Part shown: piece by piece, positions 1 to 64,000 of the stretch
Layout of the letters: the number at the start of each line of letters is the position of its first letter
Position numbering within the stretch: the first letter of the stretch is position 1
Source of the DNA: a virus
Length of the DNA: 64,000 bases
Strand: one strand, 5' to 3'
Virus record (IMG/VR): IMGVR_UViG_3300032331_003609
Coordinates: 62,001-126,000 of that record
The notes under the pieces: model-generated
The model's input: only the letters and a program-made list of their open reading frames with translations
Told to the model about the DNA's origin: nothing
Database searches by the model: none
Made by a program: the position numbers and the translations under genes

Positions 1-285
1 AACTTCTATCACCTCATTATTCGCTTTTAGATCCTCCCTAATTGCACGATAAGGACAAACCATACTTATCACTACATCATGTCCCTTTTGGCTCATAAAG
101 CGAGCTATAGTGAACGATTTTTCGATGTTTCTGATCCTTCCAGAGTATGAATAATCGGTATTTGGGAAGATCTCTCTTAGATCATCTCCATCTATCCAAA
201 TAGTGCTATTCCCAAGTTTTTTTACCAGCCTGCTAGCCATCTCGGTCTTTCCCGTTCCTGGCTGTCCGATGAATAAATAAATCAT
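1..285 (-). CDS. APS-kinase-like P-loop kinase (partial, runs off window)
   Basis: The first 95 codons of a reverse-strand gene whose 3' end lies outside the window. A Walker A motif GQPGTGKT is at residues 7-14, followed by IDGDDLRE at 31-38 and VISMVCPYRA near 72-81. That order matches adenylylsulfate kinase (CysC), which phosphorylates APS to PAPS, the sulfuryl donor for sulfation. Seen directly: the P-loop and the DGD and CPYR motifs. Inferred: the substrate, because related P-loop kinases share this fold. It sits at the edge of a sugar-modification island, where PAPS would be a plausible co-substrate. ATG start at 285. Confidence 0.6.
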   Translation of the reverse strand, partial: MIYLFIGQPGTGKTEMASRLVKKLGNSTIWIDGDDLREIFPNTDYSYSGRIRNIEKSFTIARFMSQKGHDVVISMVCPYRAIREDLKANNEVIEV

Positions 286-296
286 ATGCTTAAAAT

Positions 297-413
297 TTAA
301 TGGTTATATGTAAATGGATCTCTTTTTCTAATTTCTTCTATTTTTTTTAGAAATTCTTTCTTTTTTTTCCTTTTTTGGAAGTAATTTTTAATCCAGTTGA
401 TTAGTTTTCTCAT
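297..413 (-). CDS. Small basic hypothetical protein
   Basis: A 38-residue ORF ending 11 bases upstream of the APS-kinase-like start on the same strand, so it could be its operon partner. The product is Lys/Arg-rich and helical, with an amphipathic start and the tail RKRDPFTYNH. An in-frame ATG at 464 would give 55 residues. Neither start has a clear ribosome binding site. I do not recognise the family. It is the only ORF filling this gap, which argues modestly for it being real. Confidence 0.4.
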   Translation of the reverse strand: MRKLINWIKNYFQKRKKKKEFLKKIEEIRKRDPFTYNH

Positions 414-514
414 TGCATTTATTATATTAATTATATATTTTAAGTTTCCCACCCTATATGGCATATTATTTCGGAATTTTATTGCATTTTGCTCTAAAAT
501 ATTAAAATATAAAT

Positions 515-1741
515 ATGGTCTGGAATTACAAAGACACATTGCTAGTTCACGTTGAGCTTTCTAATATGTGTAATGCTGCTTGTCCGCTTTGTCCAAGATA
601 CGTGAATAACTCATTAAGAGTCAATCCCGAGCTTGATTTGGGTAGTGTTTCATTAGAAGATTTTAAAAAATGGTTCCCCTTAGATTTTGTTCAGAAAAGT
701 AAAAGCTGGATATTTTGCGGAACCAATGGTGATCCTATAATGGCAAGGGATGTTTACGAAATACTGGAATATGTACTTCGCAATTCGGAAGCGAAGGTTC
801 AGGTAAACACTAACGGATCCATCAGAGATGGGGAATTTTGGGAAAAAATGGGAGCATTATTTGCAGAACCCTGTGTCAATAGTAGATACGTTGTTTTTTC
901 AGTCGATGGATTGGAAGACACAAATCACATCTATAGAAGAAACGTCAAATGGGATAGGGTGATGGAAAATATGGGAGCATATTCCAAATCGGGTTCTACC
1001 GGAATTTGGGATTTTTTAATATTTAAACACAACGAACATCAGTTAGATGAGGCAGAGGCACTTTGTAAAAAAATAGGATTAGCGTTTTCTCCAAAAAGAC
1101 CTTTCGGGTTTGAGACAGGAAACCCAGATGAATATCAGGATCTAATGGTTTATGATTTAGATGGCAATTTTTTATACAGGATAGAACCTGCTAGCGAAGA
1201 GTGGAGATTAAACAGATCCCTCAATAAATTTCAAAAAGGGGAAGAAAAAATATGGGTTCCCGGGAAGGAGAAAAAAAGTAAGGATCAGACAGAAGAAAAA
1301 TGGAACGGATTAATAGAAAGAGATCTTCCTAAATATCAATTTCCAGAAAGATTCAAGGGAAAATCTGTTAGCTGTAAATCATGCCATCCTATAGGAAAGG
1401 AAATATACGTTGACTGTAAGGGTAATGTTATGCCTTGCTGTTTTGTAGGAACAATGTACAATAGTGATTTTCAACACCACGAAGCATTGCAGATCAAAAA
1501 GCACTTACAAGATTGGGGGTTAGATAAAATAAATTTAAACAACCATTCTCTTGAAGAAATATTAGACAGCAAGTATTTAGACGATGTATTTGCAAATAGA
1601 TGGGATGGTGCTAAAAAGGATGAGGATAAAATGGGATATTGTTTCAATACATGTTCGGTTGATCATATGAAAGACCTTTTCGTTAGAAAGGAGGAATTAC
1701 CTATATCCCCGGAAAAACACGAGATAAAAAGTCTTATATAG
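515..1741 (+). CDS. Radical SAM protein with C-terminal Cys cluster
   Basis: A 408-residue protein with the radical SAM signature CNAACPLC at residues 19-26 (CX3CX2C), which binds the catalytic [4Fe-4S] cluster and cleaves S-adenosylmethionine. A second Cys-rich region near residues 286-312 contains CKSCHP and MPCC, and CFNTC follows near the end, consistent with a SPASM- or twitch-type auxiliary cluster. Such proteins modify peptides or sugars; the substrate here is unknown. It is the first gene of a plus-strand run shared with the duplicated GT-like protein and the SDR enzymes. The start is the ATG behind an A/T-rich leader. Confidence 0.8.
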   Translation: MVWNYKDTLLVHVELSNMCNAACPLCPRYVNNSLRVNPELDLGSVSLEDFKKWFPLDFVQKSKSWIFCGTNGDPIMARDVYEILEYVLRNSEAKVQVNTNGSIRDGEFWEKMGALFAEPCVNSRYVVFSVDGLEDTNHIYRRNVKWDRVMENMGAYSKSGSTGIWDFLIFKHNEHQLDEAEALCKKIGLAFSPKRPFGFETGNPDEYQDLMVYDLDGNFLYRIEPASEEWRLNRSLNKFQKGEEKIWVPGKEKKSKDQTEEKWNGLIERDLPKYQFPERFKGKSVSCKSCHPIGKEIYVDCKGNVMPCCFVGTMYNSDFQHHEALQIKKHLQDWGLDKINLNNHSLEEILDSKYLDDVFANRWDGAKKDEDKMGYCFNTCSVDHMKDLFVRKEELPISPEKHEIKSLI

Positions 1742-1756
1742 AGGTATTTTTTAGTC

Positions 1757-1767
1757 GATATATAAAA
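1757..1767 (+). promoter_or_regulatory. GATATATAA-like box
   Basis: GATATATAAAA lies 2 bases before the ATG at 1770. One of the recurrent boxes described in the findings. The very short spacing would give a nearly leaderless transcript if it acts as a -10 element. Confidence 0.4.
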
Positions 1768-1769
1768 AT

Positions 1770-4265
1770 ATGAACAATACTATAAATTTAGTTTATGATG
1801 ATTGGCCATTAGATCAGGATCATCCCAATCCTAATGGTGATAAATATTTTCCCGAACCTAATGCGTGGATGACAGGAGATGGTCCGATGGAAACCCTTAG
1901 ATATGATAATTATGTTCACAGAAGAATGGAGGACGTTGATAAGTATCAAGAGGAAAATTTCTTCTATGTTGTTTGGCATAGGCATTCTCTATACAATAGA
2001 TTTTTGCACTTTGACAGACTACCGATAGGTGATGACATGATTGGGCATTTTCAAAGAAAGCCTAATTTATTTCTTCTTTTGATAAATGATCAGGAAATCG
2101 AACCAAGAGAAACCATAAATAAACTTGATTTAGCTCTTGAAAGAAATAATATAGATCCAAGAAAAGTATTTTTAGTTAACAACAATTCAAGAAACTGGGA
2201 ATATAAAAGAGAACTTGGAAGTAACATCAATGTTCATAGCTGTAGAGCAATGCCCCTAGCTCTTGCAAAAACCCCCAAAAGTGTTTTCGTAGAGAATAAA
2301 GAGGGGTCATTTTTCATGTCACATAATCATTCTTTGAGAGAAAGCAGATCTGCTTTTGTTTGCCTTCTTAAGAAATATAATTTGATTGATGATTTTGATT
2401 GGTCCTATTTAAAACTCTGGAGAATGCCAACACAGGACTGGGAGACAATCTATAGAAGGATATTTAATGACTCTGATATGGAATTTTTAATGCCTGAGAT
2501 TGAATATTTCAATGCGTACGGGGTTAAGAAAAGCAATTATGAATCACATTTTCCATGGCTTGATGAAATAACCATGGATAGTCCTTCCTGGTGGGAAACA
2601 TTTAATCCTCAGCAGTACGAAAATACTTATTTCAATGTGACTGTAGAGACCCAATATTTCGGAAGGGATCTTCATATAACCGAAAAATCATTCAAGCCGT
2701 TTATACATTTGCAATTTCCTATGATACTAGCTTCTAGACATCATATTAAACATATGCGTGAATATTATGGCTACGATTTCTTTGATGATGTAATCAATCA
2801 TGATTATGATAACGTTAAGAGCGATAGAGATAGAATTTTTAGGTTTATAGAGGAATTAAAAAGGATTCAGGAAAATAAAGAATTCTTCATAGAATTTTAT
2901 AAGAATAATAAAGAAAGATTCTTAAAAAATCAAGAAATGGTTTATTCTTTTACTAATGAATATGATGCCAGCTATTTTTCTGCACTAACAAAATTTGATC
3001 ATCCAAAGGAAACGCTTAATTTAGTTTATGATAATTGGGACATGGAGACTAATCGTCCTATAAGGGGAAACTCTGAAGACCTATACACTAATACTTTTCA
3101 TATGAATTTGGATAGCGTTGTAGGATCACTTCAATTTGATAGGAGATTAATCAGAAGATTCAGACTAGAGGACGTTCCAAAAATGAAAAATCAAATATTT
3201 TTCTATTTCATAACTTTAATCCCCGGTATTTTATCCGAAAATATAAAAGCAGGGAAGCTTCCGATAAACAAAGATGCTATTAACACACTAAAGGAGTGTC
3301 CAAACTTTAATGTTATAATAATGAATGAACAGGAAGCTGAGAGGAAAGAAGCATTGGTACTTCTAGACAAATGGACAAGAGAAACAGGATTAGATCAGGG
3401 GCAAATATGGTTTTCCAATAACAATCCAAGGCTTGAAGAATTTAAGGAAGAAATAGGAACGGGAATAAACGTACATTCGACTGTTAGATTAGCTAACTTC
3501 ACTGCTAATTCTGTTATACATTCTGTAGGTAGAGTGGAATTTAAACCTAATAAAGATGGTGAATTTTTTATGTGTCATAACAGAAGACCAAGACCACATA
3601 GATATGGACTACTTTGCTTGCTTAAAAAGACAGGAATTTTAGAAGATGTTGATTGGTCCTTAGTTCAAGGATTTCAATTCAAGGATAATAAACACCCAGA
3701 AGCATTCTTTGGAGAAATATTCAACGGTGATGATATAGCAAATATGAGAGAAGAGATTGATTATTTTTCTAGCATCGAACAAAAGAAAAGTAGATATGAA
3801 GAGGAAAGAACATGGTTTGATGACAGAGATAATGAGAATAATGTTCCATGGAATGAAACATACGATAAGAATCAATTGGAAAATTCCTATTTTAATATCA
3901 CGACGGAAACGGAATTTGCTTCTGATTTAACACATATATCTGAGAAATCGTTTAAATCGTTTTGCGCAATGCAATTTCCATTAATACTTGCATCTGCACA
4001 TCATATTAGAGAAATTAAAAAGAAATATGATTTTGATTTCTTTGATGATGTTATCAATCATGATTATGATGAGGAGGAAAATCACAGAGATAGACTTTTT
4101 AAATTTGTTAAAGAGATAAAAAGAATAAATGACAATAAGGAATTCTTTATAGACTTTTATAAAAATAATAGGATGAGATTTGAAGAAAATTTAAGAAAAA
4201 TAGAAGAGAAGGTTAAGGATCAAACGGATTCAGATTTTCTTAAAAAAATATCAGGCATAATATGA
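1770..4265 (+). CDS. Internally duplicated GT-like protein
   Basis: An 831-residue protein made of two homologous halves, about 1-410 and 414-831. Each half begins with a (I/L)NLVYD(D/N)W block. Each ends with the module ITEKSFKPF or ISEKSFKSF, then QFPLILAS or QFPMILAS, HHI, and FFDDVINHDYD. The same C-terminal module appears once in the protein at 29713. It resembles the donor-binding region of GT10 (fucosyltransferase-like) proteins, but I cannot prove the family. The stop codon overlaps the next start by 4 bases, so it is translationally coupled to the SDR/oxygenase gene. Function is inferred only from this context. Confidence 0.7.
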   Translation: MNNTINLVYDDWPLDQDHPNPNGDKYFPEPNAWMTGDGPMETLRYDNYVHRRMEDVDKYQEENFFYVVWHRHSLYNRFLHFDRLPIGDDMIGHFQRKPNLFLLLINDQEIEPRETINKLDLALERNNIDPRKVFLVNNNSRNWEYKRELGSNINVHSCRAMPLALAKTPKSVFVENKEGSFFMSHNHSLRESRSAFVCLLKKYNLIDDFDWSYLKLWRMPTQDWETIYRRIFNDSDMEFLMPEIEYFNAYGVKKSNYESHFPWLDEITMDSPSWWETFNPQQYENTYFNVTVETQYFGRDLHITEKSFKPFIHLQFPMILASRHHIKHMREYYGYDFFDDVINHDYDNVKSDRDRIFRFIEELKRIQENKEFFIEFYKNNKERFLKNQEMVYSFTNEYDASYFSALTKFDHPKETLNLVYDNWDMETNRPIRGNSEDLYTNTFHMNLDSVVGSLQFDRRLIRRFRLEDVPKMKNQIFFYFITLIPGILSENIKAGKLPINKDAINTLKECPNFNVIIMNEQEAERKEALVLLDKWTRETGLDQGQIWFSNNNPRLEEFKEEIGTGINVHSTVRLANFTANSVIHSVGRVEFKPNKDGEFFMCHNRRPRPHRYGLLCLLKKTGILEDVDWSLVQGFQFKDNKHPEAFFGEIFNGDDIANMREEIDYFSSIEQKKSRYEEERTWFDDRDNENNVPWNETYDKNQLENSYFNITTETEFASDLTHISEKSFKSFCAMQFPLILASAHHIREIKKKYDFDFFDDVINHDYDEEENHRDRLFKFVKEIKRINDNKEFFIDFYKNNRMRFEENLRKIEEKVKDQTDSDFLKKISGII

Positions 4266-5959
4266 AAACAGTATTAATTACCGGATGTAACGGTTTAGTC
4301 GGAAGTTATCTTAGGGATATGTGTCTGAATAACGGATGGAAAGTTATTGGGGTCGATAGGAATTCGACGAAAAGAATCACAAAGAATTTAAATTACACAT
4401 TTAAAAAACTTGATCTTCTTTCAGAGATTAACATAATAAATTTATTTAAAGATTATAAATATGATGTTGTTTTTAATTGCTTTGGAATCAAAGGATCTCC
4501 GATAAAAGCAAAAGATAATCCGGCAGATTTTCTATATCCATCATTTAAAATAAACACCGAAATAATAAATCAGTGTTATCTGAATGATTCTTGGTTAGTT
4601 TTTGTCAGCTCTGTTGGTGTTTACAGTCCAGCAGAAAAATTCACGGAAGGAGATGTTTGGAAAACATTACCGTCAGAATCTGATTGGTTTCCTTCCTGGT
4701 CTAAAAGAATGGGAGAATTATTACTGGAATCATATAAAGTTCAGTATGGATACGATAAATGGACAATAGTAAGACCTGCAAATATTTTTGGGGAATACGA
4801 CGATTTTAGTGGAGGCGGAACCTTGATCTCAACGATGGTTAAAAAAGTATACGAAGCTAACGGAGAGATCGAAGCTTGGGGAGATGGTACTCCAATCAGA
4901 GATTTTATCTATGGAAAAGATGTCGCGTCTGCTTTAATTAAAGTGTATGAAAGAGGAGTAAGAGATATAGTAAATTGTGGATCTGGTATTGAGGTATCAA
5001 TAAAAGAGGTTATAGAAGAAATAATAAAAGCAAGCGGTAAACAAATATCTATCAATTGGAATTCATCCAAACCGAATGGGGATTTAAGAAGACTAATGGA
5101 CACAGATAAACAAGAGATACATGGTATAATGCCAGAAACTAAGTTTGAAGATGCTATTAAAAATGTATATGATTACTACATAAGATCTATTAAGGGGGAA
5201 GATCCAATAATACCAGCAAGCGATATATTAAAAGAAGGAGCATATTTGGGTAAAATATCAGATTTTTTAGAAGAAGACGAGCTAGAAAAATTCAAGGAAA
5301 TGATAAAATCAGTTAAAGAATATTCATCTGAAGATATAGAAAATAGACTTGTTTGTAGATATAATTATGACGATCTTGAAAATCCATATGATCATGCAAT
5401 TCCTCCAAGTAAAGTTCCGGAGAGGGATGCTTGGGTAAGGAAGAATAATTTTCATGTTTGGCAAAAGTGGTGGGAGTTTAAATACCCAGATCATGAATAT
5501 TTTGATAATATAGCAATTAAGATAATAAAGAATCTTTATCCCCAGGTATCGGAACATCTTGATAATCCTAGCAATGTAGATTCTAGGGGTAATATGGCAC
5601 TTTTTGAAGATGGACATTATATTGATATCCATAACGACGGAGCTAATGCTGGAAGATTATGTGTGATTATATTTTATTTATCTGACGAAAGCACATATCG
5701 TGACGGGGGTGGACAGCTTAAGATAATCACAAACTCAGGTAAAGAATGTTATATAGATCCATTTTTCGATAATTTTTGTGTTATGGATTTTGCTAGAAAT
5801 AATATAAAGCACGAAGTTAAGATGGTAAATAATGGATTTAAAAGGTACACGTATATAAATTTCATTAAATTCGAGGATAGCTCTCTTTTAGAAACTATCT
5901 TCCCGCCCATAGTAAAAGAGATTACTGAGACAAAAATAGAAAAGAAAAAAATAATATGA
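4262..5959 (+). CDS. SDR epimerase fused to 2OG-Fe(II) oxygenase
   Basis: A 565-residue two-domain protein. Residues 1-310 are an extended short-chain dehydrogenase/reductase with the NAD(P)-binding TGCNGLVG at 7-14 and RPANIFGE near 171. Residues 320-560 look like a 2-oxoglutarate/Fe(II) dioxygenase: the HND motif places H457 and D459, and a distal His is near 517 followed by a basic residue. The usual catalytic YxxxK of the SDR reads PSWSK, so the Tyr is missing. Likely role: making and hydroxylating a sugar nucleotide or a glycosylated target. It overlaps both neighbours by 4 bases, indicating a tight operon. Confidence 0.8.
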   Translation: MKTVLITGCNGLVGSYLRDMCLNNGWKVIGVDRNSTKRITKNLNYTFKKLDLLSEINIINLFKDYKYDVVFNCFGIKGSPIKAKDNPADFLYPSFKINTEIINQCYLNDSWLVFVSSVGVYSPAEKFTEGDVWKTLPSESDWFPSWSKRMGELLLESYKVQYGYDKWTIVRPANIFGEYDDFSGGGTLISTMVKKVYEANGEIEAWGDGTPIRDFIYGKDVASALIKVYERGVRDIVNCGSGIEVSIKEVIEEIIKASGKQISINWNSSKPNGDLRRLMDTDKQEIHGIMPETKFEDAIKNVYDYYIRSIKGEDPIIPASDILKEGAYLGKISDFLEEDELEKFKEMIKSVKEYSSEDIENRLVCRYNYDDLENPYDHAIPPSKVPERDAWVRKNNFHVWQKWWEFKYPDHEYFDNIAIKIIKNLYPQVSEHLDNPSNVDSRGNMALFEDGHYIDIHNDGANAGRLCVIIFYLSDESTYRDGGGQLKIITNSGKECYIDPFFDNFCVMDFARNNIKHEVKMVNNGFKRYTYINFIKFEDSSLLETIFPPIVKEITETKIEKKKII

Positions 5960-6930
5960 TAAACAAGAATTCAAGAATTTTGATTACCGGTGGATCTGGA
6001 TTGGTTGGGCAAAACCTAACTGAAAGATTGGTTGGGGAAGGCTATACAGATTTAAGAGTAAATCTTCACAGAAGAGGAGTTAGAAAAGTTCATGATAGTG
6101 TTAATTACACTTATCACGATCTTCAAACATATGACGGATGTCAAATTGCAACGCGAGATGTAGATGTTGTTTTTCATGCTGCTGCTTCCACGTCAAATGC
6201 TGTTGATACGGTAGTTGATCCACTGGCTCATGTTACACCAAATGTTGCAATGAATAATTTTCTTATTGATGCAGCTTGGAGAAATAATGTTCAGCATTAT
6301 ATTTTCATATCTTCCAATACAGTTTATCCTCCAAAAGGAGATGAGCCAGTGATCGAAACTGATTTTTTGTTTGACGAGCCATATCCTGTTTATTTTCCGG
6401 TTGGCTGGATGAAGAGATACGCAGAGGTTCAATGTGAACTGTATGGCAAATATCTTCCAAGAAAAATGAAATCAACTGTAATAAGACCAGCTAACCTGTT
6501 CGGTCCACATGACAAGTATGATTTTAATAAATGTCACGTTACACCAGCAACAATAAGAAAGGTAGCAGATAGGATGGATCCAATACCGGTATGGGGAGAC
6601 GGATCAGAATTGAGAGACCTTCTTTATATAGACGATTTCGTAGAAGCATTACAGACAGTGATGGAAAAAGAGACCGAAATGTTCGAAGTATATAACGTTG
6701 GATCTAATAAGGTATATTCAGTTTTAGAAGTTCTCGAAAAAATGAAAGAAATAGCACAGCATAATGCACCAACAGAGTTCATTAGTGGTAAACCTTCTAT
6801 GATACCTACTAGAAAAATAGATTCTAATAAGATTAAAGATAAATTAGGATGGGAAGCTAAAACACCGCTAGAAGATGGATTACTTAGTGCATATCAATGG
6901 TACTTAGAGAACAAAAAAGAATTTGAATAG
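5956..6930 (+). CDS. NAD-dependent epimerase/dehydratase (GDP-fucose-synthase-like)
   Basis: A 324-residue extended SDR. The glycine motif TGGSGLVG is at residues 11-18. RPANLFGPHDKYDFNKCHV and WGDGSELRDLLYIDDFVEA are laid out as in GDP-L-fucose synthase and related epimerases. The position of the catalytic Tyr reads VGWMK instead of YxxxK, as in the neighbouring SDR domain. It is coupled by ATGA overlap to the gene before. Probably acts on a nucleotide sugar for phage or host glycans; the exact substrate is not visible. Confidence 0.82.
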   Translation: MINKNSRILITGGSGLVGQNLTERLVGEGYTDLRVNLHRRGVRKVHDSVNYTYHDLQTYDGCQIATRDVDVVFHAAASTSNAVDTVVDPLAHVTPNVAMNNFLIDAAWRNNVQHYIFISSNTVYPPKGDEPVIETDFLFDEPYPVYFPVGWMKRYAEVQCELYGKYLPRKMKSTVIRPANLFGPHDKYDFNKCHVTPATIRKVADRMDPIPVWGDGSELRDLLYIDDFVEALQTVMEKETEMFEVYNVGSNKVYSVLEVLEKMKEIAQHNAPTEFISGKPSMIPTRKIDSNKIKDKLGWEAKTPLEDGLLSAYQWYLENKKEFE

Positions 6931-6931
6931 T

Positions 6932-7834
6932 ATGAAAGGATTAATTTTTGCTGGATGTTCATTCACTTGGGGACAGGGATTGTATTACTATTCGGGTCTT
7001 GATACATTAGTTGAACCTGCACCAGATTGCTATGATGCTAAACTTGTTACCGATGCCCATAAAAAATATATGGAGACATTAAGATACCCAAGATTGGTTG
7101 CAAATCATTTTAAAACGTTTGAGGTTGTTTCTAAACAAAATGGAGGATCCGAAGAAACATCCGTACACTTTATAAATTCAGCATTTAATCCCGTTAATAA
7201 ATTTGATTTTCTGATAGATCAAACTTTCTCTTTTAGCGAGATCGAGTATGTAATAATACAAACTTCTCAGCCTAATAGAAATTCTTTTTATTTTGAATAT
7301 AAGGGAGAAGAGTGCCAATTTTTAATTCACGAGAAAACTACTAAGGGTAAGTTCTATGAATGGTTAATCGAAGAAAGAAAAATAACAATTGATGAATGGT
7401 TCGAAGATCATAAGAAGGATTATTTTGAAAAAATATCATCTTTAATGAAATTTCTAGAATCTAATGGGGTTAAAACAAAAATCCTTTGCTGGGAGGAAGA
7501 CTATTTAGATCTTATTAGATCTGATATTTTTATATACAATAGATTTATACCGATTAAATACAGAGATGAAAATTTTGATTCTATAAGAAAGATGATGGGT
7601 AAACATCCGCATCTCACTATAAATTCGGATTATGATAATTTTTCAGATCCCCCTAAGGATCATCACCCATCGAAAGAATGTCATCAAGTTATTTCTGAAT
7701 CTATAATTAATTCCATACAAAAAGATCTAGATAACAAAAAAGAATCTTACGTTTTTGACGGATCAAAAGAAGCGATAAAAGATTTTACTAGTACAATTCA
7801 ACCAATTAGAAAAAAAATAAAGAGTCTTATATAA
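6932..7834 (+). CDS. SGNH/GDSL-like protein
   Basis: A 300-residue protein beginning MKGLIFAGCSFTWGQG, a GDS-like block in which GCS replaces GDS. A DHHPSKECH segment near residue 244 could supply the Asp/His of the catalytic set. The SGNH fold usually carries esterases or sugar O-acyl hydrolases. An upstream TTG at 6923 is possible but overlaps the SDR gene; the ATG directly after the SDR stop is preferred. The 3' end overlaps the convergent radical SAM gene by 8 bases. Enzymatic function is inferred. Confidence 0.65.
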   Translation: MKGLIFAGCSFTWGQGLYYYSGLDTLVEPAPDCYDAKLVTDAHKKYMETLRYPRLVANHFKTFEVVSKQNGGSEETSVHFINSAFNPVNKFDFLIDQTFSFSEIEYVIIQTSQPNRNSFYFEYKGEECQFLIHEKTTKGKFYEWLIEERKITIDEWFEDHKKDYFEKISSLMKFLESNGVKTKILCWEEDYLDLIRSDIFIYNRFIPIKYRDENFDSIRKMMGKHPHLTINSDYDNFSDPPKDHHPSKECHQVISESIINSIQKDLDNKKESYVFDGSKEAIKDFTSTIQPIRKKIKSLI

Positions 7835-9272
7835 TCTTCTCCGGAGGATATGGGTATGTTCCTGTTTCAAAATGTGTTATTCTTCCATCATTCAAATTAA
7901 CAACAGGAATTGATTGATCTACTTTTATAGTTTCGTACCATTCTGATAATTCGGGAAACGTCTCTTTGAAATTTTTTCCTCTTCTGCTATCATACTGAAC
8001 ATAAAAGCTTTTGAAGTCGTGGTGTAACACTGATTTATCATCTTCTGTTGTTGTGTGACCTTTTTCTACTACCTGAAGATAATCTAACAGTCTTTGCATT
8101 TGTGCAAATTCCCCTACACTAAATAGATTAGGTGTCATTTTTTCGTTAAACCATTTACTTATTTTCGAATGAAGTTCTATCTTTATCTCGTCAGGTAAAA
8201 CTAAGGGTGACATGAATGCTGGCCATCTTAGAATATTAAGATCCACGTTTGGCTTATTAGCTCCATACTTCTTTTTTAATACTATCATATCATCTAAGAA
8301 ATCTGTAATGCTAAATAAACAAAGACTATTGATTGTCATCATGATGGTCAATGATCTTAACTTGGCTCTTTCTAACAAACTAACTAAATTGTTTCTCCAT
8401 GTTTCATACACCAATCCATCTCTAATATACTCTGCATGTCTTCCGTAAGATTCGTTGCTGGTATAGATGTCCATTTCTTTAATGTCCATCGTATTTGACA
8501 TCTCAATCATTTTTTCCAGTGTCTGTTCTGTCATCCCAAGATTTGAGTTAACAGCAAGCCTTAAATTAGGTGCAGGGCTGGATTTAAGTATTTCTATAAA
8601 ATCCCAAAAATTATGGCTTAATGAAGGTTCTCCCCCTGTGATTCTAATCTCTTCTAATGTTTGAGATAATTCTGGCCACCATTCAAAAAATGCTTGAACG
8701 AATGGATTTCTTTCGTTATGTTTTCCAAATATCTCTGACCAAGATCCATCACTTCTGTAAGCACCCGCAGAATCAGTTCTCATTTTTTGGTATGGACCAA
8801 ATTTCTGAATTTCCTTTCCCCATGTTGTGCTATATCCAGCATTACAATAACTGCAAGCAAAATTACACGTTCTGTCAAAACTTATTTCTAGGGTCTTTAA
8901 AAGAACATCATCTCTGTAATCCATTTCTTGAATTTTAGAAATGTCATCTTCGTCATAAATGATACTCTTATAAACCCTATCTGATACGTTATTTCTTCCA
9001 ATATCCTCTATCTTCCAGCAATATGAGCACTCAGCAGGTCTAATCCCAGTTAGCATCATTTTCCTCATCTGTTTCTTGTGCTTAGTATTATGGATTGCTG
9101 AGGGGTTTGTTTTTATCTCCTCCAGATCTATTGGGTGGGGAAGAGGTAGATGACACGAACCCGTATACCCGTGGCCAAGATGTATGCTTGCATTGTACCA
9201 TTTTGCTGCACAAAAGCTTTTACTGACCTTATTTAGATTCTTTTCTCTCCATTCTATTAGTTCTTTTGACAT
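7827..9272 (-). CDS. Radical SAM (twitch-type) protein
   Basis: A 481-residue protein, last gene of a reverse-strand operon. The cluster-binding motif CNFACSYC has cysteines at 136, 140 and 143, and the SAM-contacting ITGGEPSLS follows. The N-terminus carries extra cysteines at 21, 40, 82 and 85 in the blocks FCAAKW, GSCHLPLPHP and CSYCWK, all shared with its paralogue at 9850. This layout resembles phage radical SAM proteins with a twitch domain. Substrate unknown; the neighbouring glycosyltransferases and lectin-like proteins suggest glycan or protein modification. Confidence 0.82.
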   Translation of the reverse strand: MSKELIEWREKNLNKVSKSFCAAKWYNASIHLGHGYTGSCHLPLPHPIDLEEIKTNPSAIHNTKHKKQMRKMMLTGIRPAECSYCWKIEDIGRNNVSDRVYKSIIYDEDDISKIQEMDYRDDVLLKTLEISFDRTCNFACSYCNAGYSTTWGKEIQKFGPYQKMRTDSAGAYRSDGSWSEIFGKHNERNPFVQAFFEWWPELSQTLEEIRITGGEPSLSHNFWDFIEILKSSPAPNLRLAVNSNLGMTEQTLEKMIEMSNTMDIKEMDIYTSNESYGRHAEYIRDGLVYETWRNNLVSLLERAKLRSLTIMMTINSLCLFSITDFLDDMIVLKKKYGANKPNVDLNILRWPAFMSPLVLPDEIKIELHSKISKWFNEKMTPNLFSVGEFAQMQRLLDYLQVVEKGHTTTEDDKSVLHHDFKSFYVQYDSRRGKNFKETFPELSEWYETIKVDQSIPVVNLNDGRITHFETGTYPYPPEKII

Positions 9273-9281
9273 GTGTCTAAA

Positions 9282-9863
9282 TTATATTTGGTGTAAAAAA
9301 TTGCAATTATCTGTTAGATCATAGCTTTTACCGTGTATGAACTCTTCGAATATATGCTTACTTATAGTTTCTTCGTCTCTTATTATTTCCAATTCATGAA
9401 TATTTACCCCTAAATAATTCAAATTAAATCCATTTTTTGGAAAATTCCCTGCTCCAAAGATGATATGGGAATTTGGATCTGCTGCTAATTTATTATTTAT
9501 AAAGTAAAGTGTTAAAGCATTTCCGTCTATATAAACAGTAATCGCATCTTGACCTTTCGTTATCAGCAGTTCATATCTTACATTTGCTTCCCACTGGAAA
9601 TTACATGTTAGATATTCGGTTTTTCCTGTGCTGTCTGTTACTATTAATAGAATCCCATATTCCTCTAAATCTATTCCAAAATAGCTAGGCAATTTTGCAA
9701 ATAGCGTAGACTTCTTTGTTACTGGTTCATCAAGTTCGAACACAAGCTTAAAACTAAAATCACCTTCATAATCAAATATGTGATTAGCAGGATCTTTTAT
9801 AAATTTTTGACCTAATATATTAGGCCACATTATCCAGGGTTCTCCCTCTTTAATTTTTAACAT
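9282..9863 (-). CDS. Stand-alone concanavalin/LamG-like protein
   Basis: A 193-residue beta-rich protein with the pattern of a LamG/concanavalin A-like sandwich: NVRYELLITKGQDAITVYID, then IIFGAGN and VNIHELEIIRDE. Such domains bind glycans. No signal peptide or catalytic motif is visible. It lies between two paralogous radical SAM genes and its start overlaps the end of the upstream one by 14 bases. The same domain type is inserted in both GT7 proteins of this operon, so it may bind the same glycan that they build. Confidence 0.6.
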   Translation of the reverse strand: MLKIKEGEPWIMWPNILGQKFIKDPANHIFDYEGDFSFKLVFELDEPVTKKSTLFAKLPSYFGIDLEEYGILLIVTDSTGKTEYLTCNFQWEANVRYELLITKGQDAITVYIDGNALTLYFINNKLAADPNSHIIFGAGNFPKNGFNLNYLGVNIHELEIIRDEETISKHIFEEFIHGKSYDLTDNCNFLHQI

Positions 9864-11235
9864 CTTCGTAGAATTTTTTTAACTCGGGAAATGTCTTTAA
9901 AAAGTCAGTTCCTCTTCTTTTATCATGTTCGTCAACAAATGCTATAAAATCTTTTCTATTTTTTTCAACATCAAATCCGTCATCTGATATAGCATAATCA
10001 TAAGTTCTTTTTATCTTCTGTATTTCAACATCAGAGAATCCGTAATTATCATGATTGAATTCCGGTGTTGCATAATAGAATGCTTTTTGTGCGGCTTTAA
10101 ATATAAGCTCTTTATGTTCATCATTTAGGATTTTAACAGATTGATGCTCCGGCCATCTTAAATATGATGTATCAAGCTGTATTGCAGAAATCCAATATCT
10201 TTCCTTGTTCTGATATTTTTTCTTTAGCTGGAATATTTTTTCTATCAATTTAGAATATCCGAATACAGACATAGCATTAAAGGTTGCCATAACGTTCACT
10301 GTCACCTTTGGTAATTCAGATAAGATCATTTCTATGTTTTCAAAGAAGTGGTCAAAATCGAGCCCAAAACGTATGTACTCTGCTTGTTCTTTCCATGCTT
10401 CACATGACGTAAATACTATAAGCTCATTTACCCTTCCTTCTTCTATTATTTTCTTGCAAAGGCCAACAAATTTTTCCACCAAATTCTTAGGAATTCCGAG
10501 ATTAGTATTAATTGACAGATTTAAATTTCTATTAGGCTGGTCAGTGTTTGCTATGAATTCTAATAGCTTCCATGTATCCTTAGATAAAAGAGGTTCTCCT
10601 CCAGTTATTCTAAATGTGTGAAGATCCTGATAGAGATCTGGCCACCATTCCCAGAATGCTGCAACATAGGGATTTTCTTCCGAATGCTTATATGGTATTT
10701 GTCCTGTTTTTCTTGGCCAATCAAGATCGTTAAAATTTGTGGATGTTGGATATCCCCCGTGGGTTTCTATTTCTTCCATCCACTTAGATGAAAACATAGG
10801 ACTACAGTATGAGCATTTAAAGTTGCACGTATTGGAAAAATTAACTTCTACGTATTTTGGATTATAATCTTCGCTCCATCTTGATTCTTTAATTTCTTCC
10901 ATGTGAGGAAAGGACCAAGGTTCTGAGCTTTTAAAAATTCTATCAGAAAATGATTCAGAGTTATCTTCCACCTTCCAACAGTAATTACACTCTTCCGGTC
11001 TTTTACCCATCAACATTTCTCTTCTTACCTTCTTTTTGTGTTTGGTATTATGAAGAGCGGATGGATTATTTTCTAGTTCAGAAAGAGGTACCTTATGTGG
11101 TATAGGATGATGGCAAGAATGTGTCATTCCGTTATGTAAATGCATAGTTACCTGTGTCCATTTAGCTAGGCACATTCCACATCCTGTAGAATTTAGTTCA
11201 TTTCTCGTCTCCTCAAAAATTCTTTGATCGCTCAT
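9850..11235 (-). CDS. Radical SAM (twitch-type) protein, second paralogue
   Basis: A 461-residue paralogue of the gene at 7827. The radical SAM cysteines are at 137, 141 and 144 (CNFKCSYC), ITGGEPLLS follows, and the same N-terminal blocks occur (CGMCLAKW, HSCHHPIPH, CNYCWK). Two diverged copies in one operon imply two related but distinct reactions or substrates. The ATG directly abuts the stop of the GT7 gene upstream (overlap at 11235). Role in glycan or peptide modification is inferred from context. Confidence 0.82.
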   Translation of the reverse strand: MSDQRIFEETRNELNSTGCGMCLAKWTQVTMHLHNGMTHSCHHPIPHKVPLSELENNPSALHNTKHKKKVRREMLMGKRPEECNYCWKVEDNSESFSDRIFKSSEPWSFPHMEEIKESRWSEDYNPKYVEVNFSNTCNFKCSYCSPMFSSKWMEEIETHGGYPTSTNFNDLDWPRKTGQIPYKHSEENPYVAAFWEWWPDLYQDLHTFRITGGEPLLSKDTWKLLEFIANTDQPNRNLNLSINTNLGIPKNLVEKFVGLCKKIIEEGRVNELIVFTSCEAWKEQAEYIRFGLDFDHFFENIEMILSELPKVTVNVMATFNAMSVFGYSKLIEKIFQLKKKYQNKERYWISAIQLDTSYLRWPEHQSVKILNDEHKELIFKAAQKAFYYATPEFNHDNYGFSDVEIQKIKRTYDYAISDDGFDVEKNRKDFIAFVDEHDKRRGTDFLKTFPELKKFYEDVKN

Positions 11236-12677
11236 TATGCTTTACAATTTATTAAAAGTACATTATTTCCAAGATCTTTTGTTGTAATTAGTTCATAATT
11301 CATGCTATTAATTCCATCTTTTTTGTAATCTATATTTCTTCTTTGCATTTCTGTTACAAATCTTCTCTCGTTCTTAGCTGTTGTTTTTCCCTTTGCCCAT
11401 TTATTATCAACAAATCCCTCGTCAACATGGGGCATACATTCAAAATCTCCTTCCCTTCTAAAAGGTATAGGCATATCAGTAACCGAAAAATCTCTCCTGC
11501 CAAAAAATACATTCTTGCAGTCTGCTCTTATGTCATTTATATTATCAAAAGTTTTACAGTCTTCTTCGTTTTCGAAATCAAAATGAACTATTGGTTTTAT
11601 TTTTCCGTTATGAAAATCTGAGATCTTAGATGGATCATCTATAAATTTATCAAATATAAGTAGTTCCGCAATTTCTCCTTTAAAATTTATAGGATTTGAT
11701 TTATCAGCATTAGTACCTAAGTACATTGGACTTGAATCGTCATAATTAAACATGCATTCTCTGATGTAAGTTGATTTTTTTTCTTTTATACCTTTATCAT
11801 TAGATCTTCCAAGCTCATCATTAAGAAAGAAACTAAACTTATACTCAGATTCGTTATACGATGTTGTTACCCACGACCAAACTTCATCGCTTCTTTTTAA
11901 CCAATTATAAATCATCCCTTTATTTTGTGTATGTATTATACTAGTAACAGATCTTGAATTGTTAAAATTTATTGAATAAGGACAATAGCTTTGTTTTCTA
12001 AACACTGGGAATTCTATAAATTTTTTATTATCCTCGCCTATTAGCCATTCGTTATATTTTTCATTCTGTTGTTCTGCCTTAAACAATACAGCAACTGTAT
12101 GATCTTTATTAAACAGATCCTTTATTTCTTTTCTAGCTGGAATTTTTATTGACGAATTATCTCCATTAAATATTGCTACACCTTTTTTCTTGTACTTTTT
12201 ATAGGTTCTGCAATCTGAATATCCTTCAAAATGAGCTCTATAGAAAAGGTCGTCGTCTTCCATACCCCAATCCCAGTAGTTATTGGAATACCCGTTTGTT
12301 TTTTCTACGTGTTCTTTTGTGAATAAAACAACGCCGCCAAAATATTGTTCATAATTTAGTTTAAAATCATACTTAGAAAGTTTTGTTGCGATATGAACTG
12401 GATCCTTTTCAGGATAAGAGTAGTCACAGTCTTCCGAAATTGGTATCATGTCAATATCATGCCATGCTATGTAATCACATCCATCATCGAATGCAAATTT
12501 AGCAGCAATATTTTTCATCAATCCCCGATTAAACAATTTATCGTCTATTTGATGTGCAACATAAAATTTGTGTTCTATCCCTTTCTTATTTAAAAACTCA
12601 GTTAGATGTGGAACTAGCTTTTGCAAATGCTCGTATCTATTTCTATATGGTATACAGATTCCTAATTTATGACTCAT
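11235..12677 (-). CDS. GT7 galactosyltransferase-like protein with LamG insertion
   Basis: A 480-residue protein whose N-terminal ~180 residues match the beta-1,4-galactosyltransferase (GT7) family: IPYRNR, FNRG at 49-52, the metal-binding DID at 74-76, FGGV at 113-116 and WGMEDDD at 137-143. Residues about 190-365 form a concanavalin/LamG-like domain (YLGTN, GEIAELLIFD). The GT7 C-terminal segment then resumes with KKDGINSMNYEL near 454. So the lectin-like domain sits inside the transferase. It likely transfers a hexose from UDP-sugar. Overlaps the next GT7 gene by 4 bases. Confidence 0.78.
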   Translation of the reverse strand: MSHKLGICIPYRNRYEHLQKLVPHLTEFLNKKGIEHKFYVAHQIDDKLFNRGLMKNIAAKFAFDDGCDYIAWHDIDMIPISEDCDYSYPEKDPVHIATKLSKYDFKLNYEQYFGGVVLFTKEHVEKTNGYSNNYWDWGMEDDDLFYRAHFEGYSDCRTYKKYKKKGVAIFNGDNSSIKIPARKEIKDLFNKDHTVAVLFKAEQQNEKYNEWLIGEDNKKFIEFPVFRKQSYCPYSINFNNSRSVTSIIHTQNKGMIYNWLKRSDEVWSWVTTSYNESEYKFSFFLNDELGRSNDKGIKEKKSTYIRECMFNYDDSSPMYLGTNADKSNPINFKGEIAELLIFDKFIDDPSKISDFHNGKIKPIVHFDFENEEDCKTFDNINDIRADCKNVFFGRRDFSVTDMPIPFRREGDFECMPHVDEGFVDNKWAKGKTTAKNERRFVTEMQRRNIDYKKDGINSMNYELITTKDLGNNVLLINCKA

Positions 12678-14086
12678 ATTCCTACGTTAATTTGTGTTAT
12701 ATTAGAGTTCACTATTTTCCCATGCTCTGTGAATTTTAGATCCCTTAAACCGTCGCCTTTTATCAAGCTCTCATTATTATATAGTACCTCGTTATGAAAT
12801 CTTAATTGATTCCATCTAGTTGATTTATCCTTCCATTTATTTTCAAAGAATCCATTCTCTTCGTGCTTTAATGATTCAAATGTGCATTCTCTTCTCATAG
12901 GAACATCTATATCTTGGAATTTATCTACGTTTCTTTCTACTATTTCACATTTGAATATAGATCCATCATTCCCATTTCCTGAAAGGTCTTTTAACTTATA
13001 AGATTCTATAAAATTAGAATCGTAATGTAAGTGTAGATCCCCCGAATTTTTATACTCTGAAAAATCCAATGTTTTACAAAGGCGTAAAATCTGATCTGGT
13101 GATAGTTCTTTTTCTATCACACCAAATGTGTCTATGAATCCTGAATAAAAATTAGGATCACCTTTTCTCTTAGGATTGCCTGCTCCTAGATAAAAATATC
13201 TTTGATCCTCATATGAATATGCATTTTCAAATCCCCCGGTTTCACCTAGGCATATACCATCTTGATAAACAAAAATCTTCCTAGATTTAGCATTTATTGT
13301 AACACAAATATTAGTTTGATAGTTAGGCTTTATCTCGGAGTTAACATAATATGCATCTCCGTTTTCGTCGAATGTGCAAAAATTATATCTCATAAATGAA
13401 TTATAAGATATTGCAGTATCATATCCAGGAATACTAAACGCAGTGAAATTATCAAAGTCCTTTTCAGGATCGTACATCATGCCAACAGGATTGAATGATA
13501 GAAATATTGTTATATCTTTATCAATGTCTATAGTGTTCTTTGCTCTTACATATGAATCTTTCCCGTTAAATAACAAAGAAGAGAAATTCCCGCTTCTTGA
13601 ATTTTTTAATTTCTTTGTATCAATCAATAAATTATTTCTTTTACACCTAAGAAATAAATCATCATCTTCAAATCCCCATCCCCAATATTTGTTAGAATAT
13701 CCATCTATTCTTCTAAATTCATCCATTGAAAAAAGAGTGACCCCTCCAAAATATTGATCAGCTGCAATCTTTAATTCTTTAGTATCTCCGTCAATAACCT
13801 TTGTTGCTAAATGTACAGGATAATCGGAATATGAATAATCAACATCTATCGGAATAAGATCTACATCATGAAATACAACATAATCACATCTAAGTTTTCT
13901 AGCATACTTAAATCCAATATTTAGAATCATTCCTCTATTGAATTGTCTAGCATCATCCTGATTTATTATTATGAATTCAAATGGGATTTTTTTATCCCTT
14001 AGATACATTGATATCTTAGCTCTAAATAAATTTAAATGATCCCATCTATTTCTATGTGGAATTATTATGCCTAGTTTTTTACTCAT
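12674..14086 (-). CDS. GT7 galactosyltransferase-like protein with LamG insertion, paralogue
   Basis: A 470-residue tandem paralogue of the gene at 11235, with the GT7 motifs at identical positions: FNRG 49-52, DVD 74-76, FGGV 113-116 and WGWGFEDDD 135-143. The insertion (about 180-390) is LamG-like: INAKSRKIFVYQDG, FYLGAGNP, YSGFIDTFGV, KLKDLSGNGNDG. KGDGLRDLKF near 445 restores the GT7 C-terminus. The inserted domains are more diverged than the transferase halves, which suggests different glycan recognition. Predicted cytoplasmic; no signal peptide. Confidence 0.78.
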   Translation of the reverse strand: MSKKLGIIIPHRNRWDHLNLFRAKISMYLRDKKIPFEFIIINQDDARQFNRGMILNIGFKYARKLRCDYVVFHDVDLIPIDVDYSYSDYPVHLATKVIDGDTKELKIAADQYFGGVTLFSMDEFRRIDGYSNKYWGWGFEDDDLFLRCKRNNLLIDTKKLKNSRSGNFSSLLFNGKDSYVRAKNTIDIDKDITIFLSFNPVGMMYDPEKDFDNFTAFSIPGYDTAISYNSFMRYNFCTFDENGDAYYVNSEIKPNYQTNICVTINAKSRKIFVYQDGICLGETGGFENAYSYEDQRYFYLGAGNPKRKGDPNFYSGFIDTFGVIEKELSPDQILRLCKTLDFSEYKNSGDLHLHYDSNFIESYKLKDLSGNGNDGSIFKCEIVERNVDKFQDIDVPMRRECTFESLKHEENGFFENKWKDKSTRWNQLRFHNEVLYNNESLIKGDGLRDLKFTEHGKIVNSNITQINVGI

Positions 14087-14288
14087 TTATATTGTCCTTC
14101 TTTTTTCCGGAAGCTATTTCTAAGAATACAGAAAGATAATGTTGGATTCTATTGCTCCATTCATCTTTGTCAATGTCTTCCATCCACATTGAAATGTCTT
14201 CTAAAGAATTAGATATTTTTTCTAAAGCCTTAACTTTACGAATTTCTAATTCTGATCCTTCTTCGATTGTTTTTTTAGATACTGCCAT
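14079..14288 (-). CDS. Small helical hypothetical protein
   Basis: A 69-residue protein beginning MAVSKKTIEEGSEL, predicted helical and charged, of no family I recognise. This ATG follows the stop of the upstream glycosyltransferase by 11 bases and is preferred to the ATG at 14336, which would overlap that gene. The 3' end overlaps the GT7 gene by 8 bases. It belongs to the reverse-strand modification operon and may be an accessory subunit, but nothing in the sequence shows this. Confidence 0.6.
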   Translation of the reverse strand: MAVSKKTIEEGSELEIRKVKALEKISNSLEDISMWMEDIDKDEWSNRIQHYLSVFLEIASGKKKDNINE

Positions 14289-14299
14289 GATTTTTTGTT

Positions 14300-15145
14300 T
14301 TATATGGATATAATTGTTTTGATTAGTTTTTTCCATGATGTGTATCCATCATAGCTGTTTACATTCTTTTCGAACATAAATGCAGGATTATACACATCAA
14401 GCTTATTCTCTATTATAGCATCATACATCTTTTTATATTCAAGAGAAAATGCATATTGGGAATTTACGTCTGCTACAGCCTTGATTCTCTCCAGGCACGT
14501 AGAATCCCATTTGAAGTGGTGTACTTGAACGGAGTATTTTTCTACCGGAGCAATTAATGGATGATCCCAGCCTTGCCATTTCCATGTAGTGTATCCGTCT
14601 ATCTTTGCGTAATGTTGTCCGGGCGTTATTTCAACGTATCCTTTCATTAGGCACACCTTGTTCGGACAGGCATCACTTAGTGGATATCTAAAAAATCCTG
14701 CAAAAGGGAATTGTGAAAAAATATCTTTGTTCCTTCTTACTCTTGGAAATTCCCCATCCATTCCTATTCTATCTATAAATCCTCCTCTAACTAAATCCCA
14801 TCCATTAGTTTCGCAGTCACTTGCTATTCTTCTTGGGTGATCGTTATAAAGATGAAATTCGTCAATATCTGCAACGATCCACCAATCATTAGGATGCTCC
14901 AATTTACACAAATTGTAAATTCTAGTTACTTCTTCCCAATCAAAAATTCTGCTTTTTTGAGATCCGCAAATTTTTACATTGCTGTAGTCCTTTATTTTTT
15001 CTGAAACTAGTCTTTCTAAATCTGGATAAAGATCCGATTCGTACACATATAACAAAATTTCATCAACATTAAATTTATTATAATGTTGGATAAAATGAGG
15101 TATAAGATCAACCCCGTGTCCTATTACTGATATGACTCTAAGCAT
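14300..15145 (-). CDS. GT2-like glycosyltransferase
   Basis: A 281-residue protein with the pattern of Glyco_tranf_2_4 enzymes: MLRVISVIGHG at the start, a central DWWIVADIDEFH with the metal-binding DxD at 93-95, then a WKW/QHYAKIDGY region and a C-terminal helical part. Probably transfers a sugar from a nucleotide donor in the cytoplasm. It overlaps the methyltransferase gene upstream by 8 bases. Acceptor unknown. Confidence 0.72.
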   Translation of the reverse strand: MLRVISVIGHGVDLIPHFIQHYNKFNVDEILLYVYESDLYPDLERLVSEKIKDYSNVKICGSQKSRIFDWEEVTRIYNLCKLEHPNDWWIVADIDEFHLYNDHPRRIASDCETNGWDLVRGGFIDRIGMDGEFPRVRRNKDIFSQFPFAGFFRYPLSDACPNKVCLMKGYVEITPGQHYAKIDGYTTWKWQGWDHPLIAPVEKYSVQVHHFKWDSTCLERIKAVADVNSQYAFSLEYKKMYDAIIENKLDVYNPAFMFEKNVNSYDGYTSWKKLIKTIISI

Positions 15146-15869
15146 TTTTTCTTTTTAGTATAGTTATACCGCTTGAAGCTGGTTTTTCTTTTAATCTACC
15201 ATAATTAAATAGATTAAAAAATTCCCATTCTTTATTATTAAAATCTTTTACAAATTGAGAAGGTCCTGAAAAATCATGGAAATCTTTCTTCTGGTCTTCC
15301 GTTACTATATAATTCTTTGAAAAGTTCGGATCGGTGTCGTGTATAGCAATTATTCCGTCCTTTTCCATTATCGTACTGTACAAATTAAAATCATTAGAAA
15401 CCCCATCATACGAATGATCCCCGTCTATAAATAAGAAGTCTATTTTAATATCCTGCATTATAAAGAAATCATAGAATGCCTTTTCCGATGTTTCTTTTAT
15501 AAATCTTGGATGAAAATTAGATCTATAAAAACCGGATTCGTCCAGCATATTAGATTGTCCTCCTATTCCATTACATGGATCTACGACATATGTTGCTCCA
15601 ATATCACCCCAATTATAATCGGGATTTCCTTCAAATATTCCCGATGAATGAAGATCTATCCTGGCCTGTGTTATAATTCTTGGAATAAATCCCCCGCCAC
15701 TTCCTATACAAACACAGTTCTTAGATCTTGTAAATTGAATTAATGAATATACTAGCAGGCCATCTCCCATATCTGTATCCGTTGCACCGTGTGACCAGCG
15801 GAAAGGTACCGGAATTTCCCCGTCGTTTGTTATCTTCCTCCTAATATAATCTGTATTCAATACCATCAT
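15138..15869 (-). CDS. SAM-dependent methyltransferase (Methyltransf_24-like)
   Basis: A 243-residue protein, first gene of the reverse operon that runs down to 7827. CVCIGSGGGFIPRI is a SAM-binding motif I-like loop. IDFLFIDGDHSYDGVSNDF and GIIAIHDTDP match class I methyltransferases of the Methyltransf_24 type, often found beside glycosyltransferases where they methylate sugars or assist hydroxylation. The start is the second of two adjacent Met codons or the first; the difference is one residue. Confidence 0.75.
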   Translation of the reverse strand: MMVLNTDYIRRKITNDGEIPVPFRWSHGATDTDMGDGLLVYSLIQFTRSKNCVCIGSGGGFIPRIITQARIDLHSSGIFEGNPDYNWGDIGATYVVDPCNGIGGQSNMLDESGFYRSNFHPRFIKETSEKAFYDFFIMQDIKIDFLFIDGDHSYDGVSNDFNLYSTIMEKDGIIAIHDTDPNFSKNYIVTEDQKKDFHDFSGPSQFVKDFNNKEWEFFNLFNYGRLKEKPASSGITILKRKNA

Positions 15870-15974
15870 TTTATTTTATCAATTCAAACGGAAAGATTTC
15901 ACCAAAATGAAACTTAGCAATAGATATAGAGTACTACATTGTATAAACGCGCGGAATTATATTACATTTACACC

Positions 15975-16757
15975 ATGGGGATAAAGATAATGACAATAGG
16001 GGATGTTCACGGAAGAGATACCTGGAAGTTTATGACCCATGGTAGTAGCTATGAGTTCGATCTATGGGTTACTATGTTAAACGAGGGTGCAAATCCAGAA
16101 GATGAGCTTTTTAAAGAAGATTACCCATATTTTGGAGTAGATAAGATTGTTTTTATTGGAGATTATGTAGACAGCTTTACAATTAGCAATGTTGAGATCA
16201 AGAAAAATTTAGAGGATATTATACTTTTTAAAAAAGCACTTCCTGATAAAGTTGTTTTACTCTGGGGAAATCATGATGTTCAGTATTTCATTCCTAATCA
16301 AATATGCAGTGGATTTAGAGCAGAGGCAAAATGGGATTTACACATTCTCTTTGAACACAATAAGGATCTTTTTCAAATGGCTTATCAGATCGACGATTAC
16401 CTTTGGACCCATGCTGGTGTTCTAAAACCCGTTCTTTCTGATATGCTAAAGATGTATCCTGAATTAAAAGAGTTTAAAACAGAAATGGACATTCTGAATC
16501 ATGCTTTTGAAATGGAAATACCGCAGATCTTTCAGGTTGATGGAGCAAGCGGAGGATGGAGCATGTATGGTGGTCCGCTCTGGGTAAGACCCAAACAGCT
16601 TGAACAATATGGTCTTAAATTAAATCAAATAGTTGGGCACACGCCACAAAAGAAATTAATAGAAATAGAAATGGGACACGGGAATAAAATTTGGTTAACT
16701 GACTATATTGAGCATAATGAAGAGTCTGATCTTATTCCATTTATATTAGAGATATGA
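15975..16757 (+). CDS. Metallophosphoesterase
   Basis: A 260-residue calcineurin-like phosphoesterase. The metal-binding blocks are in order: GDVHGRD near the start (D10, H12), IGDYVDS, WGNHD, THAG and GHTPQ. This is the layout of Ser/Thr phosphatases and diadenosine tetraphosphatases (ApaH-like). The ATG at 15975 gives MGIKIMTIGD; the in-frame ATG at 15939 adds 12 residues without homology, and 15990 is also possible. It overlaps the next gene by 4 bases. Substrate unknown; phage homologues are thought to act on nucleotides or phosphoproteins. Confidence 0.82.
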   Translation: MGIKIMTIGDVHGRDTWKFMTHGSSYEFDLWVTMLNEGANPEDELFKEDYPYFGVDKIVFIGDYVDSFTISNVEIKKNLEDIILFKKALPDKVVLLWGNHDVQYFIPNQICSGFRAEAKWDLHILFEHNKDLFQMAYQIDDYLWTHAGVLKPVLSDMLKMYPELKEFKTEMDILNHAFEMEIPQIFQVDGASGGWSMYGGPLWVRPKQLEQYGLKLNQIVGHTPQKKLIEIEMGHGNKIWLTDYIEHNEESDLIPFILEI

Positions 16758-17035
16758 AAAAAGAAATAAAAGAAAAAGCTAAAATGATAGCTAATGGAAC
16801 ATATACACCTCCCGAGAAGGAGAAGGTAGAATTGACTTTCGGGATAACAGAGAAGCAATATAAAAAATACCAAAGATGGCGAAATGCAAAAAAGAAAAAA
16901 GAAGGCGAACTTTATGTTGGTGCAATAGGTGGTGCATATTCATTCTGTTTCACGTCAACCGGTATTGGTGAGATAGTGACAGTGAAAGCAGCAGACGGTG
17001 ATGAATTAGATTTAACAGATTATAACACATGGTAA
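16754..17035 (+). CDS. Hypothetical protein
   Basis: A 93-residue protein with a basic helical N-terminal half (KEIKEKAK, KQYKKYQRWRNAKKKK) and a short beta-rich C-terminus with GAIGGAYSFCFTSTGIG. No family recognised. It is coupled to the phosphoesterase upstream (ATGA overlap) and to the HAD gene downstream, so it is expressed with them. Confidence 0.65.
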   Translation: MKKEIKEKAKMIANGTYTPPEKEKVELTFGITEKQYKKYQRWRNAKKKKEGELYVGAIGGAYSFCFTSTGIGEIVTVKAADGDELDLTDYNTW

Positions 17036-17634
17036 TGAAAGTAATATTTTTAGATCACGATGGTGTGATATGTCTTTCCAATAACTGGGGAGGCAGAGCA
17101 AAGAAACAGAAGGAATATGGCAGAAAGATGAGTCAATCTATTAATGAACTTCCGGTAGAGGTTAGATTTGACGATTTTGACAAAAAAGCTATTGACGTTC
17201 TTAATTTAATTTTAGAAGAGACAGGAGCTGAAATAGTAGTGAGTTCAGATTGGAAGCGCTGGGCTTCAGCAGATGAACTTGGAGAATATTATGAACAGCA
17301 AGGTATTATAAAAAAACCAATTGCCTGCACTCCTTTTTTTAGGGATCTTCAGGCTGCAGGTAAAATACCAGGGTATGATGATTTTGTATGGAACAGAACA
17401 GATCAATTGGAGCAAGAAAGACATTTTGAAATTCTTGAATGGTTAAAAGAACATCCAGAGATAACACATTGGGTAGCAATAGATGATTTGAATATGGGTA
17501 TACCGGTTAGCACACATCACTACGGAGATTTTGATAGAGAATGGGGTTTAACAAATTTTGTTTGGACACCACAGGAATCCGAGGGAATCAAACAATCGGG
17601 TAAGAAAGAAAAGATTTTAGAATTTTTAAAATAA
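17035..17634 (+). CDS. HAD-family phosphatase-like protein
   Basis: A 199-residue HAD protein starting MKVIFLDHDGVICL, in which DHD is the nucleophile motif I. EIVVSSDWKRW is motif II-like and THWVAIDDLN is the acidic motif IV. It resembles the HAD domain of the Swiss-army-knife RNA-repair family, though it is single-domain here. The TAATG overlap with the preceding stop favours 17035 over an ATG 6 bases upstream. Probably a nucleotide or RNA-end phosphatase; the substrate is inference. Confidence 0.75.
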   Translation: MKVIFLDHDGVICLSNNWGGRAKKQKEYGRKMSQSINELPVEVRFDDFDKKAIDVLNLILEETGAEIVVSSDWKRWASADELGEYYEQQGIIKKPIACTPFFRDLQAAGKIPGYDDFVWNRTDQLEQERHFEILEWLKEHPEITHWVAIDDLNMGIPVSTHHYGDFDREWGLTNFVWTPQESEGIKQSGKKEKILEFLK

Positions 17635-17639
17635 TAATT

Positions 17640-17990
17640 ATGGAATATGTACCAGTTTTTGCTTTAATGTTTGTCTTCATTGGATTAATCTCTTGGTCGT
17701 GGGTTAAAGGAATTGACCACATGAAAGAGAATCATCCAGATTATAAAGGCGATGATTTTTTGAATTGGGGAAATGAAAAGATCGACGATGAATTTAGTAG
17801 ACAAGCTCGAGCAAATCAGCCTGAGATTCTTGGTAAAAAACCTAAGACCCAGACTGATTATGCAAGGGAGCATAGCAAACCAAATCCCAAACAATTTGAT
17901 GGGATTGAAAGTGAAGAACCTTTTGTGAAAACTAGAAAGAAGAAGAAAAGAAATTGGGAAGATGAAATAGATATTGGAGGTTCAGAATAG
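17640..17990 (+). CDS. Small membrane-anchored hypothetical protein
   Basis: A 116-residue protein with one N-terminal transmembrane segment (about residues 5-23) followed by a charged soluble tail rich in Lys, Asp and Glu, ending in KKKKRNWEDEIDIGG. It likely sits in the host inner membrane with the tail in the cytoplasm. No family recognised. It follows the HAD gene by 5 bases. Confidence 0.6.
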   Translation: MEYVPVFALMFVFIGLISWSWVKGIDHMKENHPDYKGDDFLNWGNEKIDDEFSRQARANQPEILGKKPKTQTDYAREHSKPNPKQFDGIESEEPFVKTRKKKKRNWEDEIDIGGSE

Positions 17991-18007
17991 AAACTAAATC
18001 TATCATC

Positions 18008-18017
18008 GAATATATAA
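18008..18017 (+). promoter_or_regulatory. GATATATAA-like box upstream of tmRNA
   Basis: GAATATATAA ends 24 bases before the mature 5' end of the tmRNA, a plausible promoter distance for a stable RNA with a short 5' leader. Confidence 0.45.
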
Positions 18018-18041
18018 CTCTCAATTAGTTCTTTAAAATAT

Positions 18042-18466
18042 GGGTCCGTCTGGCTTTGATCCGGATGCGAATGGTAATACTACACGCAGAGGTATGGTAC
18101 TCATCCTCTTTAATCTCGGTACAAACCAATAAACGACAACACAATAGCTCGTCAAGAAATCGGTGCATCAATTATCAACATGGCGTTTGCGAACGCTCCT
18201 GTTGCTTTAGCAGCGTAATTCTTCCCCTGGTGACTTGGGTGGAACAGTAAGTCATAAACCGGTATAGCAATATGCCAAACAGTTTTATCCTTTTTTACAA
18301 AATGGATTGGTGGTTAACGTACTTAAATCGTACGGCCCTTACTGATCAGCTTAAAACGTAGATCAAAAAATACGGAGCAGAATTAAAAACTCAGTTCTAA
18401 GCGTGTGAGACGTTAGTGTTATGATTACTTTCGGAGACAGGGGTTCGAATCCCCTCGGATCCACCA
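18042..18466 (+). ncRNA. ssrA: tmRNA (ssrA)
   Basis: A phage-encoded transfer-messenger RNA of 425 bases. The ends form a 7-bp tRNA-like acceptor: GGGTCCG at 18042 pairs with CGGATCC at 18456 with one G-T, followed by A and an encoded CCA. The T arm AGGGG-TTCGAAT-CCCCT is canonical. The 5' part TGGCTTTGATCCGGATGCGAA and the 3' TTTCGGA match the tmRNA consensus, and ACACGC pairs with GCGTGT in P2. An internal reading frame ends ANAPVALAA at 18189-18215, then TAA, the expected degradation-tag ending. The resume codon is uncertain; the frame is open from GCT at 18147. It rescues stalled ribosomes and marks their products for proteolysis. Confidence 0.92.
18147..18218 (+). other. tmRNA tag reading frame
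   Basis: In-frame codons from GCT at 18147 to TAA at 18216 would encode up to 23 residues, ending ANAPVALAA. The final ALAA is typical of tags read by ClpXP-type proteases. The true resume codon could lie further downstream, leaving 9-23 residues. Confidence 0.7.
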
Positions 18467-18472
18467 TTATAT

Positions 18473-18547
18473 CGTAGGGTAGAGCAGTGGTAGCTCGACG
18501 GGCTCATAACCCGTAGGTCGGAGGTTCGAATCCTTCCCCTGCAACCA
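18473..18547 (+). tRNA. tRNA-fMet (CAT), initiator type
   Basis: A 75-base tRNA with encoded CCA and anticodon CAT in the arm ACGGG-CTCATAA-CCCGT. It carries three hallmarks of bacterial initiator tRNA: a C1xA72 mismatch at the acceptor end (CGTAGGG against CCCTGCA), an A11-T24 pair in the D stem (GAGC/GCTC), and three consecutive G-C pairs below the anticodon loop. The T arm is GGAGG-TTCGAAT-CCTTC. It starts 6 bases after the tmRNA, so the two are probably one transcript. Two other CAT tRNAs at 28539 and 29072 lack these features. Confidence 0.9.
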
Positions 18548-18558
18548 AATTAAAAATC

Positions 18559-18942
18559 ATGTCTACAAATTGCAATATTTGCAGCGATAAATGTTTCGGG
18601 AAAGAGGGATATGATGGAAGTTGCTGTACAATAGAAGGACGTGACTATATTATAGGTCCTCATAGAGACGCTAAAGAATTCATTCAATCATTATCATTAA
18701 AGCTAGGAAGATCGATCAGCTATGAGTCAATATTCATAGATTATGAAGAAGGGAAAAGACTTTTTCCTGACAAATCTGCGTGGCAAAATCCTAATTCCTA
18801 TCCAGCATTTAGAGTCGATTTAAATAATTCTAGAAAACCCTGTATTTTTTATAACACAGTGGTTAAATCGTGTATGGTGTATGATATTAGACCAGAAACC
18901 TGTGAGGTGTATCAATGTGATTATCTTAAAGGTCAGATCTAA
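18559..18942 (+). CDS. Cysteine-cluster (YkgJ-like) protein
   Basis: A 127-residue protein with ten or so cysteines. The block CIFYNTVVKSCMVYDIRPET followed by CEVYQC matches the zinc/iron-chelating YkgJ family, whose biochemical role is poorly defined. The N-terminus adds CNICSDKC and CC. It begins 11 bases after the initiator tRNA and may be read from the same transcript. Probable metal binding is inferred from the cysteine pattern. Confidence 0.72.
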   Translation: MSTNCNICSDKCFGKEGYDGSCCTIEGRDYIIGPHRDAKEFIQSLSLKLGRSISYESIFIDYEEGKRLFPDKSAWQNPNSYPAFRVDLNNSRKPCIFYNTVVKSCMVYDIRPETCEVYQCDYLKGQI

Positions 18943-19078
18943 TTCATTTTTCTTTCGTTGCTAAGTTTAGAAAACAAATTACAGAGGATATTTTTAACCT
19001 TAATATTTTATCCATCTAAGGACGTTTCTGTCCGTTATAAAATAAAATCGCCTTCTTTCCTGTTTAACTTAATTTCTT

Positions 19079-19089
19079 GAATATATAAA
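19079..19089 (+). promoter_or_regulatory. GATATATAA-like box upstream of tail fibre
   Basis: GAATATATAAA with a 33-base leader to the ATG at 19123, a normal promoter spacing. The rest of the 180-base gap holds only a small GGAC/GTCC hairpin near 19020. Confidence 0.5.
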
Positions 19090-19122
19090 TGAACTCGATA
19101 GAGTCAAAATTCAAAGAAATAG

Positions 19123-21612
19123 ATGCCATTAATTTTAAGAAATGTAAAGGGTTCAGCTTTAACCATCCAAGAGATGGATAATAACCTTGAGTATTTATAC
19201 AATAGAACATCCGTTGGAACTTCTGGATCTTCGGGTACTTCTGGTGTTCAAGGAGCTCAGGGTAATACTGGATCTACCGGAGCACAAGGAGCAGCAGGAT
19301 CGGGTGCTCAGGGAGCAGCAGGATCAACGGGAGCACAGGGTAATACTGGATCTACTGGAGCACAAGGAGCAGCAGGTGCAGGAGCACAAGGAGCAACAGG
19401 AGTTGGAGCACAAGGAGCACAAGGATCAACTGGGGCACAAGGTAATAGTGGATCGACAGGAGCACAAGGAGCAGCAGGTGCAGGAGCACAAGGAGCAGCA
19501 GGTGCAGGATCACAAGGAGCAGCAGGTGGAACAGGAGCACAGGGTAGTATTGGATCTACAGGAGCACAAGGATCTAAGGGAGACACAGGAGCTGGTGCTC
19601 AGGGAGCTACGGGAGCACAGGGTAATACTGGATCTACAGGAGCACAAGGATCTAAGGGAGACACAGGAGCTGGTGCTCAAGGAGCAGTAGGCGGAACAGG
19701 AGCACAAGGGGATACAGGATCTACAGGAGCACAAGGAGCAGCAGGTGCAGGAGCACAAGGAGCAACAGGATCAGGTGCTCAAGGAGCAGCAGGTGGAACA
19801 GGAGCACAGGGGGATACAGGATCTACAGGAGCGCAGGGAGCAGCAGGTGCAGGAGCGCAAGGAGCAGTAGGCGGAACAGGAGCACAAGGGGATACAGGAT
19901 CTACAGGAGCACAAGGAGCTAAAGGTGATACCGGAGCTGGTGCTCAGGGAGCACAAGGAACAGCGGGTGGAGAAGGAGCCCAAGGAGCAACTGGATTACA
20001 AGGAGATACAGGAGCTCAAGGATCTGATGGAGCACAAGGAGCTCAAGGATCTGATGGAGCACAAGGAGCTCAAGGATCTGATGGAGCACAAGGAACTAAA
20101 GGAGATAACGGAGCACAAGGTGACACAGGAGCACAAGGTACTAAAGGAGACGCTGGAGCACAAGGAGCTAAAGGAGACAACGGAGCACAAGGAGATACAG
20201 GAGCACAAGGTACTAAAGGAGACGCTGGAGCACAAGGAGCTAAAGGAGACAACGGAGCACAAGGTAACAATGGATCTGATGGAGCACAAGGAACTAAAGG
20301 AGATATAGGATCACAAGGATCAAAAGGTGATACTGGGGCACAAGGAGCTTCAGGAGCACAGGGATCAACAGGAGCACAGGGAACTGACGGAACATCAATT
20401 AAGTGGATGGGCGGATGGGTAAATAATATACCATATGGAAGAAATGATGTAGTTCAGTATAACGGGGATACCTATATAGGTCAAATTGATTCCATCACGG
20501 TCGGAACTTCCCCAGATAATAATTTGGCACAGTGGGATATATTTGTTCTTTCCGGAGAAGGAGCACAGGGAACAACTGGATCTAATGGAGCACAAGGAGC
20601 AACTGGATCTAATGGAGCACAAGGAGCAACTGGATTTGATGGAGCTCAGGGTGCTAAAGGGGATACAGGAACACAGGGAGCAGCTGGACCTCAAGGAGAA
20701 GCAGGAACATCAGGCGCTAGTGGAGCACAGGGTGTTGCAGGATCTTCTGGCATCACCGGTACATCAGGATCTTCTGGTAGTGCTGGTACATCAGGAAGTT
20801 CGGGTAGTACTGGAACATCAGGAAATTCTGGTAGTGCTGGTACATCAGGAAGTTCAGGAAGTTCGGGTAGCACTGGAACATCAGGAAGTTCGGGTGCTAC
20901 TGGAGGAGCAGGAACCTCAGGAACCTCAGGAACAAGAGGTACGTCAGGAAGTTCTGGGACTTCCGGTGCTACAGGAACCTCAGGAACATCAGGAGCAGTA
21001 GGAGCACAAGGAGCAGCAAATACAGGAGCACAAGGTTCAGACGGTGCACAGGGTGCTAAAGGAACTTCAGGAACATCTGGAGCTGTTGGGGGTGCAGGAA
21101 CATCAGGGACATCCGGTGCTAGTGGAGCACAAGGAGCAGCAAACACAGGAGCACAAGGAGCACAAGGAGCAACAGGAGCACAAGGAGCAGCAAACACAGG
21201 TGCACAAGGAGCAACCGGGTCTGGATTCTCAACAATCACTAGTTATTCAGATGGTAGAATCCTAATTTCAGATGGTGGATCTAATACTGCTAAATGTAAC
21301 TCTAGTGTTACAGTAAGTGGAAATAATATTTATGCAGATGCTTTCTATCAGAATTCAAGTATTCTATTAAAAACAAACGTAGAGACATATAAAGATAGCG
21401 CTATAAATCTATTAAAGGGAGTTGAAGTTGTTAAATTTAATTACAAACACGATTTAGATGTTAATCATATTGGATTTATAGCAGAAAATACTCCAGAGGA
21501 ATTATCTACATCAAAAAGAAATACTATGGATGTTCCCTCTGTTGTTGGTGTTTTAATTAAAGCTATACAAGAATTATCTGATAAAATAGAAGAGCTAAAA
21601 AATAAGAATTAA
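19123..21612 (+). CDS. Collagen-like tail fibre with S74-type chaperone domain
   Basis: An 829-residue fibre protein. The N-terminal ~28 residues ([18 protein letters not shown]) resemble the attachment segment of marine phage fibres. Collagen-like Gly-X-Y repeats follow, mostly GAQ and GST or GSS triplets, at about 35-425 and 480-705. An interposed module at 426-477 ([20 protein letters not shown]) looks like a carbohydrate-binding CBM5/12 domain. The last ~85 residues ([24 protein letters not shown]) resemble the intramolecular chaperone of S74 proteins, which trimerises fibres and often self-cleaves. Probably adsorption to host or environmental glycans. Confidence 0.85.
19213..21230 (+). 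repeat. Collagen-like coding repeat, fibre 1
   Basis: Degenerate 9-base repeats of the type GGAGCACAA, interrupted once at 20398-20560. All six frames stay open because of this composition, so ORFs on the other frames here are artefacts. Confidence 0.9.
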
Positions 21613-21617
21613 GTTTC

Positions 21618-24602
21618 ATGGCAAATGTTCAATGGTTAGGAGAATGGATTAGTAGCAGCCCTTATGGGAGAGGTGATATAGTTTCGTATCAAGGTATTAC
21701 GTATATCTTATCACCGCTAGATCCAGGAATCAATGGTGTGCCTGCATTTTCACCAAATCCGTATACTGATACTGCAAGTTGGAACGTGGTAGTTACTAGT
21801 GGAACTTCAGGATCTGCTGGATCTGCTGGATCATCAGGATCTGCTGGATCATCAGGATCGTCTGGATTTTCAGGAGCACAAGGGGATTCGGGATTACAGG
21901 GTGCTCAAGGATCTAATGGAGCACAGGGAGCAACAGGTTCAGGAGCACAGGGAGCAACAGGTTCAGGAGCACAAGGAGCTGCTGGAGCACAAGGCAATAC
22001 AGGATCTAATGGAGCACAAGGAACTAAAGGAGACACAGGAGCACAGGGATCAACAGGTTCAGGAGCACAGGGAGCAACAGGAACACAAGGAACCAAAGGT
22101 GACACAGGAGCACAAGGAACTAATGGATCTGATGGAGCACAAGGAGCTAAAGGCGACACAGGAGCACAAGGCAATACAGGATTTGATGGAGCACAAGGAA
22201 CTAAAGGTGACACAGGAGCACAGGGAGCAACCGGATTACAGGGAGCACAGGGAACTAATGGAGCACAAGGAGCAACCGGATTACAGGGAGCACAAGGAAC
22301 CAACGGAGCACAAGGAGCAACCGGATTACAGGGAGCACAAGGAACCAACGGGGCACAAGGAGCAACCGGATTACAGGGAGCACAAGGAGCACAGGGTGAC
22401 ACAGGAGCACAAGGTTCGGAAGGAGCACAGGGTACTAAAGGAGATACAGGAGCACAAGGATCAGTAGGAGCACAAGGATCTAAGGGTGAAACTGGATCAC
22501 AAGGATCTGATGGACTTCAGGGAGCACAAGGATATGGTGGGGATCACGGAGCACAAGGCGAGTCTGGTTTACAGGGTGCTCAGGGATTAACAGGAGCACA
22601 GGGATTAACAGGAGCGCAGGGCACTAAAGGTAGCACCGGATCCACAGGAGCACAAGGAGCAGCAGGAACTTCCGGAACATCAGGAGCAGTAGGAGCGCAG
22701 GGAGCAGCTAACACAGGAGCACAAGGAGCATCAGGAACTTCTGGAACATCAGGGGAAACAGGAGCACAAGGAGCAACTGGATCAGGAGCACAGGGATCAA
22801 CCGGGTCTGAAGGAGCACAGGGTTCTAAAGGAGATACAGGAGCACAAGGATCAGTAGGATCAGGAGCTCAAGGAGCAACAGGATCAGGAGCTCAAGGAGC
22901 GGCAGGATCTAGTGGATCTTCAGGATCTAGTGGAACATCAGGAACTAGTGTAAGTTTCAATACAACTTCTAATACGTCTTTAACCCTTTGTGGTAGTTTA
23001 TGTAATGACTATGATATAACTGATAGTACTTCAACAAGTACCTATTATGTATATCCAACAAGACAATTAGATTATAGCAGCTTTGTAGGAACAATAACAA
23101 TAAACTGGGAAGCATTTGATAACCCAAATAGATTTACAATAAAGGATGCAGCGGGTTCAACAGTTTGGACAAGTAACTGGGTTGGTTATGCAAGTTTTGC
23201 TGGACCGTGGGGAGCAAGTATTAACACGGTAACTACTGGATATACAACATTCAGTGCTTCAAATCAGATTTACACATTACTGGTAGAAACATCAGGTGAC
23301 GGAGGAGGGACTAGCGATGCATGGCACGTGTCTTCAACCTGTACTGGCGGCGGAAGCAGTCAGAGAACGATGACTGTAGGCAGCGGTCTTTCTTATGTTC
23401 CTGGCCATACTATTATAGTTAGCTATAATTCTTCTAACTATATTATTGGAACTGTAGTTTCGTATTCAGGATCAACCTTGATATTCAATGTTAATTCATG
23501 TTACGGATCTGGAACATACACTAACTGGTCAATAACACTATCAGGATTAAGGGGATTTGATGGCACATCAGGTACATCCGGAATATCAGGGTCTTCAGGT
23601 AGCAACGGATCATCAGGATCTTCTGGTAGTAATGGATCATCAGGATCCTCTGGCAGTAGCGGATCCTCGGGAGCTTCAGGAGTACAAGGATCAACAGGAG
23701 CACAAGGTGCTAAGGGAGATACGGGAGCACAGGGAACTAAAGGTGATACTGGATCTCAGGGAGCAGCAAATACTGGAGCACAAGGAGCAGCGGGAGCGCA
23801 GGGAACTAAAGGTGATACAGGTTCACAAGGGCTACAAGGAGATCCTTCACCAGTAGGTGCACAAGGAGCAGCAGGAGCCCAGGGAGCTCAAGGGCAAACT
23901 GGAGCAGGAGCGCAAGGAGCAGCAGGAGCGCAAGGAGTTAAAGGAGACGGAGGTGGAACCGGAGCACAGGGAGCACAAGGAGTTAAAGGAGCACCCGGAG
24001 TAGGAGATATAGGAGCACAGGGAGCAGCAGGAGCACAGGGAGCAGCAGGAGCACAAGGAGCTAAAGGAGACGCCGGTGGAACTGGAGCACAAGGAGCTAA
24101 AGGAGACGCCGGGGGAACTGGAGCACAAGGAGCTAAAGGAGATGCTGGTGAACCTTCACCAGCGGGAGCGCAGGGAGCAGCTGGTGGATTCACTACCGAT
24201 TCAAATGCCCAAGTTAATTCTCTAGGCGTTGGTGTTGGACCATCAGGAACCAAAGGAAGTATTATAGCAACAAACGATATCATAGGATATTACTCATCAG
24301 ATGAGAGATTGAAAGAAAATATCAAATTAATTCAAGGATCTTTGGAAAAGATGAAACAGATAGGAGGCTACGAATTTGATTGGATTCCCAACATAGGAAT
24401 ACACTCAAACGAAGGTCATGATGTTGGGGTAATCGCTCAACAAATAGAAAAGATCCTACCAGAGGTCGTAACCACTAGAGATAATGGATACAAGGCTGTT
24501 AAATACGAAAAAATAGTAGCTCTTCTGATTGAGGGTATTAAGGATTTACATTCTATGGTTCTTGATTTACATAAAGAAATTGAAAAAATTAAGAATGCTT
24601 AA
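21618..24602 (+). CDS. Collagen-like tail fibre with CBM and S74 chaperone
   Basis: A 994-residue fibre protein. Residues 1-60 form a CBM5/12-like module ([20 protein letters not shown]) similar to the internal module of the fibre upstream. Gly-X-Y repeats span about 62-440 and 645-860, separated by a globular beta-rich domain at about 445-640 containing two CGSLC-like cysteine pairs. The C-terminus (about 895-994) is a clear S74 chaperone: [34 protein letters not shown]. Tandem fibres that share modules but differ in their globular domains suggest host-range diversification. Confidence 0.88.
21800..22950 (+). repeat. Collagen-like coding repeat, fibre 2 (proximal)
   Basis: Gly-X-Y coding repeats, including four tandem copies of a 36-base unit encoding [12 protein letters not shown] at about 22225-22380. 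The near-identical copies suggest recent slippage or recombination. Confidence 0.85.
23560..24185 (+). repeat. Collagen-like coding repeat, fibre 2 (distal)
   Basis: A second Gly-X-Y block, beginning with GSSGSNGSS-type triplets and ending in three near-identical GAKGDAGGT units. Confidence 0.85.
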
Positions 24603-24605
24603 GAA

Positions 24606-25448
24606 ATGGCAAGAGCAATAAAAGCACTAATTACCAGGCAGGATTTAATAGACATGGCTAATGATGGACTGGTACTTCTTCGCCCAGGATCGGGAATAGA
24701 AAGTTCTGGAAACTATATTAACAAAGTGTTATCAAGAGAAGAGATTGCTAATTTTGCTTATATTTATGGAGGAAATTATGATTTAGGAGGAGGGGTATTT
24801 ACAAGTAGCGTTGTTTTTACCGGGCCTGAAACAACAGCGCCAACTCCTGGATTTGCTTATGATCTTGCTACTGTTTCTATATTCAAACCTGATCCATCAG
24901 TAGACGGAAAGAATCCAAATTCGGGATCAATTACGGATGTTTACACAGGTATTCCCCAAGATAAAAATAGAATGACACATTATGGTACAGATGCTAGGTT
25001 TAGCGATACTATAGTTTCACCAACAGTGGGTGTCTACAGTAAAACGGTTCATATAAATAATCAAAGAGCAGAACAGGGTCTTTTTACAGCGACCCTAACT
25101 GTAGGAAAGAGCGGAACAACACCAACAGCTACATACACTAGATCTAGTGTCGGATCAACGGACCTTTCGGGTAACATTAGACTCGGTAATTTGGTAAATT
25201 TTAGTTTGGTTCCGCCATCCGTTTGGACTACTCCGGGAACGTTAATTCTGGAGGTGTTTGAAAATAGTGTTTTACAGTATAGCAAAAGCTTAGCAATTGC
25301 AGGATATAGTACAGGGTCGCTATCAATAACTAACTATCCAATAAGATTTGGCATAAATTATGAATTTAAAGGAAAATCAACAATGGTAACAGAATTCACT
25401 GGGGCATTTAGTAATGTAACGGGTCAAAGAGCTTGTAACTTATTGTAA
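24606..25448 (+). CDS. Probable virion adhesin/structural protein
   Basis: A 280-residue beta-rich protein following the S74 fibre by 3 bases. The N-terminus (MARAIKALITRQDLIDMAND) looks like an attachment helix, and the rest is Thr/Ser/Gly-rich with alternating beta pattern. No signal peptide or enzymatic motif. No family recognised. Position and composition suggest a fibre-associated or baseplate-associated structural protein. Confidence 0.6.
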   Translation: MARAIKALITRQDLIDMANDGLVLLRPGSGIESSGNYINKVLSREEIANFAYIYGGNYDLGGGVFTSSVVFTGPETTAPTPGFAYDLATVSIFKPDPSVDGKNPNSGSITDVYTGIPQDKNRMTHYGTDARFSDTIVSPTVGVYSKTVHINNQRAEQGLFTATLTVGKSGTTPTATYTRSSVGSTDLSGNIRLGNLVNFSLVPPSVWTTPGTLILEVFENSVLQYSKSLAIAGYSTGSLSITNYPIRFGINYEFKGKSTMVTEFTGAFSNVTGQRACNLL

Positions 25449-25459
25449 AACAATTTAAA

Positions 25460-27067
25460 ATGGCAGCAACTACAACAACAATAACATTTGATTTTACAAA
25501 AACCAACCCGTTAAAAAGATGGCAGTTTAATCCAAATGGTGCAACATCTTATTTGTTTAGTGATACCACAATTAGCGGGCCAACGGCTCAAACAGTTGCT
25601 GATGGAAGTCTTTTTAAAATATCCAGATCCGACGATCAATATAACGGATTAACAGAGGGAACCGGAGCATCTATTTCTCTTGATGCGTCCATGAATGAGC
25701 TATTGGGTATATCAAGTACTAATACCTTTGTTAAACGTCTAATAATAGTTCCGCATTTTAAAGTGTTTAATAACTGGTCAGGCATGAACACATCAGCTTT
25801 ACAGACTATAGGAGAAGCGGGTAGATGGATTAATACAAACCAGCCCCTGTCAGTAATGTTTAAATCTAAGATCCGATTTATAAACAGATCTGATGGCTAT
25901 TATATGCAAGCCTGGCCTGCTAATGCTGGTGGATTTAATATTAGTAATACTGGTTGGGCTAATTTTGATACTGATATTAATCTTCTTTCTGTTGGATATG
26001 ACACAGTTGAATCCTATGCAGCAAATACTGAGGCATTAGATTATGTTGGAAATTCTGCTTCAAATGCTATCTTCATAGATGATTTTAACAACTATAGATA
26101 TACCTCAGATACTAGAATATTTAATACCGGAAAAATTAGTAACAGTGTAACTTCCAGTAGTGTTGCAACTCAGTATAAGGTTTTAAATTTTTCCCCAAAT
26201 AATTTTGATACTGCAACTCTTGAAGCAAGTAGCGATTTTGGTGAATATTGGGCATATCCTCTATTGACAACAGATAAAGTTAGATTTGAAATACCATTTG
26301 CTATAACAATTCCTCAATTCCAACACGTTTGGACAGATTGGCCATGGAATAAATCGAGAAAAACCCTAACCACCGATTTAGTATTTACAAAGATTGAATT
26401 CAAAGTGATGTATGATACGATATCAGAATATAAAGCTAAATTTTATGCACCAGTAGATCCAATATTTTCAGCTAATGTCGCTCCAGGTCAGGTGTGGCTA
26501 GATCCAGAAAAAACAATTCTTGTTCCTGCTGGATATTTGGCAAGAAGTGGAAAATACGCTCTTGTAAATGAATTCGGTGTAGCTAATGGATTAAGAAATT
26601 GCCAAGCTAAAATTATTCTTACCGCCTCTGATAACGGAACAGTATCATCATCATATCCAACAGCAGTAAGTGGTTATGGGGATTACAATTTTAATCCTGA
26701 TGTTTCTTATATCACATTAGATGCAGCTCCTAATTATCCGATAGTTTTTGACAGCTGGGAAGCTACAGATTTTGATGGTAATGTTACAACATTAAGCTAT
26801 GATTCAACAATTAATGTTTATAATGGACTTTACGCAAGTATAAAACCAATATTCACAGAGAGCACTCCTGGTCCAAGCCCAAGCCCAACTCCTGGACCAA
26901 CTCCTGGTGGATCCTGTAATCAATATATGACAACGTACGCAGGAACATACACATATACGAATTGTTATGGTAGTTCACAAACATCATATGTCGGAAGTGG
27001 TCAAGAAATATGCGCACAAGCTGCACCAGGTGTTCCTGCAGGTGGAGGATTCTGTCCGCAACCTTAA
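25460..27067 (+). CDS. Probable virion adhesin with Pro-rich linker
   Basis: A 535-residue protein, Ser/Thr/Asn-rich and beta-like through residue ~465. A short repeat linker TPGPSPSPTPGPTPGG then leads to a C-terminal ~45-residue Tyr/Thr/Gly/Cys-rich tip (CNQYMTTY, CYGSSQTS, CAQAAPG, FCPQP) with four cysteines. A domain-linker-tip layout fits a receptor-binding or decoration protein. It follows the gene at 24606 by 11 bases, so it belongs to the fibre operon. Function is inferred. Confidence 0.6.
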   Translation: MAATTTTITFDFTKTNPLKRWQFNPNGATSYLFSDTTISGPTAQTVADGSLFKISRSDDQYNGLTEGTGASISLDASMNELLGISSTNTFVKRLIIVPHFKVFNNWSGMNTSALQTIGEAGRWINTNQPLSVMFKSKIRFINRSDGYYMQAWPANAGGFNISNTGWANFDTDINLLSVGYDTVESYAANTEALDYVGNSASNAIFIDDFNNYRYTSDTRIFNTGKISNSVTSSSVATQYKVLNFSPNNFDTATLEASSDFGEYWAYPLLTTDKVRFEIPFAITIPQFQHVWTDWPWNKSRKTLTTDLVFTKIEFKVMYDTISEYKAKFYAPVDPIFSANVAPGQVWLDPEKTILVPAGYLARSGKYALVNEFGVANGLRNCQAKIILTASDNGTVSSSYPTAVSGYGDYNFNPDVSYITLDAAPNYPIVFDSWEATDFDGNVTTLSYDSTINVYNGLYASIKPIFTESTPGPSPSPTPGPTPGGSCNQYMTTYAGTYTYTNCYGSSQTSYVGSGQEICAQAAPGVPAGGGFCPQP

Positions 27068-27068
27068 T

Positions 27069-27079
27069 GATATATAAAA
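27069..27079 (+). promoter_or_regulatory. GATATATAA-like box
   Basis: GATATATAAAA, 6 bases before the ATG at 27086. Confidence 0.4.
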
Positions 27080-27085
27080 TCAATT

Positions 27086-27307
27086 ATGAAAACATACTTT
27101 AATAAAGATTCATCTTTTTTCTGTCTAGACGACATAGAGCAATCGTACACACAGATAAATGTATTTGGTGATGAAAATGTTATAGTTAAAGGAACTAAAA
27201 CCCAAATCTTTGAGTATTTAATGAGCATAGCATCAGATTCTACAGAATCATCGGCAGGAGAATTTCTTCAGAAAAAATTAGATGCTTTAAATAATATTGG
27301 TCTTTAA
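27086..27307 (+). CDS. Small hypothetical protein
   Basis: A 73-residue acidic protein, MKTYFNKDSSFFCLDDIEQS at the start, with a helical C-terminus. No family recognised. It has its own upstream box and ends at the beginning of the tRNA region. Confidence 0.55.
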   Translation: MKTYFNKDSSFFCLDDIEQSYTQINVFGDENVIVKGTKTQIFEYLMSIASDSTESSAGEFLQKKLDALNNIGL

Positions 27308-27362
27308 TTCTCTCTTTATCGTAACTTTTTCTTATATTTGGATATAATTTAAATAGGGAAAC

Positions 27363-27372
27363 GATATATAAA
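27363..27372 (+). promoter_or_regulatory. GATATATAA-like box
   Basis: GATATATAAA, 5 bases before the 30-codon ORF at 27378. Confidence 0.45.
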
Positions 27373-27377
27373 TTAAA

Positions 27378-27470
27378 ATGAACAAAAGCTTCTACATATT
27401 GCCGCTTCACACTACGTCATCATCTTCATCAAGAAGACCGATAACTCATGTGGAGATACTGGGTAATTAG
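27378..27470 (+). CDS. Tiny ORF, 30 residues
   Basis: ATG to TAG encoding MNKSFYILPLHTTSSSSSRR and ten more residues. It has a GATATATAA-like box directly upstream and an intrinsic terminator 26 bases downstream, so it looks like a self-contained unit. Could be a micro-protein or a leader or small RNA whose coding capacity is incidental. Confidence 0.4.
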   Translation: MNKSFYILPLHTTSSSSSRRPITHVEILGN

Positions 27471-27495
27471 AAGAAACTTAAACTCATTTTCGTCT

Positions 27496-27536
27496 AAAAA
27501 GCCTAGATCCCTAATAAGATTTAGGCTTTTTTTATT
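27496..27536 (+). terminator. Intrinsic terminator
   Basis: AAAAAGCCTA pairs with TAGGCTTTTT around a further ATC/GAT pairing, and a run of T follows. Confidence 0.8.
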
Positions 27537-27568
27537 GGGTTCTTTGACATGGTGGGAAATTAAAAATT

Positions 27569-27656
27569 GGAGAGATGGCAGAGTTGGTCGATTGCGTCAG
27601 TCTTGAAAACTGAAGAACGGGAAACTGTTCCGTGGGTTCGAATCCTACTCTCTCCG
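27569..27656 (+). tRNA. tRNA-Ser (TGA)
   Basis: Acceptor GGAGAGA pairs with TCTCTCC. The anticodon arm TCAGT-CTTGAAA-ACTGA gives TGA. A long class II variable arm and canonical TTCGAAT are present. Discriminator G; the next bases are CA rather than CCA. Confidence 0.92.
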
Positions 27657-27699
27657 CAGGCGCAATTTCGTACCTTATACAGATATAGGGTATGAATAA

Positions 27700-27771
27700 G
27701 CATCTTAAGCATTGCAGGCGATGCGCCAGATTTGTAATCTGGATAACTCGGTTCGATTCCGGGCGGATGCT
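27700..27771 (+). tRNA. tRNA-Thr (TGT)
   Basis: Anticodon arm CCAGA-TTTGTAA-TCTGG; T loop TTCGATT. Acceptor GCATCTT against CGGATGC has one mismatch at the inner pair. Confidence 0.87.
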
Positions 27772-27864
27772 CAATACTAACGTAAAATAAGTACACTAAC
27801 ATAATATCTGTTAGAATACAAAAGTTCGGTAGCAAGGTTATTAACGCGTTTTATAAAGATATAG

Positions 27865-27985
27865 GCCGGTGTGGCGGAATGAATAATCTTGAATTCGAAT
27901 AGAGATTATTAGACGTCCCGTAATTCTAGAAAAGGTGGTGTATCCGAAATGGACATCGTGAAGGTAGTCAACCCTTCCACCGGCA
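27865..27985 (+). ncRNA. Expanded tRNA-like RNA (Leu-like ends)
   Basis: 121 bases with a perfect 7-bp acceptor (GCCGGTG/CACCGGC), a GTGGCGGAAT start typical of tRNA-Leu, and a 5-bp stem GAAGG/CCTTC in the T position with the non-canonical loop TAGTCAAC. The D-loop position carries an inserted hairpin with 8-bp stem AATAATCT/AGATTATT. I cannot place a standard anticodon arm. Either a decayed tRNA with an insertion or a distinct tRNA-like RNA. Confidence 0.5.
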
Positions 27986-28000
27986 CCTTATTTAAGATAT

Positions 28001-28086
28001 TCTAAGAACAGCGTCGAGCCGGATTTTGCGTCGGTCTTAGATTAGATTTGTCCAATGGGAGAGCCGGCCGCGACCCCGGACAAATC
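28001..28086 (+). ncRNA. Two adjacent strong hairpins between tRNAs
   Basis: TCTAAGA at 28001 pairs with TCTTAGA at 28035. Three bases later GATTTGTCC at 28045 pairs perfectly with GGACAAATC at 28078. GC-rich loops (GCCGGCCGCGACCCC) stand out from the AT-rich surroundings. No tRNA fold is possible. Could be a processing signal or small RNA. Confidence 0.4.
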
Positions 28087-28094
28087 ACTATATT

Positions 28095-28168
28095 GGTTCT
28101 GTAGCTCAGTTGGATAGAGCGCCACCCTTCTAAGGTGGATGTCATTGGTTCGAATCCAATCGGGATCA
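28095..28168 (+). tRNA. tRNA-Arg (TCT)
   Basis: Anticodon arm CCACC-CTTCTAA-GGTGG; T arm ATTGG-TTCGAAT-CCAAT; D arm GCTCAGTTGGATAGAGC. The acceptor GGTTCTG/CGGGATC includes G-T pairs. Confidence 0.93.
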
Positions 28169-28179
28169 CAATTAAGGTT

Positions 28180-28304
28180 GATTGGGGAATGGTTATGTCT
28201 ATAGCTCGAGCGTGGATACTGGCTGGCATAATCGGAGTTTGGAGGTATTCACCTAAGTAATGCCAATCGTAAAAGAGATCGTCCACTGAACCATCTTTCT
28301 CTTT
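28180..28304 (+). ncRNA. Structured inter-tRNA region
   Basis: GATTGG at 28180 pairs with CCAATC at 28263, closing an ~90-base domain that contains CTCGAG and an AGGT/ACCT hairpin but no tRNA arms. A second hairpin follows, AAAGAGA (28272) with TCTCTTT (28298). No coding sequence. Function unknown. Confidence 0.35.
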
Positions 28305-28315
28305 CCTTAAAATAT

Positions 28316-28390
28316 GTTGGATGTAGCCTAATGGTAGGGCAAATGCTTGTGGCGCATTACGCGTGGGTTCGATCCCCATCATTCAACCCA
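28316..28390 (+). tRNA. tRNA-His (GTG)
   Basis: Anticodon arm AATGC-TTGTGGC-GCATT; T arm GTGGG-TTCGATC-CCCAT. It has G at position -1 and discriminator C73, the usual His identity elements, plus an encoded CCA. Confidence 0.93.
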
Positions 28391-28394
28391 ATAT

Positions 28395-28470
28395 CTAGAT
28401 GTAGAGGAGCCAAGTTTATCTCGCTGCTTTTGGAAAGCAGAGCACGCTGGGGCGGAGCCAGCCATTTAGA
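28395..28470 (+). tRNA. tRNA-Pro (TGG) with non-canonical T loop
   Basis: Acceptor CTAGATG/CATTTAG and anticodon arm CTGCT-TTTGGAA-AGCAG are sound, giving TGG. The T stem GCTGG/CCAGC is perfect but its loop reads GGCGGAG instead of TTCRAnY. Either a functional variant or a damaged gene. Confidence 0.65.
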
Positions 28471-28471
28471 C

Positions 28472-28534
28472 AAAAAGATCAAAGAGACCGCTAAATCGAG
28501 TTAGTGAAAATCTACATTCTCTTTGGTCTTTTAT
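28472..28534 (+). ncRNA. Long 15-bp hairpin
   Basis: AAAAGATCAAAGAGA at 28473-28487 pairs with TCTCTTTGGTCTTTT at 28518-28532 with a single G-T. The 30-base loop has its own CTAA/TTAG pairing. The T-rich end could make it a terminator for the preceding tRNAs, or it may be an independent small RNA. Confidence 0.5.
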
Positions 28535-28538
28535 ATTA

Positions 28539-28612
28539 GGACTTGTAACTCAGTTGGTTAGAGTGCAACACTCATAATGTTGAAGCCCCTGGTTCGAGCC
28601 CAGGCTGGTCCA
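28539..28612 (+). tRNA. tRNA-Met or tRNA-Ile2 (CAT)
   Basis: Anticodon arm CAACA-CTCATAA-TGTTG; T arm CCTGG-TTCGAGC-CCAGG. Acceptor GGACTTG/CTGGTCC has one T-T mismatch. It lacks initiator features. A CAT tRNA could also be a lysidine-modified Ile tRNA; the sequence cannot decide. Confidence 0.88.
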
Positions 28613-28627
28613 CGAAATAGTGTCTTG

Positions 28628-28691
28628 GTACGCTCTGAAGAAATTCAACGACAAGGTCTCGGTAAGCGAAACGCGTTCGATCTTGCCCAAA
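28628..28691 (+). other. Inter-tRNA hairpin region
   Basis: GACAAGGTC at about 28659 pairs with GATCTTGCC at about 28679 with one mismatch, enclosing a GCGAAACGC mini-hairpin and a TTCGATC that mimics a T loop. No complete tRNA fold found. Function unknown. Confidence 0.3.
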
Positions 28692-28698
28692 ATATAAA

Positions 28699-28780
28699 GG
28701 CCCCCTGTTGTAATTGGTAGCCAATTCAGATTTAGGATCTGATGTCGCAAGACGTGTCGGTTCGAGTCCGACGGGGGTCA
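28699..28780 (+). tRNA. tRNA-Leu (TAG)
   Basis: Acceptor GGCCCCC/GGGGGTC; anticodon arm TCAGA-TTTAGGA-TCTGA; class II variable arm TGTCGCAAGACGT; T arm GTCGG-TTCGAGT-CCGAC. Confidence 0.93.
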
Positions 28781-28827
28781 CAACAAGATTAGGTACAAAA
28801 AGATATTAAGAAACTAAACCTAAAAAC

Positions 28828-28837
28828 GATATATAAT
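28828..28837 (+). promoter_or_regulatory. GATATATAA-like box
   Basis: GATATATAAT, 15 bases before the tiny ORF at 28853. Confidence 0.45.
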
Positions 28838-28852
28838 ATTCAACTAAACAAA

Positions 28853-28936
28853 ATGAGAAACCAGAATCAATATAATTATTACCCAATGCCTGAACAAGGT
28901 AATGAGGGAAATTATATGGACACAGATCTGGGATAA
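28853..28936 (+). CDS. Tiny ORF, 27 residues
   Basis: Encodes MRNQNQYNYYPMPEQGNEGN and seven further residues, acidic and Asn/Gln/Tyr-rich. It has its own upstream box and a terminator 20 bases downstream, inside the tRNA array. Like the ORF at 27378, it is organised as a complete micro-gene. Confidence 0.45.
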   Translation: MRNQNQYNYYPMPEQGNEGNYMDTDLG

Positions 28937-28956
28937 CATTTTTTAAATATATTTTG

Positions 28957-28992
28957 AAAACCCAGATCTCAATAAGGTCTGGGTTTTTTATT
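28957..28992 (+). terminator. Intrinsic terminator
   Basis: AAAACCCAGATC pairs with GGTCTGGGTTTT, followed by T run. The same stem recurs at 35727. Confidence 0.85.
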
Positions 28993-28993
28993 T

Positions 28994-29066
28994 GGGGATG
29001 TAGCTCCAGCGGTAGAGCGCGTGACTGTTAATCACTAGGTCGTAAGTTCGAATCTTACCATCCCCT
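28994..29066 (+). tRNA. tRNA-Asn (GTT)
   Basis: Acceptor GGGGATG/CATCCCC; anticodon loop CTGTTAA; T arm GTAAG-TTCGAAT-CTTAC. Confidence 0.93.
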
Positions 29067-29071
29067 CAGAT

Positions 29072-29145
29072 TGCAAGATAGTTCATTTGGTGAGAACACT
29101 GGATTCATAACCCAGAGGTGATGAGTTCGAATCTCATTCTTGCGA
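29072..29145 (+). tRNA. tRNA-Met or tRNA-Ile2 (CAT)
   Basis: Acceptor TGCAAGA/TCTTGCG; anticodon loop TTCATAA, stem CTGGA/CCCAG with one mismatch; T arm ATGAG-TTCGAAT-CTCAT. Not initiator-like. Met elongator versus lysidine-type Ile cannot be decided. Confidence 0.9.
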
Positions 29146-29150
29146 CAAAT

Positions 29151-29222
29151 GCTCCCGTCGACTAGCGGTTAGGTCACCTCCCTTTCACGGAGGTAGCACG
29201 GATTCGAATTCCGTCGGGAGTA
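29151..29222 (+). tRNA. tRNA-Glu (TTC)
   Basis: Anticodon arm CCTCC-CTTTCAC-GGAGG; acceptor GCTCCCG/CGGGAGT with a terminal G-T; T arm ACGGA-TTCGAAT-TCCGT. Confidence 0.92.
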
Positions 29223-29227
29223 CAAAT

Positions 29228-29308
29228 TGGGATATCGCATAGTGGCAATTGCGGCTGACTGTAAATCAGCTCTCTTTGAGTTCGGCGGTTCGAGTCCGTC
29301 TATCCCAA
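29228..29308 (+). tRNA. tRNA-Tyr (GTA)
   Basis: Acceptor TGGGATA/TATCCCA; anticodon arm GCTGA-CTGTAAA-TCAGC; class II variable arm; T arm GGCGG-TTCGAGT-CCGTC. Confidence 0.92.
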
Positions 29309-29314
29309 CAATAC

Positions 29315-29439
29315 GAGTTAACTGTCCAGTGAGGGAACTGGGGCCTGCCGGTAAATCAGGCGTCGCAAGATCAAGGTTAGTAAGTGATTCTGATACCTGC
29401 AGTACAACAGATCACGTGGTTCGAATCCCCCTTAACTCA
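29315..29439 (+). ncRNA. Expanded class II tRNA-like RNA
   Basis: 125 bases with a perfect acceptor GAGTTAA/TTAACTC and a TTCGAAT T loop. A D-like CCAGT/ACTGG stem is present. The anticodon arm GCCTG/CAGGC encloses CCGGTAAAT, a 9-base loop compatible with GTA or GGT but lacking T33. The variable region is ~54 bases and contains an 8-bp bulged hairpin (GTGATTCTG/CAGATCAC). Tyr- or Thr-like; the identity is unresolved. Confidence 0.55.
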
Positions 29440-29465
29440 CTAAATCAGAAGCGGTAAAAAAGCGT

Positions 29466-29475
29466 GATATATAGG
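29466..29475 (+). promoter_or_regulatory. GATATATAA-like box
   Basis: GATATATAGG, 27 bases before the ORF at 29503. Confidence 0.45.
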
Positions 29476-29502
29476 ATAAATTAATCACGAATATAGCAAT
29501 CA

Positions 29503-29673
29503 ATGAAAATTGCTGACATTAAAACACATTTAAAAGGGAAAGGCCAGTATAAAGCCGAAATGATTCTAAGCGAAAAATTTGAGGGAGAAAATGTTTTTAC
29601 GAATGACAATGTCTCTATTCAACCCCAAAAATGGTTGTTATACACTATCACTTTAAAGGAGGATATTAAATAA
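29503..29673 (+). CDS. Small hypothetical protein, 56 residues
   Basis: Encodes MKIADIKTHLKGKGQYKAEM onward, a mixed basic/acidic small protein ending TITLKEDIK. It has an upstream box at normal promoter distance. No family recognised. It closes the tRNA array and precedes the second modification island. Confidence 0.55.
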   Translation: MKIADIKTHLKGKGQYKAEMILSEKFEGENVFTNDNVSIQPQKWLLYTITLKEDIK

Positions 29674-29712
29674 CTAATCAACTGAATTAATCTATATTCA
29701 TTTTATGCTCAT

Positions 29713-30879
29713 ATGAAAATTGATTTTTGGTATAGCAATATTATTCCAAAATCCGGAATTCAGGATCTACTTGAAGAAATAGACGAGGATGTTTTATTTA
29801 AGAATATTGATACTGATACAGTAAATACTAATAAATTAAATTTTTTAGTCTTTACGTGGGAAACAAAATGGGCATTTTCCAACACCTACTATACACATTC
29901 CGACGAGTTTATAAGATTACTATCAAGACTTCAGGATAAAGATTTTTATTTTATAGCAGATTTTTCTGGAGAAGCTCACACACGTCCTGACGAAAATAGT
30001 TTATTGTTCCTAAATAAATTAAGGGATAATAAGATCAATATAAATCGGATAATTGTTGCAAACAATGATTCTTCCAAAATAGGAATTAATAAAATAAGAT
30101 ATGAATCATTTATACTTAACACGTGCTTTTTTCCTAATTTCTTTTTGTCAACATGTAATCATCTGGATAATATCCTAGGTAACCAGCAAATAAAAAATTC
30201 TATAATACCTGATAAAAAATTCTTATGTCTCAATCGTAGAATGTTCCATCATAAGTACAAAGTTATAGAGGAATTATTCCATAGAGGATTATTAGAAGAT
30301 ACTAGATTTAGCTGGGTAGATAATAAGGATAAAAAAAATCTATTCAATAAAAATCTGAACTCATATTTAGGGATAGACATAAATAATTTTAAATCAATTC
30401 AATTAGAAGGTGATGTAATGTATGGTAGCGATTTATCAAGACATGAAGAATATCTTTATACTGTAAATCCTGATTGGTATTATAAGAGTAAAGTTAATAT
30501 TATCACTGAAACAATATTGGAGGGAAAAGAAATTCACATAACAGAAAAAACGTGGAAGGCAATTTATTTAGGAATTCCTTTTGTGATTTATGCATCAAAG
30601 AATCATCTTAAGATCCTAAGAGAAATGGGGTTTAAGACATTTAACACATTGATCAACGAAGATTATGATGAAATGATTGGAGATGCTAAACTAAAACAGA
30701 TTATAGATAGTGCTGAAGAATTAGCTAGAATTTATAATACCCCAGAAGTTTTAGAGATATGCAGATTTAATCAGAAAATTTATTCAGATAAAATACATCG
30801 TAAGAATATTTGTAAAAATTCTTTTTTGAATAGGATAGTTGATATTAAAAATAATACTATTAAATTAAAGATCTTTTAA
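29713..30879 (+). CDS. GT-like protein, paralogue of the duplicated protein
   Basis: A 388-residue protein whose C-terminal third matches both halves of the protein at 1770: EIHITEKTWKAIYLGIPFVI, then ASKNHL, GFKTFNTLINEDYDE. KKFLCLNRRMFHHKY precedes it. This arrangement recalls GT10-like donor-binding domains, but the assignment is inference. It starts the second modification island. Its 3' end overlaps the convergent SGNH gene by 20 bases. Confidence 0.65.
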   Translation: MKIDFWYSNIIPKSGIQDLLEEIDEDVLFKNIDTDTVNTNKLNFLVFTWETKWAFSNTYYTHSDEFIRLLSRLQDKDFYFIADFSGEAHTRPDENSLLFLNKLRDNKININRIIVANNDSSKIGINKIRYESFILNTCFFPNFFLSTCNHLDNILGNQQIKNSIIPDKKFLCLNRRMFHHKYKVIEELFHRGLLEDTRFSWVDNKDKKNLFNKNLNSYLGIDINNFKSIQLEGDVMYGSDLSRHEEYLYTVNPDWYYKSKVNIITETILEGKEIHITEKTWKAIYLGIPFVIYASKNHLKILREMGFKTFNTLINEDYDEMIGDAKLKQIIDSAEELARIYNTPEVLEICRFNQKIYSDKIHRKNICKNSFLNRIVDIKNNTIKLKIF

Positions 30880-31489
30880 CTATAGGTTTGGTGTATCTAG
30901 TTTTGAAAATTTCAGCCAATTCGCTGTGTCCAACCTCACCATAATGTCCATCATCAACTTCACCTTCAGATTCTTCTGAAACTGTTAGGCATCTTATAAA
31001 TTCACATTTTGTTATAGCTCCTCCAAAAGGTGTCCAATGAATTATGTCATTATTAGGAAGAGCCTTGTTTATTAATCTTATCCAAGAATCCACTTCGTGT
31101 GCAAATTTATACGAAGATCTATTTAACATTATTTCGTCTATTGATTGCTTAGATAAATGATTGAAAAGAGAAAGATCATAATCATCACCAGGTCTTAGAC
31201 TAACCCATGTATCGTTTTTTGTCGTTAGTCTAAATCTAACTGGATTTGACCATCCGATTATAACAAAGTCATTTTCTTTTATTTCCCAGATATTTTTACA
31301 GATGTTTTCGAAAATAGCATAATTATCAGAGCCTCCTTCCCCTATATTCTTTTTAATGAAACTAAGATCCCTAGATAGAATATCAGAAAAGTTAAGAGGT
31401 TTATAACCCTTCCATTCTATGTATTTTTTTGCCCAGTGTCCAAATCCCTCTGTGTATGAGTCACCAAATGTCCAAAGTGTGTTCGCCAT
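30860..31489 (-). CDS. SGNH hydrolase-like protein
   Basis: A 209-residue protein starting MANTLWTFGDSYTEGFG, the canonical GDS motif with the nucleophile Ser. A block near residue 89 (VIIGWSNPVRF) is an SGNH block III-like Asn region. The C-terminal DDGHYGEVGH supplies a plausible catalytic Asp/His. The ATG at 31489 lies behind a TATATATTA box; an upstream ATG at 31591 would add an unrelated hydrophobic stretch and is rejected. Likely an esterase acting on an acylated sugar. Confidence 0.72.
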   Translation of the reverse strand: MANTLWTFGDSYTEGFGHWAKKYIEWKGYKPLNFSDILSRDLSFIKKNIGEGGSDNYAIFENICKNIWEIKENDFVIIGWSNPVRFRLTTKNDTWVSLRPGDDYDLSLFNHLSKQSIDEIMLNRSSYKFAHEVDSWIRLINKALPNNDIIHWTPFGGAITKCEFIRCLTVSEESEGEVDDGHYGEVGHSELAEIFKTRYTKPIVKRSLI

Positions 31490-31536
31490 GTTGATAATAT
31501 ATACTATAGAAGTTAAAACTAAAATATTCCAACTAT

Positions 31537-31547
31537 CATATATAAAA
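31537..31547 (+). promoter_or_regulatory. TATATAA box before PhyH gene
   Basis: CATATATAAAA, 11 bases before the ATG at 31559, in the divergent gap between the SGNH and PhyH genes. Confidence 0.4.
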
Positions 31548-31558
31548 TAAAACCCCGC

Positions 31559-32335
31559 ATGTTTAAATATCTTACAAGGGAGGAAGTTCAACAGCTTTCT
31601 TTCGATTGGAAATATAAAGGATACTCCGTAATAGATCTAATCACATCAGAAGAGGCTGATTTAATATCAGAAGATCTTGATAATCTAAGAAAAAGAAGAA
31701 ATTCAGTAGATGATAAGTACGGGGAGTATGATCCTTATATCCATCCTCACAAAGAATCAGAGATGGTTGAAAAAATTCTTGTACACCCTAAGATAGTGGA
31801 AGCCATGGAATTTATAATAAATTCTGAGATTCAAGGAATACAAACGTGGGCTTATTTTAAACCTCCGGGTGAACTTGGTAGAGACGCACACCAAGATGCT
31901 TTCTATGCTCAAACCCAATGGAATAAGACTGCTAATGTTAGTATATCTCTGGACGATACTGATGAGTCAAATGGAGGTATTTGGTTTTATGAGGCTTCTC
32001 ATTTACTTCCAATTCTACCTATAGGGATAGACGAGGAAAGAGCTAAGCTTAATCCTATTAGATGGAGAAACGAGAGAGGTAAGGCATGTGTTATGCCTGA
32101 AGGACATAATTTTACTAGAATAACCCCATCGATCAGAAAGGGACAAGCAGTTTTCCTGCATTCACATATAGTTCATGGATCTAATGAGAATAAAAGCGAT
32201 CGTTTCAGAAGATCTATTCTGAGCGGATATACAGGCAAAGGATCTCCATTCAGAAGCGGAGAACATATGAAAAGGGAACCAATTGACATTTATGAACTAA
32301 AATTAAAATACTGGGAGGTAAAAAAACTCCAATAG
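31559..32335 (+). CDS. Phytanoyl-CoA dioxygenase (PhyH)-family protein
   Basis: A 258-residue 2OG-Fe(II) dioxygenase. The metal ligands are H111 and D113 in AHQDAFYAQ and H206 in HIVHGSNEN, and RFRRSIL supplies the 2-oxoglutarate-binding Arg. NGGIWFYEASH matches PhyH proteins. It hydroxylates an unknown small molecule or sugar. Ends 7 bases before a GT-like gene, so the two are likely co-expressed. Confidence 0.85.
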   Translation: MFKYLTREEVQQLSFDWKYKGYSVIDLITSEEADLISEDLDNLRKRRNSVDDKYGEYDPYIHPHKESEMVEKILVHPKIVEAMEFIINSEIQGIQTWAYFKPPGELGRDAHQDAFYAQTQWNKTANVSISLDDTDESNGGIWFYEASHLLPILPIGIDEERAKLNPIRWRNERGKACVMPEGHNFTRITPSIRKGQAVFLHSHIVHGSNENKSDRFRRSILSGYTGKGSPFRSGEHMKREPIDIYELKLKYWEVKKLQ

Positions 32336-32342
32336 ATTTTGA

Positions 32343-33554
32343 ATGAAGCTAATACACACATTTGTTCCGAATAAGTTTGATCTAAAAAACGAGAAGGATA
32401 AAAACATAATCTGGAAGGATTTAATGTATGTCCAGATGCTTAGTGTTTTGCTTGCTAATAGGGAATATGGAGGTATTTCATTGTACACCAACAACACAAT
32501 AAAAAAACAAATATTAGATATAGGTGTTCCCTATTCTGACATAGACACTGACATATTACAAGACACCACATCAGATCTATTTTGTATACCTAAACTCAGG
32601 ATTTATAGAGAAATAAAAGAACCTTTTGTACATATTGATACAGATACTCTTATCTATAATAAGATAGATTTTTCAAAATTTGATTCGTCCGTAGTTTATT
32701 CACATTCGGATATTAGACCTCCGTTACATAAAAATGGCGACGATAAACTCTATGAGATCTTTAATAATTATCCATCCCTAGGAGATTCAGATTCGTTCTT
32801 TAAATCTGCTAAAATAACATACCTAGATCTGTTTAATAGATTGAATAATGATCATTCAGAATTTAAATTAAACAACATAAGGGTAGGTGATATACCTAAT
32901 ATGAATATTATAATTGTTAATGACCATGACAATTTTAATAAGGCATCTCAAATGTCCCTGGATCATTATATAAGAAATAAGGAAGTTATAGACAGCACTA
33001 AAAATGGGGAATGTTACATAGAGCAGCTAATGATACACCTGAATATGATGGAGATTAGCGAAAAGTATAGGGAAGAAGTTATAGCAAAAAAGACCTTCAT
33101 TCTTAAAGATTCACCATTTATGCTAGATGCTGATTTTGGGTCTCATTTAGATGATTTAAAATTTCCATTCACCATGATACACAATTCTCATAAAGATGTA
33201 GAAATAGATGAAACAATTCATATTAATGGAGTATTATATTCAAGGGCTCAAGAATATCACGAGCATTACGGTAGAACGACTAAGGTAAATTCGATGGAAG
33301 ACATTATAAAATTATTTGATTTTGATTTTTATGGTCTTTCCCACCTAACATTCTATAAATGGTCTGAATTTTTTCAAGCAATTGTAATAGGATATATTGT
33401 AAAAAACTTCGGAGAAGAATATGTTAGAAGTGTTTACGAATATTATAAAACAATTTATCCTGTAGTTTATAGTTTTCCTAGATTATCAAAAGGAGAAACA
33501 TTATACCAGGATCTAACAGGATTTAAATTTGAAAAGATAAAAAGCTTGGTCTGA
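32343..33554 (+). CDS. Putative glycosyltransferase (DxD)
   Basis: A 403-residue protein. FVHIDTDTLIYNKIDFSKFD near residue 96 is a DxD-type metal/nucleotide-sugar motif in a GT-A-like context (HIDTDTLIY after a beta strand). The C-terminus ends FKFEKIKSLV. Similar proteins are annotated in Bacteroidota as DUF families near capsule loci. Donor and acceptor unknown. Confidence 0.6.
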   Translation: MKLIHTFVPNKFDLKNEKDKNIIWKDLMYVQMLSVLLANREYGGISLYTNNTIKKQILDIGVPYSDIDTDILQDTTSDLFCIPKLRIYREIKEPFVHIDTDTLIYNKIDFSKFDSSVVYSHSDIRPPLHKNGDDKLYEIFNNYPSLGDSDSFFKSAKITYLDLFNRLNNDHSEFKLNNIRVGDIPNMNIIIVNDHDNFNKASQMSLDHYIRNKEVIDSTKNGECYIEQLMIHLNMMEISEKYREEVIAKKTFILKDSPFMLDADFGSHLDDLKFPFTMIHNSHKDVEIDETIHINGVLYSRAQEYHEHYGRTTKVNSMEDIIKLFDFDFYGLSHLTFYKWSEFFQAIVIGYIVKNFGEEYVRSVYEYYKTIYPVVYSFPRLSKGETLYQDLTGFKFEKIKSLV

Positions 33555-33562
33555 ACAAAAAA

Positions 33563-33635
33563 GCGGGAGTAGCTCATTTGGTAGAGCGATAGCCTTCCAA
33601 GCTATAGGTGGCCAGTTCGAGCCTGGTCTCCCGCT
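33563..33635 (+). tRNA. tRNA-Gly (TCC)
   Basis: Acceptor GCGGGAG/CTCCCGC; anticodon arm ATAGC-CTTCCAA-GCTAT; T arm GCCAG-TTCGAGC-CTGGT. It stands alone, outside the main array, directly after the GT-like gene. Confidence 0.94.
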
Positions 33636-33642
33636 CCGCCCT

Positions 33643-33680
33643 AAACCAGAATATGTCTAATAAACTATTCTGGTTTATTA
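33643..33680 (+). terminator. Hairpin terminator
   Basis: AAACCAGAATA pairs perfectly with TATTCTGGTTT over 11 bp, followed by ATTATTAT. It closes the GT-like gene plus tRNA-Gly unit; the downstream U tract is imperfect. Confidence 0.65.
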
Positions 33681-33698
33681 TTATAAAATAGGTTTAGC

Positions 33699-34244
33699 GT
33701 GGATATAGATCAATACTTACAAACAGAAAATTGGTTTGATTATCATTCTTTTTATGATTTTGTATCAGAAAAGAATTATAAAAAACTTGTAGAGGTTGGG
33801 GTCTGGAAAGGGCATTCAGTATCCTATCTGGCTGCTAAGAATATGAATAGTAAAATATATGCGGTGGATCTTTTTGAGTTATCGAGGGAATTGTTTCATG
33901 GGGAAATACAAAAACAGATCCCTTACATATATGACATCTACAATAAGAATCTTGAATTAACTGGAACAAGAAAGACAATTAGGGATATAAAGGGTCTATC
34001 GTGGGATGTTGCAAATCACTTTCAGGATCAGACGGTTGATTTTGTTTTTCTTGATGCTTCTCATAATTATGAGAGTGTTACAAAAGATATTAATGCATGG
34101 TTTCCTAAAGTTAGATCAGGAGGTATAATAGCAGGACATGACTATAGTTGGGATGGTGTTAATTTTGCAGTAAAAGAATTTGCAGGAGAAGAATTGGAAA
34201 TACTGACTTACGAAGGAAGTGTTTGGTATATAAATAAAATATAA
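33699..34244 (+). CDS. SAM-dependent methyltransferase (Methyltransf_24-like)
   Basis: A 181-residue protein using a GTG start. LVEVGVWKGHSVSYLA is SAM motif I, YAVDLFE follows, and VDFVFLDASHNYESVTKDI with GGIIAGHDY matches the Methyltransf_24 type also seen at 15138. Likely methylates a sugar or related metabolite. The only alternative starts are internal. Confidence 0.75.
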   Translation: MDIDQYLQTENWFDYHSFYDFVSEKNYKKLVEVGVWKGHSVSYLAAKNMNSKIYAVDLFELSRELFHGEIQKQIPYIYDIYNKNLELTGTRKTIRDIKGLSWDVANHFQDQTVDFVFLDASHNYESVTKDINAWFPKVRSGGIIAGHDYSWDGVNFAVKEFAGEELEILTYEGSVWYINKI

Positions 34245-34249
34245 AAGAT

Positions 34250-34269
34250 ATGATTTGGATTATTTACAT
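34250..34269 (+). repeat. Direct repeat, copy 1
   Basis: ATGATTTGGATTATTTACAT, identical to 35683-35702. Together the copies flank the Asp-like tRNA and the gene at 34681. Confidence 0.75.
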
Positions 34270-34480
34270 TTTAAGCGTGGGGTATTGCTTATACAAGTTA
34301 GCAAAAAGACATCAAAAAAATGATCTAGGTGGAGGTATTGGTACATCTCCTGGATTGGATACTATTATGGTAGTCGTATTGGCTCCTTTGTTGACCGTAG
34401 TGGACGTATCGTTAACATGGATCAGAATATATAAGGAAGCTGAAGAAGCAAGGCGTAGGAGAACTAATACAATGCTTTAA
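34250..34480 (+). CDS. Small membrane protein
   Basis: A 76-residue protein with a hydrophobic N-terminus (IWIIYILSVGYCLY), a second hydrophobic stretch (TIMVVVLAPLLTVVDVSLTW) and an Arg-rich tail (EEARRRR). Two transmembrane segments are likely. The first 20 bases of the gene recur at 35683 as a truncated copy. Function unknown. Confidence 0.6.
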   Translation: MIWIIYILSVGYCLYKLAKRHQKNDLGGGIGTSPGLDTIMVVVLAPLLTVVDVSLTWIRIYKEAEEARRRRTNTML

Positions 34481-34493
34481 TAATTAAATACAC

Positions 34494-34654
34494 TGGCCGG
34501 TGATGAAAAGCGTACGCACGGCAGACATACCCTCCTGTCTCGGGGGCGCGGATAACAAGACAGATAAATGGTAATGGGTTGACCACACGCTTGCAAGCAT
34601 AAGTGCCATTTATTGAATTGCCGCATGGAGGTTCGAATCCTTCCTGGCCAGCCA
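34494..34654 (+). ncRNA. Expanded tRNA-like RNA (Asp-like)
   Basis: 161 bases with tRNA ends: acceptor TGGCCGG/CTGGCCA, T arm GGAGG-TTCGAAT-CCTTC, discriminator G and encoded CCA. CCCTC-CTGTCTC-GGGGG is an anticodon arm compatible with GTC (Asp). The variable region is replaced by an ~85-base structured insertion with GCGG/CCGC and ATAAATGG/CCATTTAT stems. The D region is also enlarged. May be an aberrant tRNA or a tRNA-like RNA with a new domain. Confidence 0.55.
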
Positions 34655-34680
34655 CTAGAAATATTCTGGATAAATTTGAA

Positions 34681-35673
34681 ATGAAAGAAATAATAATCGT
34701 AGGATCTTATTGTAATACTGAAAAAAAACTTCTCTGCCTAATTGATCTGATTGCTAAGGCCAAAGAAAATAATATGGACATATTGGTCTATGGAAGATAT
34801 CCTATTCCCGAATACGTCCAATCCATGTGCGACTATTGGATTTATGACAAATCCAATCCAGTATTTAAAACAGATAGAAAAAATTTCATTTGGTATAAAA
34901 ATTTTGGTAAAAAAATAATTAGAACTGTAGAGAATGACTGGGGATTTGCAGCAATAGAGCAAATTATAAAATCTCTAGGAGTAGTTAAAGCTTTCAGCTA
35001 TGAAATTGCTTACTGGGTTAACTATGATGTTGATCTAACTAATTTTCAAAAATTTAAATCTTTATGCTCTGAAAATTTTAAATCACATAGCTGTGTAATG
35101 TATCCCTGGTCAAATAATGGAATAGGGGTTTGTCTAACATCAATAGGATTTAAAATTAATGAATCATATGCTAGATTAAAAGGGGTTATAACAAAAACAA
35201 ACTATATCTCAATTTTTAAAAGTGACAATTTTATTCCGGAAGATATTTTTAGAAAGATGGTAGAAAGCTCTGAATTGGATTATTTTATATCAGAAGAGTA
35301 TACACCGATGAGGGCTTCAATTAACTCTGAAGGTGAAAGATTAAATGGAGAAATTCCCGAAGAGTTTAAGAAAACAAAATCGTATTTTGGGAGATGCTTT
35401 ATAGGAACAAGCAGAAATAGCGGTTCTAAGGTAGTTTACATGTCATCGGTTAGAGAGGAAATAAAAGAAATAGTTTTAAATTTTGGTAGTGATGATATCA
35501 CATTTTATGATTTGCAACTGGACAAGTACGGAGCAACTGAAATAAAAATTCCAGATGTCTTCCCCAAGAAGCTTTTGATCAAATCTATCAATGGGAATTC
35601 TATTGATGAATTATTGGACGATAAACTAGACGATGATTATTTTAGACTTAATGAGATAGAAAATATAATATAA
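34681..35673 (+). CDS. Hypothetical protein, possible glycosyltransferase
   Basis: A 330-residue protein starting MKEIIIVGSYCNTEKKLLCL at an ATG 26 bases after the tRNA-like RNA. The N-terminal half (MDILVYGRYPIPE, CDYWIYDKSNP) resembles a family of phage and capsule-locus proteins annotated as glycosyltransferases. YWVNYDVDLTNF contains a DxD-like element. Function is inferred from context. An upstream ATG at 34603 lies in the RNA gene and is rejected. Confidence 0.55.
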   Translation: MKEIIIVGSYCNTEKKLLCLIDLIAKAKENNMDILVYGRYPIPEYVQSMCDYWIYDKSNPVFKTDRKNFIWYKNFGKKIIRTVENDWGFAAIEQIIKSLGVVKAFSYEIAYWVNYDVDLTNFQKFKSLCSENFKSHSCVMYPWSNNGIGVCLTSIGFKINESYARLKGVITKTNYISIFKSDNFIPEDIFRKMVESSELDYFISEEYTPMRASINSEGERLNGEIPEEFKKTKSYFGRCFIGTSRNSGSKVVYMSSVREEIKEIVLNFGSDDITFYDLQLDKYGATEIKIPDVFPKKLLIKSINGNSIDELLDDKLDDDYFRLNEIENII

Positions 35674-35682
35674 GAATAAAGT

Positions 35683-35718
35683 ATGATTTGGATTATTTAC
35701 ATCGTAAGTGTGAAATAA
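35683..35718 (+). pseudogene. Truncated duplicate of the membrane-protein gene start
   Basis: ATGATTTGGATTATTTACAT matches the first 20 bases of the gene at 34250. The frame encodes MIWIIYIVSVK then stops at 35716. It is the remnant of a duplication or recombination event that left the 34.27-35.68 kb segment between direct repeats. Confidence 0.65.
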
Positions 35719-35726
35719 TAAGAATT

Positions 35727-35765
35727 AAAAAAAAACCCAGATCTTTTAGGTCTGGGTTTTATTTT
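35727..35765. terminator. Bidirectional terminator
   Basis: AAAACCCAGATC pairs with GGTCTGGGTTTT, with A-rich and T-rich flanks on the two sides, between convergent genes. It shares its stem with the terminator at 28957. Confidence 0.8.
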
Positions 35766-35781
35766 GAGAAAAATTTTATAT

Positions 35782-36492
35782 TTATGGGTAAGCATTATAT
35801 CCTTGGGCAAATTCGGTTAACTCACCAAAAATGTTTATTCTACATGTGTAGAATGAACCACCTCCTTGTGGTGAAATCCTGTAAAAATTACTTGAATTAC
35901 TATCACCCACAAAGTAAAGACCAGATGGTTTGCTATTAGTTACATCTTGTTGAGTGTATAAATATTGGTACTGGTTTATTTCATATCCTCCTTCTTGATA
36001 AACTGTTGTTCCTGGAGAAGAATCATTAGCAGCATCAGATCTTGTGCTGTACATAGTAGAGACACTAAGCATTCTTACCGGATCTGCTTCTCCGAATGAT
36101 GAATAAAATCCATTACCTCTTAGCCAGAAATCTGCATCATATCCAGTTGTAAACACATTCGGCTTAAATATTGGAATTTTATTTGCAAGTTCTACAAATG
36201 ATGCTTCGGTTTTTTCGTCCGATTTAAAAAATCTAAGTCTAGGCGAACCTGATACTACACCAGTTCCTCCTCCTGTTGGTCTTGATGTCGTTGAATACGT
36301 AGTAGAGGTTTCTCCTATAATGACATATCCGAACATATCAGATTTTGCTCCTCCTGTCCATTCTCCTACTGAATAGTTGACTGTTCCGGATTCTGCTGTT
36401 TGGTTGCCAGCAACTACAACATTGCCAAATATCTGACATCCTGCTATAGGATAAGAGTCTGCTCCTATATGTTTTGCATCAAATCTTTTCAT
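35782..36492 (-). CDS. Hypothetical protein, probable virion decoration
   Basis: A 236-residue Gly/Ser/Thr-rich beta protein (MKRFDAKHIGADSYPIAGCQ, GGGTGVVSGSPRLRFF, PQGGGSFYTCRINIFG). It has no signal peptide or transmembrane helix. Composition resembles phage head-fibre or adhesin proteins. It has a reverse-strand GATATATA box 23 bases upstream and a terminator downstream, so it is monocistronic. Confidence 0.55.
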   Translation of the reverse strand: MKRFDAKHIGADSYPIAGCQIFGNVVVAGNQTAESGTVNYSVGEWTGGAKSDMFGYVIIGETSTTYSTTSRPTGGGTGVVSGSPRLRFFKSDEKTEASFVELANKIPIFKPNVFTTGYDADFWLRGNGFYSSFGEADPVRMLSVSTMYSTRSDAANDSSPGTTVYQEGGYEINQYQYLYTQQDVTNSKPSGLYFVGDSNSSNFYRISPQGGGSFYTCRINIFGELTEFAQGYNAYP

Positions 36493-36514
36493 ATTTTCTG
36501 TTTAATATTATGAT

Positions 36515-36523
36515 CTATATATC
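36515..36523 (-). promoter_or_regulatory. GATATATAA-like box
   Basis: On the reverse strand GATATATAG lies 22 bases upstream of the ATG at 36492. Confidence 0.45.
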
Positions 36524-36534
36524 TTAATGACCCC

Positions 36535-37143
36535 TTATTTTGAATGCATTTTTTTATCCGAGCATTTAATTTCAGATTTTTCCCATTCAACTAAAGGTCT
36601 TTCATTAGGAAAAGAAAAACATCTCCACTTCTTTTGTTTTTCGAAATAAATATGCTCTTTTAATATGGAGGGAATAGCAGCATTTGTCTCAACTCTTTTT
36701 GCTGGATTATCAAAAATTAAATCGATTATAACAGTAATACTTTCAGTATCATCCCATTTACGAATTTGTTCTTCAAGAAGTCTCCATTCTCCCCTATTTA
36801 GGTATTGGTTTTGTAATATACTATTTAAGTATGAAAAAGTTTGTCTAAGATTTTCCATATTATCAGAGAACGTTGCAGCAGGAGCTCCGTGACCTTTGTC
36901 ATAAACATTTGATCTATAGTCATCCTCGTCTGATGTTTTAATATTTGGCTCTTTATAGAAATCCATCGATCCTCTATTCACATTTGTTGGTCTATTAGTA
37001 GATCTATACTTGATCCATACTGGTTGTTCTAATTTTTGGGAATAAAGAATTTCAAAAACTTGATTCTTTACTCTAACTGTATCCTCTGCATTAACACCTA
37101 TTGATAGTGTTATAATTAATAATAATGCTAGAATTTTTTTCAT
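36535..37143 (-). CDS. Exported DNA/RNA non-specific endonuclease
   Basis: A 202-residue protein with an N-terminal signal peptide (MKKILALLLIITLSIGVNAE, likely cleaved after VNA). The Endonuclease_NS signature appears as YDKGHGAPAATFSDN (His at 85), and QNQYLNRGEWRLLEEQIRKW contains the metal-binding Asn. The family degrades DNA and RNA with a metal ion. Export implies action in the periplasm or outside the cell, for example on extracellular DNA or incoming competitor genomes. ATG overlaps the stop of the VWA gene. Confidence 0.82.
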   Translation of the reverse strand: MKKILALLLIITLSIGVNAEDTVRVKNQVFEILYSQKLEQPVWIKYRSTNRPTNVNRGSMDFYKEPNIKTSDEDDYRSNVYDKGHGAPAATFSDNMENLRQTFSYLNSILQNQYLNRGEWRLLEEQIRKWDDTESITVIIDLIFDNPAKRVETNAAIPSILKEHIYFEKQKKWRCFSFPNERPLVEWEKSEIKCSDKKMHSK

Positions 37144-38762
37144 CTGTTTAATTTTAATTTATTAACCGGAACATTTACATGTTTACCGAATGGCATCTTA
37201 TGACTAGTAGTCATTGCCCATATCATCTTTCTGTGCCATTTTGGTTTCTCTGGATCTTCTGCCCCTCCGTCAGTGAAGTAAATCATGCAAGCTAAATCTT
37301 TACCTTTTTTGATTAGATTTTCTTCTACCCACTTAATAGGAGGATCGAATCCACCTCCGTTACCCCCAGTAGACATTTGTTTAGATTTATCTAATGGCTG
37401 AGCTGCAGATGCTAATCTATCAATTCCTCCAGAAGGAGGTTCCATACCATCGCTGCAGTAAATGATGTATATCTCTTTTGGCTGGAACGTCTTTAATACA
37501 CTTCTAGATTCTGCTAAGAAAGTATTATATTCATCCTGACCTATACTTCCTGACGTATCAACTGCAATAACTACAGTTCCGAATCCCTCTTCCTTTCCCT
37601 TTAATCCCGGAAGATATATGTCTCTTGATGCATATCTTCTATTAGGTATCTTATACATAGTAGGATCATCATCAGATTCAGATACGTATCTTTGTAAAAT
37701 TTTTCTCCAATCAACCTGTGGGTTTACTAAGTCCTCTATGAATTTCCTAAGAGCCGGAGAAACCCCTCCGCCACCTGTTCCTTTATTGGCTGCTCTTTCT
37801 GTTATCTCCTGTATTTTCTTAGAAATGTCTTTTTTATCTACTGGTTCTTTCTTCTCTATTTTCTCGTCCCAGTCTTTTTTATCCTTGTCTTCACCTTCAT
37901 CACTCCACTCTTCACCAGGTTCTCCCTCTTCGTCAGATAGCTCACCGTCTTCTCCTTCACCATCTCCAGGTTCACCATCTTCACCCTCACCATCTCCGGG
38001 TTCGCCATCTCCAGGTTCGCCATCCCCAGGTTCGCCATCTTCACTCTCACCATCTCCAGGTTCACCGTCTTTACCGTCTCCCTCTTCATCAGATGGCTCA
38101 CCGTCTTCCCCTTTGTCATCTTCTTTACCGTCTTCCTTCTTTTTGTCAAATTCTTTTTTGTCTAATTCTTGATCTTCACCCCTTACAGAATCAAGTTCTC
38201 CCATTATTGTTTCCGATGTTTTTTCTGTGTTTATTTCACCAGGTTCTAAAACATCACAATATGATTTATATGAGCTGTCTCCTCCTGATTTTTCTAATTC
38301 AGAATATATTTCTTCTGCAGATTTTCCTTCAAATTTAGGATCTTTGTATTTAATAGGAAGTATAGATTTTCCTATTCCTTCTAAATATGGCTCAGCTGCT
38401 ATATCGCATGCTTGATTCCATATAGATTGATCCTTATCTTGTTTTCTATCAAAGTGCTGTAGTGCAAGATGTATAATCCCCTGGTTAATTGCCCAGATGA
38501 CTTCATCATCACTCATTTCTAGTACATTTTCTGGATTAAATATAAAAACAGTTCCATCAGTTGAAAAGAATTTGCATTCTTTAGAAACTGCTACTGGAAT
38601 TTCTGATAGTACATTTCCAAAAAATCCTCCTTTCATTAAGATTTTAGAAATACACCTTTTCACCTTCATGATGGATTTTTCGTAATCCTCCTGTGTCATT
38701 CCATAATTGGAAAAGTTTTCCTTTAATAATTGATACTCTTTAAAATTTCTTAGTCTTCTCAT
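37140..38762 (-). CDS. VWA-domain protein with metallopeptidase-like N-terminus
   Basis: A 540-residue protein. The N-terminus MRRLRNFKEYQLLKE resembles a T4 capsid-targeting leader. Residues 60-160 resemble DUF2201-type metallopeptidase-like domains (IIHLALQHFDRK), with the HExxH changed. Residues ~190-300 are acidic GDGEPGDG repeats. The C-terminal VWA domain has the MIDAS motif DTSGSIG near 400. Paired with the MoxR-like ATPase upstream (1 base apart), it probably forms a chaperone-like complex. The internal-head role is inference. Confidence 0.8.
   Translation of the reverse strand: MRRLRNFKEYQLLKENFSNYGMTQEDYEKSIMKVKRCISKILMKGGFFGNVLSEIPVAVSKECKFFSTDGTVFIFNPENVLEMSDDEVIWAINQGIIHLALQHFDRKQDKDQSIWNQACDIAAEPYLEGIGKSILPIKYKDPKFEGKSAEEIYSELEKSGGDSSYKSYCDVLEPGEINTEKTSETIMGELDSVRGEDQELDKKEFDKKKEDGKEDDKGEDGEPSDEEGDGKDGEPGDGESEDGEPGDGEPGDGEPGDGEGEDGEPGDGEGEDGELSDEEGEPGEEWSDEGEDKDKKDWDEKIEKKEPVDKKDISKKIQEITERAANKGTGGGGVSPALRKFIEDLVNPQVDWRKILQRYVSESDDDPTMYKIPNRRYASRDIYLPGLKGKEEGFGTVVIAVDTSGSIGQDEYNTFLAESRSVLKTFQPKEIYIIYCSDGMEPPSGGIDRLASAAQPLDKSKQMSTGGNGGGFDPPIKWVEENLIKKGKDLACMIYFTDGGAEDPEKPKWHRKMIWAMTTSHKMPFGKHVNVPVNKLKLNR
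37905..38105 (-). repeat. Acidic GDGEPGDG coding repeat
   Basis: Tandem 15-18-base units encode Gly/Asp/Glu/Pro repeats within the VWA gene. The opposite strand is also open as a Ser/Pro-rich frame, which is an artefact. Confidence 0.8.
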
Positions 38763-38763
38763 A

Positions 38764-40254
38764 TTAGATTTCTTTCATGAAACCCTTATATTTAGTAACA
38801 AAAGGTGTTACATATTGTTCAAGAGAAGTATCTCCTAAATAGTTTTTAACTTCTGGATGTGTTCTCTTAATCATATTTAATCCGCTCATTGCAATTTCTC
38901 CAGAGTTTAAATTTGTTAGATAAGTGATGAAATTGGTAAATTCATCTTTGCTTAACTGCTGTCCCGAATTATATTTAGAAATCATATACATAACAGCATA
39001 AGATTTTCTTAGGTCATATTTGCCAGAGGAAGACATTGGTAATTGTATAGTTGGATCTGTCGGATCAGAAAACACTTTAGTGATTCTATTAATAGGCCAA
39101 ACCTTAGTTGTCTCTAAGAAGTCTGTGATAACTGAAGATACTTTTTTTCCAAGATGCTTATTGAATATCTTAGATATTTCCAATTCACTTAATTGAGTAC
39201 CGTTTGTCTCTGCTTCTTCTTTTCTGTCCTGATATTCTCTAGCTGCATAATCCCATGCTCTAGGTGTAACACCCATTGTTGTATCATAGGATGATAAAGA
39301 TCCTGGCATCATATAGAAATACTCCTGCATTAAATCAACAAATGAAACCACATCATCGCTTAATCCTTTTTTTCTTGCCCAGCCTGTCCAACTCGAAGGA
39401 TCAGATATAAGATTTACCTGTGCAAATCTATTAGCAAGTGCAAAACTCATTGGTCTAATTAATCCTCCTGGTTCATCTTCTGGTCTATTTGCAGCAGCAA
39501 GAATTAACCATTTGCTAGGTATCTTATAATTAGCACCTGCGATTTCTCTGTCTAGTACAACTTTAAGCATTGCAGCTTGAACCGACGGATGAGCTCTGTT
39601 GATCTCATCTAGGAATATAATTCCGCCTTTATCATCTGGACCATTATCTAATGGCCATATCATAGGAAGGTAATTTACAGATCTTTTAACATCACCATAT
39701 TTTTTATCAGCTTCTGCTCCAGGTAGACCTGCAACGTCAGTTGGCTCCATCAGACTAAGAATAACCTCTATTACAGGAACACCCATATCTTCAAGACCAA
39801 ATGACTTTACTATCGAGGTTTTTCCTATTCCAGGAGCACCCCAAATTAAAAGGGGTCTTCCAGATTCTGGGTTTTTAAAATGATATGTTAACTCCTTTTT
39901 AAGTTCAGGTGCGCTGACATCATCTATTTCTGGATCTTGTGTCTTTTGTGCAATCTTCCAAGCTGGATCTGATTCGCTCATTTCGTTTTCAAATTTTCTT
40001 GTGAATTTATAATCGCTTCCTTTTGCTCCTTCAGGAAGATGTATCTTTATGAATGGCTCTGGTGATGCCTTGTCATCAAAGCTTTCCGATTCAGGATTAT
40101 ACTTCTTATCCCTAACAGGAATTTCATTCTTATCCTGAGCTTTTACTAAATTCATTAGCCAATTTCCAGCTTTTCTAGCAATATCAACCCCTTTCGAAAA
40201 AAGATTAGCCTCATTTACCGAGTTGAATGTTTTAAAGTTCTGTATTCTTTTCAT
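38764..40254 (-). CDS. MoxR-like AAA+ ATPase
   Basis: A 496-residue protein. The N-terminus MKRIQNFKTFNSVNE again resembles a capsid-targeting leader. The AAA+ core has Walker A GAPGIGKTS near 140, Walker B IIFLDEINRAH near 213, and AAANRPEDEPGG as sensor region. MoxR-type ATPases act with VWA proteins to remodel or insert metals into partners. It ends 1 base before the VWA gene, the standard MoxR-VWA operon arrangement. Role in the phage is unknown. Confidence 0.85.
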   Translation of the reverse strand: MKRIQNFKTFNSVNEANLFSKGVDIARKAGNWLMNLVKAQDKNEIPVRDKKYNPESESFDDKASPEPFIKIHLPEGAKGSDYKFTRKFENEMSESDPAWKIAQKTQDPEIDDVSAPELKKELTYHFKNPESGRPLLIWGAPGIGKTSIVKSFGLEDMGVPVIEVILSLMEPTDVAGLPGAEADKKYGDVKRSVNYLPMIWPLDNGPDDKGGIIFLDEINRAHPSVQAAMLKVVLDREIAGANYKIPSKWLILAAANRPEDEPGGLIRPMSFALANRFAQVNLISDPSSWTGWARKKGLSDDVVSFVDLMQEYFYMMPGSLSSYDTTMGVTPRAWDYAAREYQDRKEEAETNGTQLSELEISKIFNKHLGKKVSSVITDFLETTKVWPINRITKVFSDPTDPTIQLPMSSSGKYDLRKSYAVMYMISKYNSGQQLSKDEFTNFITYLTNLNSGEIAMSGLNMIKRTHPEVKNYLGDTSLEQYVTPFVTKYKGFMKEI

Positions 40255-40266
40255 TTATTATTTTTA

Positions 40267-41082
40267 TTAATCTTCAAAAAATCCTGCTGATTTTAGATCA
40301 CTAAGATTGTCTATTGTTTTTGCAACCTCTTCGGTTCCAGTTTCTTTTGCTAGTGATGATATTTTTTCAAATGTTCCTTCTGAGAAGTTTAGTTCTACAA
40401 ATCCTGAAGGATTTTTTGTGAACATCTTTAGTAGAAGCTCTGTAGAATCATAATTTTTAGCTATTTCTTGATCCTCAAACTTTAATCCAATATCTTCAGA
40501 GCTTGCTGCAAATAATTCTTTAATAAGTTTAGCAGCTTCCTCTATTCCACCAAATGCCAAATATGTTAGGGTTTTATTGGAGGAAAATCCATTTCCTATT
40601 TTTCTTCCCTTAATATCGTCAATATTCTCTTCGTCCCATCCTTCTTTTTTCATTAACTCCTCTAGAATTAATGCGTTTCCTGATTTAAAGTAATATCCTG
40701 CGTTTTGCCCAAATCCAGGGACTTTAGCAGTTATTGATGCTACACCTGTTGCTGCACCTGTAGTAAATTCGTCTCCGCCATTCATTACTATAATTCCATC
40801 ATTTGCTGGGGATTTTGTATATCTCATATGCCCTGATACCCCATATTTAGCTCCCATCATATATGGGCTTTTCATTAATTCATTTGTTTCTACAGTTGCA
40901 GGTACAACCAAATAACCAGCTACGCCAGCATTACTTCTTTGCGAAGGCAATAATAGTTTAGAATTCGGGATGTCAGTATCTACAGATTTAAAATTCTTAT
41001 CTACTGGGACAAATACAAATGCACTTAATGATCCAAATGCACCCTCATTTAAAAATCCTTTAAAATTTAAAACTTTTCCCAT
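40267..41082 (-). CDS. Hypothetical protein with capsid-targeting-like leader
   Basis: A 271-residue protein starting MGKVLNFKGFLNEGAFGS. The FLNE-G junction fits the (L/I)xE consensus of T4 prohead protease. The rest is mixed alpha/beta with no recognised family. The ATG at 41082 follows a reverse-strand GATATATAAA box; the longer ORF from 41151 adds unrelated residues. First gene of the reverse operon with the MoxR and VWA genes. Candidate internal head protein. Confidence 0.65.
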   Translation of the reverse strand: MGKVLNFKGFLNEGAFGSLSAFVFVPVDKNFKSVDTDIPNSKLLLPSQRSNAGVAGYLVVPATVETNELMKSPYMMGAKYGVSGHMRYTKSPANDGIIVMNGGDEFTTGAATGVASITAKVPGFGQNAGYYFKSGNALILEELMKKEGWDEENIDDIKGRKIGNGFSSNKTLTYLAFGGIEEAAKLIKELFAASSEDIGLKFEDQEIAKNYDSTELLLKMFTKNPSGFVELNFSEGTFEKISSLAKETGTEEVAKTIDNLSDLKSAGFFED

Positions 41083-41085
41083 TTG

Positions 41086-41095
41086 TTTATATATC
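41086..41095 (-). promoter_or_regulatory. GATATATAA-like box
   Basis: Reverse-strand GATATATAAA directly upstream of the ATG at 41082, supporting that start. Confidence 0.5.
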
Positions 41096-41165
41096 AAAAA
41101 ATAAATGCCTGATGTTTGAAATATTTCTTCCTTTTTGGGATAGAAATACAAGATAAAACACCATA

Positions 41166-41945
41166 ATGAAGGCTTTCGGAAAATTTAACACCGCTATTGA
41201 TTGGACAAAAGATAAAATGAATGACTTCTGCTATGAGGTTCACACAGAAAAATGGCAAGGTAAGGATATAAAAAATGACGATAAATTCGCCATGATTGAG
41301 ATCCTAAATCATTCATTTACATGCACTATGGTAGAAGATATTCCGGAATTAGTGGAGCAGATTAAGCCTAACCTACCATGGGCAGATGATCATTTTGAAG
41401 AAAGGGTCAGCGGCAAACCATTAAATCCTCCTCCATCTCACAATTGGTGGCCATTTGCTCAAAAGAATAATGCAGAATTTGGGGGAACAACTAAATTTTC
41501 CCATACCTACCCCGAAAGAATGTGGCCAAAGTATGCTAATGATGCAGAAATACCTCACGAGGGAATAAGATTTAATTACGGCGATTTTGATGATGTTATA
41601 GATTTATTGACCAAAGAACCTTTTACCAGGCAGGCATTTTTACCTATTTGGTTTCCTGAAGATACCGGAGGGGCAAACGGAGAAAGAGTCCCGTGTACAA
41701 TTGGCTATCATTTTATCAGAAGACATAACTATCTCCACATTGTTTACTATATTAGATCTTGCGATTTCTTTAGACATTTTAGAGACGACATCTATTTAGC
41801 ATGTAGGAAGGTTATTTGGCTTCTTGAAAGATTAAGAGAGAAAGATCCAGATTCTTGGAATGACGTGAAGCCTGGTATGTATACGATGCATATAACATCA
41901 TTACATGCATTTAAGCACGAAAAATTCTTATTGAAGAAAAAGTAA
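41166..41945 (+). CDS. Thymidylate synthase-superfamily-like protein
   Basis: A 259-residue protein. FTRQAFLPIWFPEDT followed by RVPCTIGYHFIRRHNYLHIV and RSCDFFRHFRDDIYLA matches the central part of thymidylate synthase and dCMP hydroxymethylase: an Arg-Gln block, the nucleophile C177 in a P-C motif, and the R-S-D block. The ends differ from canonical ThyA, so it may alkylate or hydroxymethylate a pyrimidine nucleotide, possibly for modified DNA. Predicted cytoplasmic. Confidence 0.72.
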   Translation: MKAFGKFNTAIDWTKDKMNDFCYEVHTEKWQGKDIKNDDKFAMIEILNHSFTCTMVEDIPELVEQIKPNLPWADDHFEERVSGKPLNPPPSHNWWPFAQKNNAEFGGTTKFSHTYPERMWPKYANDAEIPHEGIRFNYGDFDDVIDLLTKEPFTRQAFLPIWFPEDTGGANGERVPCTIGYHFIRRHNYLHIVYYIRSCDFFRHFRDDIYLACRKVIWLLERLREKDPDSWNDVKPGMYTMHITSLHAFKHEKFLLKKK

Positions 41946-42000
41946 AACATTTTTATCTGTCGAATAATCTTTTTATATTTACGTCTAAACTTTAAAATAA

Positions 42001-42252
42001 ATGGCCGATTTTTGTAACAAATGCGCTGAAGAAATGGGATTTCCAACCCCTGATATTGATGTGTATAAAATATTTGATTCTTTACAACCTGGATTTTTTG
42101 AAAACCATATTTGTGAAGGATGCGGATTTGTTGGAATAGCAAAGAGCGAAAATGATGAGCTATTTGTGATACACCAAAACGGAGATGGTGAATCAGTTTT
42201 TTACAACTATGAAAAATATGAGGGATTAAAAACAGACGACAATGAACGATAG
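42001..42252 (+). CDS. Small zinc-finger-like protein
   Basis: An 83-residue protein with CNKC near the N-terminus and CEGC near residue 38, together a likely zinc site. The C-terminus (VFYNYEKYEGLKTDDNER) is polar. No family recognised. It overlaps the next gene by 11 bases. Confidence 0.6.
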   Translation: MADFCNKCAEEMGFPTPDIDVYKIFDSLQPGFFENHICEGCGFVGIAKSENDELFVIHQNGDGESVFYNYEKYEGLKTDDNER

Positions 42253-42787
42253 CCCATCATACCTTAGAGCATCATTAAAGACTAACAAGCCTCTCGTATA
42301 TGTTGACATGGACGGGGTGTTATGTGACTTTGATAAAAGACATGAAGAATTGATGTCCAAAGGAATAAATCAATTCCAAGCATTTAATCACGCATTTGCT
42401 TTTAAGGATTTAGATCCAATACCAGGAGCAATAGAAGCCTGGCAATCTTTACAAGAAAAATATGATACCTATATTCTTTCTACTGCTATGTGGTCTAATA
42501 CGTATGCATGGACAGATAAAAGAATATGGGTTCAAAAGTACTTAGGAAAAAGTGCAAACAAAAAACTAATACTATCGCACAATAAAGGATTATTAAGAGG
42601 CGATTATTTAATAGATGATAGAATTGCTAACGGTGTAGCGGATTTCGAGGGTGAACATATACATTTTGGAACTGAAAAATTTCCATCATGGAAACAGGTT
42701 TTAGACTATTTACTAACCACAGAGGAAAAAGAGAATGAAGAAAATCAAAACGATGATATGGCACAGAATAAAGCGTTATCTAAGTAA
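42242..42787 (+). CDS. 5'(3')-deoxyribonucleotidase (HAD family)
   Basis: A 181-residue HAD protein. VYVDMDGVLCDFD is motif I with the nucleophile Asp. ILSTAMWSNTYAWTDKRIW is a motif II region characteristic of the NT5C deoxyribonucleotidases. LIDDR is motif IV. It dephosphorylates deoxynucleoside monophosphates, which fits phage nucleotide-pool control beside the TS-like enzyme. Its tail overlaps the next gene by 53 bases. Confidence 0.85.
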   Translation: MNDSPSYLRASLKTNKPLVYVDMDGVLCDFDKRHEELMSKGINQFQAFNHAFAFKDLDPIPGAIEAWQSLQEKYDTYILSTAMWSNTYAWTDKRIWVQKYLGKSANKKLILSHNKGLLRGDYLIDDRIANGVADFEGEHIHFGTEKFPSWKQVLDYLLTTEEKENEENQNDDMAQNKALSK

Positions 42788-43160
42788 GAGAAGAAAATTT
42801 GAATTTAGAAAAGCTATTTCCGGTTTAAAAGAGAACCAATCTAAAATAGTAGACATAGCAAATTATTTAATGTCCAACAAAGGATCTAAATTAGTTTATT
42901 CGGCTATTTCAGAAACTTTCTTCATAGAGTATAAGGATGTAATTTGCCGAATAGAGAGTGATAGAATTATTATAACCAACGGATTATATTCATACGATAT
43001 TTCAATACCACATGCTATAACACTTGATTTAACTAAAAGATTTTTAAACCATTTGGAGTCAAGAAAAAGAGCAGTAGAGAGAAAAATAAATCTAAAATTG
43101 ACATCCTCTTTAGGGAAAGTACATCAACAAATAATTTCCGTGTCTGAGTCTGGTATTTAA
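42735..43160 (+). CDS. Hypothetical protein
   Basis: A 141-residue basic protein (MKKIKTMIWHRIKRYLSKRR) with a mixed alpha/beta centre and a helical C-terminus. It starts inside the nucleotidase gene; in-frame downstream Met codons would reduce the overlap. No family recognised. Confidence 0.6.
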   Translation: MKKIKTMIWHRIKRYLSKRRKFEFRKAISGLKENQSKIVDIANYLMSNKGSKLVYSAISETFFIEYKDVICRIESDRIIITNGLYSYDISIPHAITLDLTKRFLNHLESRKRAVERKINLKLTSSLGKVHQQIISVSESGI

Positions 43161-43169
43161 AAAAATATA

Positions 43170-43862
43170 TTATGTTGGCTGTGGAGGCATTGATCTTATA
43201 AATTCTGCCCAGCTTTCATCTCCGGTTGAAGCAATTCTAGGATCCATCATTTTTTCTGCATACGATGCCTTTCCCCCCGGAATGAGCCATTCTCCAACCT
43301 TTATCATAGTTTTATATCCTCTTCTTCCTCCTGCAGTAGCAATTTTTCCAAGTGCACCAGTTGTTTTTCCGGTGGCCGAAAATTCTTTAAGGGATACTAA
43401 CATTTTATCAGTATACTTTCCAATTCCTTTGAATTTGGAAAGAAATGATGAGCTTTTGAAAAATCCAACAATTTTTGGGAAGAATTTTCCTACCAATTTA
43501 ACAACAGGTGAAAGGATCTTAGCCCCTATTTTTCCTCCTCCTCTTAAAGCCTTTATAAGAAGTGATCCCCCTGCTCCAATATATTGCCCGAATATCGGAA
43601 TAAGTCCTATTGCACATAATCCAGCAAGTAGGTATTCCCCCTGTTTAGCATAAGAAACAAGATTTATTCCTTCAAAAAATGATCCAATACCCGGTATTAA
43701 AGCTGCAAAATCGAACACCGTGTTCCACCAATGTTCAAAAAGATTCTCACTGAAATCAACAGATTCAAACATCTTAAGATTTTCTGATATCTGATCCTTG
43801 CTAAATTCAAAGCTTTCTATTAGGCCTGATCTATATTCGCTATAAGTAGACAAAAAATTCAT
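43170..43862 (-). CDS. Hydrophobic hypothetical protein, pre-toxin-like core
   Basis: A 230-residue protein. MNFLSTYSEYRSGLIESFEF has an LIE-S junction like a prohead-protease site. Residues ~50-95 (FDFAALIPGIGSFFEGINLV, then GLCAIGLIPIFGQYIGAGG) resemble the hydrophobic pre-toxin segment of polymorphic toxins. The remainder is basic and Gly-rich. No catalytic domain recognised. Could be an injected or pore-forming head protein. A GATATATAAAAA box lies 2 bases upstream of the ATG. Confidence 0.6.
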   Translation of the reverse strand: MNFLSTYSEYRSGLIESFEFSKDQISENLKMFESVDFSENLFEHWWNTVFDFAALIPGIGSFFEGINLVSYAKQGEYLLAGLCAIGLIPIFGQYIGAGGSLLIKALRGGGKIGAKILSPVVKLVGKFFPKIVGFFKSSSFLSKFKGIGKYTDKMLVSLKEFSATGKTTGALGKIATAGGRRGYKTMIKVGEWLIPGGKASYAEKMMDPRIASTGDESWAEFIRSMPPQPT

Positions 43863-43863
43863 A

Positions 43864-43875
43864 TTTTTATATATC
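43864..43875 (-). promoter_or_regulatory. GATATATAA-like box
   Basis: Reverse-strand GATATATAAAAA immediately before the ATG at 43862, in the gap shared with the divergent gene at 43905, which has its own ATATATATAA at 43891. Confidence 0.45.
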
Positions 43876-43904
43876 CGCTACTGTATTTAAATATATATAA
43901 TCAG

Positions 43905-44564
43905 ATGAAAACTTTAAAGACATATAAAAACTTTCTTAACGAAGGAATTTTAGATCAGATCTTTGGCGGGGAGGTCGACCAGAAAGCAAATACTGAATTA
44001 GTTCCTCAGGAAAAAGAGGTGGCAACACAGCAATTAATAGATTTTTTAGGTAAAAAAATAGGAAATGCTGAAGATTCCCCGATTTATGTTTTTAGTCAGT
44101 CCGATTCGGTTCAAGACCTCTACATATCAGTTGAGCTTTTTAATGAAGCTAGGAGATTAGGGTTTGAGGCTGAGAAACAAGGCACTCTATACACTGCATC
44201 AGGGAGATATTCATATTCGGTTTTGGATTGTTCTTCTATGCAATCATTTGACCTAGAAGGAGTGAGATCTGGCCTTTATAACATAATAAAAAAGAACGAG
44301 TCAGGCGGGATAAAAACAATTATCGAATTTGCAAATATTTCATCGCTACAAAAAGATCAGATATCCAATATATGTGATATTATATCCTCCAGACAAATAT
44401 CTGACCATTCATTAAAATCCGGGGATTTTTTCATTTTATCCGATAATAGTAGCAATCGCAAGGGGGGAAAGGACATTTCAAATTTTATCCCATCTTTATT
44501 TCCCAAAATAGCAGTAGAAAAATTTAAACACATATTTTTAACACAGGTTAAAGATCCAGCATAG
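43905..44564 (+). CDS. Hypothetical protein with capsid-targeting-like leader
   Basis: A 219-residue protein starting MKTLKTYKNFLNEGILDQIF, very close to the T4 internal-protein leader pattern MKTYxxF(I/L)xE. The LNE-G junction would be a prohead-protease site. The C-terminal half (GIKTIIEFANISSLQKDQI, DFFILSDN) has an AAA-like beta-strand pattern but no Walker A. Candidate internal head protein. Confidence 0.65.
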   Translation: MKTLKTYKNFLNEGILDQIFGGEVDQKANTELVPQEKEVATQQLIDFLGKKIGNAEDSPIYVFSQSDSVQDLYISVELFNEARRLGFEAEKQGTLYTASGRYSYSVLDCSSMQSFDLEGVRSGLYNIIKKNESGGIKTIIEFANISSLQKDQISNICDIISSRQISDHSLKSGDFFILSDNSSNRKGGKDISNFIPSLFPKIAVEKFKHIFLTQVKDPA

Positions 44565-44610
44565 ATTTGAAACATTTTTTAAATTCGTAAAATCCTTGTA
44601 TATTTGTATC

Positions 44611-44838
44611 ATGGAAAATATAAATATCATAAAGGAAGATATTCAGATAATAGATGATTCTATATCAGAAGCTTATAACAATCTATACGAGTGCTTAGAA
44701 TCGCCTAATATAGATTATATTCTTTTAAAAAATGATGCAAAGAAGACATTAAGATCCATGCTAGATCATTTTAGTAATCAGGAAGAATACGAGAAATGCT
44801 CATTAATTTCCTCTATTTTAAAAAAATACGAACAATAA
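44611..44838 (+). CDS. Small helical hypothetical protein
   Basis: A 75-residue acidic helical protein, MENINIIKEDIQIIDDSISE onward, ending EEYEKCSLISSILKKYEQ, a UVR-motif-like helix. The ATG at 44611 is preferred to an upstream TTG. No function can be assigned. Confidence 0.55.
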   Translation: MENINIIKEDIQIIDDSISEAYNNLYECLESPNIDYILLKNDAKKTLRSMLDHFSNQEEYEKCSLISSILKKYEQ

Positions 44839-44870
44839 GAACAATTTTTAAGGGAAATTATTGGAGTAAG

Positions 44871-44880
44871 GAATATATAA
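44871..44880 (+). promoter_or_regulatory. GATATATAA-like box
   Basis: GAATATATAA, 25 bases before the ATG at 44906. Confidence 0.5.
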
Positions 44881-44905
44881 GACGTAAAGAAATATAAAAC
44901 ATTCT

Positions 44906-45289
44906 ATGCAGAACTTAAAACAAATGGAGGATTACAAAAAAGATAAGCTTTCCAAAGCAGCTCAAGGTGATGATTTAAATACACCTGATGTATCTGCTGA
45001 TACTGATATGGGTATGGAGCCAGAAATCGATTCTACTGACGAATTTCCAGTAGATGAGCCAGCAACAGATACATTTTCTGCTGAGGACCCTGCTCATTTA
45101 GAGGTAGAAGCTAATGCTCCTAGACCTTATATGGTAATTACTAATCTTAAAAAGATCGCAGATCAAGCTAATCAATTAATAGGAATGGTACAGGCATCAG
45201 GTAAAGTTGAGCAATGGGCAGTAGATCACATCACGACATCTGCTGATGACGTTGAAGAAGTATTCAACTATTACAAGTATAAAGATTAA
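44906..45289 (+). CDS. Acidic hypothetical protein
   Basis: A 127-residue protein with a very acidic low-complexity middle (DMGMEPEIDSTDEFPVDEPA) and a helical C-terminal domain (MVITNLKKIADQANQLIGMV, VDHITTSADDVEEVFNYY). It has its own box and a strong terminator, so it is a monocistronic and probably abundant product. Possibly a scaffold or core component; this is inference. Confidence 0.6.
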   Translation: MQNLKQMEDYKKDKLSKAAQGDDLNTPDVSADTDMGMEPEIDSTDEFPVDEPATDTFSAEDPAHLEVEANAPRPYMVITNLKKIADQANQLIGMVQASGKVEQWAVDHITTSADDVEEVFNYYKYKD

Positions 45290-45307
45290 CTTTTTTAACT
45301 AATATTT

Positions 45308-45337
45308 AAAAGCCTCGGAAACCCCGGGGCTTTTTTA
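45308..45337 (+). terminator. Intrinsic terminator
   Basis: AAAAGCCTCGG with CCGGGGCTTTTTT forms a GC-rich stem followed by T run. Confidence 0.88.
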
Positions 45338-45364
45338 TTGTATAATAGTTAAATATAAAAAAGC

Positions 45365-45634
45365 ATGATCGACCGTAATTTCAGAAAAGTTAAAAACATC
45401 GAAAAAGATCTCCAAAAGTATTACAGAGATTATTTTGAAAGAAATGCAACAAAATTTATTTGGAAGTGGCCTTATAAGATGTCGGATCTAGGAGCAACCT
45501 TTATCTACGAAAATGAGGAATACACATTAATTGGTCAAATAAGCGAGGCAACATTTTTTCTTAAAAAAAGCGATGATGAATCTCAATGGTTTGTTGCTGG
45601 CCATATATTTCAGGATAAATTCACTAGAAAATAG
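45365..45634 (+). CDS. Hypothetical protein
   Basis: An 89-residue protein, MIDRNFRKVKNIEKDLQKYY at the start, with a beta-rich second half (FIYENEEYTLIGQISEATFF). No family recognised. Followed after 11 bases by the RNase H-like gene. Confidence 0.6.
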   Translation: MIDRNFRKVKNIEKDLQKYYRDYFERNATKFIWKWPYKMSDLGATFIYENEEYTLIGQISEATFFLKKSDDESQWFVAGHIFQDKFTRK

Positions 45635-45645
45635 AAAAATAATAG

Positions 45646-46107
45646 GTGTCAGTGAGGGAGTTTAAAAAAATTGGCAGTAGCGAAACTGTGGACCTATTAA
45701 AATATGTTAAATACATATTAGAAAAAAATCCAGAGACAAAAATCTATATTGGATGTGACAGCCAGAGCTATTCGGGTAAAACCATTTACGTAACAACTGT
45801 TGTTTTTAGATATGATAATAGGGGCGCACATGTTATTTATAAGAAAGAGATACTTCCCAAGGTAAAGGATATGTGGACCAAATTGTGGGGGGAATTACAA
45901 AGATCTATAGATATTGCGGGTTACCTTAGGATAGAAGGAGGTATTAATATACATCAAATAGATCTAGATTATAATAATAACCCAAAATATAGATCTAACA
46001 TGATTGTAAAGACAGCTATTGGATATATGGAAAGCATGGGATATAACTATGCAATAAAACCAGAAACACTTATAGCTATTAGCGTTGCTAATGAACTTTG
46101 CAGATGA
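45646..46107 (+). CDS. RNase H-like YkuK/DUF458-family protein
   Basis: A 153-residue protein with TKIYIGCDSQSYSGKTIYVT, then VVFRYDNRGAHVIYKKEILP and a MWTKLWGELQRSI helix, the signature of YkuK-type RNase H-fold proteins. The acidic residue after the first strand (GCDS) and IHQIDLDYN would be active-site acids. Starts at a GTG. Nuclease activity of the family is not well established. Confidence 0.72.
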   Translation: MSVREFKKIGSSETVDLLKYVKYILEKNPETKIYIGCDSQSYSGKTIYVTTVVFRYDNRGAHVIYKKEILPKVKDMWTKLWGELQRSIDIAGYLRIEGGINIHQIDLDYNNNPKYRSNMIVKTAIGYMESMGYNYAIKPETLIAISVANELCR

Positions 46108-46124
46108 AACAATAGATTGAAATG

Positions 46125-46133
46125 GATATATAA
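46125..46133 (+). promoter_or_regulatory. GATATATAA-like box
   Basis: GATATATAA, 20 bases before the lipoprotein ATG at 46154. Confidence 0.55.
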
Positions 46134-46153
46134 TACTTAAATTAAAAACAATT

Positions 46154-46324
46154 ATGAAAAAAACACTAGCAATTTTAGCAGTTTTAGCATTAACATCATG
46201 TGGAAACGGAGCTAACAATGAGGCAACTGCAGATTCAACTGCTGCTCAAGTTGATTCATCTGCAATATCTGCAACTGATTCTACAACTGCGCAAATTCCA
46301 ACAGACAGCACAGAAAAGAAATAA
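46154..46324 (+). CDS. Small lipoprotein
   Basis: A 56-residue protein with a lipoprotein signal peptide MKKTLAILAVLALTSC and lipobox Cys at residue 16, followed by GNGANNE and a Ser/Thr/Ala-rich acidic tail. The LTSCG lipobox is common in Bacteroidota. Its own box and terminator make it an independent, probably highly expressed gene. Phage lipoproteins often block superinfection or modify the envelope; that role is inference here. Confidence 0.8.
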   Translation: MKKTLAILAVLALTSCGNGANNEATADSTAAQVDSSAISATDSTTAQIPTDSTEKK

Positions 46325-46341
46325 CTGGTCTTAAAAAATAG

Positions 46342-46369
46342 AAAAGCAGGTTTTTACCTGCTTTTTTTT
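46342..46369 (+). terminator. Intrinsic terminator
   Basis: AAAAGCAGG pairs with CCTGCTTTT around TTTTTA, followed by a run of eight T. Confidence 0.9.
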
Positions 46370-46447
46370 GTGGGTAATGAAAATGGTTCAATAAAATCGG
46401 AAATCTAATCAGTCTATTGTCTATAATGATCAAATAATTAATGAATT

Positions 46448-47629
46448 ATGGCTAAAGAAAAATCAGCGTCCAAGAAGGAATTCTCTTTCTTAGACTTGGA
46501 TAAACAACTTTCAAAAATCGAAGGATTTGAAGCAGGATCTATTTTAGAAGAGAATGAATTCTCTGAAGTTTCCGATTGGATTGGAACAGGCAATTATGTT
46601 TTAAATGCACAACTTTCTGGAAGTCTTTTTGGAGGGGTAGCTAATAACAGATCAATGGGAATTGCAGGAGATCCACAAACAGGAAAAAGCTTCCTCTGTA
46701 TGAATATTGTAAGAGAATCTCAAAAACAGGGATACAACGTAATATATTGTGATACTGAAGGAGCTATAGATAAATCAATGGCAAAGAAATTTGGAATTGA
46801 TACCACTACAGTCAGATATCAGCCAATTAAATCTATTTCAGATTTCAAAATATTTGTTGCTAATTTAGTAGATAAGGTAAAAGCACTTCGTAAAGATGGT
46901 GCAGAACCTAAACTACTTTTAGTTCTAGATTCTTTAGGAATGCTTACCACAATGAAAGAATCTGCAGATGCTTTAAAAGGAAAAACTGCAATGGATATGG
47001 GTATTAGATCCAAAGAACTTCGTGGTTTATTTAGAGAGATAACATTGGATCTTACTGGTGTTAGAATTCCATTAATTTGTACCAATCACACGACGACAGC
47101 AGGAATAGGAAGCTTTATGACAACAAAAGAAGCTTCAGGCGGTGATGGTCCTATATTCTCTATGAGCAATGTTATCATGCTATCTAAAGCTCAATTAAAA
47201 GATAGTAATGATAAAAGAACAGGAATTATTGTTACGTCCACGCCAAAAAAGACCAGATTCACCAGACCATATCCTACTAAATTTCATATTTCCTTTATTA
47301 ATGGTATGAATCCATATGTAGGATTAGAGGAATTTGTTTCTTGGGAAACGTGCGGAATTGAAAGAGGTAAATTGGAAGTTGATAAAAAAACTGGAGAATT
47401 GGTATTTACTGCTAGTGCATCATCAACCAAATGGGCTATTGCTCATTTAGGAAAAAGTATATTCTCATCTCAGTTGTTTACACCAGAGGTTTTCACTGAA
47501 GAAGTTTTAAGAAAAATAGACGAAAAAGCAATTAAGCCGCATTTCTTATTGCCAGATCTTTTTGATATAAAAGAACTTGATGCTATAATTAACGGTGAAG
47601 AAGAAACTGAAGAAGATGGAGAAGAATAA
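46448..47629 (+). CDS. uvsX: UvsX-like RecA recombinase
   Basis: A 393-residue RecA/UvsX-family protein with Walker A GDPQTGKS at 74-81, VIYCDTEGAID as the RecA-type Glu strand, LLLVLDSLG as Walker B, and an ICTNHTTT segment. It forms filaments on single-stranded DNA and drives strand exchange in recombination-dependent replication. The acidic C-terminus (EEETEEDGEE) matches T4 UvsX. It heads the replication operon. Confidence 0.92.
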   Translation: MAKEKSASKKEFSFLDLDKQLSKIEGFEAGSILEENEFSEVSDWIGTGNYVLNAQLSGSLFGGVANNRSMGIAGDPQTGKSFLCMNIVRESQKQGYNVIYCDTEGAIDKSMAKKFGIDTTTVRYQPIKSISDFKIFVANLVDKVKALRKDGAEPKLLLVLDSLGMLTTMKESADALKGKTAMDMGIRSKELRGLFREITLDLTGVRIPLICTNHTTTAGIGSFMTTKEASGGDGPIFSMSNVIMLSKAQLKDSNDKRTGIIVTSTPKKTRFTRPYPTKFHISFINGMNPYVGLEEFVSWETCGIERGKLEVDKKTGELVFTASASSTKWAIAHLGKSIFSSQLFTPEVFTEEVLRKIDEKAIKPHFLLPDLFDIKELDAIINGEEETEEDGEE

Positions 47630-47636
47630 AATCAAA

Positions 47637-47909
47637 ATGAAATATCATATGGGAATATGGAAAGAACTTCCAGCATATCCCACAGAAGAAGATATAATTT
47701 TTGAGTTGAATAGCTATTTAATCAGAGACGGAAGACCACATGGCGAATTTTCAGAGCAAACATTTAATTCTTTTTTACCTTCAGGATGGGAAAATAGTAA
47801 GCACGGGGAACTAGTAAAATCCCTAATAGAAAAAGGAACATTTAGTAAACAAAAAGAAAAACAAAGCGCTAAGACTGTTTATAAAATCAAAGATAACCCC
47901 CATTATTAA
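47637..47909 (+). CDS. Hypothetical protein
   Basis: A 90-residue protein, MKYHMGIWKELPAYPTEEDI onward, mixed alpha/beta with a winged-helix-like pattern (FNSFLPSGWENSKHGELVKS). The ATG at 47637 follows the UvsX stop by 7 bases; earlier ATGs overlap uvsX. Its position between recombinase and helicase suggests a replication accessory factor, but no motif confirms it. Confidence 0.6.
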   Translation: MKYHMGIWKELPAYPTEEDIIFELNSYLIRDGRPHGEFSEQTFNSFLPSGWENSKHGELVKSLIEKGTFSKQKEKQSAKTVYKIKDNPHY

Positions 47910-47911
47910 TT

Positions 47912-49216
47912 ATGATTAATTCCCATTTAGAGAATGTATGGTTCTGTAGTATAGTCTCAGATGCAATATATGTTGAATCTGCTAAGCCTTCATTTTTTAA
48001 AGATGTTAGATACCAAGAGGCATTTAAGATCGTAAAATCTTTCTGGAAAAAATATTCGCAAATCCCTTCGACACAGCAAGTTAAAGAGATTGTAAAAATG
48101 CTTAAACTTGGGGATAAGCTTCCTGAAAATCAGGTTGATACAATATTTGATATTAAGCTAAGTGAATATGATCCTGAATGGTTAAGAGAAAATACTGAAT
48201 CTTGGATAGAATGGAAAAATCTGGAGCAAAGTGCAATGGATGCCATAACCTATATTAAATCGACAGAGGTTAGCCCAGAAAATATCAAAGACGTAGTTAA
48301 TACATTTAAAACTATTGTTAATGAAAGAAATAGTTTAGATTTCTCATTTGATCTTGGATTGGATTTTACTGATCCTGAGAATCACAAACAACCCAAATCC
48401 AGCACATTTTCTTCTGGATATGACTTCATAGATCTTGTTCTTGGCGGAGGTTTTTCTGCTAAGAATCTTTACGTGTTTTTAGGACAGCCTAAAGTCGGTA
48501 AAACACTATGGCTTGGAAATATAGCAGCACAGGCTATTAGAGCTTCTAGTAATGTTGCTGTAATAACTTTAGAATTAAGTGATAGAAAATACATGAAGAG
48601 AATGGGATCTAATCTCTTAGGTATTAAAATGTCTGATTATAATAATGCAACAGAGGATGGAGAGATCATTAAGAAAAAGATTAGAAATTTAGCTTTTGAT
48701 AACTTAGCAACACCCGGTCAATTATATGTTAAAGAATTTGGAACAAGCCAAGCATCAGTTTTAGACGTTGAAAAATGGTTAAGAAAGGTAGAGGAGGTTA
48801 AAGGAATTAGATTTAAGATCGTTGTTATTGATTATATCAATATTATGAAGAACTGGAGAAATCCAAATACAGAAAATACTTACATGAAGATCAAACAGAT
48901 AGCAGAAGATCTAAGAGCAATGGGACAAAGAAACGAATGGGCTATTGTTACTGCAACACAGACAAAACAATCTGAATTTGATGCAACAGATCTTTCAATG
49001 AATTCAGCTTCTGAATCTTCAGGATTAGTTGCAACGGTTGATGGTATGTTTGGTATTATACAGGATCCTTTAATGTATTCAAATAATGAATATAAAATAA
49101 AAGTTCTTGCAAATAGAGATGAAGGATATAAAAATTCATACAAAAAATTTATAGTAGACTATACACATATGAGGATCACAGAGGATCCCAACTCCCAAAT
49201 AATGAATGAAAATTAA
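47912..49216 (+). CDS. DnaB-type replicative helicase (gp41-like)
   Basis: A 434-residue RecA-fold helicase with Walker A GQPKVGKT near 190, VVIDYINIM as Walker B region, TATQTKQSEFD with the conserved Gln, and AIVTATQ-type motifs of DnaB-family enzymes. It unwinds the replication fork 5' to 3' as a hexamer, like T4 gp41. It lies between UvsX and gp47/46, as expected for a T4-like replication unit. Adjacent to the next ORF without a gap. Confidence 0.9.
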   Translation: MINSHLENVWFCSIVSDAIYVESAKPSFFKDVRYQEAFKIVKSFWKKYSQIPSTQQVKEIVKMLKLGDKLPENQVDTIFDIKLSEYDPEWLRENTESWIEWKNLEQSAMDAITYIKSTEVSPENIKDVVNTFKTIVNERNSLDFSFDLGLDFTDPENHKQPKSSTFSSGYDFIDLVLGGGFSAKNLYVFLGQPKVGKTLWLGNIAAQAIRASSNVAVITLELSDRKYMKRMGSNLLGIKMSDYNNATEDGEIIKKKIRNLAFDNLATPGQLYVKEFGTSQASVLDVEKWLRKVEEVKGIRFKIVVIDYINIMKNWRNPNTENTYMKIKQIAEDLRAMGQRNEWAIVTATQTKQSEFDATDLSMNSASESSGLVATVDGMFGIIQDPLMYSNNEYKIKVLANRDEGYKNSYKKFIVDYTHMRITEDPNSQIMNEN

Positions 49217-49674
49217 TGAAACAAAAAAAGCTAATCGAGGAAGTAGAGGTTCCTGAAACAGAAGCAATCCCGATAGATCCTTCATATGCTGAATATCTAC
49301 AAATAGAAGACACATCAAAAGACTATAGATCTTTCAAATCATCAAGAGACGAAGATGATGAAGATTATTTACATCTTGCTGCTTTAAATGATCTTGTTTA
49401 TGAAATTTTTCACAGATCAAGATGGTCTGCGCTTGGTCCTAATAAGAAAATACCAAAAGATCTGATACCTTTTTTATTCCAGGATCTATTAGAAGAAATG
49501 GCAGAAACTGAATTTAGCACGGTAGAAAAATTTGTTGCAATATGTGATTTTATGAATGTTGGTTATTTAAAAGCCTATGAATTAATCCATATGAAGTATA
49601 AAGAATTAATAGTTAACGAAATGGATCAAAAATTTGGGATAGTTTCCAAAAAGAAGATCAAGAAAATATTTTAG
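49216..49674 (+). CDS. Hypothetical protein in replication operon
   Basis: A 152-residue protein with an acidic, disordered N-terminus (to residue ~55) and a helical C-terminal domain (NDLVYEIFHRSRWSALG, LIPFLFQDLLEEMAETEF). It overlaps the helicase stop by 1 base and ends 1 base before gp47, so it is co-translated with the replisome. Not recognised; a helicase loader or small recombination mediator would fit the position. Confidence 0.65.
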   Translation: MKQKKLIEEVEVPETEAIPIDPSYAEYLQIEDTSKDYRSFKSSRDEDDEDYLHLAALNDLVYEIFHRSRWSALGPNKKIPKDLIPFLFQDLLEEMAETEFSTVEKFVAICDFMNVGYLKAYELIHMKYKELIVNEMDQKFGIVSKKKIKKIF

Positions 49675-49675
49675 A

Positions 49676-50773
49676 ATGAATGTAGCGAAAGCAAAAAGGG
49701 TTTGGATGGTAACGGACACCCATTTAGGAGTTAGGAATAGCTCAGAAGAATGGATACAGATCATGAGAAAATACTTTTTTGAATGGTTTATACCATTGGT
49801 TAAAAAAGAATACAAACCCGGAGATATCCTAATCCATCTGGGAGATGTTTATGATTCCAGACAAAGTATTAATTTAAAGGTTTTAAATCTTTGTGTTGAA
49901 ATTTTTGGTGAGTTATCCAAAATATTTTCCGATGGTGTTTATGTTATAGTAGGAAATCATGACATTTATGCAAAAGAATCCAACGAAATAAATTCATTAG
50001 CTTCCCTTAAATGGATTCCAAATATTAATATATTTGAAGATCCAGTATCTATGAAGCTTGGAAAAAGAACGGCTTTCATGATGCCATGGAGATCAAATGA
50101 AGAAGTTGCAGTGGAATTATTGGCAGAAACGGAAAAACATGATTATCTTTTTTGTCACTCGGATATCAGGGGTTTAAGTTTTAATAAATACACCAAGATT
50201 GAGGATGGAATAGGCTATAATAAATTAGACAATTTTGATAGAGTATATTCTGGGCATATTCATTACTCTCAGAATTTTGGTAAGGTCCGAATGTTAGGAT
50301 CACCATATCAGTTAACAAGATCTGATATGGATAATAGAAAGTCAATTCTAGTATTAGATTTAGATTCACAAGAAGAAATTCTTTACGATAATAACTTCTC
50401 ACCTAAGTTTATTAAAATTGGGTTTGATCAGGTCTTAGAAAAAACACCTTTTGAATTAGAGGATATGTTCAGAAACAATTTTGTGGATGTTTTAATCGAT
50501 CCTAAGATAGCAGTTAAAGCTTCATTAGGGATATTAACAGAAATGGTAGCTACACAGCTTAAAACCACCTTTACACCGATTAAGGATGTAGAGATGATAG
50601 ATCAAAATTTAGAAGATGCACTTTTCAATCTTGACGGTAAGAATTTTTCAATTGTCGATTTCGCAGATGAATACATTAACGCCTTAAATGAGCCTGATGA
50701 GGTAAAAGATAAAATGAAAAAAACAATTAGGGTACTATATAAAAGAACAACAGATAAAGAAGTAGAAGCATGA
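49676..50773 (+). CDS. gp47-like recombination nuclease subunit (Mre11/SbcD)
   Basis: A 365-residue metallophosphoesterase-fold nuclease. The Mre11-type metal motifs are in order: VTDTHLGV (D14, H16), HLGDVYDSR, IVGNHDIY, FCHSDIRG and YSGHIHYSQ. With gp46 it resects DNA ends to feed UvsX. It overlaps the gp46 start by 4 bases. Confidence 0.92.
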   Translation: MNVAKAKRVWMVTDTHLGVRNSSEEWIQIMRKYFFEWFIPLVKKEYKPGDILIHLGDVYDSRQSINLKVLNLCVEIFGELSKIFSDGVYVIVGNHDIYAKESNEINSLASLKWIPNINIFEDPVSMKLGKRTAFMMPWRSNEEVAVELLAETEKHDYLFCHSDIRGLSFNKYTKIEDGIGYNKLDNFDRVYSGHIHYSQNFGKVRMLGSPYQLTRSDMDNRKSILVLDLDSQEEILYDNNFSPKFIKIGFDQVLEKTPFELEDMFRNNFVDVLIDPKIAVKASLGILTEMVATQLKTTFTPIKDVEMIDQNLEDALFNLDGKNFSIVDFADEYINALNEPDEVKDKMKKTIRVLYKRTTDKEVEA

Positions 50774-52434
50774 GATTAACCAAAATAGAATGGAGGAATT
50801 TTGCATCGTATGGTAATAAGATCCAAAATTTATCTTTTGATGAAAATACAGGATTATATTTAGTAGTTGGGGAAAATGGTGCAGGTAAATCAACAATTTC
50901 CGATGTTATAACATATGGGCTATATGGAAAATTAGAAGGAAAAAAACTTAAAGATATTCCAAACAGAATTAATGGTAATGCATGGGTAAGAATAACTTTC
51001 ATTTCTAATGGGGAAGAATATAGTGTAGAAAGAGGAATAGACCCATCTATATTTAATCTTTATGTCAATGGAAATTTATACGATAAAGCAGGGTCTAGAT
51101 CGGTTCAAGAATATCTAACCGACGATATTATACAAATACCTAATTACGTTTTTAATAACACAATATCCCTCTCGATTAATGATTTTAAAAGCTTTCTTAA
51201 AATGTCTCCTGCTGATAAGAAATCTATCATTGATAAAATATTTGGATTCTATGTGATTAATGAAATGAGAGATTTGTTGAAAGAAGAATCCAAATCGATC
51301 AAAGAAAACATGGCTAGGCTAAATGGTGAAATAGATGGCCTTACAAGAACTCTTTCTAGAACACAAGAAGAATTACAATCTCTGTCAGAAAAAATAAAGG
51401 AAGATTCTAAAGACAAAATAGGTGATTTAGAAGATAAGATTTCTAAATTCTCATCCTTATTGGAAATACACAAAGAAAAGGTTAAAGAATTCAATCAACT
51501 GGATTTAGAAATTTCAGGGCAGGTAAAATCTGCATACAGAGCTTTAACCACAGCAAAGGAATCTAAAAGAACTATAGAACAAAAAATTAGACTTTACGAA
51601 AATGATAAATGTCCAACGTGCACCACAGATCTTTCCGGAGCATTTCATCAAAGTTTAAAGGATGATCTTAATAAACAGCTTAATGATTTTGAAGATAGCA
51701 TAAAATCTTCTCAAGATAGTTATGACGAAGCCCTAGAGAAAGAATCGGAGGTAAGAAAAGAAAAAGCATCTATAACCGAAAAGGGAAATAGAATAATGGT
51801 TAATATAAATTCAACCAAAGAGGAGCTTAAAAAAATAAAATCAGCATCTGCAATACAGGGATTAGATTCTCTAAAAAGGATATCAGAAGAAACAAGAGAT
51901 AGCATTCAGGATTTCTCACAGGAGAGAGTTAAAGAGGATAAAAAATCTGAATGGATAAAAAAGATAGAGGATATTCTTGGAGACAGAGGAGTTAAACAAT
52001 TAGCTTTGAAAACTATACTTCCTTCTCTAAACGGAAATATATCAGAATTAATGGAATCCCTACATCTTCCATATACTGTTACGTTCGATGAGGATTTTAA
52101 CGCATCGGTTGTTCATATGGGTGAAGAGATATCAACATCTACTCTCAGTACTGGTGAAATGAAGAAAGTTGATTTTGCAGTGCTTTTATCGGTTATAAAA
52201 TTGATGAAAATAAGATTTAGCTCAATTAATTTGCTTTTCCTAGATGAGATTTTCAGTTCGGTGGATCCTGATGGTGTTTATACTATACTAAACACACTTA
52301 GAAAAATATGTGATGATCTTGGTTTAAATGTTTTTGTTATAAACCATGCCCCAATGCCTACTGAGATATTTGATTACAAGATGGAAATACAGAAAAGAAA
52401 CAACTTTTCTGACCTTCTTGTAGAGAAGGTATAG
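50770..52434 (+). CDS. gp46-like SMC/Rad50 ATPase
   Basis: A 554-residue ABC-type ATPase with Walker A GENGAGKS at 34-41. A central coiled coil (about 170-420) carries the zinc hook CPTC near 281. The signature TLSTGEMKKVDFAVLL and Walker B LLFLDEIFSSVDPDG follow. It partners gp47 in end processing. Coupled to gp47 by ATGA overlap. Confidence 0.92.
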   Translation: MRLTKIEWRNFASYGNKIQNLSFDENTGLYLVVGENGAGKSTISDVITYGLYGKLEGKKLKDIPNRINGNAWVRITFISNGEEYSVERGIDPSIFNLYVNGNLYDKAGSRSVQEYLTDDIIQIPNYVFNNTISLSINDFKSFLKMSPADKKSIIDKIFGFYVINEMRDLLKEESKSIKENMARLNGEIDGLTRTLSRTQEELQSLSEKIKEDSKDKIGDLEDKISKFSSLLEIHKEKVKEFNQLDLEISGQVKSAYRALTTAKESKRTIEQKIRLYENDKCPTCTTDLSGAFHQSLKDDLNKQLNDFEDSIKSSQDSYDEALEKESEVRKEKASITEKGNRIMVNINSTKEELKKIKSASAIQGLDSLKRISEETRDSIQDFSQERVKEDKKSEWIKKIEDILGDRGVKQLALKTILPSLNGNISELMESLHLPYTVTFDEDFNASVVHMGEEISTSTLSTGEMKKVDFAVLLSVIKLMKIRFSSINLLFLDEIFSSVDPDGVYTILNTLRKICDDLGLNVFVINHAPMPTEIFDYKMEIQKRNNFSDLLVEKV

Positions 52435-52441
52435 AAATTTC

Positions 52442-52451
52442 AATATATAGG
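52442..52451 (+). promoter_or_regulatory. GATATATAA-like box
   Basis: AATATATAGG, 3 bases before the ATG at 52455, at the switch from replication to structural genes. Confidence 0.4.
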
Positions 52452-52454
52452 AGT

Positions 52455-52775
52455 ATGGCAATATCATCTAGAAACGATATAGAAAAATACTCTTATTTCT
52501 TTGTTACAAAGAATAATAAAAGATCGCTCTCAAATCTCCCTGCAAGCGAATTTCTAATTTACAAATTCGAAAATCCGGTGTCTGCCCAAAGAGGAAAGAC
52601 CTTTTTGACCGATGAATATGTTACTAATGTATACGAGCTAGGAGATAATACATATAATGAAGGGTCATTTCTTCATCCAAAATACACGAATCAGAAGAAT
52701 TTGCCCATAGAATTCAAATATAATGAACTCCCTGTTATAGATGTATTTGTAGAGGAGAGTAGAAACATAAAATAA
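52455..52775 (+). CDS. Hypothetical protein, probably structural
   Basis: A 106-residue protein (MAISSRNDIEKYSYFFVTKN) at the head of the structural gene run, 5 bases before the gp15-like gene. Mixed alpha/beta, with no recognisable motif. Its position suggests a small virion or tail-assembly protein. Confidence 0.6.
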   Translation: MAISSRNDIEKYSYFFVTKNNKRSLSNLPASEFLIYKFENPVSAQRGKTFLTDEYVTNVYELGDNTYNEGSFLHPKYTNQKNLPIEFKYNELPVIDVFVEESRNIK

Positions 52776-52780
52776 AATTT

Positions 52781-53578
52781 ATGAATTTTTTAGATAAATT
52801 TAATAGCGATGATATCTTCTTTAGGGGGCTTATCATAGGTATGCTTAAGTCGTTGAATGAAAAAATAACATACTTCCAAACAACTAGCGGAGGTAAAATA
52901 CAAGAGATTTACATTCCCTTCTTTTATTCTTTAGCTGGAGATGAATCTTTTTTGCAGGATTTCTACATAAATTACGGGGATTGCGACGGTAATCCAGCTT
53001 TTGCAGAAGGAAATTATGATGTTATACCTAGGGGGGTTTTAGAATATTCAGGATCTAGGGTTAATAATGCATCTACGACGAATAAGTATGTAAGGGGAAC
53101 ATACGAAAAAGAAATCATGCAAGATAGCGGGGGTTCCGAAATGAGAGCGTATTCGGCTTATCTTGCGCCTATTCCAATTGATGCAGCATTTAATCTTAAA
53201 ATTAAAGTTGATACCACGACGGATGCACTTAAAATACAAGCAAGGGTAATTGAGGTTCTATTTAAAAATTTCATCTATTACTTTGAATACAACGGATTTA
53301 GAATTCCAGTCCAGGTTTCTTTGCCAGATACTGTTCCAGAAAAAACACCAAATCAGTTTAATTTCAGCTATGGAAGTACTAGAGGGGAGGGAATAACATT
53401 ATCTCTTTCCGTAAATACCGAGACCTATCTTCCTCAGTTAGATATGTCCACTGAAAGATTTAGGGGTAATTTGATGCAAGGGGGCATTAAAGTAAAAACA
53501 GAGCTTGGTGTAGTTCCCGATGATAATTCTACTATTTTAAAGGGGATTGATATCCTTTCCGAAAAGACCATTAAATAA
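52781..53578 (+). CDS. gp15-like tail sheath stabiliser
   Basis: A 265-residue protein. IQEIYIPFFYSLAGDESFLQ, a VIPRGVLEYSG segment and NLKIKVDTTTDALKIQARVI follow the order of T4 gp15-like proximal tail sheath stabilisation and completion proteins. Recognition rests on this domain order and on its place near gp16/gp17/gp18. It would cap the tail and connect it to the head. Confidence 0.65.
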   Translation: MNFLDKFNSDDIFFRGLIIGMLKSLNEKITYFQTTSGGKIQEIYIPFFYSLAGDESFLQDFYINYGDCDGNPAFAEGNYDVIPRGVLEYSGSRVNNASTTNKYVRGTYEKEIMQDSGGSEMRAYSAYLAPIPIDAAFNLKIKVDTTTDALKIQARVIEVLFKNFIYYFEYNGFRIPVQVSLPDTVPEKTPNQFNFSYGSTRGEGITLSLSVNTETYLPQLDMSTERFRGNLMQGGIKVKTELGVVPDDNSTILKGIDILSEKTIK

Positions 53579-53584
53579 TTCGCT

Positions 53585-53593
53585 GATATATAG
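53585..53593 (+). promoter_or_regulatory. GATATATAA-like box
   Basis: GATATATAG, 5 bases before the ATG at 53599. Confidence 0.45.
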
Positions 53594-53598
53594 AAGCG

Positions 53599-55761
53599 AT
53601 GACAGATCCTATCATATTTTCGTCTATAGGTAACTATAGAATCATAAACTACAATGCTCCGTTCAAAGGCGTTGAAAAATTCAATGGGTGGATTATAGAG
53701 ACAGAGGAGGAGCAAGAGCCAAGTAGTTATTTATTAAAAGAATTCAGATGGAGTACCAATAATAGCAATTGGTCCCTATGGATGCCACTTCATCAAGAAG
53801 TTATAGACGGATTGGAATTAAATCCAGATAAAGATCTTTATTTGGAATTTAAATTTACTGCTCATTCTAACGAGGATTCAAGTCCATATCTTTCGGAGGG
53901 GACCAATTTACATCCCCAGATAGTGTTAAACAACTTTGATTTGGATCTTAAATATAAGGTCATAGATTACAGAGATCTTGCTACTAAACCTGCAATAATG
54001 TGTTCTAAAGAGCTATACACAAAGTCTATTATTTTTAATAGTTGCTCTCCTGATAAGCTTTTTAAACCTTACGATGTGAATAGGGGTATAAATATCTACC
54101 AGGATCTAAGTAAGACAGTAAACACGCTATTTGGACATGAAGTTAGTTATTACTCAGTTCAGCCTAATGGTAGAGGTAAAGATGTTGTATTAAAAGAATA
54201 CAGCTTATTTGATGTTGTTGATGAGAAGTGCATTAAAGTAATGGTTCCTGGAAATAACTTCCCTGATAATAAACCAATATTCGACACATTTGGTATTCAA
54301 TTTGAACAACCATTAGAGATACACATAGACAGAAAATACTTTGAAGAATTTTTTGGAAAGGGTGCTGCTCCTAGAAAAAGAGATATTATTTTCTTCCCTT
54401 TAACGAATAGGATCTATCAGATAGAATCTACCTATCTGCACAGAGATTTTAATCTATATCCGGTTTACTTCAAATGTCAACTGATGAAGTATGAGGTAAA
54501 ACAAAATACTCAGTTTAATAATAAAGTTGCAGAAAAAGAGCTCCTTGATTACACGGTAAACACCCAAGATCTTTTTGGCGAAGAGACCAAGAATGAAATA
54601 GAAAAGGTAACTAAAAAGCAACAGTATTTCGTTTCATCTCAAAGAAGAAATGAGGATCCTACCAGATCTTATATTGACCATTATCTCCCAATCATAGAAT
54701 TTGATTTAAATAACAATTGGACTATCATATTAAATAGCTATTACGATTTAGAAAGATTTGTTTATGACGATCCTAATGCTACTAGTAAATCTGAGATAGA
54801 AAGACAAGCTGTTAGATATAAATCAATTCCTGCTTTAAACGATGGTGAAGAATTATCTTTCACGTGTTGGTTTAAAACTAGAAATTATATAGACAAAACA
54901 AAATTAGTTAATAGACCAGCAGCTAAGGCTTCAATATCATCGTACACACAAGGAGCTGGATTTATAACATATTCAACGTGGCCCAATACACACAAATTAA
55001 CAACATCTGATGAGTATATTTCTATACTAGCCGATGCTCCGAGATCTGGAGGATTCCGTATATTAGAAATTCCTGACGAATACACATTTAAGGTAAAAGA
55101 TAACGGAACCGAGATAACAGCATCTCTTGCAACATGGAAAGTACAGAAGGCACAGGCTAGAACATTAGTATACGGCAGAAACGATCATAATAAAGGGATC
55201 TGGATACAAATGATCTGGTCAGGAACAAATACAACACCAACAAGCACTGAATATATTCAAACGGGATCATTCAGAATTTTGGTTAATGACCTTGAAATTC
55301 TATCACCATTCGGAGCAGGAACCCCGACAGCAAACGGAAATTTCATTCCATCCCTTGATGAATGGTACGGATTTGTATTTAATTTCTCAAATATTTTTAA
55401 ACAATATTCTATTAATGTTTGGCAAATGCTTTATGATCCCGAAAATCCAGAAGCACAAACATCAGATTTGGGAATTGTACATTACAAAGAGGGATTAAAT
55501 ACAGATAAGTATACATACACCTTAGAATCTAACGTCGAGTCAGATAACCAAAAGGTAACTTGGGGTACAGATAATAATGCATATAAAGTTTTGGGAGGAC
55601 CCCTATATTTAAGCAATTTAAGAATCTTCCAAAATATGATAGAAAAAGAAAAACAATCAGCAATCTTAAACCAAAACGTAGTTGGGGATTCACAATTAGC
55701 AATCATAATAGATAATGCTAAACCTGTTCTGAAATTACCTAAGATTGCTAAAAACCGATAA
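53599..55761 (+). CDS. gp14-like neck protein with C-terminal concanavalin-like domain
   Basis: A 720-residue protein. PLEIHIDRKYFEEFFGKG, then PRKRDIIFFPLTNRIYQIES and FYLYPVYFKCQL-like text near residue 235-300 match the T4 gp14 neck core. Residues ~395-700 form a concanavalin-like domain (ELSFTCWFKTRNYIDKTK, GSFRILVNDLEIL, DEWYGFVFNFSN, GGPLYLSNLRIF). T4 gp14 is about 256 residues, so this is a large fusion. The added domain could be a glycan-binding decoration. Its start is the ATG after a GATATATAG box. Confidence 0.6.
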   Translation: MTDPIIFSSIGNYRIINYNAPFKGVEKFNGWIIETEEEQEPSSYLLKEFRWSTNNSNWSLWMPLHQEVIDGLELNPDKDLYLEFKFTAHSNEDSSPYLSEGTNLHPQIVLNNFDLDLKYKVIDYRDLATKPAIMCSKELYTKSIIFNSCSPDKLFKPYDVNRGINIYQDLSKTVNTLFGHEVSYYSVQPNGRGKDVVLKEYSLFDVVDEKCIKVMVPGNNFPDNKPIFDTFGIQFEQPLEIHIDRKYFEEFFGKGAAPRKRDIIFFPLTNRIYQIESTYLHRDFNLYPVYFKCQLMKYEVKQNTQFNNKVAEKELLDYTVNTQDLFGEETKNEIEKVTKKQQYFVSSQRRNEDPTRSYIDHYLPIIEFDLNNNWTIILNSYYDLERFVYDDPNATSKSEIERQAVRYKSIPALNDGEELSFTCWFKTRNYIDKTKLVNRPAAKASISSYTQGAGFITYSTWPNTHKLTTSDEYISILADAPRSGGFRILEIPDEYTFKVKDNGTEITASLATWKVQKAQARTLVYGRNDHNKGIWIQMIWSGTNTTPTSTEYIQTGSFRILVNDLEILSPFGAGTPTANGNFIPSLDEWYGFVFNFSNIFKQYSINVWQMLYDPENPEAQTSDLGIVHYKEGLNTDKYTYTLESNVESDNQKVTWGTDNNAYKVLGGPLYLSNLRIFQNMIEKEKQSAILNQNVVGDSQLAIIIDNAKPVLKLPKIAKNR

Positions 55762-55765
55762 TTTT

Positions 55766-56560
55766 ATGCCGAGAAGACCCCCAAAAAATACCACAGAAAA
55801 GCCTAATATAGAAGAGGCTCTTAAAAAGAAACAGCAGCTAGAGGACCTTATTTTTTCGAATGAGACATTAGATGGATTAACTTCACCTGATATTCCAGCG
55901 ATGAGACCAGAGAGGATAATGAATTTTGATGCTCTGAAAACAGAGGTTGAAGCAGAGTCAAAAGCTATATTGAATTCTTTAATCAAATTTCACATGGATA
56001 CTGATGTTATCAGTGAGGATGATTATGTTAATTATAGAGCTAAGATTGATGCATTAAGTATTTCTACTATGGCATTTCAAATCAGAACAGCTCAGCACGC
56101 AGTTACTAAGATGCTTGACGAAATTGATGCAGGTGGTCAATATCAGGCAAGAAATTTTGAGGTATTAACATCTATGCAGAATCAATTAATGCAAATGCCT
56201 ATAAAATTTCAGGAGTATCTTTCAAAGATGGAAAAGACCTATAAGGATCTAAACAATGAAGCAAAAAATTCAGGTAATGTCCAACAAAGAGAAATAACAG
56301 ATAGCGAGGGAAATCCTGTTATGATACCAGGGATAAACGGAGAAGGTGGAACAGTAAAGGTGAGAGGGAATAAAACCCTAATGGAAGGATTACAGAATGT
56401 TATTAAAACTGAGGTTATAATTAAGAAGGCTCAGATAATAGAAGATGAAGATAAAAATCTAATCGATCCTAAAATGAAGGATCTAATAACTCCAGAAAGT
56501 GAACTAAAACAACAAATGGAAGACGAGACTAGAATAGATCTCGACGACGATTTATTTTAA
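55766..56560 (+). CDS. Probable small terminase subunit (gp16-like)
   Basis: A 264-residue, largely helical, acidic protein directly upstream of the large terminase. Helices such as DVISEDDYVNYRAKIDALSI and NFEVLTSMQNQLMQMPIKFQ are typical of gp16. No clear motif exists in this family, so the call rests on position and fold type. The ATG at 55766 follows the previous stop by 4 bases and is preferred to one at 55745. Confidence 0.6.
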   Translation: MPRRPPKNTTEKPNIEEALKKKQQLEDLIFSNETLDGLTSPDIPAMRPERIMNFDALKTEVEAESKAILNSLIKFHMDTDVISEDDYVNYRAKIDALSISTMAFQIRTAQHAVTKMLDEIDAGGQYQARNFEVLTSMQNQLMQMPIKFQEYLSKMEKTYKDLNNEAKNSGNVQQREITDSEGNPVMIPGINGEGGTVKVRGNKTLMEGLQNVIKTEVIIKKAQIIEDEDKNLIDPKMKDLITPESELKQQMEDETRIDLDDDLF

Positions 56561-56563
56561 TAT

Positions 56564-58372
56564 ATGGCCGAGGAAAAACAAGTAAGTAATTATTGGACAA
56601 CTGAGAGGGTCAATAAAATTATCCAGAATGCGGATGAAAATGGGGTAGATTTTAAAGATGTCGACAATCCATTTCATGAGAACGATCCTGAGTTAAGAAG
56701 GGGTGGAATATTATACGAATATACCGAATGGGAGGTTGATGAATTTAAAAAATGTGCTTCTGACGTTACTTATTTTGCTAATACCTATTGTAATGCTATG
56801 ACTGATGAGGGTATTAGAAAGATCACTCTTAGGGATTATCAGGAGCAAATTCTTACCCAATACCAAGAACACCGGTTTAATATATTTTTAAGCCCCAGAC
56901 AAAGTGGTAAGACCGTTACATCTTCTATATTTCTTCTCTGGTACCTTCTTTTCAATTTTGATAAGAATGCCATGATTCTTGCAAATATCGGTGATACTGC
57001 AACTGAATTAATGGATAAGATTAAGATTATTATGAAGGGTCTGCCATTCTTCTTAAAGCCTGGTGTATTTGTGTACAATGTCATGACCATGAAGTTTGAT
57101 AACGGATGTAGAATAATGGCTAAGACGACAACTAAACAGTCCTCTATTGGTTTTACTGTTCACTTCTTGTATATGGATGAGTTTGCACACATCAATCCTA
57201 ACTTTATAGGCCAATTCTTTAAATCTGTATATCCTACTATATCATCATCTAAAATATCAAGGATCATTATTACATCCACACCAAACGGGATGAATAAGTT
57301 CTATGAGATCTATAAATCTGCTATCGAAGGTCATAATGAATTTAATCCAATCAGGGTGGATTGGTGGCAAGTTCCTGGAAGAGACGAGGAATGGAAAAAG
57401 AAAGAGATAGCCAATTTAGGATCGGAAGAGGATTTTAACCAGGAATATGGAAATCAATTTTTAAGTTCATCTAAGCTATTATTGGATTCATACACTCTTA
57501 AAAAATTAAAGAAGACTGAGGTACAATTTGTTCATAAAGAACTTTTGCCTTTTCAAAATTCAATCATAGATTATAAAGACCTGACTTGGCATCCTAGTTT
57601 TGATCCCTGTAATTTATGGGAAGATGGGGAAAACAAAAGATTTATAATTTCAGTAGATACTGCAGGGGGAGGGGGAGGTGATTATAGTGTGGTCAATATA
57701 TTAAAGATATCGCCAAAGCCTCTGGCAATGATCGAGGAAAAGAAATTTTTTGAAGACGAGTCTGATTTTTTCTCCCTTCTTCAGGTTGGTTTATTCAGAT
57801 CTAACCTGATACAAATAGAAGAATTGAAGGTATTTTTAGAAATTTTATGCACCGAGGTATTTAATCCGGAACAAATAAAGATAGTAATGGAGGTTGACTA
57901 TAGGGGGGAATATTTAATTGAAAAATTATTAAGTGGTGAAAAACTATTTTCCGAAATGTTCGTCTACACAAAACACACTGAGAGTTCTAGACAAATGAAG
58001 ACTGGCGTTAAAGTTACACCTAAGACAAAAGAAAAGTATTGTGAGGACCTAAAAATTAACACAAGAAATTCAAGAATTATCCCAACAGAAATAAATACTA
58101 TCCTAGAATTGAGCAATTTTGGTGAATCTAGTAAGGGAATTTACCAAAGCCAAATAGGTAAGGATGATATAGCAATGACCCTAGTTAACGCAAATTCAGT
58201 TTTTGAGTACCAAGATTTCATGTATCTAGTCATGGATATTTATGATACAGTTTCAGAAAAATACAAAAATGCAATCAATAAAAAGATAGCAGAATCCGGC
58301 GAAGGAGGCCTATCCGGAGATGCTGGAGCAAGGGAAATGGAAACTTATAATGTTTTTAGAGACTTCTTTTAG
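56564..58372 (+). CDS. Large terminase subunit (gp17-like)
   Basis: A 602-residue packaging motor. ATPase motifs: Walker A SPRQSGKT at 110-117, Walker B YMDEFAH near 205 and the coupling motif ITSTPNG near 245. RNase H-like nuclease acids: ISVDTAGG near 364, MEVDYRGE near 444 and GKDDIAMT near 533. It cuts concatemers and pumps DNA into the prohead. Complete, with the usual length for gp17. Confidence 0.95.
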   Translation: MAEEKQVSNYWTTERVNKIIQNADENGVDFKDVDNPFHENDPELRRGGILYEYTEWEVDEFKKCASDVTYFANTYCNAMTDEGIRKITLRDYQEQILTQYQEHRFNIFLSPRQSGKTVTSSIFLLWYLLFNFDKNAMILANIGDTATELMDKIKIIMKGLPFFLKPGVFVYNVMTMKFDNGCRIMAKTTTKQSSIGFTVHFLYMDEFAHINPNFIGQFFKSVYPTISSSKISRIIITSTPNGMNKFYEIYKSAIEGHNEFNPIRVDWWQVPGRDEEWKKKEIANLGSEEDFNQEYGNQFLSSSKLLLDSYTLKKLKKTEVQFVHKELLPFQNSIIDYKDLTWHPSFDPCNLWEDGENKRFIISVDTAGGGGGDYSVVNILKISPKPLAMIEEKKFFEDESDFFSLLQVGLFRSNLIQIEELKVFLEILCTEVFNPEQIKIVMEVDYRGEYLIEKLLSGEKLFSEMFVYTKHTESSRQMKTGVKVTPKTKEKYCEDLKINTRNSRIIPTEINTILELSNFGESSKGIYQSQIGKDDIAMTLVNANSVFEYQDFMYLVMDIYDTVSEKYKNAINKKIAESGEGGLSGDAGAREMETYNVFRDFF

Positions 58373-58382
58373 TGAATTATTT

Positions 58383-58391
58383 GATATATAG
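58383..58391 (+). promoter_or_regulatory. GATATATAA-like box (distal)
   Basis: GATATATAG, first of two boxes between gp17 and the sheath gene. Confidence 0.4.
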
Positions 58392-58429
58392 TTAAAGAGC
58401 AGGACTCCCCAAAGTTCTAGCCTCGAAAA

Positions 58430-58438
58430 GATATATAC
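58430..58438 (+). promoter_or_regulatory. GATATATAA-like box (proximal)
   Basis: GATATATAC, 16 bases before the sheath ATG. Two boxes would suit a very abundant protein. Confidence 0.5.
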
Positions 58439-58454
58439 AAGTAAAAAATACAAA

Positions 58455-61400
58455 ATGGCAAAGAAGTTAACTCTGGATCTATCCGTTTTTAAAAGTTCTG
58501 GTGTCTACACCTTAGAATTTGATGCTTCTGAAAATATTGTAGTAAATCCTCAGACAGTTAGATTGGTGGTTGGTTTTTCAACCAAAGGGCCTTTCAACAC
58601 TCCGGTTTATGTACCTGATGTTCAGACAGCACTTAAAGTTTTTGGCGATATCGACAGATCTTTAGAGAAAAAAGGATCATTCTTTCATCGATCAATATTC
58701 ACTTGCTTAAACAGCGGTCCTGTTTTTGCTTTGAATCTATTAAAATTAAATAACACCGTTACTGAATTATCAGAGCCTGATGTAGCAAACGGTGCTGATG
58801 TTGCAAGATACAGATCTTTCTCTTTAGATACAGCGGAAGTGAATGGTTTAAATCCAACAGAAGAATACACGAAAACAAATGCTAATCTTCCTAACCAGGA
58901 TAAATTAGTATCATCATATTACAATAAAGAGAAATTTTGGTTTCCTGATCCTAATATGCTTCTTGCCACGGTACATACAACGGACAAATCAAAATTGTTT
59001 AGCTTAGTTAATATAAGCCAAAACCCAATAAGCGTAATAATCAAGAAATCAGTTGATTCTAGATTGCCTATTAAAGGTTTTGATATAACTGCTAAAGAAT
59101 ATTTTGGAGCTAATAACGTTCCTTCTTTCATAAACCCTAACGATTACATCTCTGATTATTTTGTAGATGTTATTGCAGTAAGTGGAAATTGGGCTAATTA
59201 TTCAAAATTATCTCTAGATCCTTTATACTCTAGCTATTTCACATCAAAAGGATTTATTAAAGATCAGATTGATAATTTCTTATCACTTAAAGAAGTGAAT
59301 GTAGTTTTCTCTATTACAGGATGTTTAATTCCTGATTTTATAGATCAAAACGGAATTACCCAATACATAAAGACATTAATAAATAATCAAATAGGAAGCA
59401 CAGGAATTTTATGTGCTGTTAACGAAGAAGGATTAGATGATCTTGAATCTGGAGAATATTCATATTTAGATCTGGTTGGACACCACTTAACTGGGGTATT
59501 GGATCCTTCTAATCCTGTAATCACCGAAATTGATTTCTTAAGTTATAGTTCTCCTCTATCTGCAGATTTAACATATCAAATAGACGAACCAAATTCTCTA
59601 AATGATGCTAATAATCCTTCAGAGGAATTAGCAGAGGTAGCTACTGTATTCAGTTCTGAGTTTGAATCACCATCAACAACTGGTATCAATAAAGATGAAT
59701 TTGTTACATACAGTAGTTCAGCATTAGATGGCGGATATCCTTATTTACAAACATCTATCAGCGGAGCTACTAAAGCAGATAAGTTAGCAGCTCTTAAGAG
59801 CTTCTTAACAACAACAGCAGGATCACCTTCACCTAAATTTATAGTAGGTAAAGTTACTGGAAATTTAACGGGCAATTCTAATGCATTAATAGATTTTGCA
59901 AATAATGATCTAGTTAAATTAAAAGTTGTAGAGGTTAAAGAAGTAACAGTTGCACCAGGCAATGTTCAATTAAGAATTAAATGGTCTCACCCTTTATTCA
60001 CATCTTCTGCTCCTTTAGTTAGTCCTTATTATGATACTAGTTTATCTGATAATCATTATCAATTCTGTAAATCAGATTATTTTGATCTTATCACAGATCC
60101 AACCACAACTAAAGATGCTTATTACGGATACGAGGAATCTCCTATCTATATGGATTATGAAAAGGGTGTTATTAGCACGGGAGACGTTATTCATAAAACG
60201 TATGATGGATCTTCAGTTCAATACGTTAAATTTGAAAAATCTATCGACAGAGACGATTTCAAAATTATAGAAATGAAAGCTTATGTAGATGACGTATTTA
60301 CTACAGTAGAAGACGTAGTTGGATGGAACGCTAGTTACATGATTAATTCTAACGGATCAGGAGATACTGTAGGAAATCACATTACAAAGGCAGCTGGTTT
60401 AAATATTATCTCTTTAATAGGTAATTTAAATGAATATGTAGATATTGTTGGACCTATCACAGACAATCAGGTAGAAATGACAACGACTCAGGTTGCTGAC
60501 TCAGGTTTAAAAGTTGGTGATTATCTTGTTTCAGAGGAAACCGATCTATTCAGCAACTCAGCAGGTAACTACTTAAACAGATTAACAAAAATTATTGAAG
60601 CAAAGAGGGTTGCAGTACCGGGATCTCCTGGAAATTATACGATCTACGTTAAAACAGATAGACCTATTAAATTATTCTCAGGAAAGGTAAATAAATTTAA
60701 GCCTATTCACCAATTCATTGATACATTCAAATTTACATATCTTCCAGGATTTCAATTGAAAGCCAGCCATAGACCAAACGGAAGCGATGATAGATTAGAT
60801 GAAATACTTAATGTTCTATCAGAAACTAACATCTCTAAGACATTATCAGACAGAAATATTATCACATTTAGATATGTGGTTGATACATTCGATGGTCAAG
60901 TACAGACTAATTCTAAATACCAATTAGCATTGCTTGCTAAGAACAGACAAAAATGCTTAGCAATCATAAATGCTCCTTCTATGGAGAAATTCAAAAATTC
61001 AGTAGATCCTAGATTTACCGAATCACCTTCATCAACTAATCCTTCACCTTTATTAAACGCGAAGTATATTGCAGATGGTGGTAACTTAGAATTAAATCCT
61101 TCATTCAGATTTACACTACCTGATGAGGACAGTGGCGCTAAATTCTGCGGTGTATTTGCTCCGTTCTTAACAATTAGAGAGAATGGTAAGAATTTCAATA
61201 TACCTCCAGCAGCACACGTAAGTAATAACTTTATTAGAAAATTCGTTACAGGCGAACCTTATTCAATCGTAGCTGGTCAAAAAAGAGGTGTATTATCAGG
61301 TTCAAACTTAGTAGGTTTAGAATATGATTTCTCTCAGGACGATAGGGATTACTTAGAACCATTCGGAATTAATCCGATCGTAAGAAAAAGGAATATTGGA

Positions 61401-61787
61401 TTGGTAATCTTCGGTAACCAAACAGGATATCAAAGAACTAACTCAGCATTTAATAACTTACACGTTAGAGATTTATTAATCACACTTGAAGAGAGTGTAG
61501 AAGATATCTTAGCTAACTATGTGTTTGACTTCAATGAAGATTCAATTAGACTTGAAATTAAGACTATAGTAGACAACTACTTATCAGGCGTTAAAAACGT
61601 AGGTGGTATTTACAACTTCTTGAGTATTATGGATTCTTCGAACAATACTCCAGCTATTATCGACCAAAACATCGGTATTATTGATATCATTATCGAACCA
61701 GCTAGAGGTATCCACAAGTTTATCAACAGAGTAACTGTTGCTAGAACAGGCGGTATTGCTTCAGGAGGATTCATTCAATTTAGTTAA
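58455..61787 (+). CDS. Tail sheath protein (gp18-like)
   Basis: A 1110-residue contractile sheath subunit, well above the ~660 of T4 gp18. The N-terminal VFKSSGVYTLEFDASENIVV, the RLVVGFSTKGPFNTPVYV segment and the C-terminal domain (VGGIYNFLSIMDSSNN, IEPARGIHKFINRVTVARTG) match the family. The extra length lies in the middle, about 300-900, as surface insertions. Contracts during injection. Confidence 0.9.
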   Translation: MAKKLTLDLSVFKSSGVYTLEFDASENIVVNPQTVRLVVGFSTKGPFNTPVYVPDVQTALKVFGDIDRSLEKKGSFFHRSIFTCLNSGPVFALNLLKLNNTVTELSEPDVANGADVARYRSFSLDTAEVNGLNPTEEYTKTNANLPNQDKLVSSYYNKEKFWFPDPNMLLATVHTTDKSKLFSLVNISQNPISVIIKKSVDSRLPIKGFDITAKEYFGANNVPSFINPNDYISDYFVDVIAVSGNWANYSKLSLDPLYSSYFTSKGFIKDQIDNFLSLKEVNVVFSITGCLIPDFIDQNGITQYIKTLINNQIGSTGILCAVNEEGLDDLESGEYSYLDLVGHHLTGVLDPSNPVITEIDFLSYSSPLSADLTYQIDEPNSLNDANNPSEELAEVATVFSSEFESPSTTGINKDEFVTYSSSALDGGYPYLQTSISGATKADKLAALKSFLTTTAGSPSPKFIVGKVTGNLTGNSNALIDFANNDLVKLKVVEVKEVTVAPGNVQLRIKWSHPLFTSSAPLVSPYYDTSLSDNHYQFCKSDYFDLITDPTTTKDAYYGYEESPIYMDYEKGVISTGDVIHKTYDGSSVQYVKFEKSIDRDDFKIIEMKAYVDDVFTTVEDVVGWNASYMINSNGSGDTVGNHITKAAGLNIISLIGNLNEYVDIVGPITDNQVEMTTTQVADSGLKVGDYLVSEETDLFSNSAGNYLNRLTKIIEAKRVAVPGSPGNYTIYVKTDRPIKLFSGKVNKFKPIHQFIDTFKFTYLPGFQLKASHRPNGSDDRLDEILNVLSETNISKTLSDRNIITFRYVVDTFDGQVQTNSKYQLALLAKNRQKCLAIINAPSMEKFKNSVDPRFTESPSSTNPSPLLNAKYIADGGNLELNPSFRFTLPDEDSGAKFCGVFAPFLTIRENGKNFNIPPAAHVSNNFIRKFVTGEPYSIVAGQKRGVLSGSNLVGLEYDFSQDDRDYLEPFGINPIVRKRNIGLVIFGNQTGYQRTNSAFNNLHVRDLLITLEESVEDILANYVFDFNEDSIRLEIKTIVDNYLSGVKNVGGIYNFLSIMDSSNNTPAIIDQNIGIIDIIIEPARGIHKFINRVTVARTGGIASGGFIQFS

Positions 61788-61810
61788 TTTGATATAAAAA
61801 TCCGAAAGGA

Positions 61811-61820
61811 AATATATAAA
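61811..61820 (+). promoter_or_regulatory. GATATATAA-like box
   Basis: AATATATAAA, 7 bases before the tail tube ATG, in an A-rich leader. Confidence 0.45.
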
Positions 61821-61827
61821 ATAAAAA

Positions 61828-62400
61828 ATGGCAGGATTACCACATTATACATCTTCTAAGGCAGCGGTTAATAAATTTGAACCGATTTTTACTAATCAGT
61901 TCGAGGTATTGATCACTCCGCCTACTGCTGTAGTTCCCCCACAGGGAAGTCCTAATAACGGGAACATACTTTTAGAGCATGTGAAGAGTATAGAGGGATT
62001 AGCAGTTGATCAAAACCCTGGTGAGATCACTCAACAGTATAAGAATGCTAAAAGATATTATGCAGGAGCAAGACCACAAAGAACCGGTCTTGATCTTACT
62101 ATAAATTTTGAAGTTAACTTAGATGAAAACAATTCGATGTATGTTTTCAAAACTATGAGACAATGGGCAGATTTAATCTACAACCCATTAACAGGAGCAT
62201 TGGGTCTTAAAAAAGACTATACTGGAAATATACTTATCAGTGTATTTAATAAAGCAGGCGACGTACACAGAAGAATAAGTTGCAAAGATTGCTTTATTAT
62301 GACCCCATTATCACAAATGGATTTAAACTACACCAATACTAACTTGTTTGCTTTAAGAGTTACATGGGCAGTTGATTATTTCGATGACGTATTTATATAA
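61828..62400 (+). CDS. Tail tube protein (gp19-like), copy A
   Basis: A 190-residue tail tube subunit. MAGLPHYTSSKAAVNKFEPI, NQFEVLI, YNPLTGALGLKKDY and FDDVFI match the gp19 family, which forms the inner tube inside the sheath. It follows the sheath gene by 40 bases and precedes a close paralogue by 9 bases. Confidence 0.9.
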   Translation: MAGLPHYTSSKAAVNKFEPIFTNQFEVLITPPTAVVPPQGSPNNGNILLEHVKSIEGLAVDQNPGEITQQYKNAKRYYAGARPQRTGLDLTINFEVNLDENNSMYVFKTMRQWADLIYNPLTGALGLKKDYTGNILISVFNKAGDVHRRISCKDCFIMTPLSQMDLNYTNTNLFALRVTWAVDYFDDVFI

Positions 62401-62409
62401 AAATAAAAA

Positions 62410-62988
62410 ATGGCAGGATTACCACATTTTACTAGTGCAAAAGCGGCAGTAAGCCTTTACGAACCGGTATATTTAAACCAGTTCGAGGTTATTATTCAGC
62501 CACCTGCTGCGGTTTCTAACCCAGCTGGTACTGCGGGAAGAACCTTAATGGTAGAGAATGTAACACAGATTGGCGGATTAGCAGTGGATAAAACTCCAGC
62601 ACCAGTAATGCAAAACTATAAATTTGCAGGAAGAAGATACGCAGGTGCAGCAGTTGATGATACTGGTGTTAAGATCACAGTTAACTTTCAAACAAATTTA
62701 GACGATAATAACTCTAACTATGTCCACAAGACACTTAGACAATGGAGTGATTTAGTTTATAACCCATTAACGGGTGCTATGGGAATTAAATCTAACTATG
62801 CTGGCGGAACGTACATTCTAATTAGCATATTTAATAAACAAGGAGATGTTTTTAGAAGAATGAAATTCTTAAATTGCTTTCCGACTAAAGCTATAGATCC
62901 TATGCCACTTACATATGACAATGGAGCAAATATGTACACGATTGCTGCTGAATTTAGAGCAGATTATTTTGAAGATGTGTTCAATTAA
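62410..62988 (+). CDS. Tail tube protein (gp19-like), copy B
   Basis: A 192-residue paralogue of the gene at 61828: MAGLPHFTSAKAAVSLYEPV, NQFEVII, VYNPLTGAMGIKSNY, DYFEDVF. Roughly half the residues are identical. Two tube proteins may form different tube segments, or one may be a tail-tube initiator or terminator. Confidence 0.9.
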   Translation: MAGLPHFTSAKAAVSLYEPVYLNQFEVIIQPPAAVSNPAGTAGRTLMVENVTQIGGLAVDKTPAPVMQNYKFAGRRYAGAAVDDTGVKITVNFQTNLDDNNSNYVHKTLRQWSDLVYNPLTGAMGIKSNYAGGTYILISIFNKQGDVFRRMKFLNCFPTKAIDPMPLTYDNGANMYTIAAEFRADYFEDVFN

Positions 62989-63009
62989 GAATTACTTAAA
63001 ATGATATAT

Positions 63010-63043
63010 AAAAGGCTTATCCTACCGATAAGCCTTTTTATTT
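63010..63043 (+). terminator. Intrinsic terminator after tail tube genes
   Basis: AAAAGGCTTATC pairs perfectly with GATAAGCCTTTT over 12 bp, then T run. A GATATATAAAA (63003-63013) overlaps its 5' edge and is probably not a promoter there. Confidence 0.88.
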
Positions 63044-63323
63044 GCACATCATTTTAAAAAGGAATAGAACTCCAACATGGACGACCCCGGTGATAGAAAA
63101 AACAATCAAAAAATACAAAGAAAAAGAAAAAAGACTAGTCTTTTACAAAGATACGTCCCTAATGTTAGCTATGTTCTTTCTCCCATTTGGCTACGACGCA
63201 TTGTTCAAGTTAATAATGGACATGAGTGGTTCATATTGGGTAGCAGATATTGTTTTTTATTCAATTTCAGGTTGCTTCTGGTTGTCGTATATCTTACTTA
63301 CGAAACGTTTAAGTAGAAAATAG
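63042..63323 (+). CDS. Small membrane protein
   Basis: A frame encoding a basic N-terminal part (TIKKYKEKEKRLVFYKD) and two predicted transmembrane segments (SLMLAMFFLPFGYDALFKLI and WVADIVFYSISGCFWLSYIL). The start is uncertain: the TTG at 63042 lies in the terminator, and a GTG near 63090 is the next candidate. An overlapping ATG frame at 63077 is less protein-like. Function unknown. Confidence 0.5.
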   Translation: MHIILKRNRTPTWTTPVIEKTIKKYKEKEKRLVFYKDTSLMLAMFFLPFGYDALFKLIMDMSGSYWVADIVFYSISGCFWLSYILLTKRLSRK

Positions 63324-63404
63324 GATAAAACCCTTGCATTTTCTGAATTATATTTTGTCTTAGATACTAAAAGAGTATAGATAGATAAAATATAAAATAG
63401 CTTC

Positions 63405-64000
63405 ATGGAAGATAATTTAGACGAGATAGCTTTAAAGCATTTGTCACAAAAAGAAAGCGAAAGCGGATTAGAGTATGACAATATCCCAGAAATTCAAGAA
63501 CCCCCTAAATCTTTAGGTAAAGCTTCATTTGTCCAAGAGATCGAAGAAACAGCATTAGGAATGGAATCTCCATGGAAAAAGATTCCGTTTACAAATTTAC
63601 CCTCAGAAGGGTTTGGCTATCCTCCGGAAACTGAAATAACAATCAGATCAGCAGAGGTAGGAGAAATTCGTCATTTTTCAACAATAGATGAAAACGATCC
63701 TATTGATATAGATGATAAAATAAATCATATAATTTCTAAATGCTGTGTAATTAGATGGAAGGAAGGCGTTTTAAATTACATGGACATTTATCAAGAAGAT
63801 AGATTCTATATCTTTATGTCTGTCAGGGATTTGACATTTGTCAAAGGAGAGAACCGAATTTACATCCCTGTTCAAAAAACTTGCGATAAAGATGAGTGTC
63901 CTATTCCGAGCGATATAGAATTGACATCTGCTATACTTTCTAATTTTAAGCTGGATCTAAAATTAAAGAAATATTATGACCATGAAAATGGATTCTTTCA
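63405..64000 (+). CDS. gp26-like baseplate hub protein (partial)
   Basis: The first 198 codons of a gene running off the window. MEDNLDEIALKHLSQKESES is acidic and probably disordered. PWKKIPFTNLPSEGFGYPPE, IRSAEVGEIRHFSTIDENDP and YQEDRFYIFMSVRDLTF match T4 gp26-like hub proteins known from T4-type phages of marine bacteria. It would help assemble the baseplate hub. Also like cyanophage gp26 in its first 200 residues. Confidence 0.7.
   Translation, partial: MEDNLDEIALKHLSQKESESGLEYDNIPEIQEPPKSLGKASFVQEIEETALGMESPWKKIPFTNLPSEGFGYPPETEITIRSAEVGEIRHFSTIDENDPIDIDDKINHIISKCCVIRWKEGVLNYMDIYQEDRFYIFMSVRDLTFVKGENRIYIPVQKTCDKDECPIPSDIELTSAILSNFKLDLKLKKYYDHENGFF

Follow-up and report, generated by a model that had tools for sequence, protein, structure and literature searches.

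A complete phage tmRNA gene with a long tag whose interior recurs in other viral tmRNAs

The reason that phages carry tmRNA is an open question, and tmRNA tags are usually viewed as short, loosely constrained degrons. The tags of Bacteroidota are short, at about 9 aa, and of the GExNYALAA type. The ssrA tag of Mesoplasma florum has about 27 aa, and the tag of mycobacteriophage Bxz1 is long too. The M. florum tag has a dedicated protease, M. florum Lon (PMC8138137). Phage tmRNAs are already known (PMC4131195; PMC7162821; PMC9004378). Lytic phages of the Bxz1 group and Bacillus phage G, which have other hosts than the phage described here, carry a complete tmRNA (PMC4131195). Huge phages, among them Lak and related megaphages, share related structural genes and tmRNA with our phage, and SmpB has been reported in huge phages (PMC7162821). 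Melnitz and the pelagimyophages are likewise T4-like aquatic phages with their own tmRNA, which differs from ours in its permuted two-piece gene, a riboswitch, and its relation to Alphaproteobacteria (PMC9004378). In a survey from 2021, 402 of 18,146 phage genomes had a tmRNA (PMC9004378). The original prediction for our locus, which called phage tmRNAs rare and named the Bxz1 group as a known case, was correct that they exist but too narrow, given this survey and at least 120 IMG/VR matches in the search described below.

We analyzed a 64,000-nt stretch of DNA (the window; positions 62001 to 126000 of a 244,850-bp virus record) in which a phage tmRNA with an unusually long, ALAA-ending tag had been predicted. 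ARAGORN called a tmRNA at exactly 18042-18466 (+), and Rfam model RF00023 matched the same interval over its full length (model positions 1 to 374, E 1.6e-29) with 80.3 bits, above its gathering score of 47. Both checks bore out the prediction and confirmed that 18042-18466 is a complete, one-piece tmRNA gene (ssrA) in a phage record. Like bacterial one-piece tmRNA (SsrA; RF00023), the RNA has an acceptor stem with a G.U pair, a T arm, CCA, pseudoknot 1 (PK1), a resume element, and an AA-ended tag with a stop. The predicted tRNA-like end is present in full: GGGUCCG (18042-18048) pairs with CGGAUCC (18456-18462) in an alanine-type acceptor stem that includes the G3.U identity wobble (G18044.U18460), and the 3' portion (18439-18466) runs from the T arm, AGGGG-UUCGAAU-CCCCU (18439-18455), through this strand to the encoded ACCA (18463-18466).

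PK1 (18089-18122) consists of stem 1, GAGG (18089-18092) with CCUC (18105-18108), and stem 2, GUAC (18097-18100) with GUAC (18119-18122). Across eight relatives, 64 of 64 pair cells were standard pairs, 11 of them changed on both sides, and none of 500 shuffles was equally good. Stem 2 took the forms GUAC/GUAC, GUUC/GAAC, GUAU/AUAC, GCAU/AUGC, and GUGU/ACAC. The RF00023 alignment continues through PK2 to PK4, but its confidence there is low and many pairs are broken. As a tmRNA reading requires, the tag frame comes after PK1 and before the downstream domain.

By the established rule, a resume codon sits 4 nt past an essential A, which is A86 in the UAGUC of Escherichia coli, and some 12 nt past PK1 (PMC2481249). 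The probable frame-setting counterpart of UAGUC in the window is UAAAC at 18130-18134 (+); GAC 18135 follows it directly, exactly 12 nt past PK1, with A18131 as the key A. An AAAC or AAAU (or CAAAC) directly ahead of the resume codon is common to most members of a tag family that we define here as family A (core R..EGA.II.MAFA plus an A.AA end). In most relatives (U/A/C)AAA(C/U) precedes GAC-AAC or GCA, and a minority of family A, the VKSQSER group, has AUAACC in its place. Because the spacing rule (PMC2481249) and this shared element point to the same codon, GAC 18135, 4 codons before ARAGORN's start, is the most likely resume codon. ARAGORN's GCT 18147 was rejected: it is 24 nt from PK1 and not common to the relatives, most of which have TCT there. 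Since translation would resume at GAC 18135, the tag frame (18135-18218, +) reads DNTIARQEIGASIINMAFANAPVALAA plus UAA, a tag of 27 aa (23 aa from 18147). The frame ends ANAPVALAA, and thus in VALAA, before the UAA at 18216-18218, as predicted. Thus, the claim of an unusually long tag held, while the start proposed at 18147 was probably 4 codons late.

The length of this tag sets it apart from bacterial one-piece tmRNA, whose commonest tag length is 10 aa (PMC11915505), and from the short tags of Lak (..NDDEIEFRMAA) and of LR756500 (GNNAEMRMAA), for which no SmpB was found. Its sequence is unrelated to that of the M. florum tag. No related tag was found in cultured phage records, and tblastn with the tag gave no match there at E 10, a weak test with so short a query. 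No PDB protein that the tag might mimic matched at E 10, where the short query again makes the test weak. An amphipathic helix was unsupported; the hydrophobic moment was reached by 0.56 of shuffles.

Pattern searches of IMG/VR with the tag recovered its frame in at least 30 viral contigs, and ARAGORN or Rfam confirmed most of these as tmRNA. The window tag fits family A, with the 14-codon core RQEIGASIINMAFA (18150-18191, +) and an ALAA end; it has I for the E of EGA, as do 11 of 32 family A members. Against L002, there were 4 base differences in 22 shared codons, all synonymous. Among 32 distinct relatives' tags, pS was 0.56 and pN 0.20 over the core codons, versus 0.63 and 0.56 over the first four tag codons. 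The F and the final A.AA were invariant across these 32 tags while codons and third bases varied. The conserved interior sits in tags of 25 to 29 aa, and the pseudoknot regions around the retained tag have diverged to 0.4 to 0.55 identity. Family A carriers and the window phage had few genes in common, these being about 35% identical, or none that we found. In a tree built from the RNA with the tag removed, the window fell inside family A with L024 and L028 (support 0.88). A scan of bacterial genome contigs for the shorter AFANVAVAA-type ends, a pattern distinct from the window's ANAPVALAA, gave 3 matches, none a tmRNA; the interior has been found so far in viral tmRNAs only. Judged from these sequences, the tag peptide is under selection in phages. 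That the interior is kept across many unrelated viruses suggests that the label has a role beyond that of an ordinary degradation signal.

We weighed whether the interior is kept as RNA, through structure or a base-pairing site, and not as peptide. The tag does overlap the start of the P5 hairpin, and some nucleotides (AACATGGC) change rarely. However, changes cluster in third positions, with ATT, ATC, and ATA all encoding Ile and one site using four different codons for Ala, and the first four codons vary freely. Thus, we consider RNA-level constraint very unlikely.

The main rival is the spread of one gene among phages. In that case this would be an ordinary phage tmRNA, in which rescue alone matters and the tag serves as a simple degron with an AA end, and the interior would be conserved through movement of the gene or of the tag segment among phages of the same hosts. 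About 35 bases (CTCGTCAAGAAATCGGTGCAT..ATTATCAACATGGC) are nearly identical in the window, L002, L003, L013, and L016, which fits recent transfer, and in E. coli rescue can proceed almost unaffected when the tag template is changed (PMC2481249). However, synonymous sites are near saturation across the family while residues hold, the pseudoknot regions have diverged as described around a kept tag, and several independent tag families are all long. We therefore regard this explanation as unlikely, though a serious competitor to a peptide-level role.

To control for bias, we ran a further IMG/VR search whose pattern covered just the 3' tRNA-like end and left the tag unused. Among the 80 loci listed from at least 120 matches, 45 had short tags, mostly ANDENYALAA-type host ssrA beside prophages, and 23 had long tags of about 20 to 30 aa. 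The family A core was present in 10 or 11 of these 23, for example, VKSQSERVEEGASIIAMAFASELALAA and AKTKSERVAEGGAIIASLFAGRVAVAA. The 9 distinct cores found without the tag gave a pS of 0.59 and a pN of 0.35, and bootstrapping put core pN/pS at 0.51 to 0.67, with synonymous sites near saturation. Core conservation is thus partly overstated in the larger set because those searches used the tag; the family A core is genuine but looser than the tag-based set implies. The backbone search also returned other long tag families, such as GNTSIWDVINGFVGAPATEVEYAVAA and GNVINKLSTIGLIRTEEVSVA. Further long phage tag families were seen as well, e.g., GNTFAKLEAFGLMSAERVAVA and GEKSTFSFEDAMSLVGAELAIAA (L148, L149, L156, L170, L179, L189, L194, L206, and L207). 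Shine-Dalgarno sites preceded 12 of 111 genes on long-tag contigs versus 104 of 298 on short-tag contigs (Fisher 5.5e-7; genes within a contig are not independent).

PHROGs in the record include T4-like tail fibers, a DnaB-like helicase, terminase, tail sheath, portal, head protease, and major capsid protein, and a megablast of the first 25 kb against cultured phages found no relative. The capsid, sheath, and helicase are nearest to those of Lak (Prevotella), Tenacibaculum, and Flavobacterium phages and uncultured megaphages. Bacteroidota genes do not use Shine-Dalgarno sites and have an A-rich upstream region. The window phage's genes have an A-rich upstream region and Shine-Dalgarno sites in 2%, versus 4% in shuffles; family A carriers make no Shine-Dalgarno use either. 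The nearest structural and helicase relatives, together with the lack of Shine-Dalgarno use, make a Bacteroidota host likely.

We then compared the tmRNAs of the window phage's capsid relatives. A search with the phage's capsid protein gave 200 viral relatives. Of 40 large contigs among them, 8 had a tmRNA over the cut-off, and none of the 8 had the family A tag. Their tags include GKTNVWDAINAFGAPVAEVEYAVAA, an example of another long tag family, GKKSVWDAINSFGTPVTEVEYAYAA, and the 31-aa ANVYNSEDIMSIPTSLTRSVVAEEVELAVAA, among others. In the RNA tree without the tag, their tmRNAs sat apart from family A (support 0.998). Because of this separation, the tmRNA gene has probably moved between lineages, like phage tRNA genes, as seen in one capsid comparison of incomplete genomes; such movement also favors the explanation by gene spread. 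Cultured Bacteroidota phages PTm1, pT24, and MA9V-2 and phage PAU had no tmRNA over the cut-off, and MaF61 had none.

Neither SmpB (PF01668) nor ClpP (PF00574) was found in the 244,850-bp record (G000), which is linear and may be incomplete. Therefore, host SmpB would be needed. The lack of a phage SmpB would also suit an inhibitory RNA, a decoy that titrates SmpB, for which the tRNA-domain-only RNA of mycobacteriophage DS6A is a precedent (PMC4131195, PMC11915505). However, a decoy needs no tag, while all tmRNA parts are present here along with a conserved tag frame and stop, and related huge phages supply extra SmpB. We consider a decoy extremely improbable.

Four huge capsid relatives (270 to 373 kb) encode tmRNA, SmpB, and full ClpP (G056 to G059; L333, L334, L335, and L337). 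In one, SmpB and ClpP are 0.9 kb apart, and a ClpA/B-type AAA+ protein is also present in 2 of the 4. SmpB and ClpP also occur in Lak and other megaphages, and those with SmpB also encode ClpP. One further contig (G041) encodes tmRNA and ClpP but no SmpB. In five family A carriers (G004, G008, G018, G019, and G015), a small ClpP-like gene lies upstream of the tmRNA at a distance of 3.5 to 5.4 kb, on the tmRNA's own strand; the sequences that were read show the Ser and His motifs. Of these 5, 4 are not independent because they share gene order. The ClpP and SmpB of the capsid relatives and these ClpP-like genes speak for a link of such tmRNAs to Clp proteolysis. Among capsid relatives, ClpP occurred in 5 of 8 with tmRNA versus 1 of 20 without (Fisher 0.003). 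ClpP as a general tmRNA partner was nevertheless rejected, as the tmRNA-bearing contigs are larger and related. A literature search that covered few subscription papers found no report of conserved long tags in phage tmRNAs or of tmRNA-SmpB-ClpP sets in phages, which is no proof that either is new.

We favor, as rather probable, a functional tmRNA that relies on host SmpB and whose tag combines a ClpX-type AA end with a second, putative phage-specific signal. Host alanyl-tRNA synthetase would charge the RNA through its G3.U stem, and host SmpB would bring it to ribosomes that have stalled on broken mRNA. Translation would continue from GAC 18135 and append DNTIARQEIGASIINMAFANAPVALAA before it stopped. 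Ribosomes would thereby be freed, and unfinished phage and host proteins would be marked. As first proposed, the RNA may rescue ribosomes during the late phase of infection or change the tags that host proteases read. The VALAA end would act as a degron of the usual ClpX type. A putative role as a second recognition element for a host or phage adaptor or protease most likely explains why the interior, RQEIGASIINMAFA, has been conserved; peptide-level selection in phages of Bacteroidota would have retained it. A broader proposal is possible but doubtful: phages of Bacteroidota may have their own degron language, in which a Clp-type protease chosen or encoded by the phage reads the long-tag interior apart from the host's short tag. 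The tmRNA, SmpB, and ClpP of the huge relatives would then form a rescue-and-degradation set, of which the window phage has the RNA part alone. The retention of an interior within tags of 25 to 29 aa in phages with few shared genes, together with the other long families, makes the question of why phages carry tmRNA testable. If the interior has a reader, the two would add a new degron-adaptor pair to Bacteroidota, a phylum for which few tools of this kind exist.

Several features near this tmRNA and its relatives were also observed. A tRNA-Met(CAU) gene (18473-18547, +; ARAGORN and Rfam) begins 6 nt downstream of the tmRNA and is probably on the same transcript. The second gene upstream (17029-17634, +) encodes a HAD-superfamily RNA-repair-type protein (HAD_SAK_2; PF18143, E 3.5e-22). 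In L032 (IMGVR_UViG_3300031952_000007), the T loop of a family A tmRNA at 3720-2950 (-) is apparently interrupted by a group I intron (RF00028, 96 bits, 3033-3307), with the T arm formed by CAGGGTTT.. before the intron and ..CGACTCCCTG after it. In the phage contig L021, a GOLLD RNA (300 bits) and a family A tmRNA lie about 1 kb apart, the two intervals being 9188-9591 (-) and 10640-11190 (-). Twelve further tRNA genes lie in the window at 27569-29309 and 33563-33637, with none in the other record stretches scanned. Several radical SAM proteins are encoded close together in the phage genome at 515-1741 (+) and 7827-11235 (-), near a sugar epimerase/oxygenase fusion at 4262-5959. At 37140-40254 (-), a MoxR-like AAA ATPase adjoins a DUF2201 VWA/metallopeptidase-domain protein.

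Follow-up and report, generated by a model that had tools for sequence, protein, structure and literature searches.

An intact initiator-type tRNA gene directly behind a tmRNA gene in a large phage genome

Phage tRNA genes are mostly explained by codon supply. Because an initiator tRNA decodes no extra codon, the remaining explanations, namely the replacement of destroyed host tRNAs or the control of initiation, can be tested cleanly with it. Here we describe an initiator tRNA placed directly behind a tmRNA, in a 64,000-nucleotide stretch of viral DNA (referred to below as the window). The window corresponds to positions 62001–126000 of a 244,850-bp virus record and holds all tRNAs that Rfam found in this record.

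The tRNA at 18473–18547 (+ strand) is an intact initiator-type tRNA-fMet(CAU). ARAGORN called it as tRNA-Met(CAT), and its Rfam score was 64.4 bits against a gathering score of 29, with position 1–72 as the sole non-standard pair in the Rfam alignment. Script reading of the acceptor gave C1×A72, with no Watson–Crick pair at 1–72, then G2–C71, U3–G70, A4–U69, A73 and an encoded CCA. The D stem carries A11–U24, a purine 11–pyrimidine 24 pair, the D-loop has 7 nt, and the anticodon stem (ACGGG/CCCGU) contains G29–C41, G30–C40 and G31–C39 around the loop CUCAUAA. Thus, the C1×A72 mismatch, the A11–T24 pair and the three anticodon-stem G–C pairs claimed in a preliminary description of this DNA were all confirmed by script reading and the Rfam alignment. 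That description had named a misregistered acceptor with a normal 1–72 pair as its refutation. This possibility was ruled out, since the register is set by the encoded ACCA together with the UA/GAGC junction, in agreement with the Rfam alignment and with the minimum-energy fold, a cloverleaf in which base 1 is unpaired. The other CAU tRNAs in the window (28539 and 29072) are elongator-type, with G1–C72 or U1–G72 and a pyrimidine at position 11. The E. coli initiator has C3–G70 and G4–C69, so that the window tRNA differs at both of these second-tier elements, and the E. coli optimum for formylation is not U3–G70/A4–U69. In the main tRNA array (27569–29309), CCA is encoded only in the His tRNA, while the tmRNA and the initiator tRNA both encode it, and these two genes perhaps have a separate origin from the array.

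The mismatch at 1–72 is not a chance feature, because it is kept through different bases in syntenic relatives, as A×A in L432 and U×U in G039 and G038. Across the clade of the window, 1–72 is C–A, A–A or U–U and the remaining acceptor is paired, indicating that the mismatch itself is conserved. A wider view was obtained from IMG/VR with a pattern of the initiator D-arm and anticodon arm that left the acceptor stem free. The pattern matched at least 120 stretches, some of them on contigs that are surely prophage flanks or host DNA. Among the matches listed, 1–72 was unpaired in 88 of the 105 distinct phage initiator-core tRNAs from fetched loci, compared with 9 of 515 non-CAU tRNAs at the same loci; from this difference, phage initiator-type tRNAs look to be under selection as initiators. 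The unpaired types among the 105 were C–A (29), T–T (22), C–T (15), A–C (8) and others, and a strong G–C pair occurred once. The usual bacterial initiator has C–A at this position, not T–T, C–T or A–C. Many of these tRNAs belong to long tRNA arrays on large phage contigs, most of those tabulated have the same CUCAUAA loop as the window tRNA, and the named carriers include Mycobacterium phage Drazdys (A1×C72), Caulobacter phage J4, Komagataeibacter phage phiKX1 and the Lak phages. The earlier statement that phage tRNA arrays normally carry elongators therefore understates the frequency of initiators, which are fairly common in phages rather than exceptional. Many phage genes annotated as tRNA-Met would accordingly be initiators under constraint, hidden by their annotation.

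Several unusual arrangements were observed around these tRNAs. The 735-kb genome LR756501 (L315 11890–12154) has a tandem run of three initiator-like CAU tRNAs, of which one shows a long variable region. In twelve contigs (L426, L428, L429, L434, L437, L438, L440, L443, L450 and L452–L454), the initiator tRNA lies about 4 nt behind a T-arm plus acceptor half (..CGGCGGTTCGACTCCGCCCACTTCCA). This half was called by neither ARAGORN nor Rfam, seems to be paired with an upstream GGGAGTG with G3–U70, and may belong either to an interrupted tRNA or to a tmRNA in reduced form. Upstream of 9478 (− strand) in L427 lie tRNA-like sequences in which about 60 nt are inserted close to the anticodon; these are possibly interrupted tRNA genes.

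The upstream partner is an intact one-piece tmRNA (ssrA; 18042–18466, + strand), detected by ARAGORN and by the Rfam covariance model RF00023 (80.3 bits vs. a gathering score of 47). It has the acceptor pair G3–U70, the alanine identity element, an encoded CCA and a tag reading frame (18147–18218, + strand) for the 23 amino acids ARQEIGASIINMAFANAPVALAA and a stop, with the LAA-like end ALAA. In G000, L136 and G039, the acceptor helix shows compensated pair changes while G3–U70 is constant, and the tag end A[LVI]AA is kept. A DNA similarity search of the window tmRNA against the phage collection gave no match. When compared with L136 and L432, its outer parts were 78% (5' side) and 80–85% (3' side) identical, the stretch after the tag was close to chance similarity in most comparisons, and in place of the tag D.ELSTMTFEDAMSFVGADYA.AA of L136, L432 and G039 it has ARQEIGASIINMAFANAPVALAA. 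These comparisons show a mosaic tmRNA, with an unrelated tag set between related ends. The long conserved tag STMTFEDAMSFVGADYA.AA occurs in several phages (L136 41–423, L312 1803–2185 and L432 3458–3872), with variants in L510 and L552; the tag at 18147–18218 of the window is unrelated to it.

The tRNA begins 6 bases after the tmRNA, as had been described (tmRNA end, 18466; tRNA start, 18473), with the spacer TTATAT (18467–18472, + strand) running from the CCA end of the tmRNA to base 1 of the tRNA. Since these 6 nt are all A/T and a separate promoter could hardly fit in between without reaching into the tmRNA body, both RNAs are likely carried on one precursor transcript. The boxA-like leader AGTTCTTTAAAATAT (18027–18041, + strand) ends exactly at the tmRNA 5' end; it had a single match in the window and none in Markov controls, and a leader of this kind occupies positions −15 to −1 of the tmRNA in five loci (the window, L136, L432, L431 and L436). 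This sequence resembles the boxA-like leaders that Bacteroidota rRNA operons carry. In addition, GTTCTTTGACATATTGG precedes tRNA genes in several relatives. Further upstream lies AATATATAA (18009–18017, + strand), a copy of the motif RATATATAA, which was found 14 times in the window (5.9 expected), often just 5' of genes. The motif type also occurs 5' of the tmRNA in L136 and L432 and 5' of both RNAs in G039, and the copy at 18009 is a possible late-type promoter. We regard both the boxA-like and the promoter-like motifs as resemblances. A boxA-like GTTCTTTGACATATTGGAAAA, which resembles host rRNA leaders, was also seen upstream of phage tRNA genes in L103, L132, L218, L224, L225, L231, L260, L355, L357, L375 and L387.

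The tandem is kept in diverged relatives. In L136, the initiator tRNA follows the tmRNA after an 8-nt spacer; the contig stops within this tRNA, whose first 32 bases are identical. In L432, the spacer of the tandem measures 9–10 nt, and four neighbours are syntenic, namely the phosphoesterase (85% identity), the HAD protein (76%), ORF116 (75%) and ORF127 (89%). In G039, the order is kept, but two ORFs (1.66 kb) separate the RNAs; co-transcription is therefore not essential, given this distance and a promoter-like motif before each RNA. An inverted repeat (GGTAGCA...TGCTACC) and then a T run were observed 3' of the G039 initiator tRNA (L312 ~3924–4060), a candidate terminator or small structured RNA.

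The terminase of the window phage was nearest to those of huge uncultured phages, followed by Sphingomonas phage PAU, Tenacibaculum phages PTm1/PTm5 and Flavobacterium phage MaF61. These relatives and the leader motif are the two grounds on which a Bacteroidota host is considered probable. SmpB was not found in the 244,850-bp record, and neither were methionyl-tRNA formyltransferase, deformylase or peptidyl-tRNA hydrolase (Pth), absences to be read with the possible incompleteness of the record. The host would therefore have to supply SmpB.

We consider it reasonably probable that the locus serves a large Bacteroidota-type phage as a stable-RNA operon, which supplements the host's initiation and ribosome rescue in the infected cell. 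Transcription would begin upstream of the boxA-like leader and yield a single precursor, with the tmRNA ahead of the initiator tRNA, that is cleaved within the short A/T spacer. The host methionyl-tRNA synthetase would charge the initiator tRNA, the unpaired 1–72 end would mark it for formylation by the host formyltransferase, and the initiation machinery of the host would then use it. The tmRNA would be charged with alanine via G3–U70 and would work with host SmpB. Both RNAs would sustain starts and ribosome recycling while host stable RNAs are no longer renewed, which is the presumed benefit, and all protein partners would be borrowed from the host, with the phage supplying RNAs only. This explanation is supported by the intact genes, the identity elements, the conserved tandem, the mismatch kept through base changes and the lack of matches to the partner proteins in the record. 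It does not invoke a dedicated regulatory coupling of the tmRNA to the initiator tRNA, and the supply of both RNAs is a more economical reading than their joint control. In practical terms, the tandem is a compact genetic unit, open to deletion or relocation.

How far the pairing itself matters was judged from its recurrence. A broader search aimed at the tandem found a tmRNA directly followed by an initiator-type tRNA, with unrelated tags, in L431 (5 nt), L436 (4 nt) and L455 (0 nt); of the three anticodon-stem G–C pairs, two, one and two are present, respectively, so that these tRNAs are less canonical. As a control, a tmRNA pattern blind to the downstream sequence provided 85 distinct phage tmRNAs with room downstream. 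An initiator tRNA lay within 60 nt 3' of none of them (0/85), ruling out the tandem as the usual arrangement of phage tmRNAs, and three of the 85 had another tRNA in this range (Leu, Gln and Gly). A Gly tRNA also follows the tmRNA in G048. Because the recurrences were found by searching and the blind sample gave none, they do not alone establish initiators as preferred neighbours of tmRNA. Both RNAs occur in one genome in LR756500, Lak-B5, G045, G046, G048 and the Bxz1-type mycobacteriophage Drazdys, and in most phages with both they are separated by hundreds of bases to hundreds of kilobases. The tmRNA-then-initiator order was found in none of 84,980 cellular genomes with a pattern that requires an encoded CCA and C1 and so covers bacteria whose genes encode CCA; its one match, L308, has a tmRNA and no called tRNA. 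Direct pairing is thus rare, yet present in several phage lineages. What is new is an arrangement of known parts, an intact and conserved initiator tRNA behind a tmRNA.

The preliminary description had read the locus as control of initiation together with ribosome rescue. The placement of an initiator-type tRNA beside a tmRNA stands, and a joint precursor is likely, but a special partnership is conjectural, given the blind sample, the partner proteins not found and the separation of the two RNAs in other phages. The strongest rival has no functional link at all: two useful stable RNAs share a promoter and processing cheaply, and any tRNA would do. We give it an even chance of being right, and it is compatible with the supply role, as it denies coupling only. 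It agrees with the Leu, Gln and Gly tRNAs behind phage tmRNAs and with the distance between the RNAs in most phages that have both, whereas an initiator tandem conserved in one clade and present in three other contigs, though found by targeted search, speaks against it.

The neighbouring genes raise a different possibility. A calcineurin-like metallophosphoesterase (PF00149; 15939–16757, + strand) and a HAD_SAK_2 phosphatase (PF18143, 'Swiss Army Knife RNA repair'; 17029–17634, + strand) lie within 2.1 kb upstream of the tandem and are syntenic in L136 (80% and 84%), L432 and G039 (71% and 65%). Between the HAD gene and the tmRNA, a small ORF of 116 amino acids (17640–17990, + strand) is conserved in place in L136, L432 and G039, and a Cys-rich ORF of 127 amino acids (18559–18942, + strand), with its counterpart in the same place in L432, starts 12 nt past the tRNA. 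Shortly past the tandem, an 829-aa collagen-like repeat protein with GAQGA/GTSG repeats was observed (19123–21612). End-healing phosphatase roles have been described for such HAD domains and, among jumbo phages, for calcineurin-like domains in a few cases (PMC7824862), and VapC cleavage of initiator tRNA is on record (PMC10264068, PMC12482277). The locus may be a counter-defence module. Host toxins of the VapC type, which cut initiator tRNA, or of the MazF/RelE type, which cut mRNA, would halt initiation and leave ribosomes stranded, and a fresh initiator tRNA, a tmRNA freeing ribosomes and RNA-end healing enzymes would act together in response. A polynucleotide-kinase-like gene 0.4 kb past the tandem in the unrelated L431 fits this idea, as does a 656-aa ORF of the record (G000:242410–244380; L342 1429–3399) that carries a KLNG ligase-like motif and, at the C-terminus, a nucleotidyltransferase-like one; however, its PF09414 match was weak and below cut-off, and scanned alone it had no Pfam match at E ≤ 0.001. 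Moreover, a VapC-type nuclease should also cut the phage copy, which has the usual loop CUCAUAA, and phages are reported in general to avoid encoding tRNA-fMet where VapC targets it (PMC10264068). HAD_SAK_2 seemed to be a constant partner of initiator tRNA in 9 relatives and was rejected as such in a wide sample: it is widespread, and its homologue loci had an initiator tRNA within 6 kb in 4 of 80 cases and a tmRNA in 0 of 80. We regard the counter-defence module as rather unlikely and the link of the tandem to RNA repair as a lead only. A narrower version makes the tandem a dedicated translation-restart unit, in which one precursor would deliver a fixed ratio of ribosome-clearing RNA and restart tRNA, with the RNA-healing neighbours, against host nucleases cutting mRNA and initiator tRNA; this appears improbable.

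An elongator or a non-translational RNA with the look of an initiator is very improbable. U3–G70 and A4–U69 are off the E. coli optimum, and L431, L436 and L455 have one or two of the three G–C pairs, but the remaining initiator marks are all kept, and elongator-type CAU tRNAs are already present twice in the window. Temperate phages commonly integrate at tRNA and ssrA genes. A passenger pair carried from the host as an attachment-site remnant, suggested by the ssrA integration habit (PMC9004378), is scarcely credible, since both genes are complete, the tandem is kept across diverged relatives, the record, G039 and G001 gave no match to the tyrosine-type integrase family Phage_integrase (PF00589), and the 84,980 cellular genomes yielded neither the order, under the pattern above, nor a near match to the phage initiator sequence.

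Among known systems, phage RNA-repair systems combine an end-healing phosphatase/kinase with an RNA ligase; the window has HAD_SAK_2 and Metallophos genes, and the ligase-like ORF of the record was below cut-off. Counter-defence tRNAs of the escape-variant type have an altered anticodon loop through which they evade the host nuclease, while the window tRNA has the unchanged CUCAUAA. A phage tRNA annotated as fMet is mentioned in passing for the Erwinia jumbo phage pEa_SNUABM_47, in a text that does not mention tmRNA (PMC7760394). Phage-encoded tmRNAs were reported in 402 of 18,146 phage genomes, given as 2.3% (PMC9004378), and in huge phages (PMC7162821); the window tmRNA is likewise complete with an LAA-type tag end, and differs in the initiator tRNA directly behind it, in a tag region unlike that of its nearest relatives and in that a phage SmpB was not found. 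Drazdys also has an initiator-type tRNA-Met (A1×C72, GGG/CCC) and a tmRNA in one tRNA array, but the two genes are about 4.9 kb apart, the tRNA is annotated simply as tRNA-Met, and the phage has a peptidyl-tRNA hydrolase gene, which lies 0.5 kb before the initiator-type tRNA (91807–92783; L276/L314). Finally, the window tRNA departs from bacterial tRNA-fMet in U3–G70, A4–U69, the 7-nt D-loop and its phage locus behind a tmRNA, and shares with it the 1–72 mismatch, A11–U24, the three G–C pairs, the CAU anticodon and the loop CUCAUAA.
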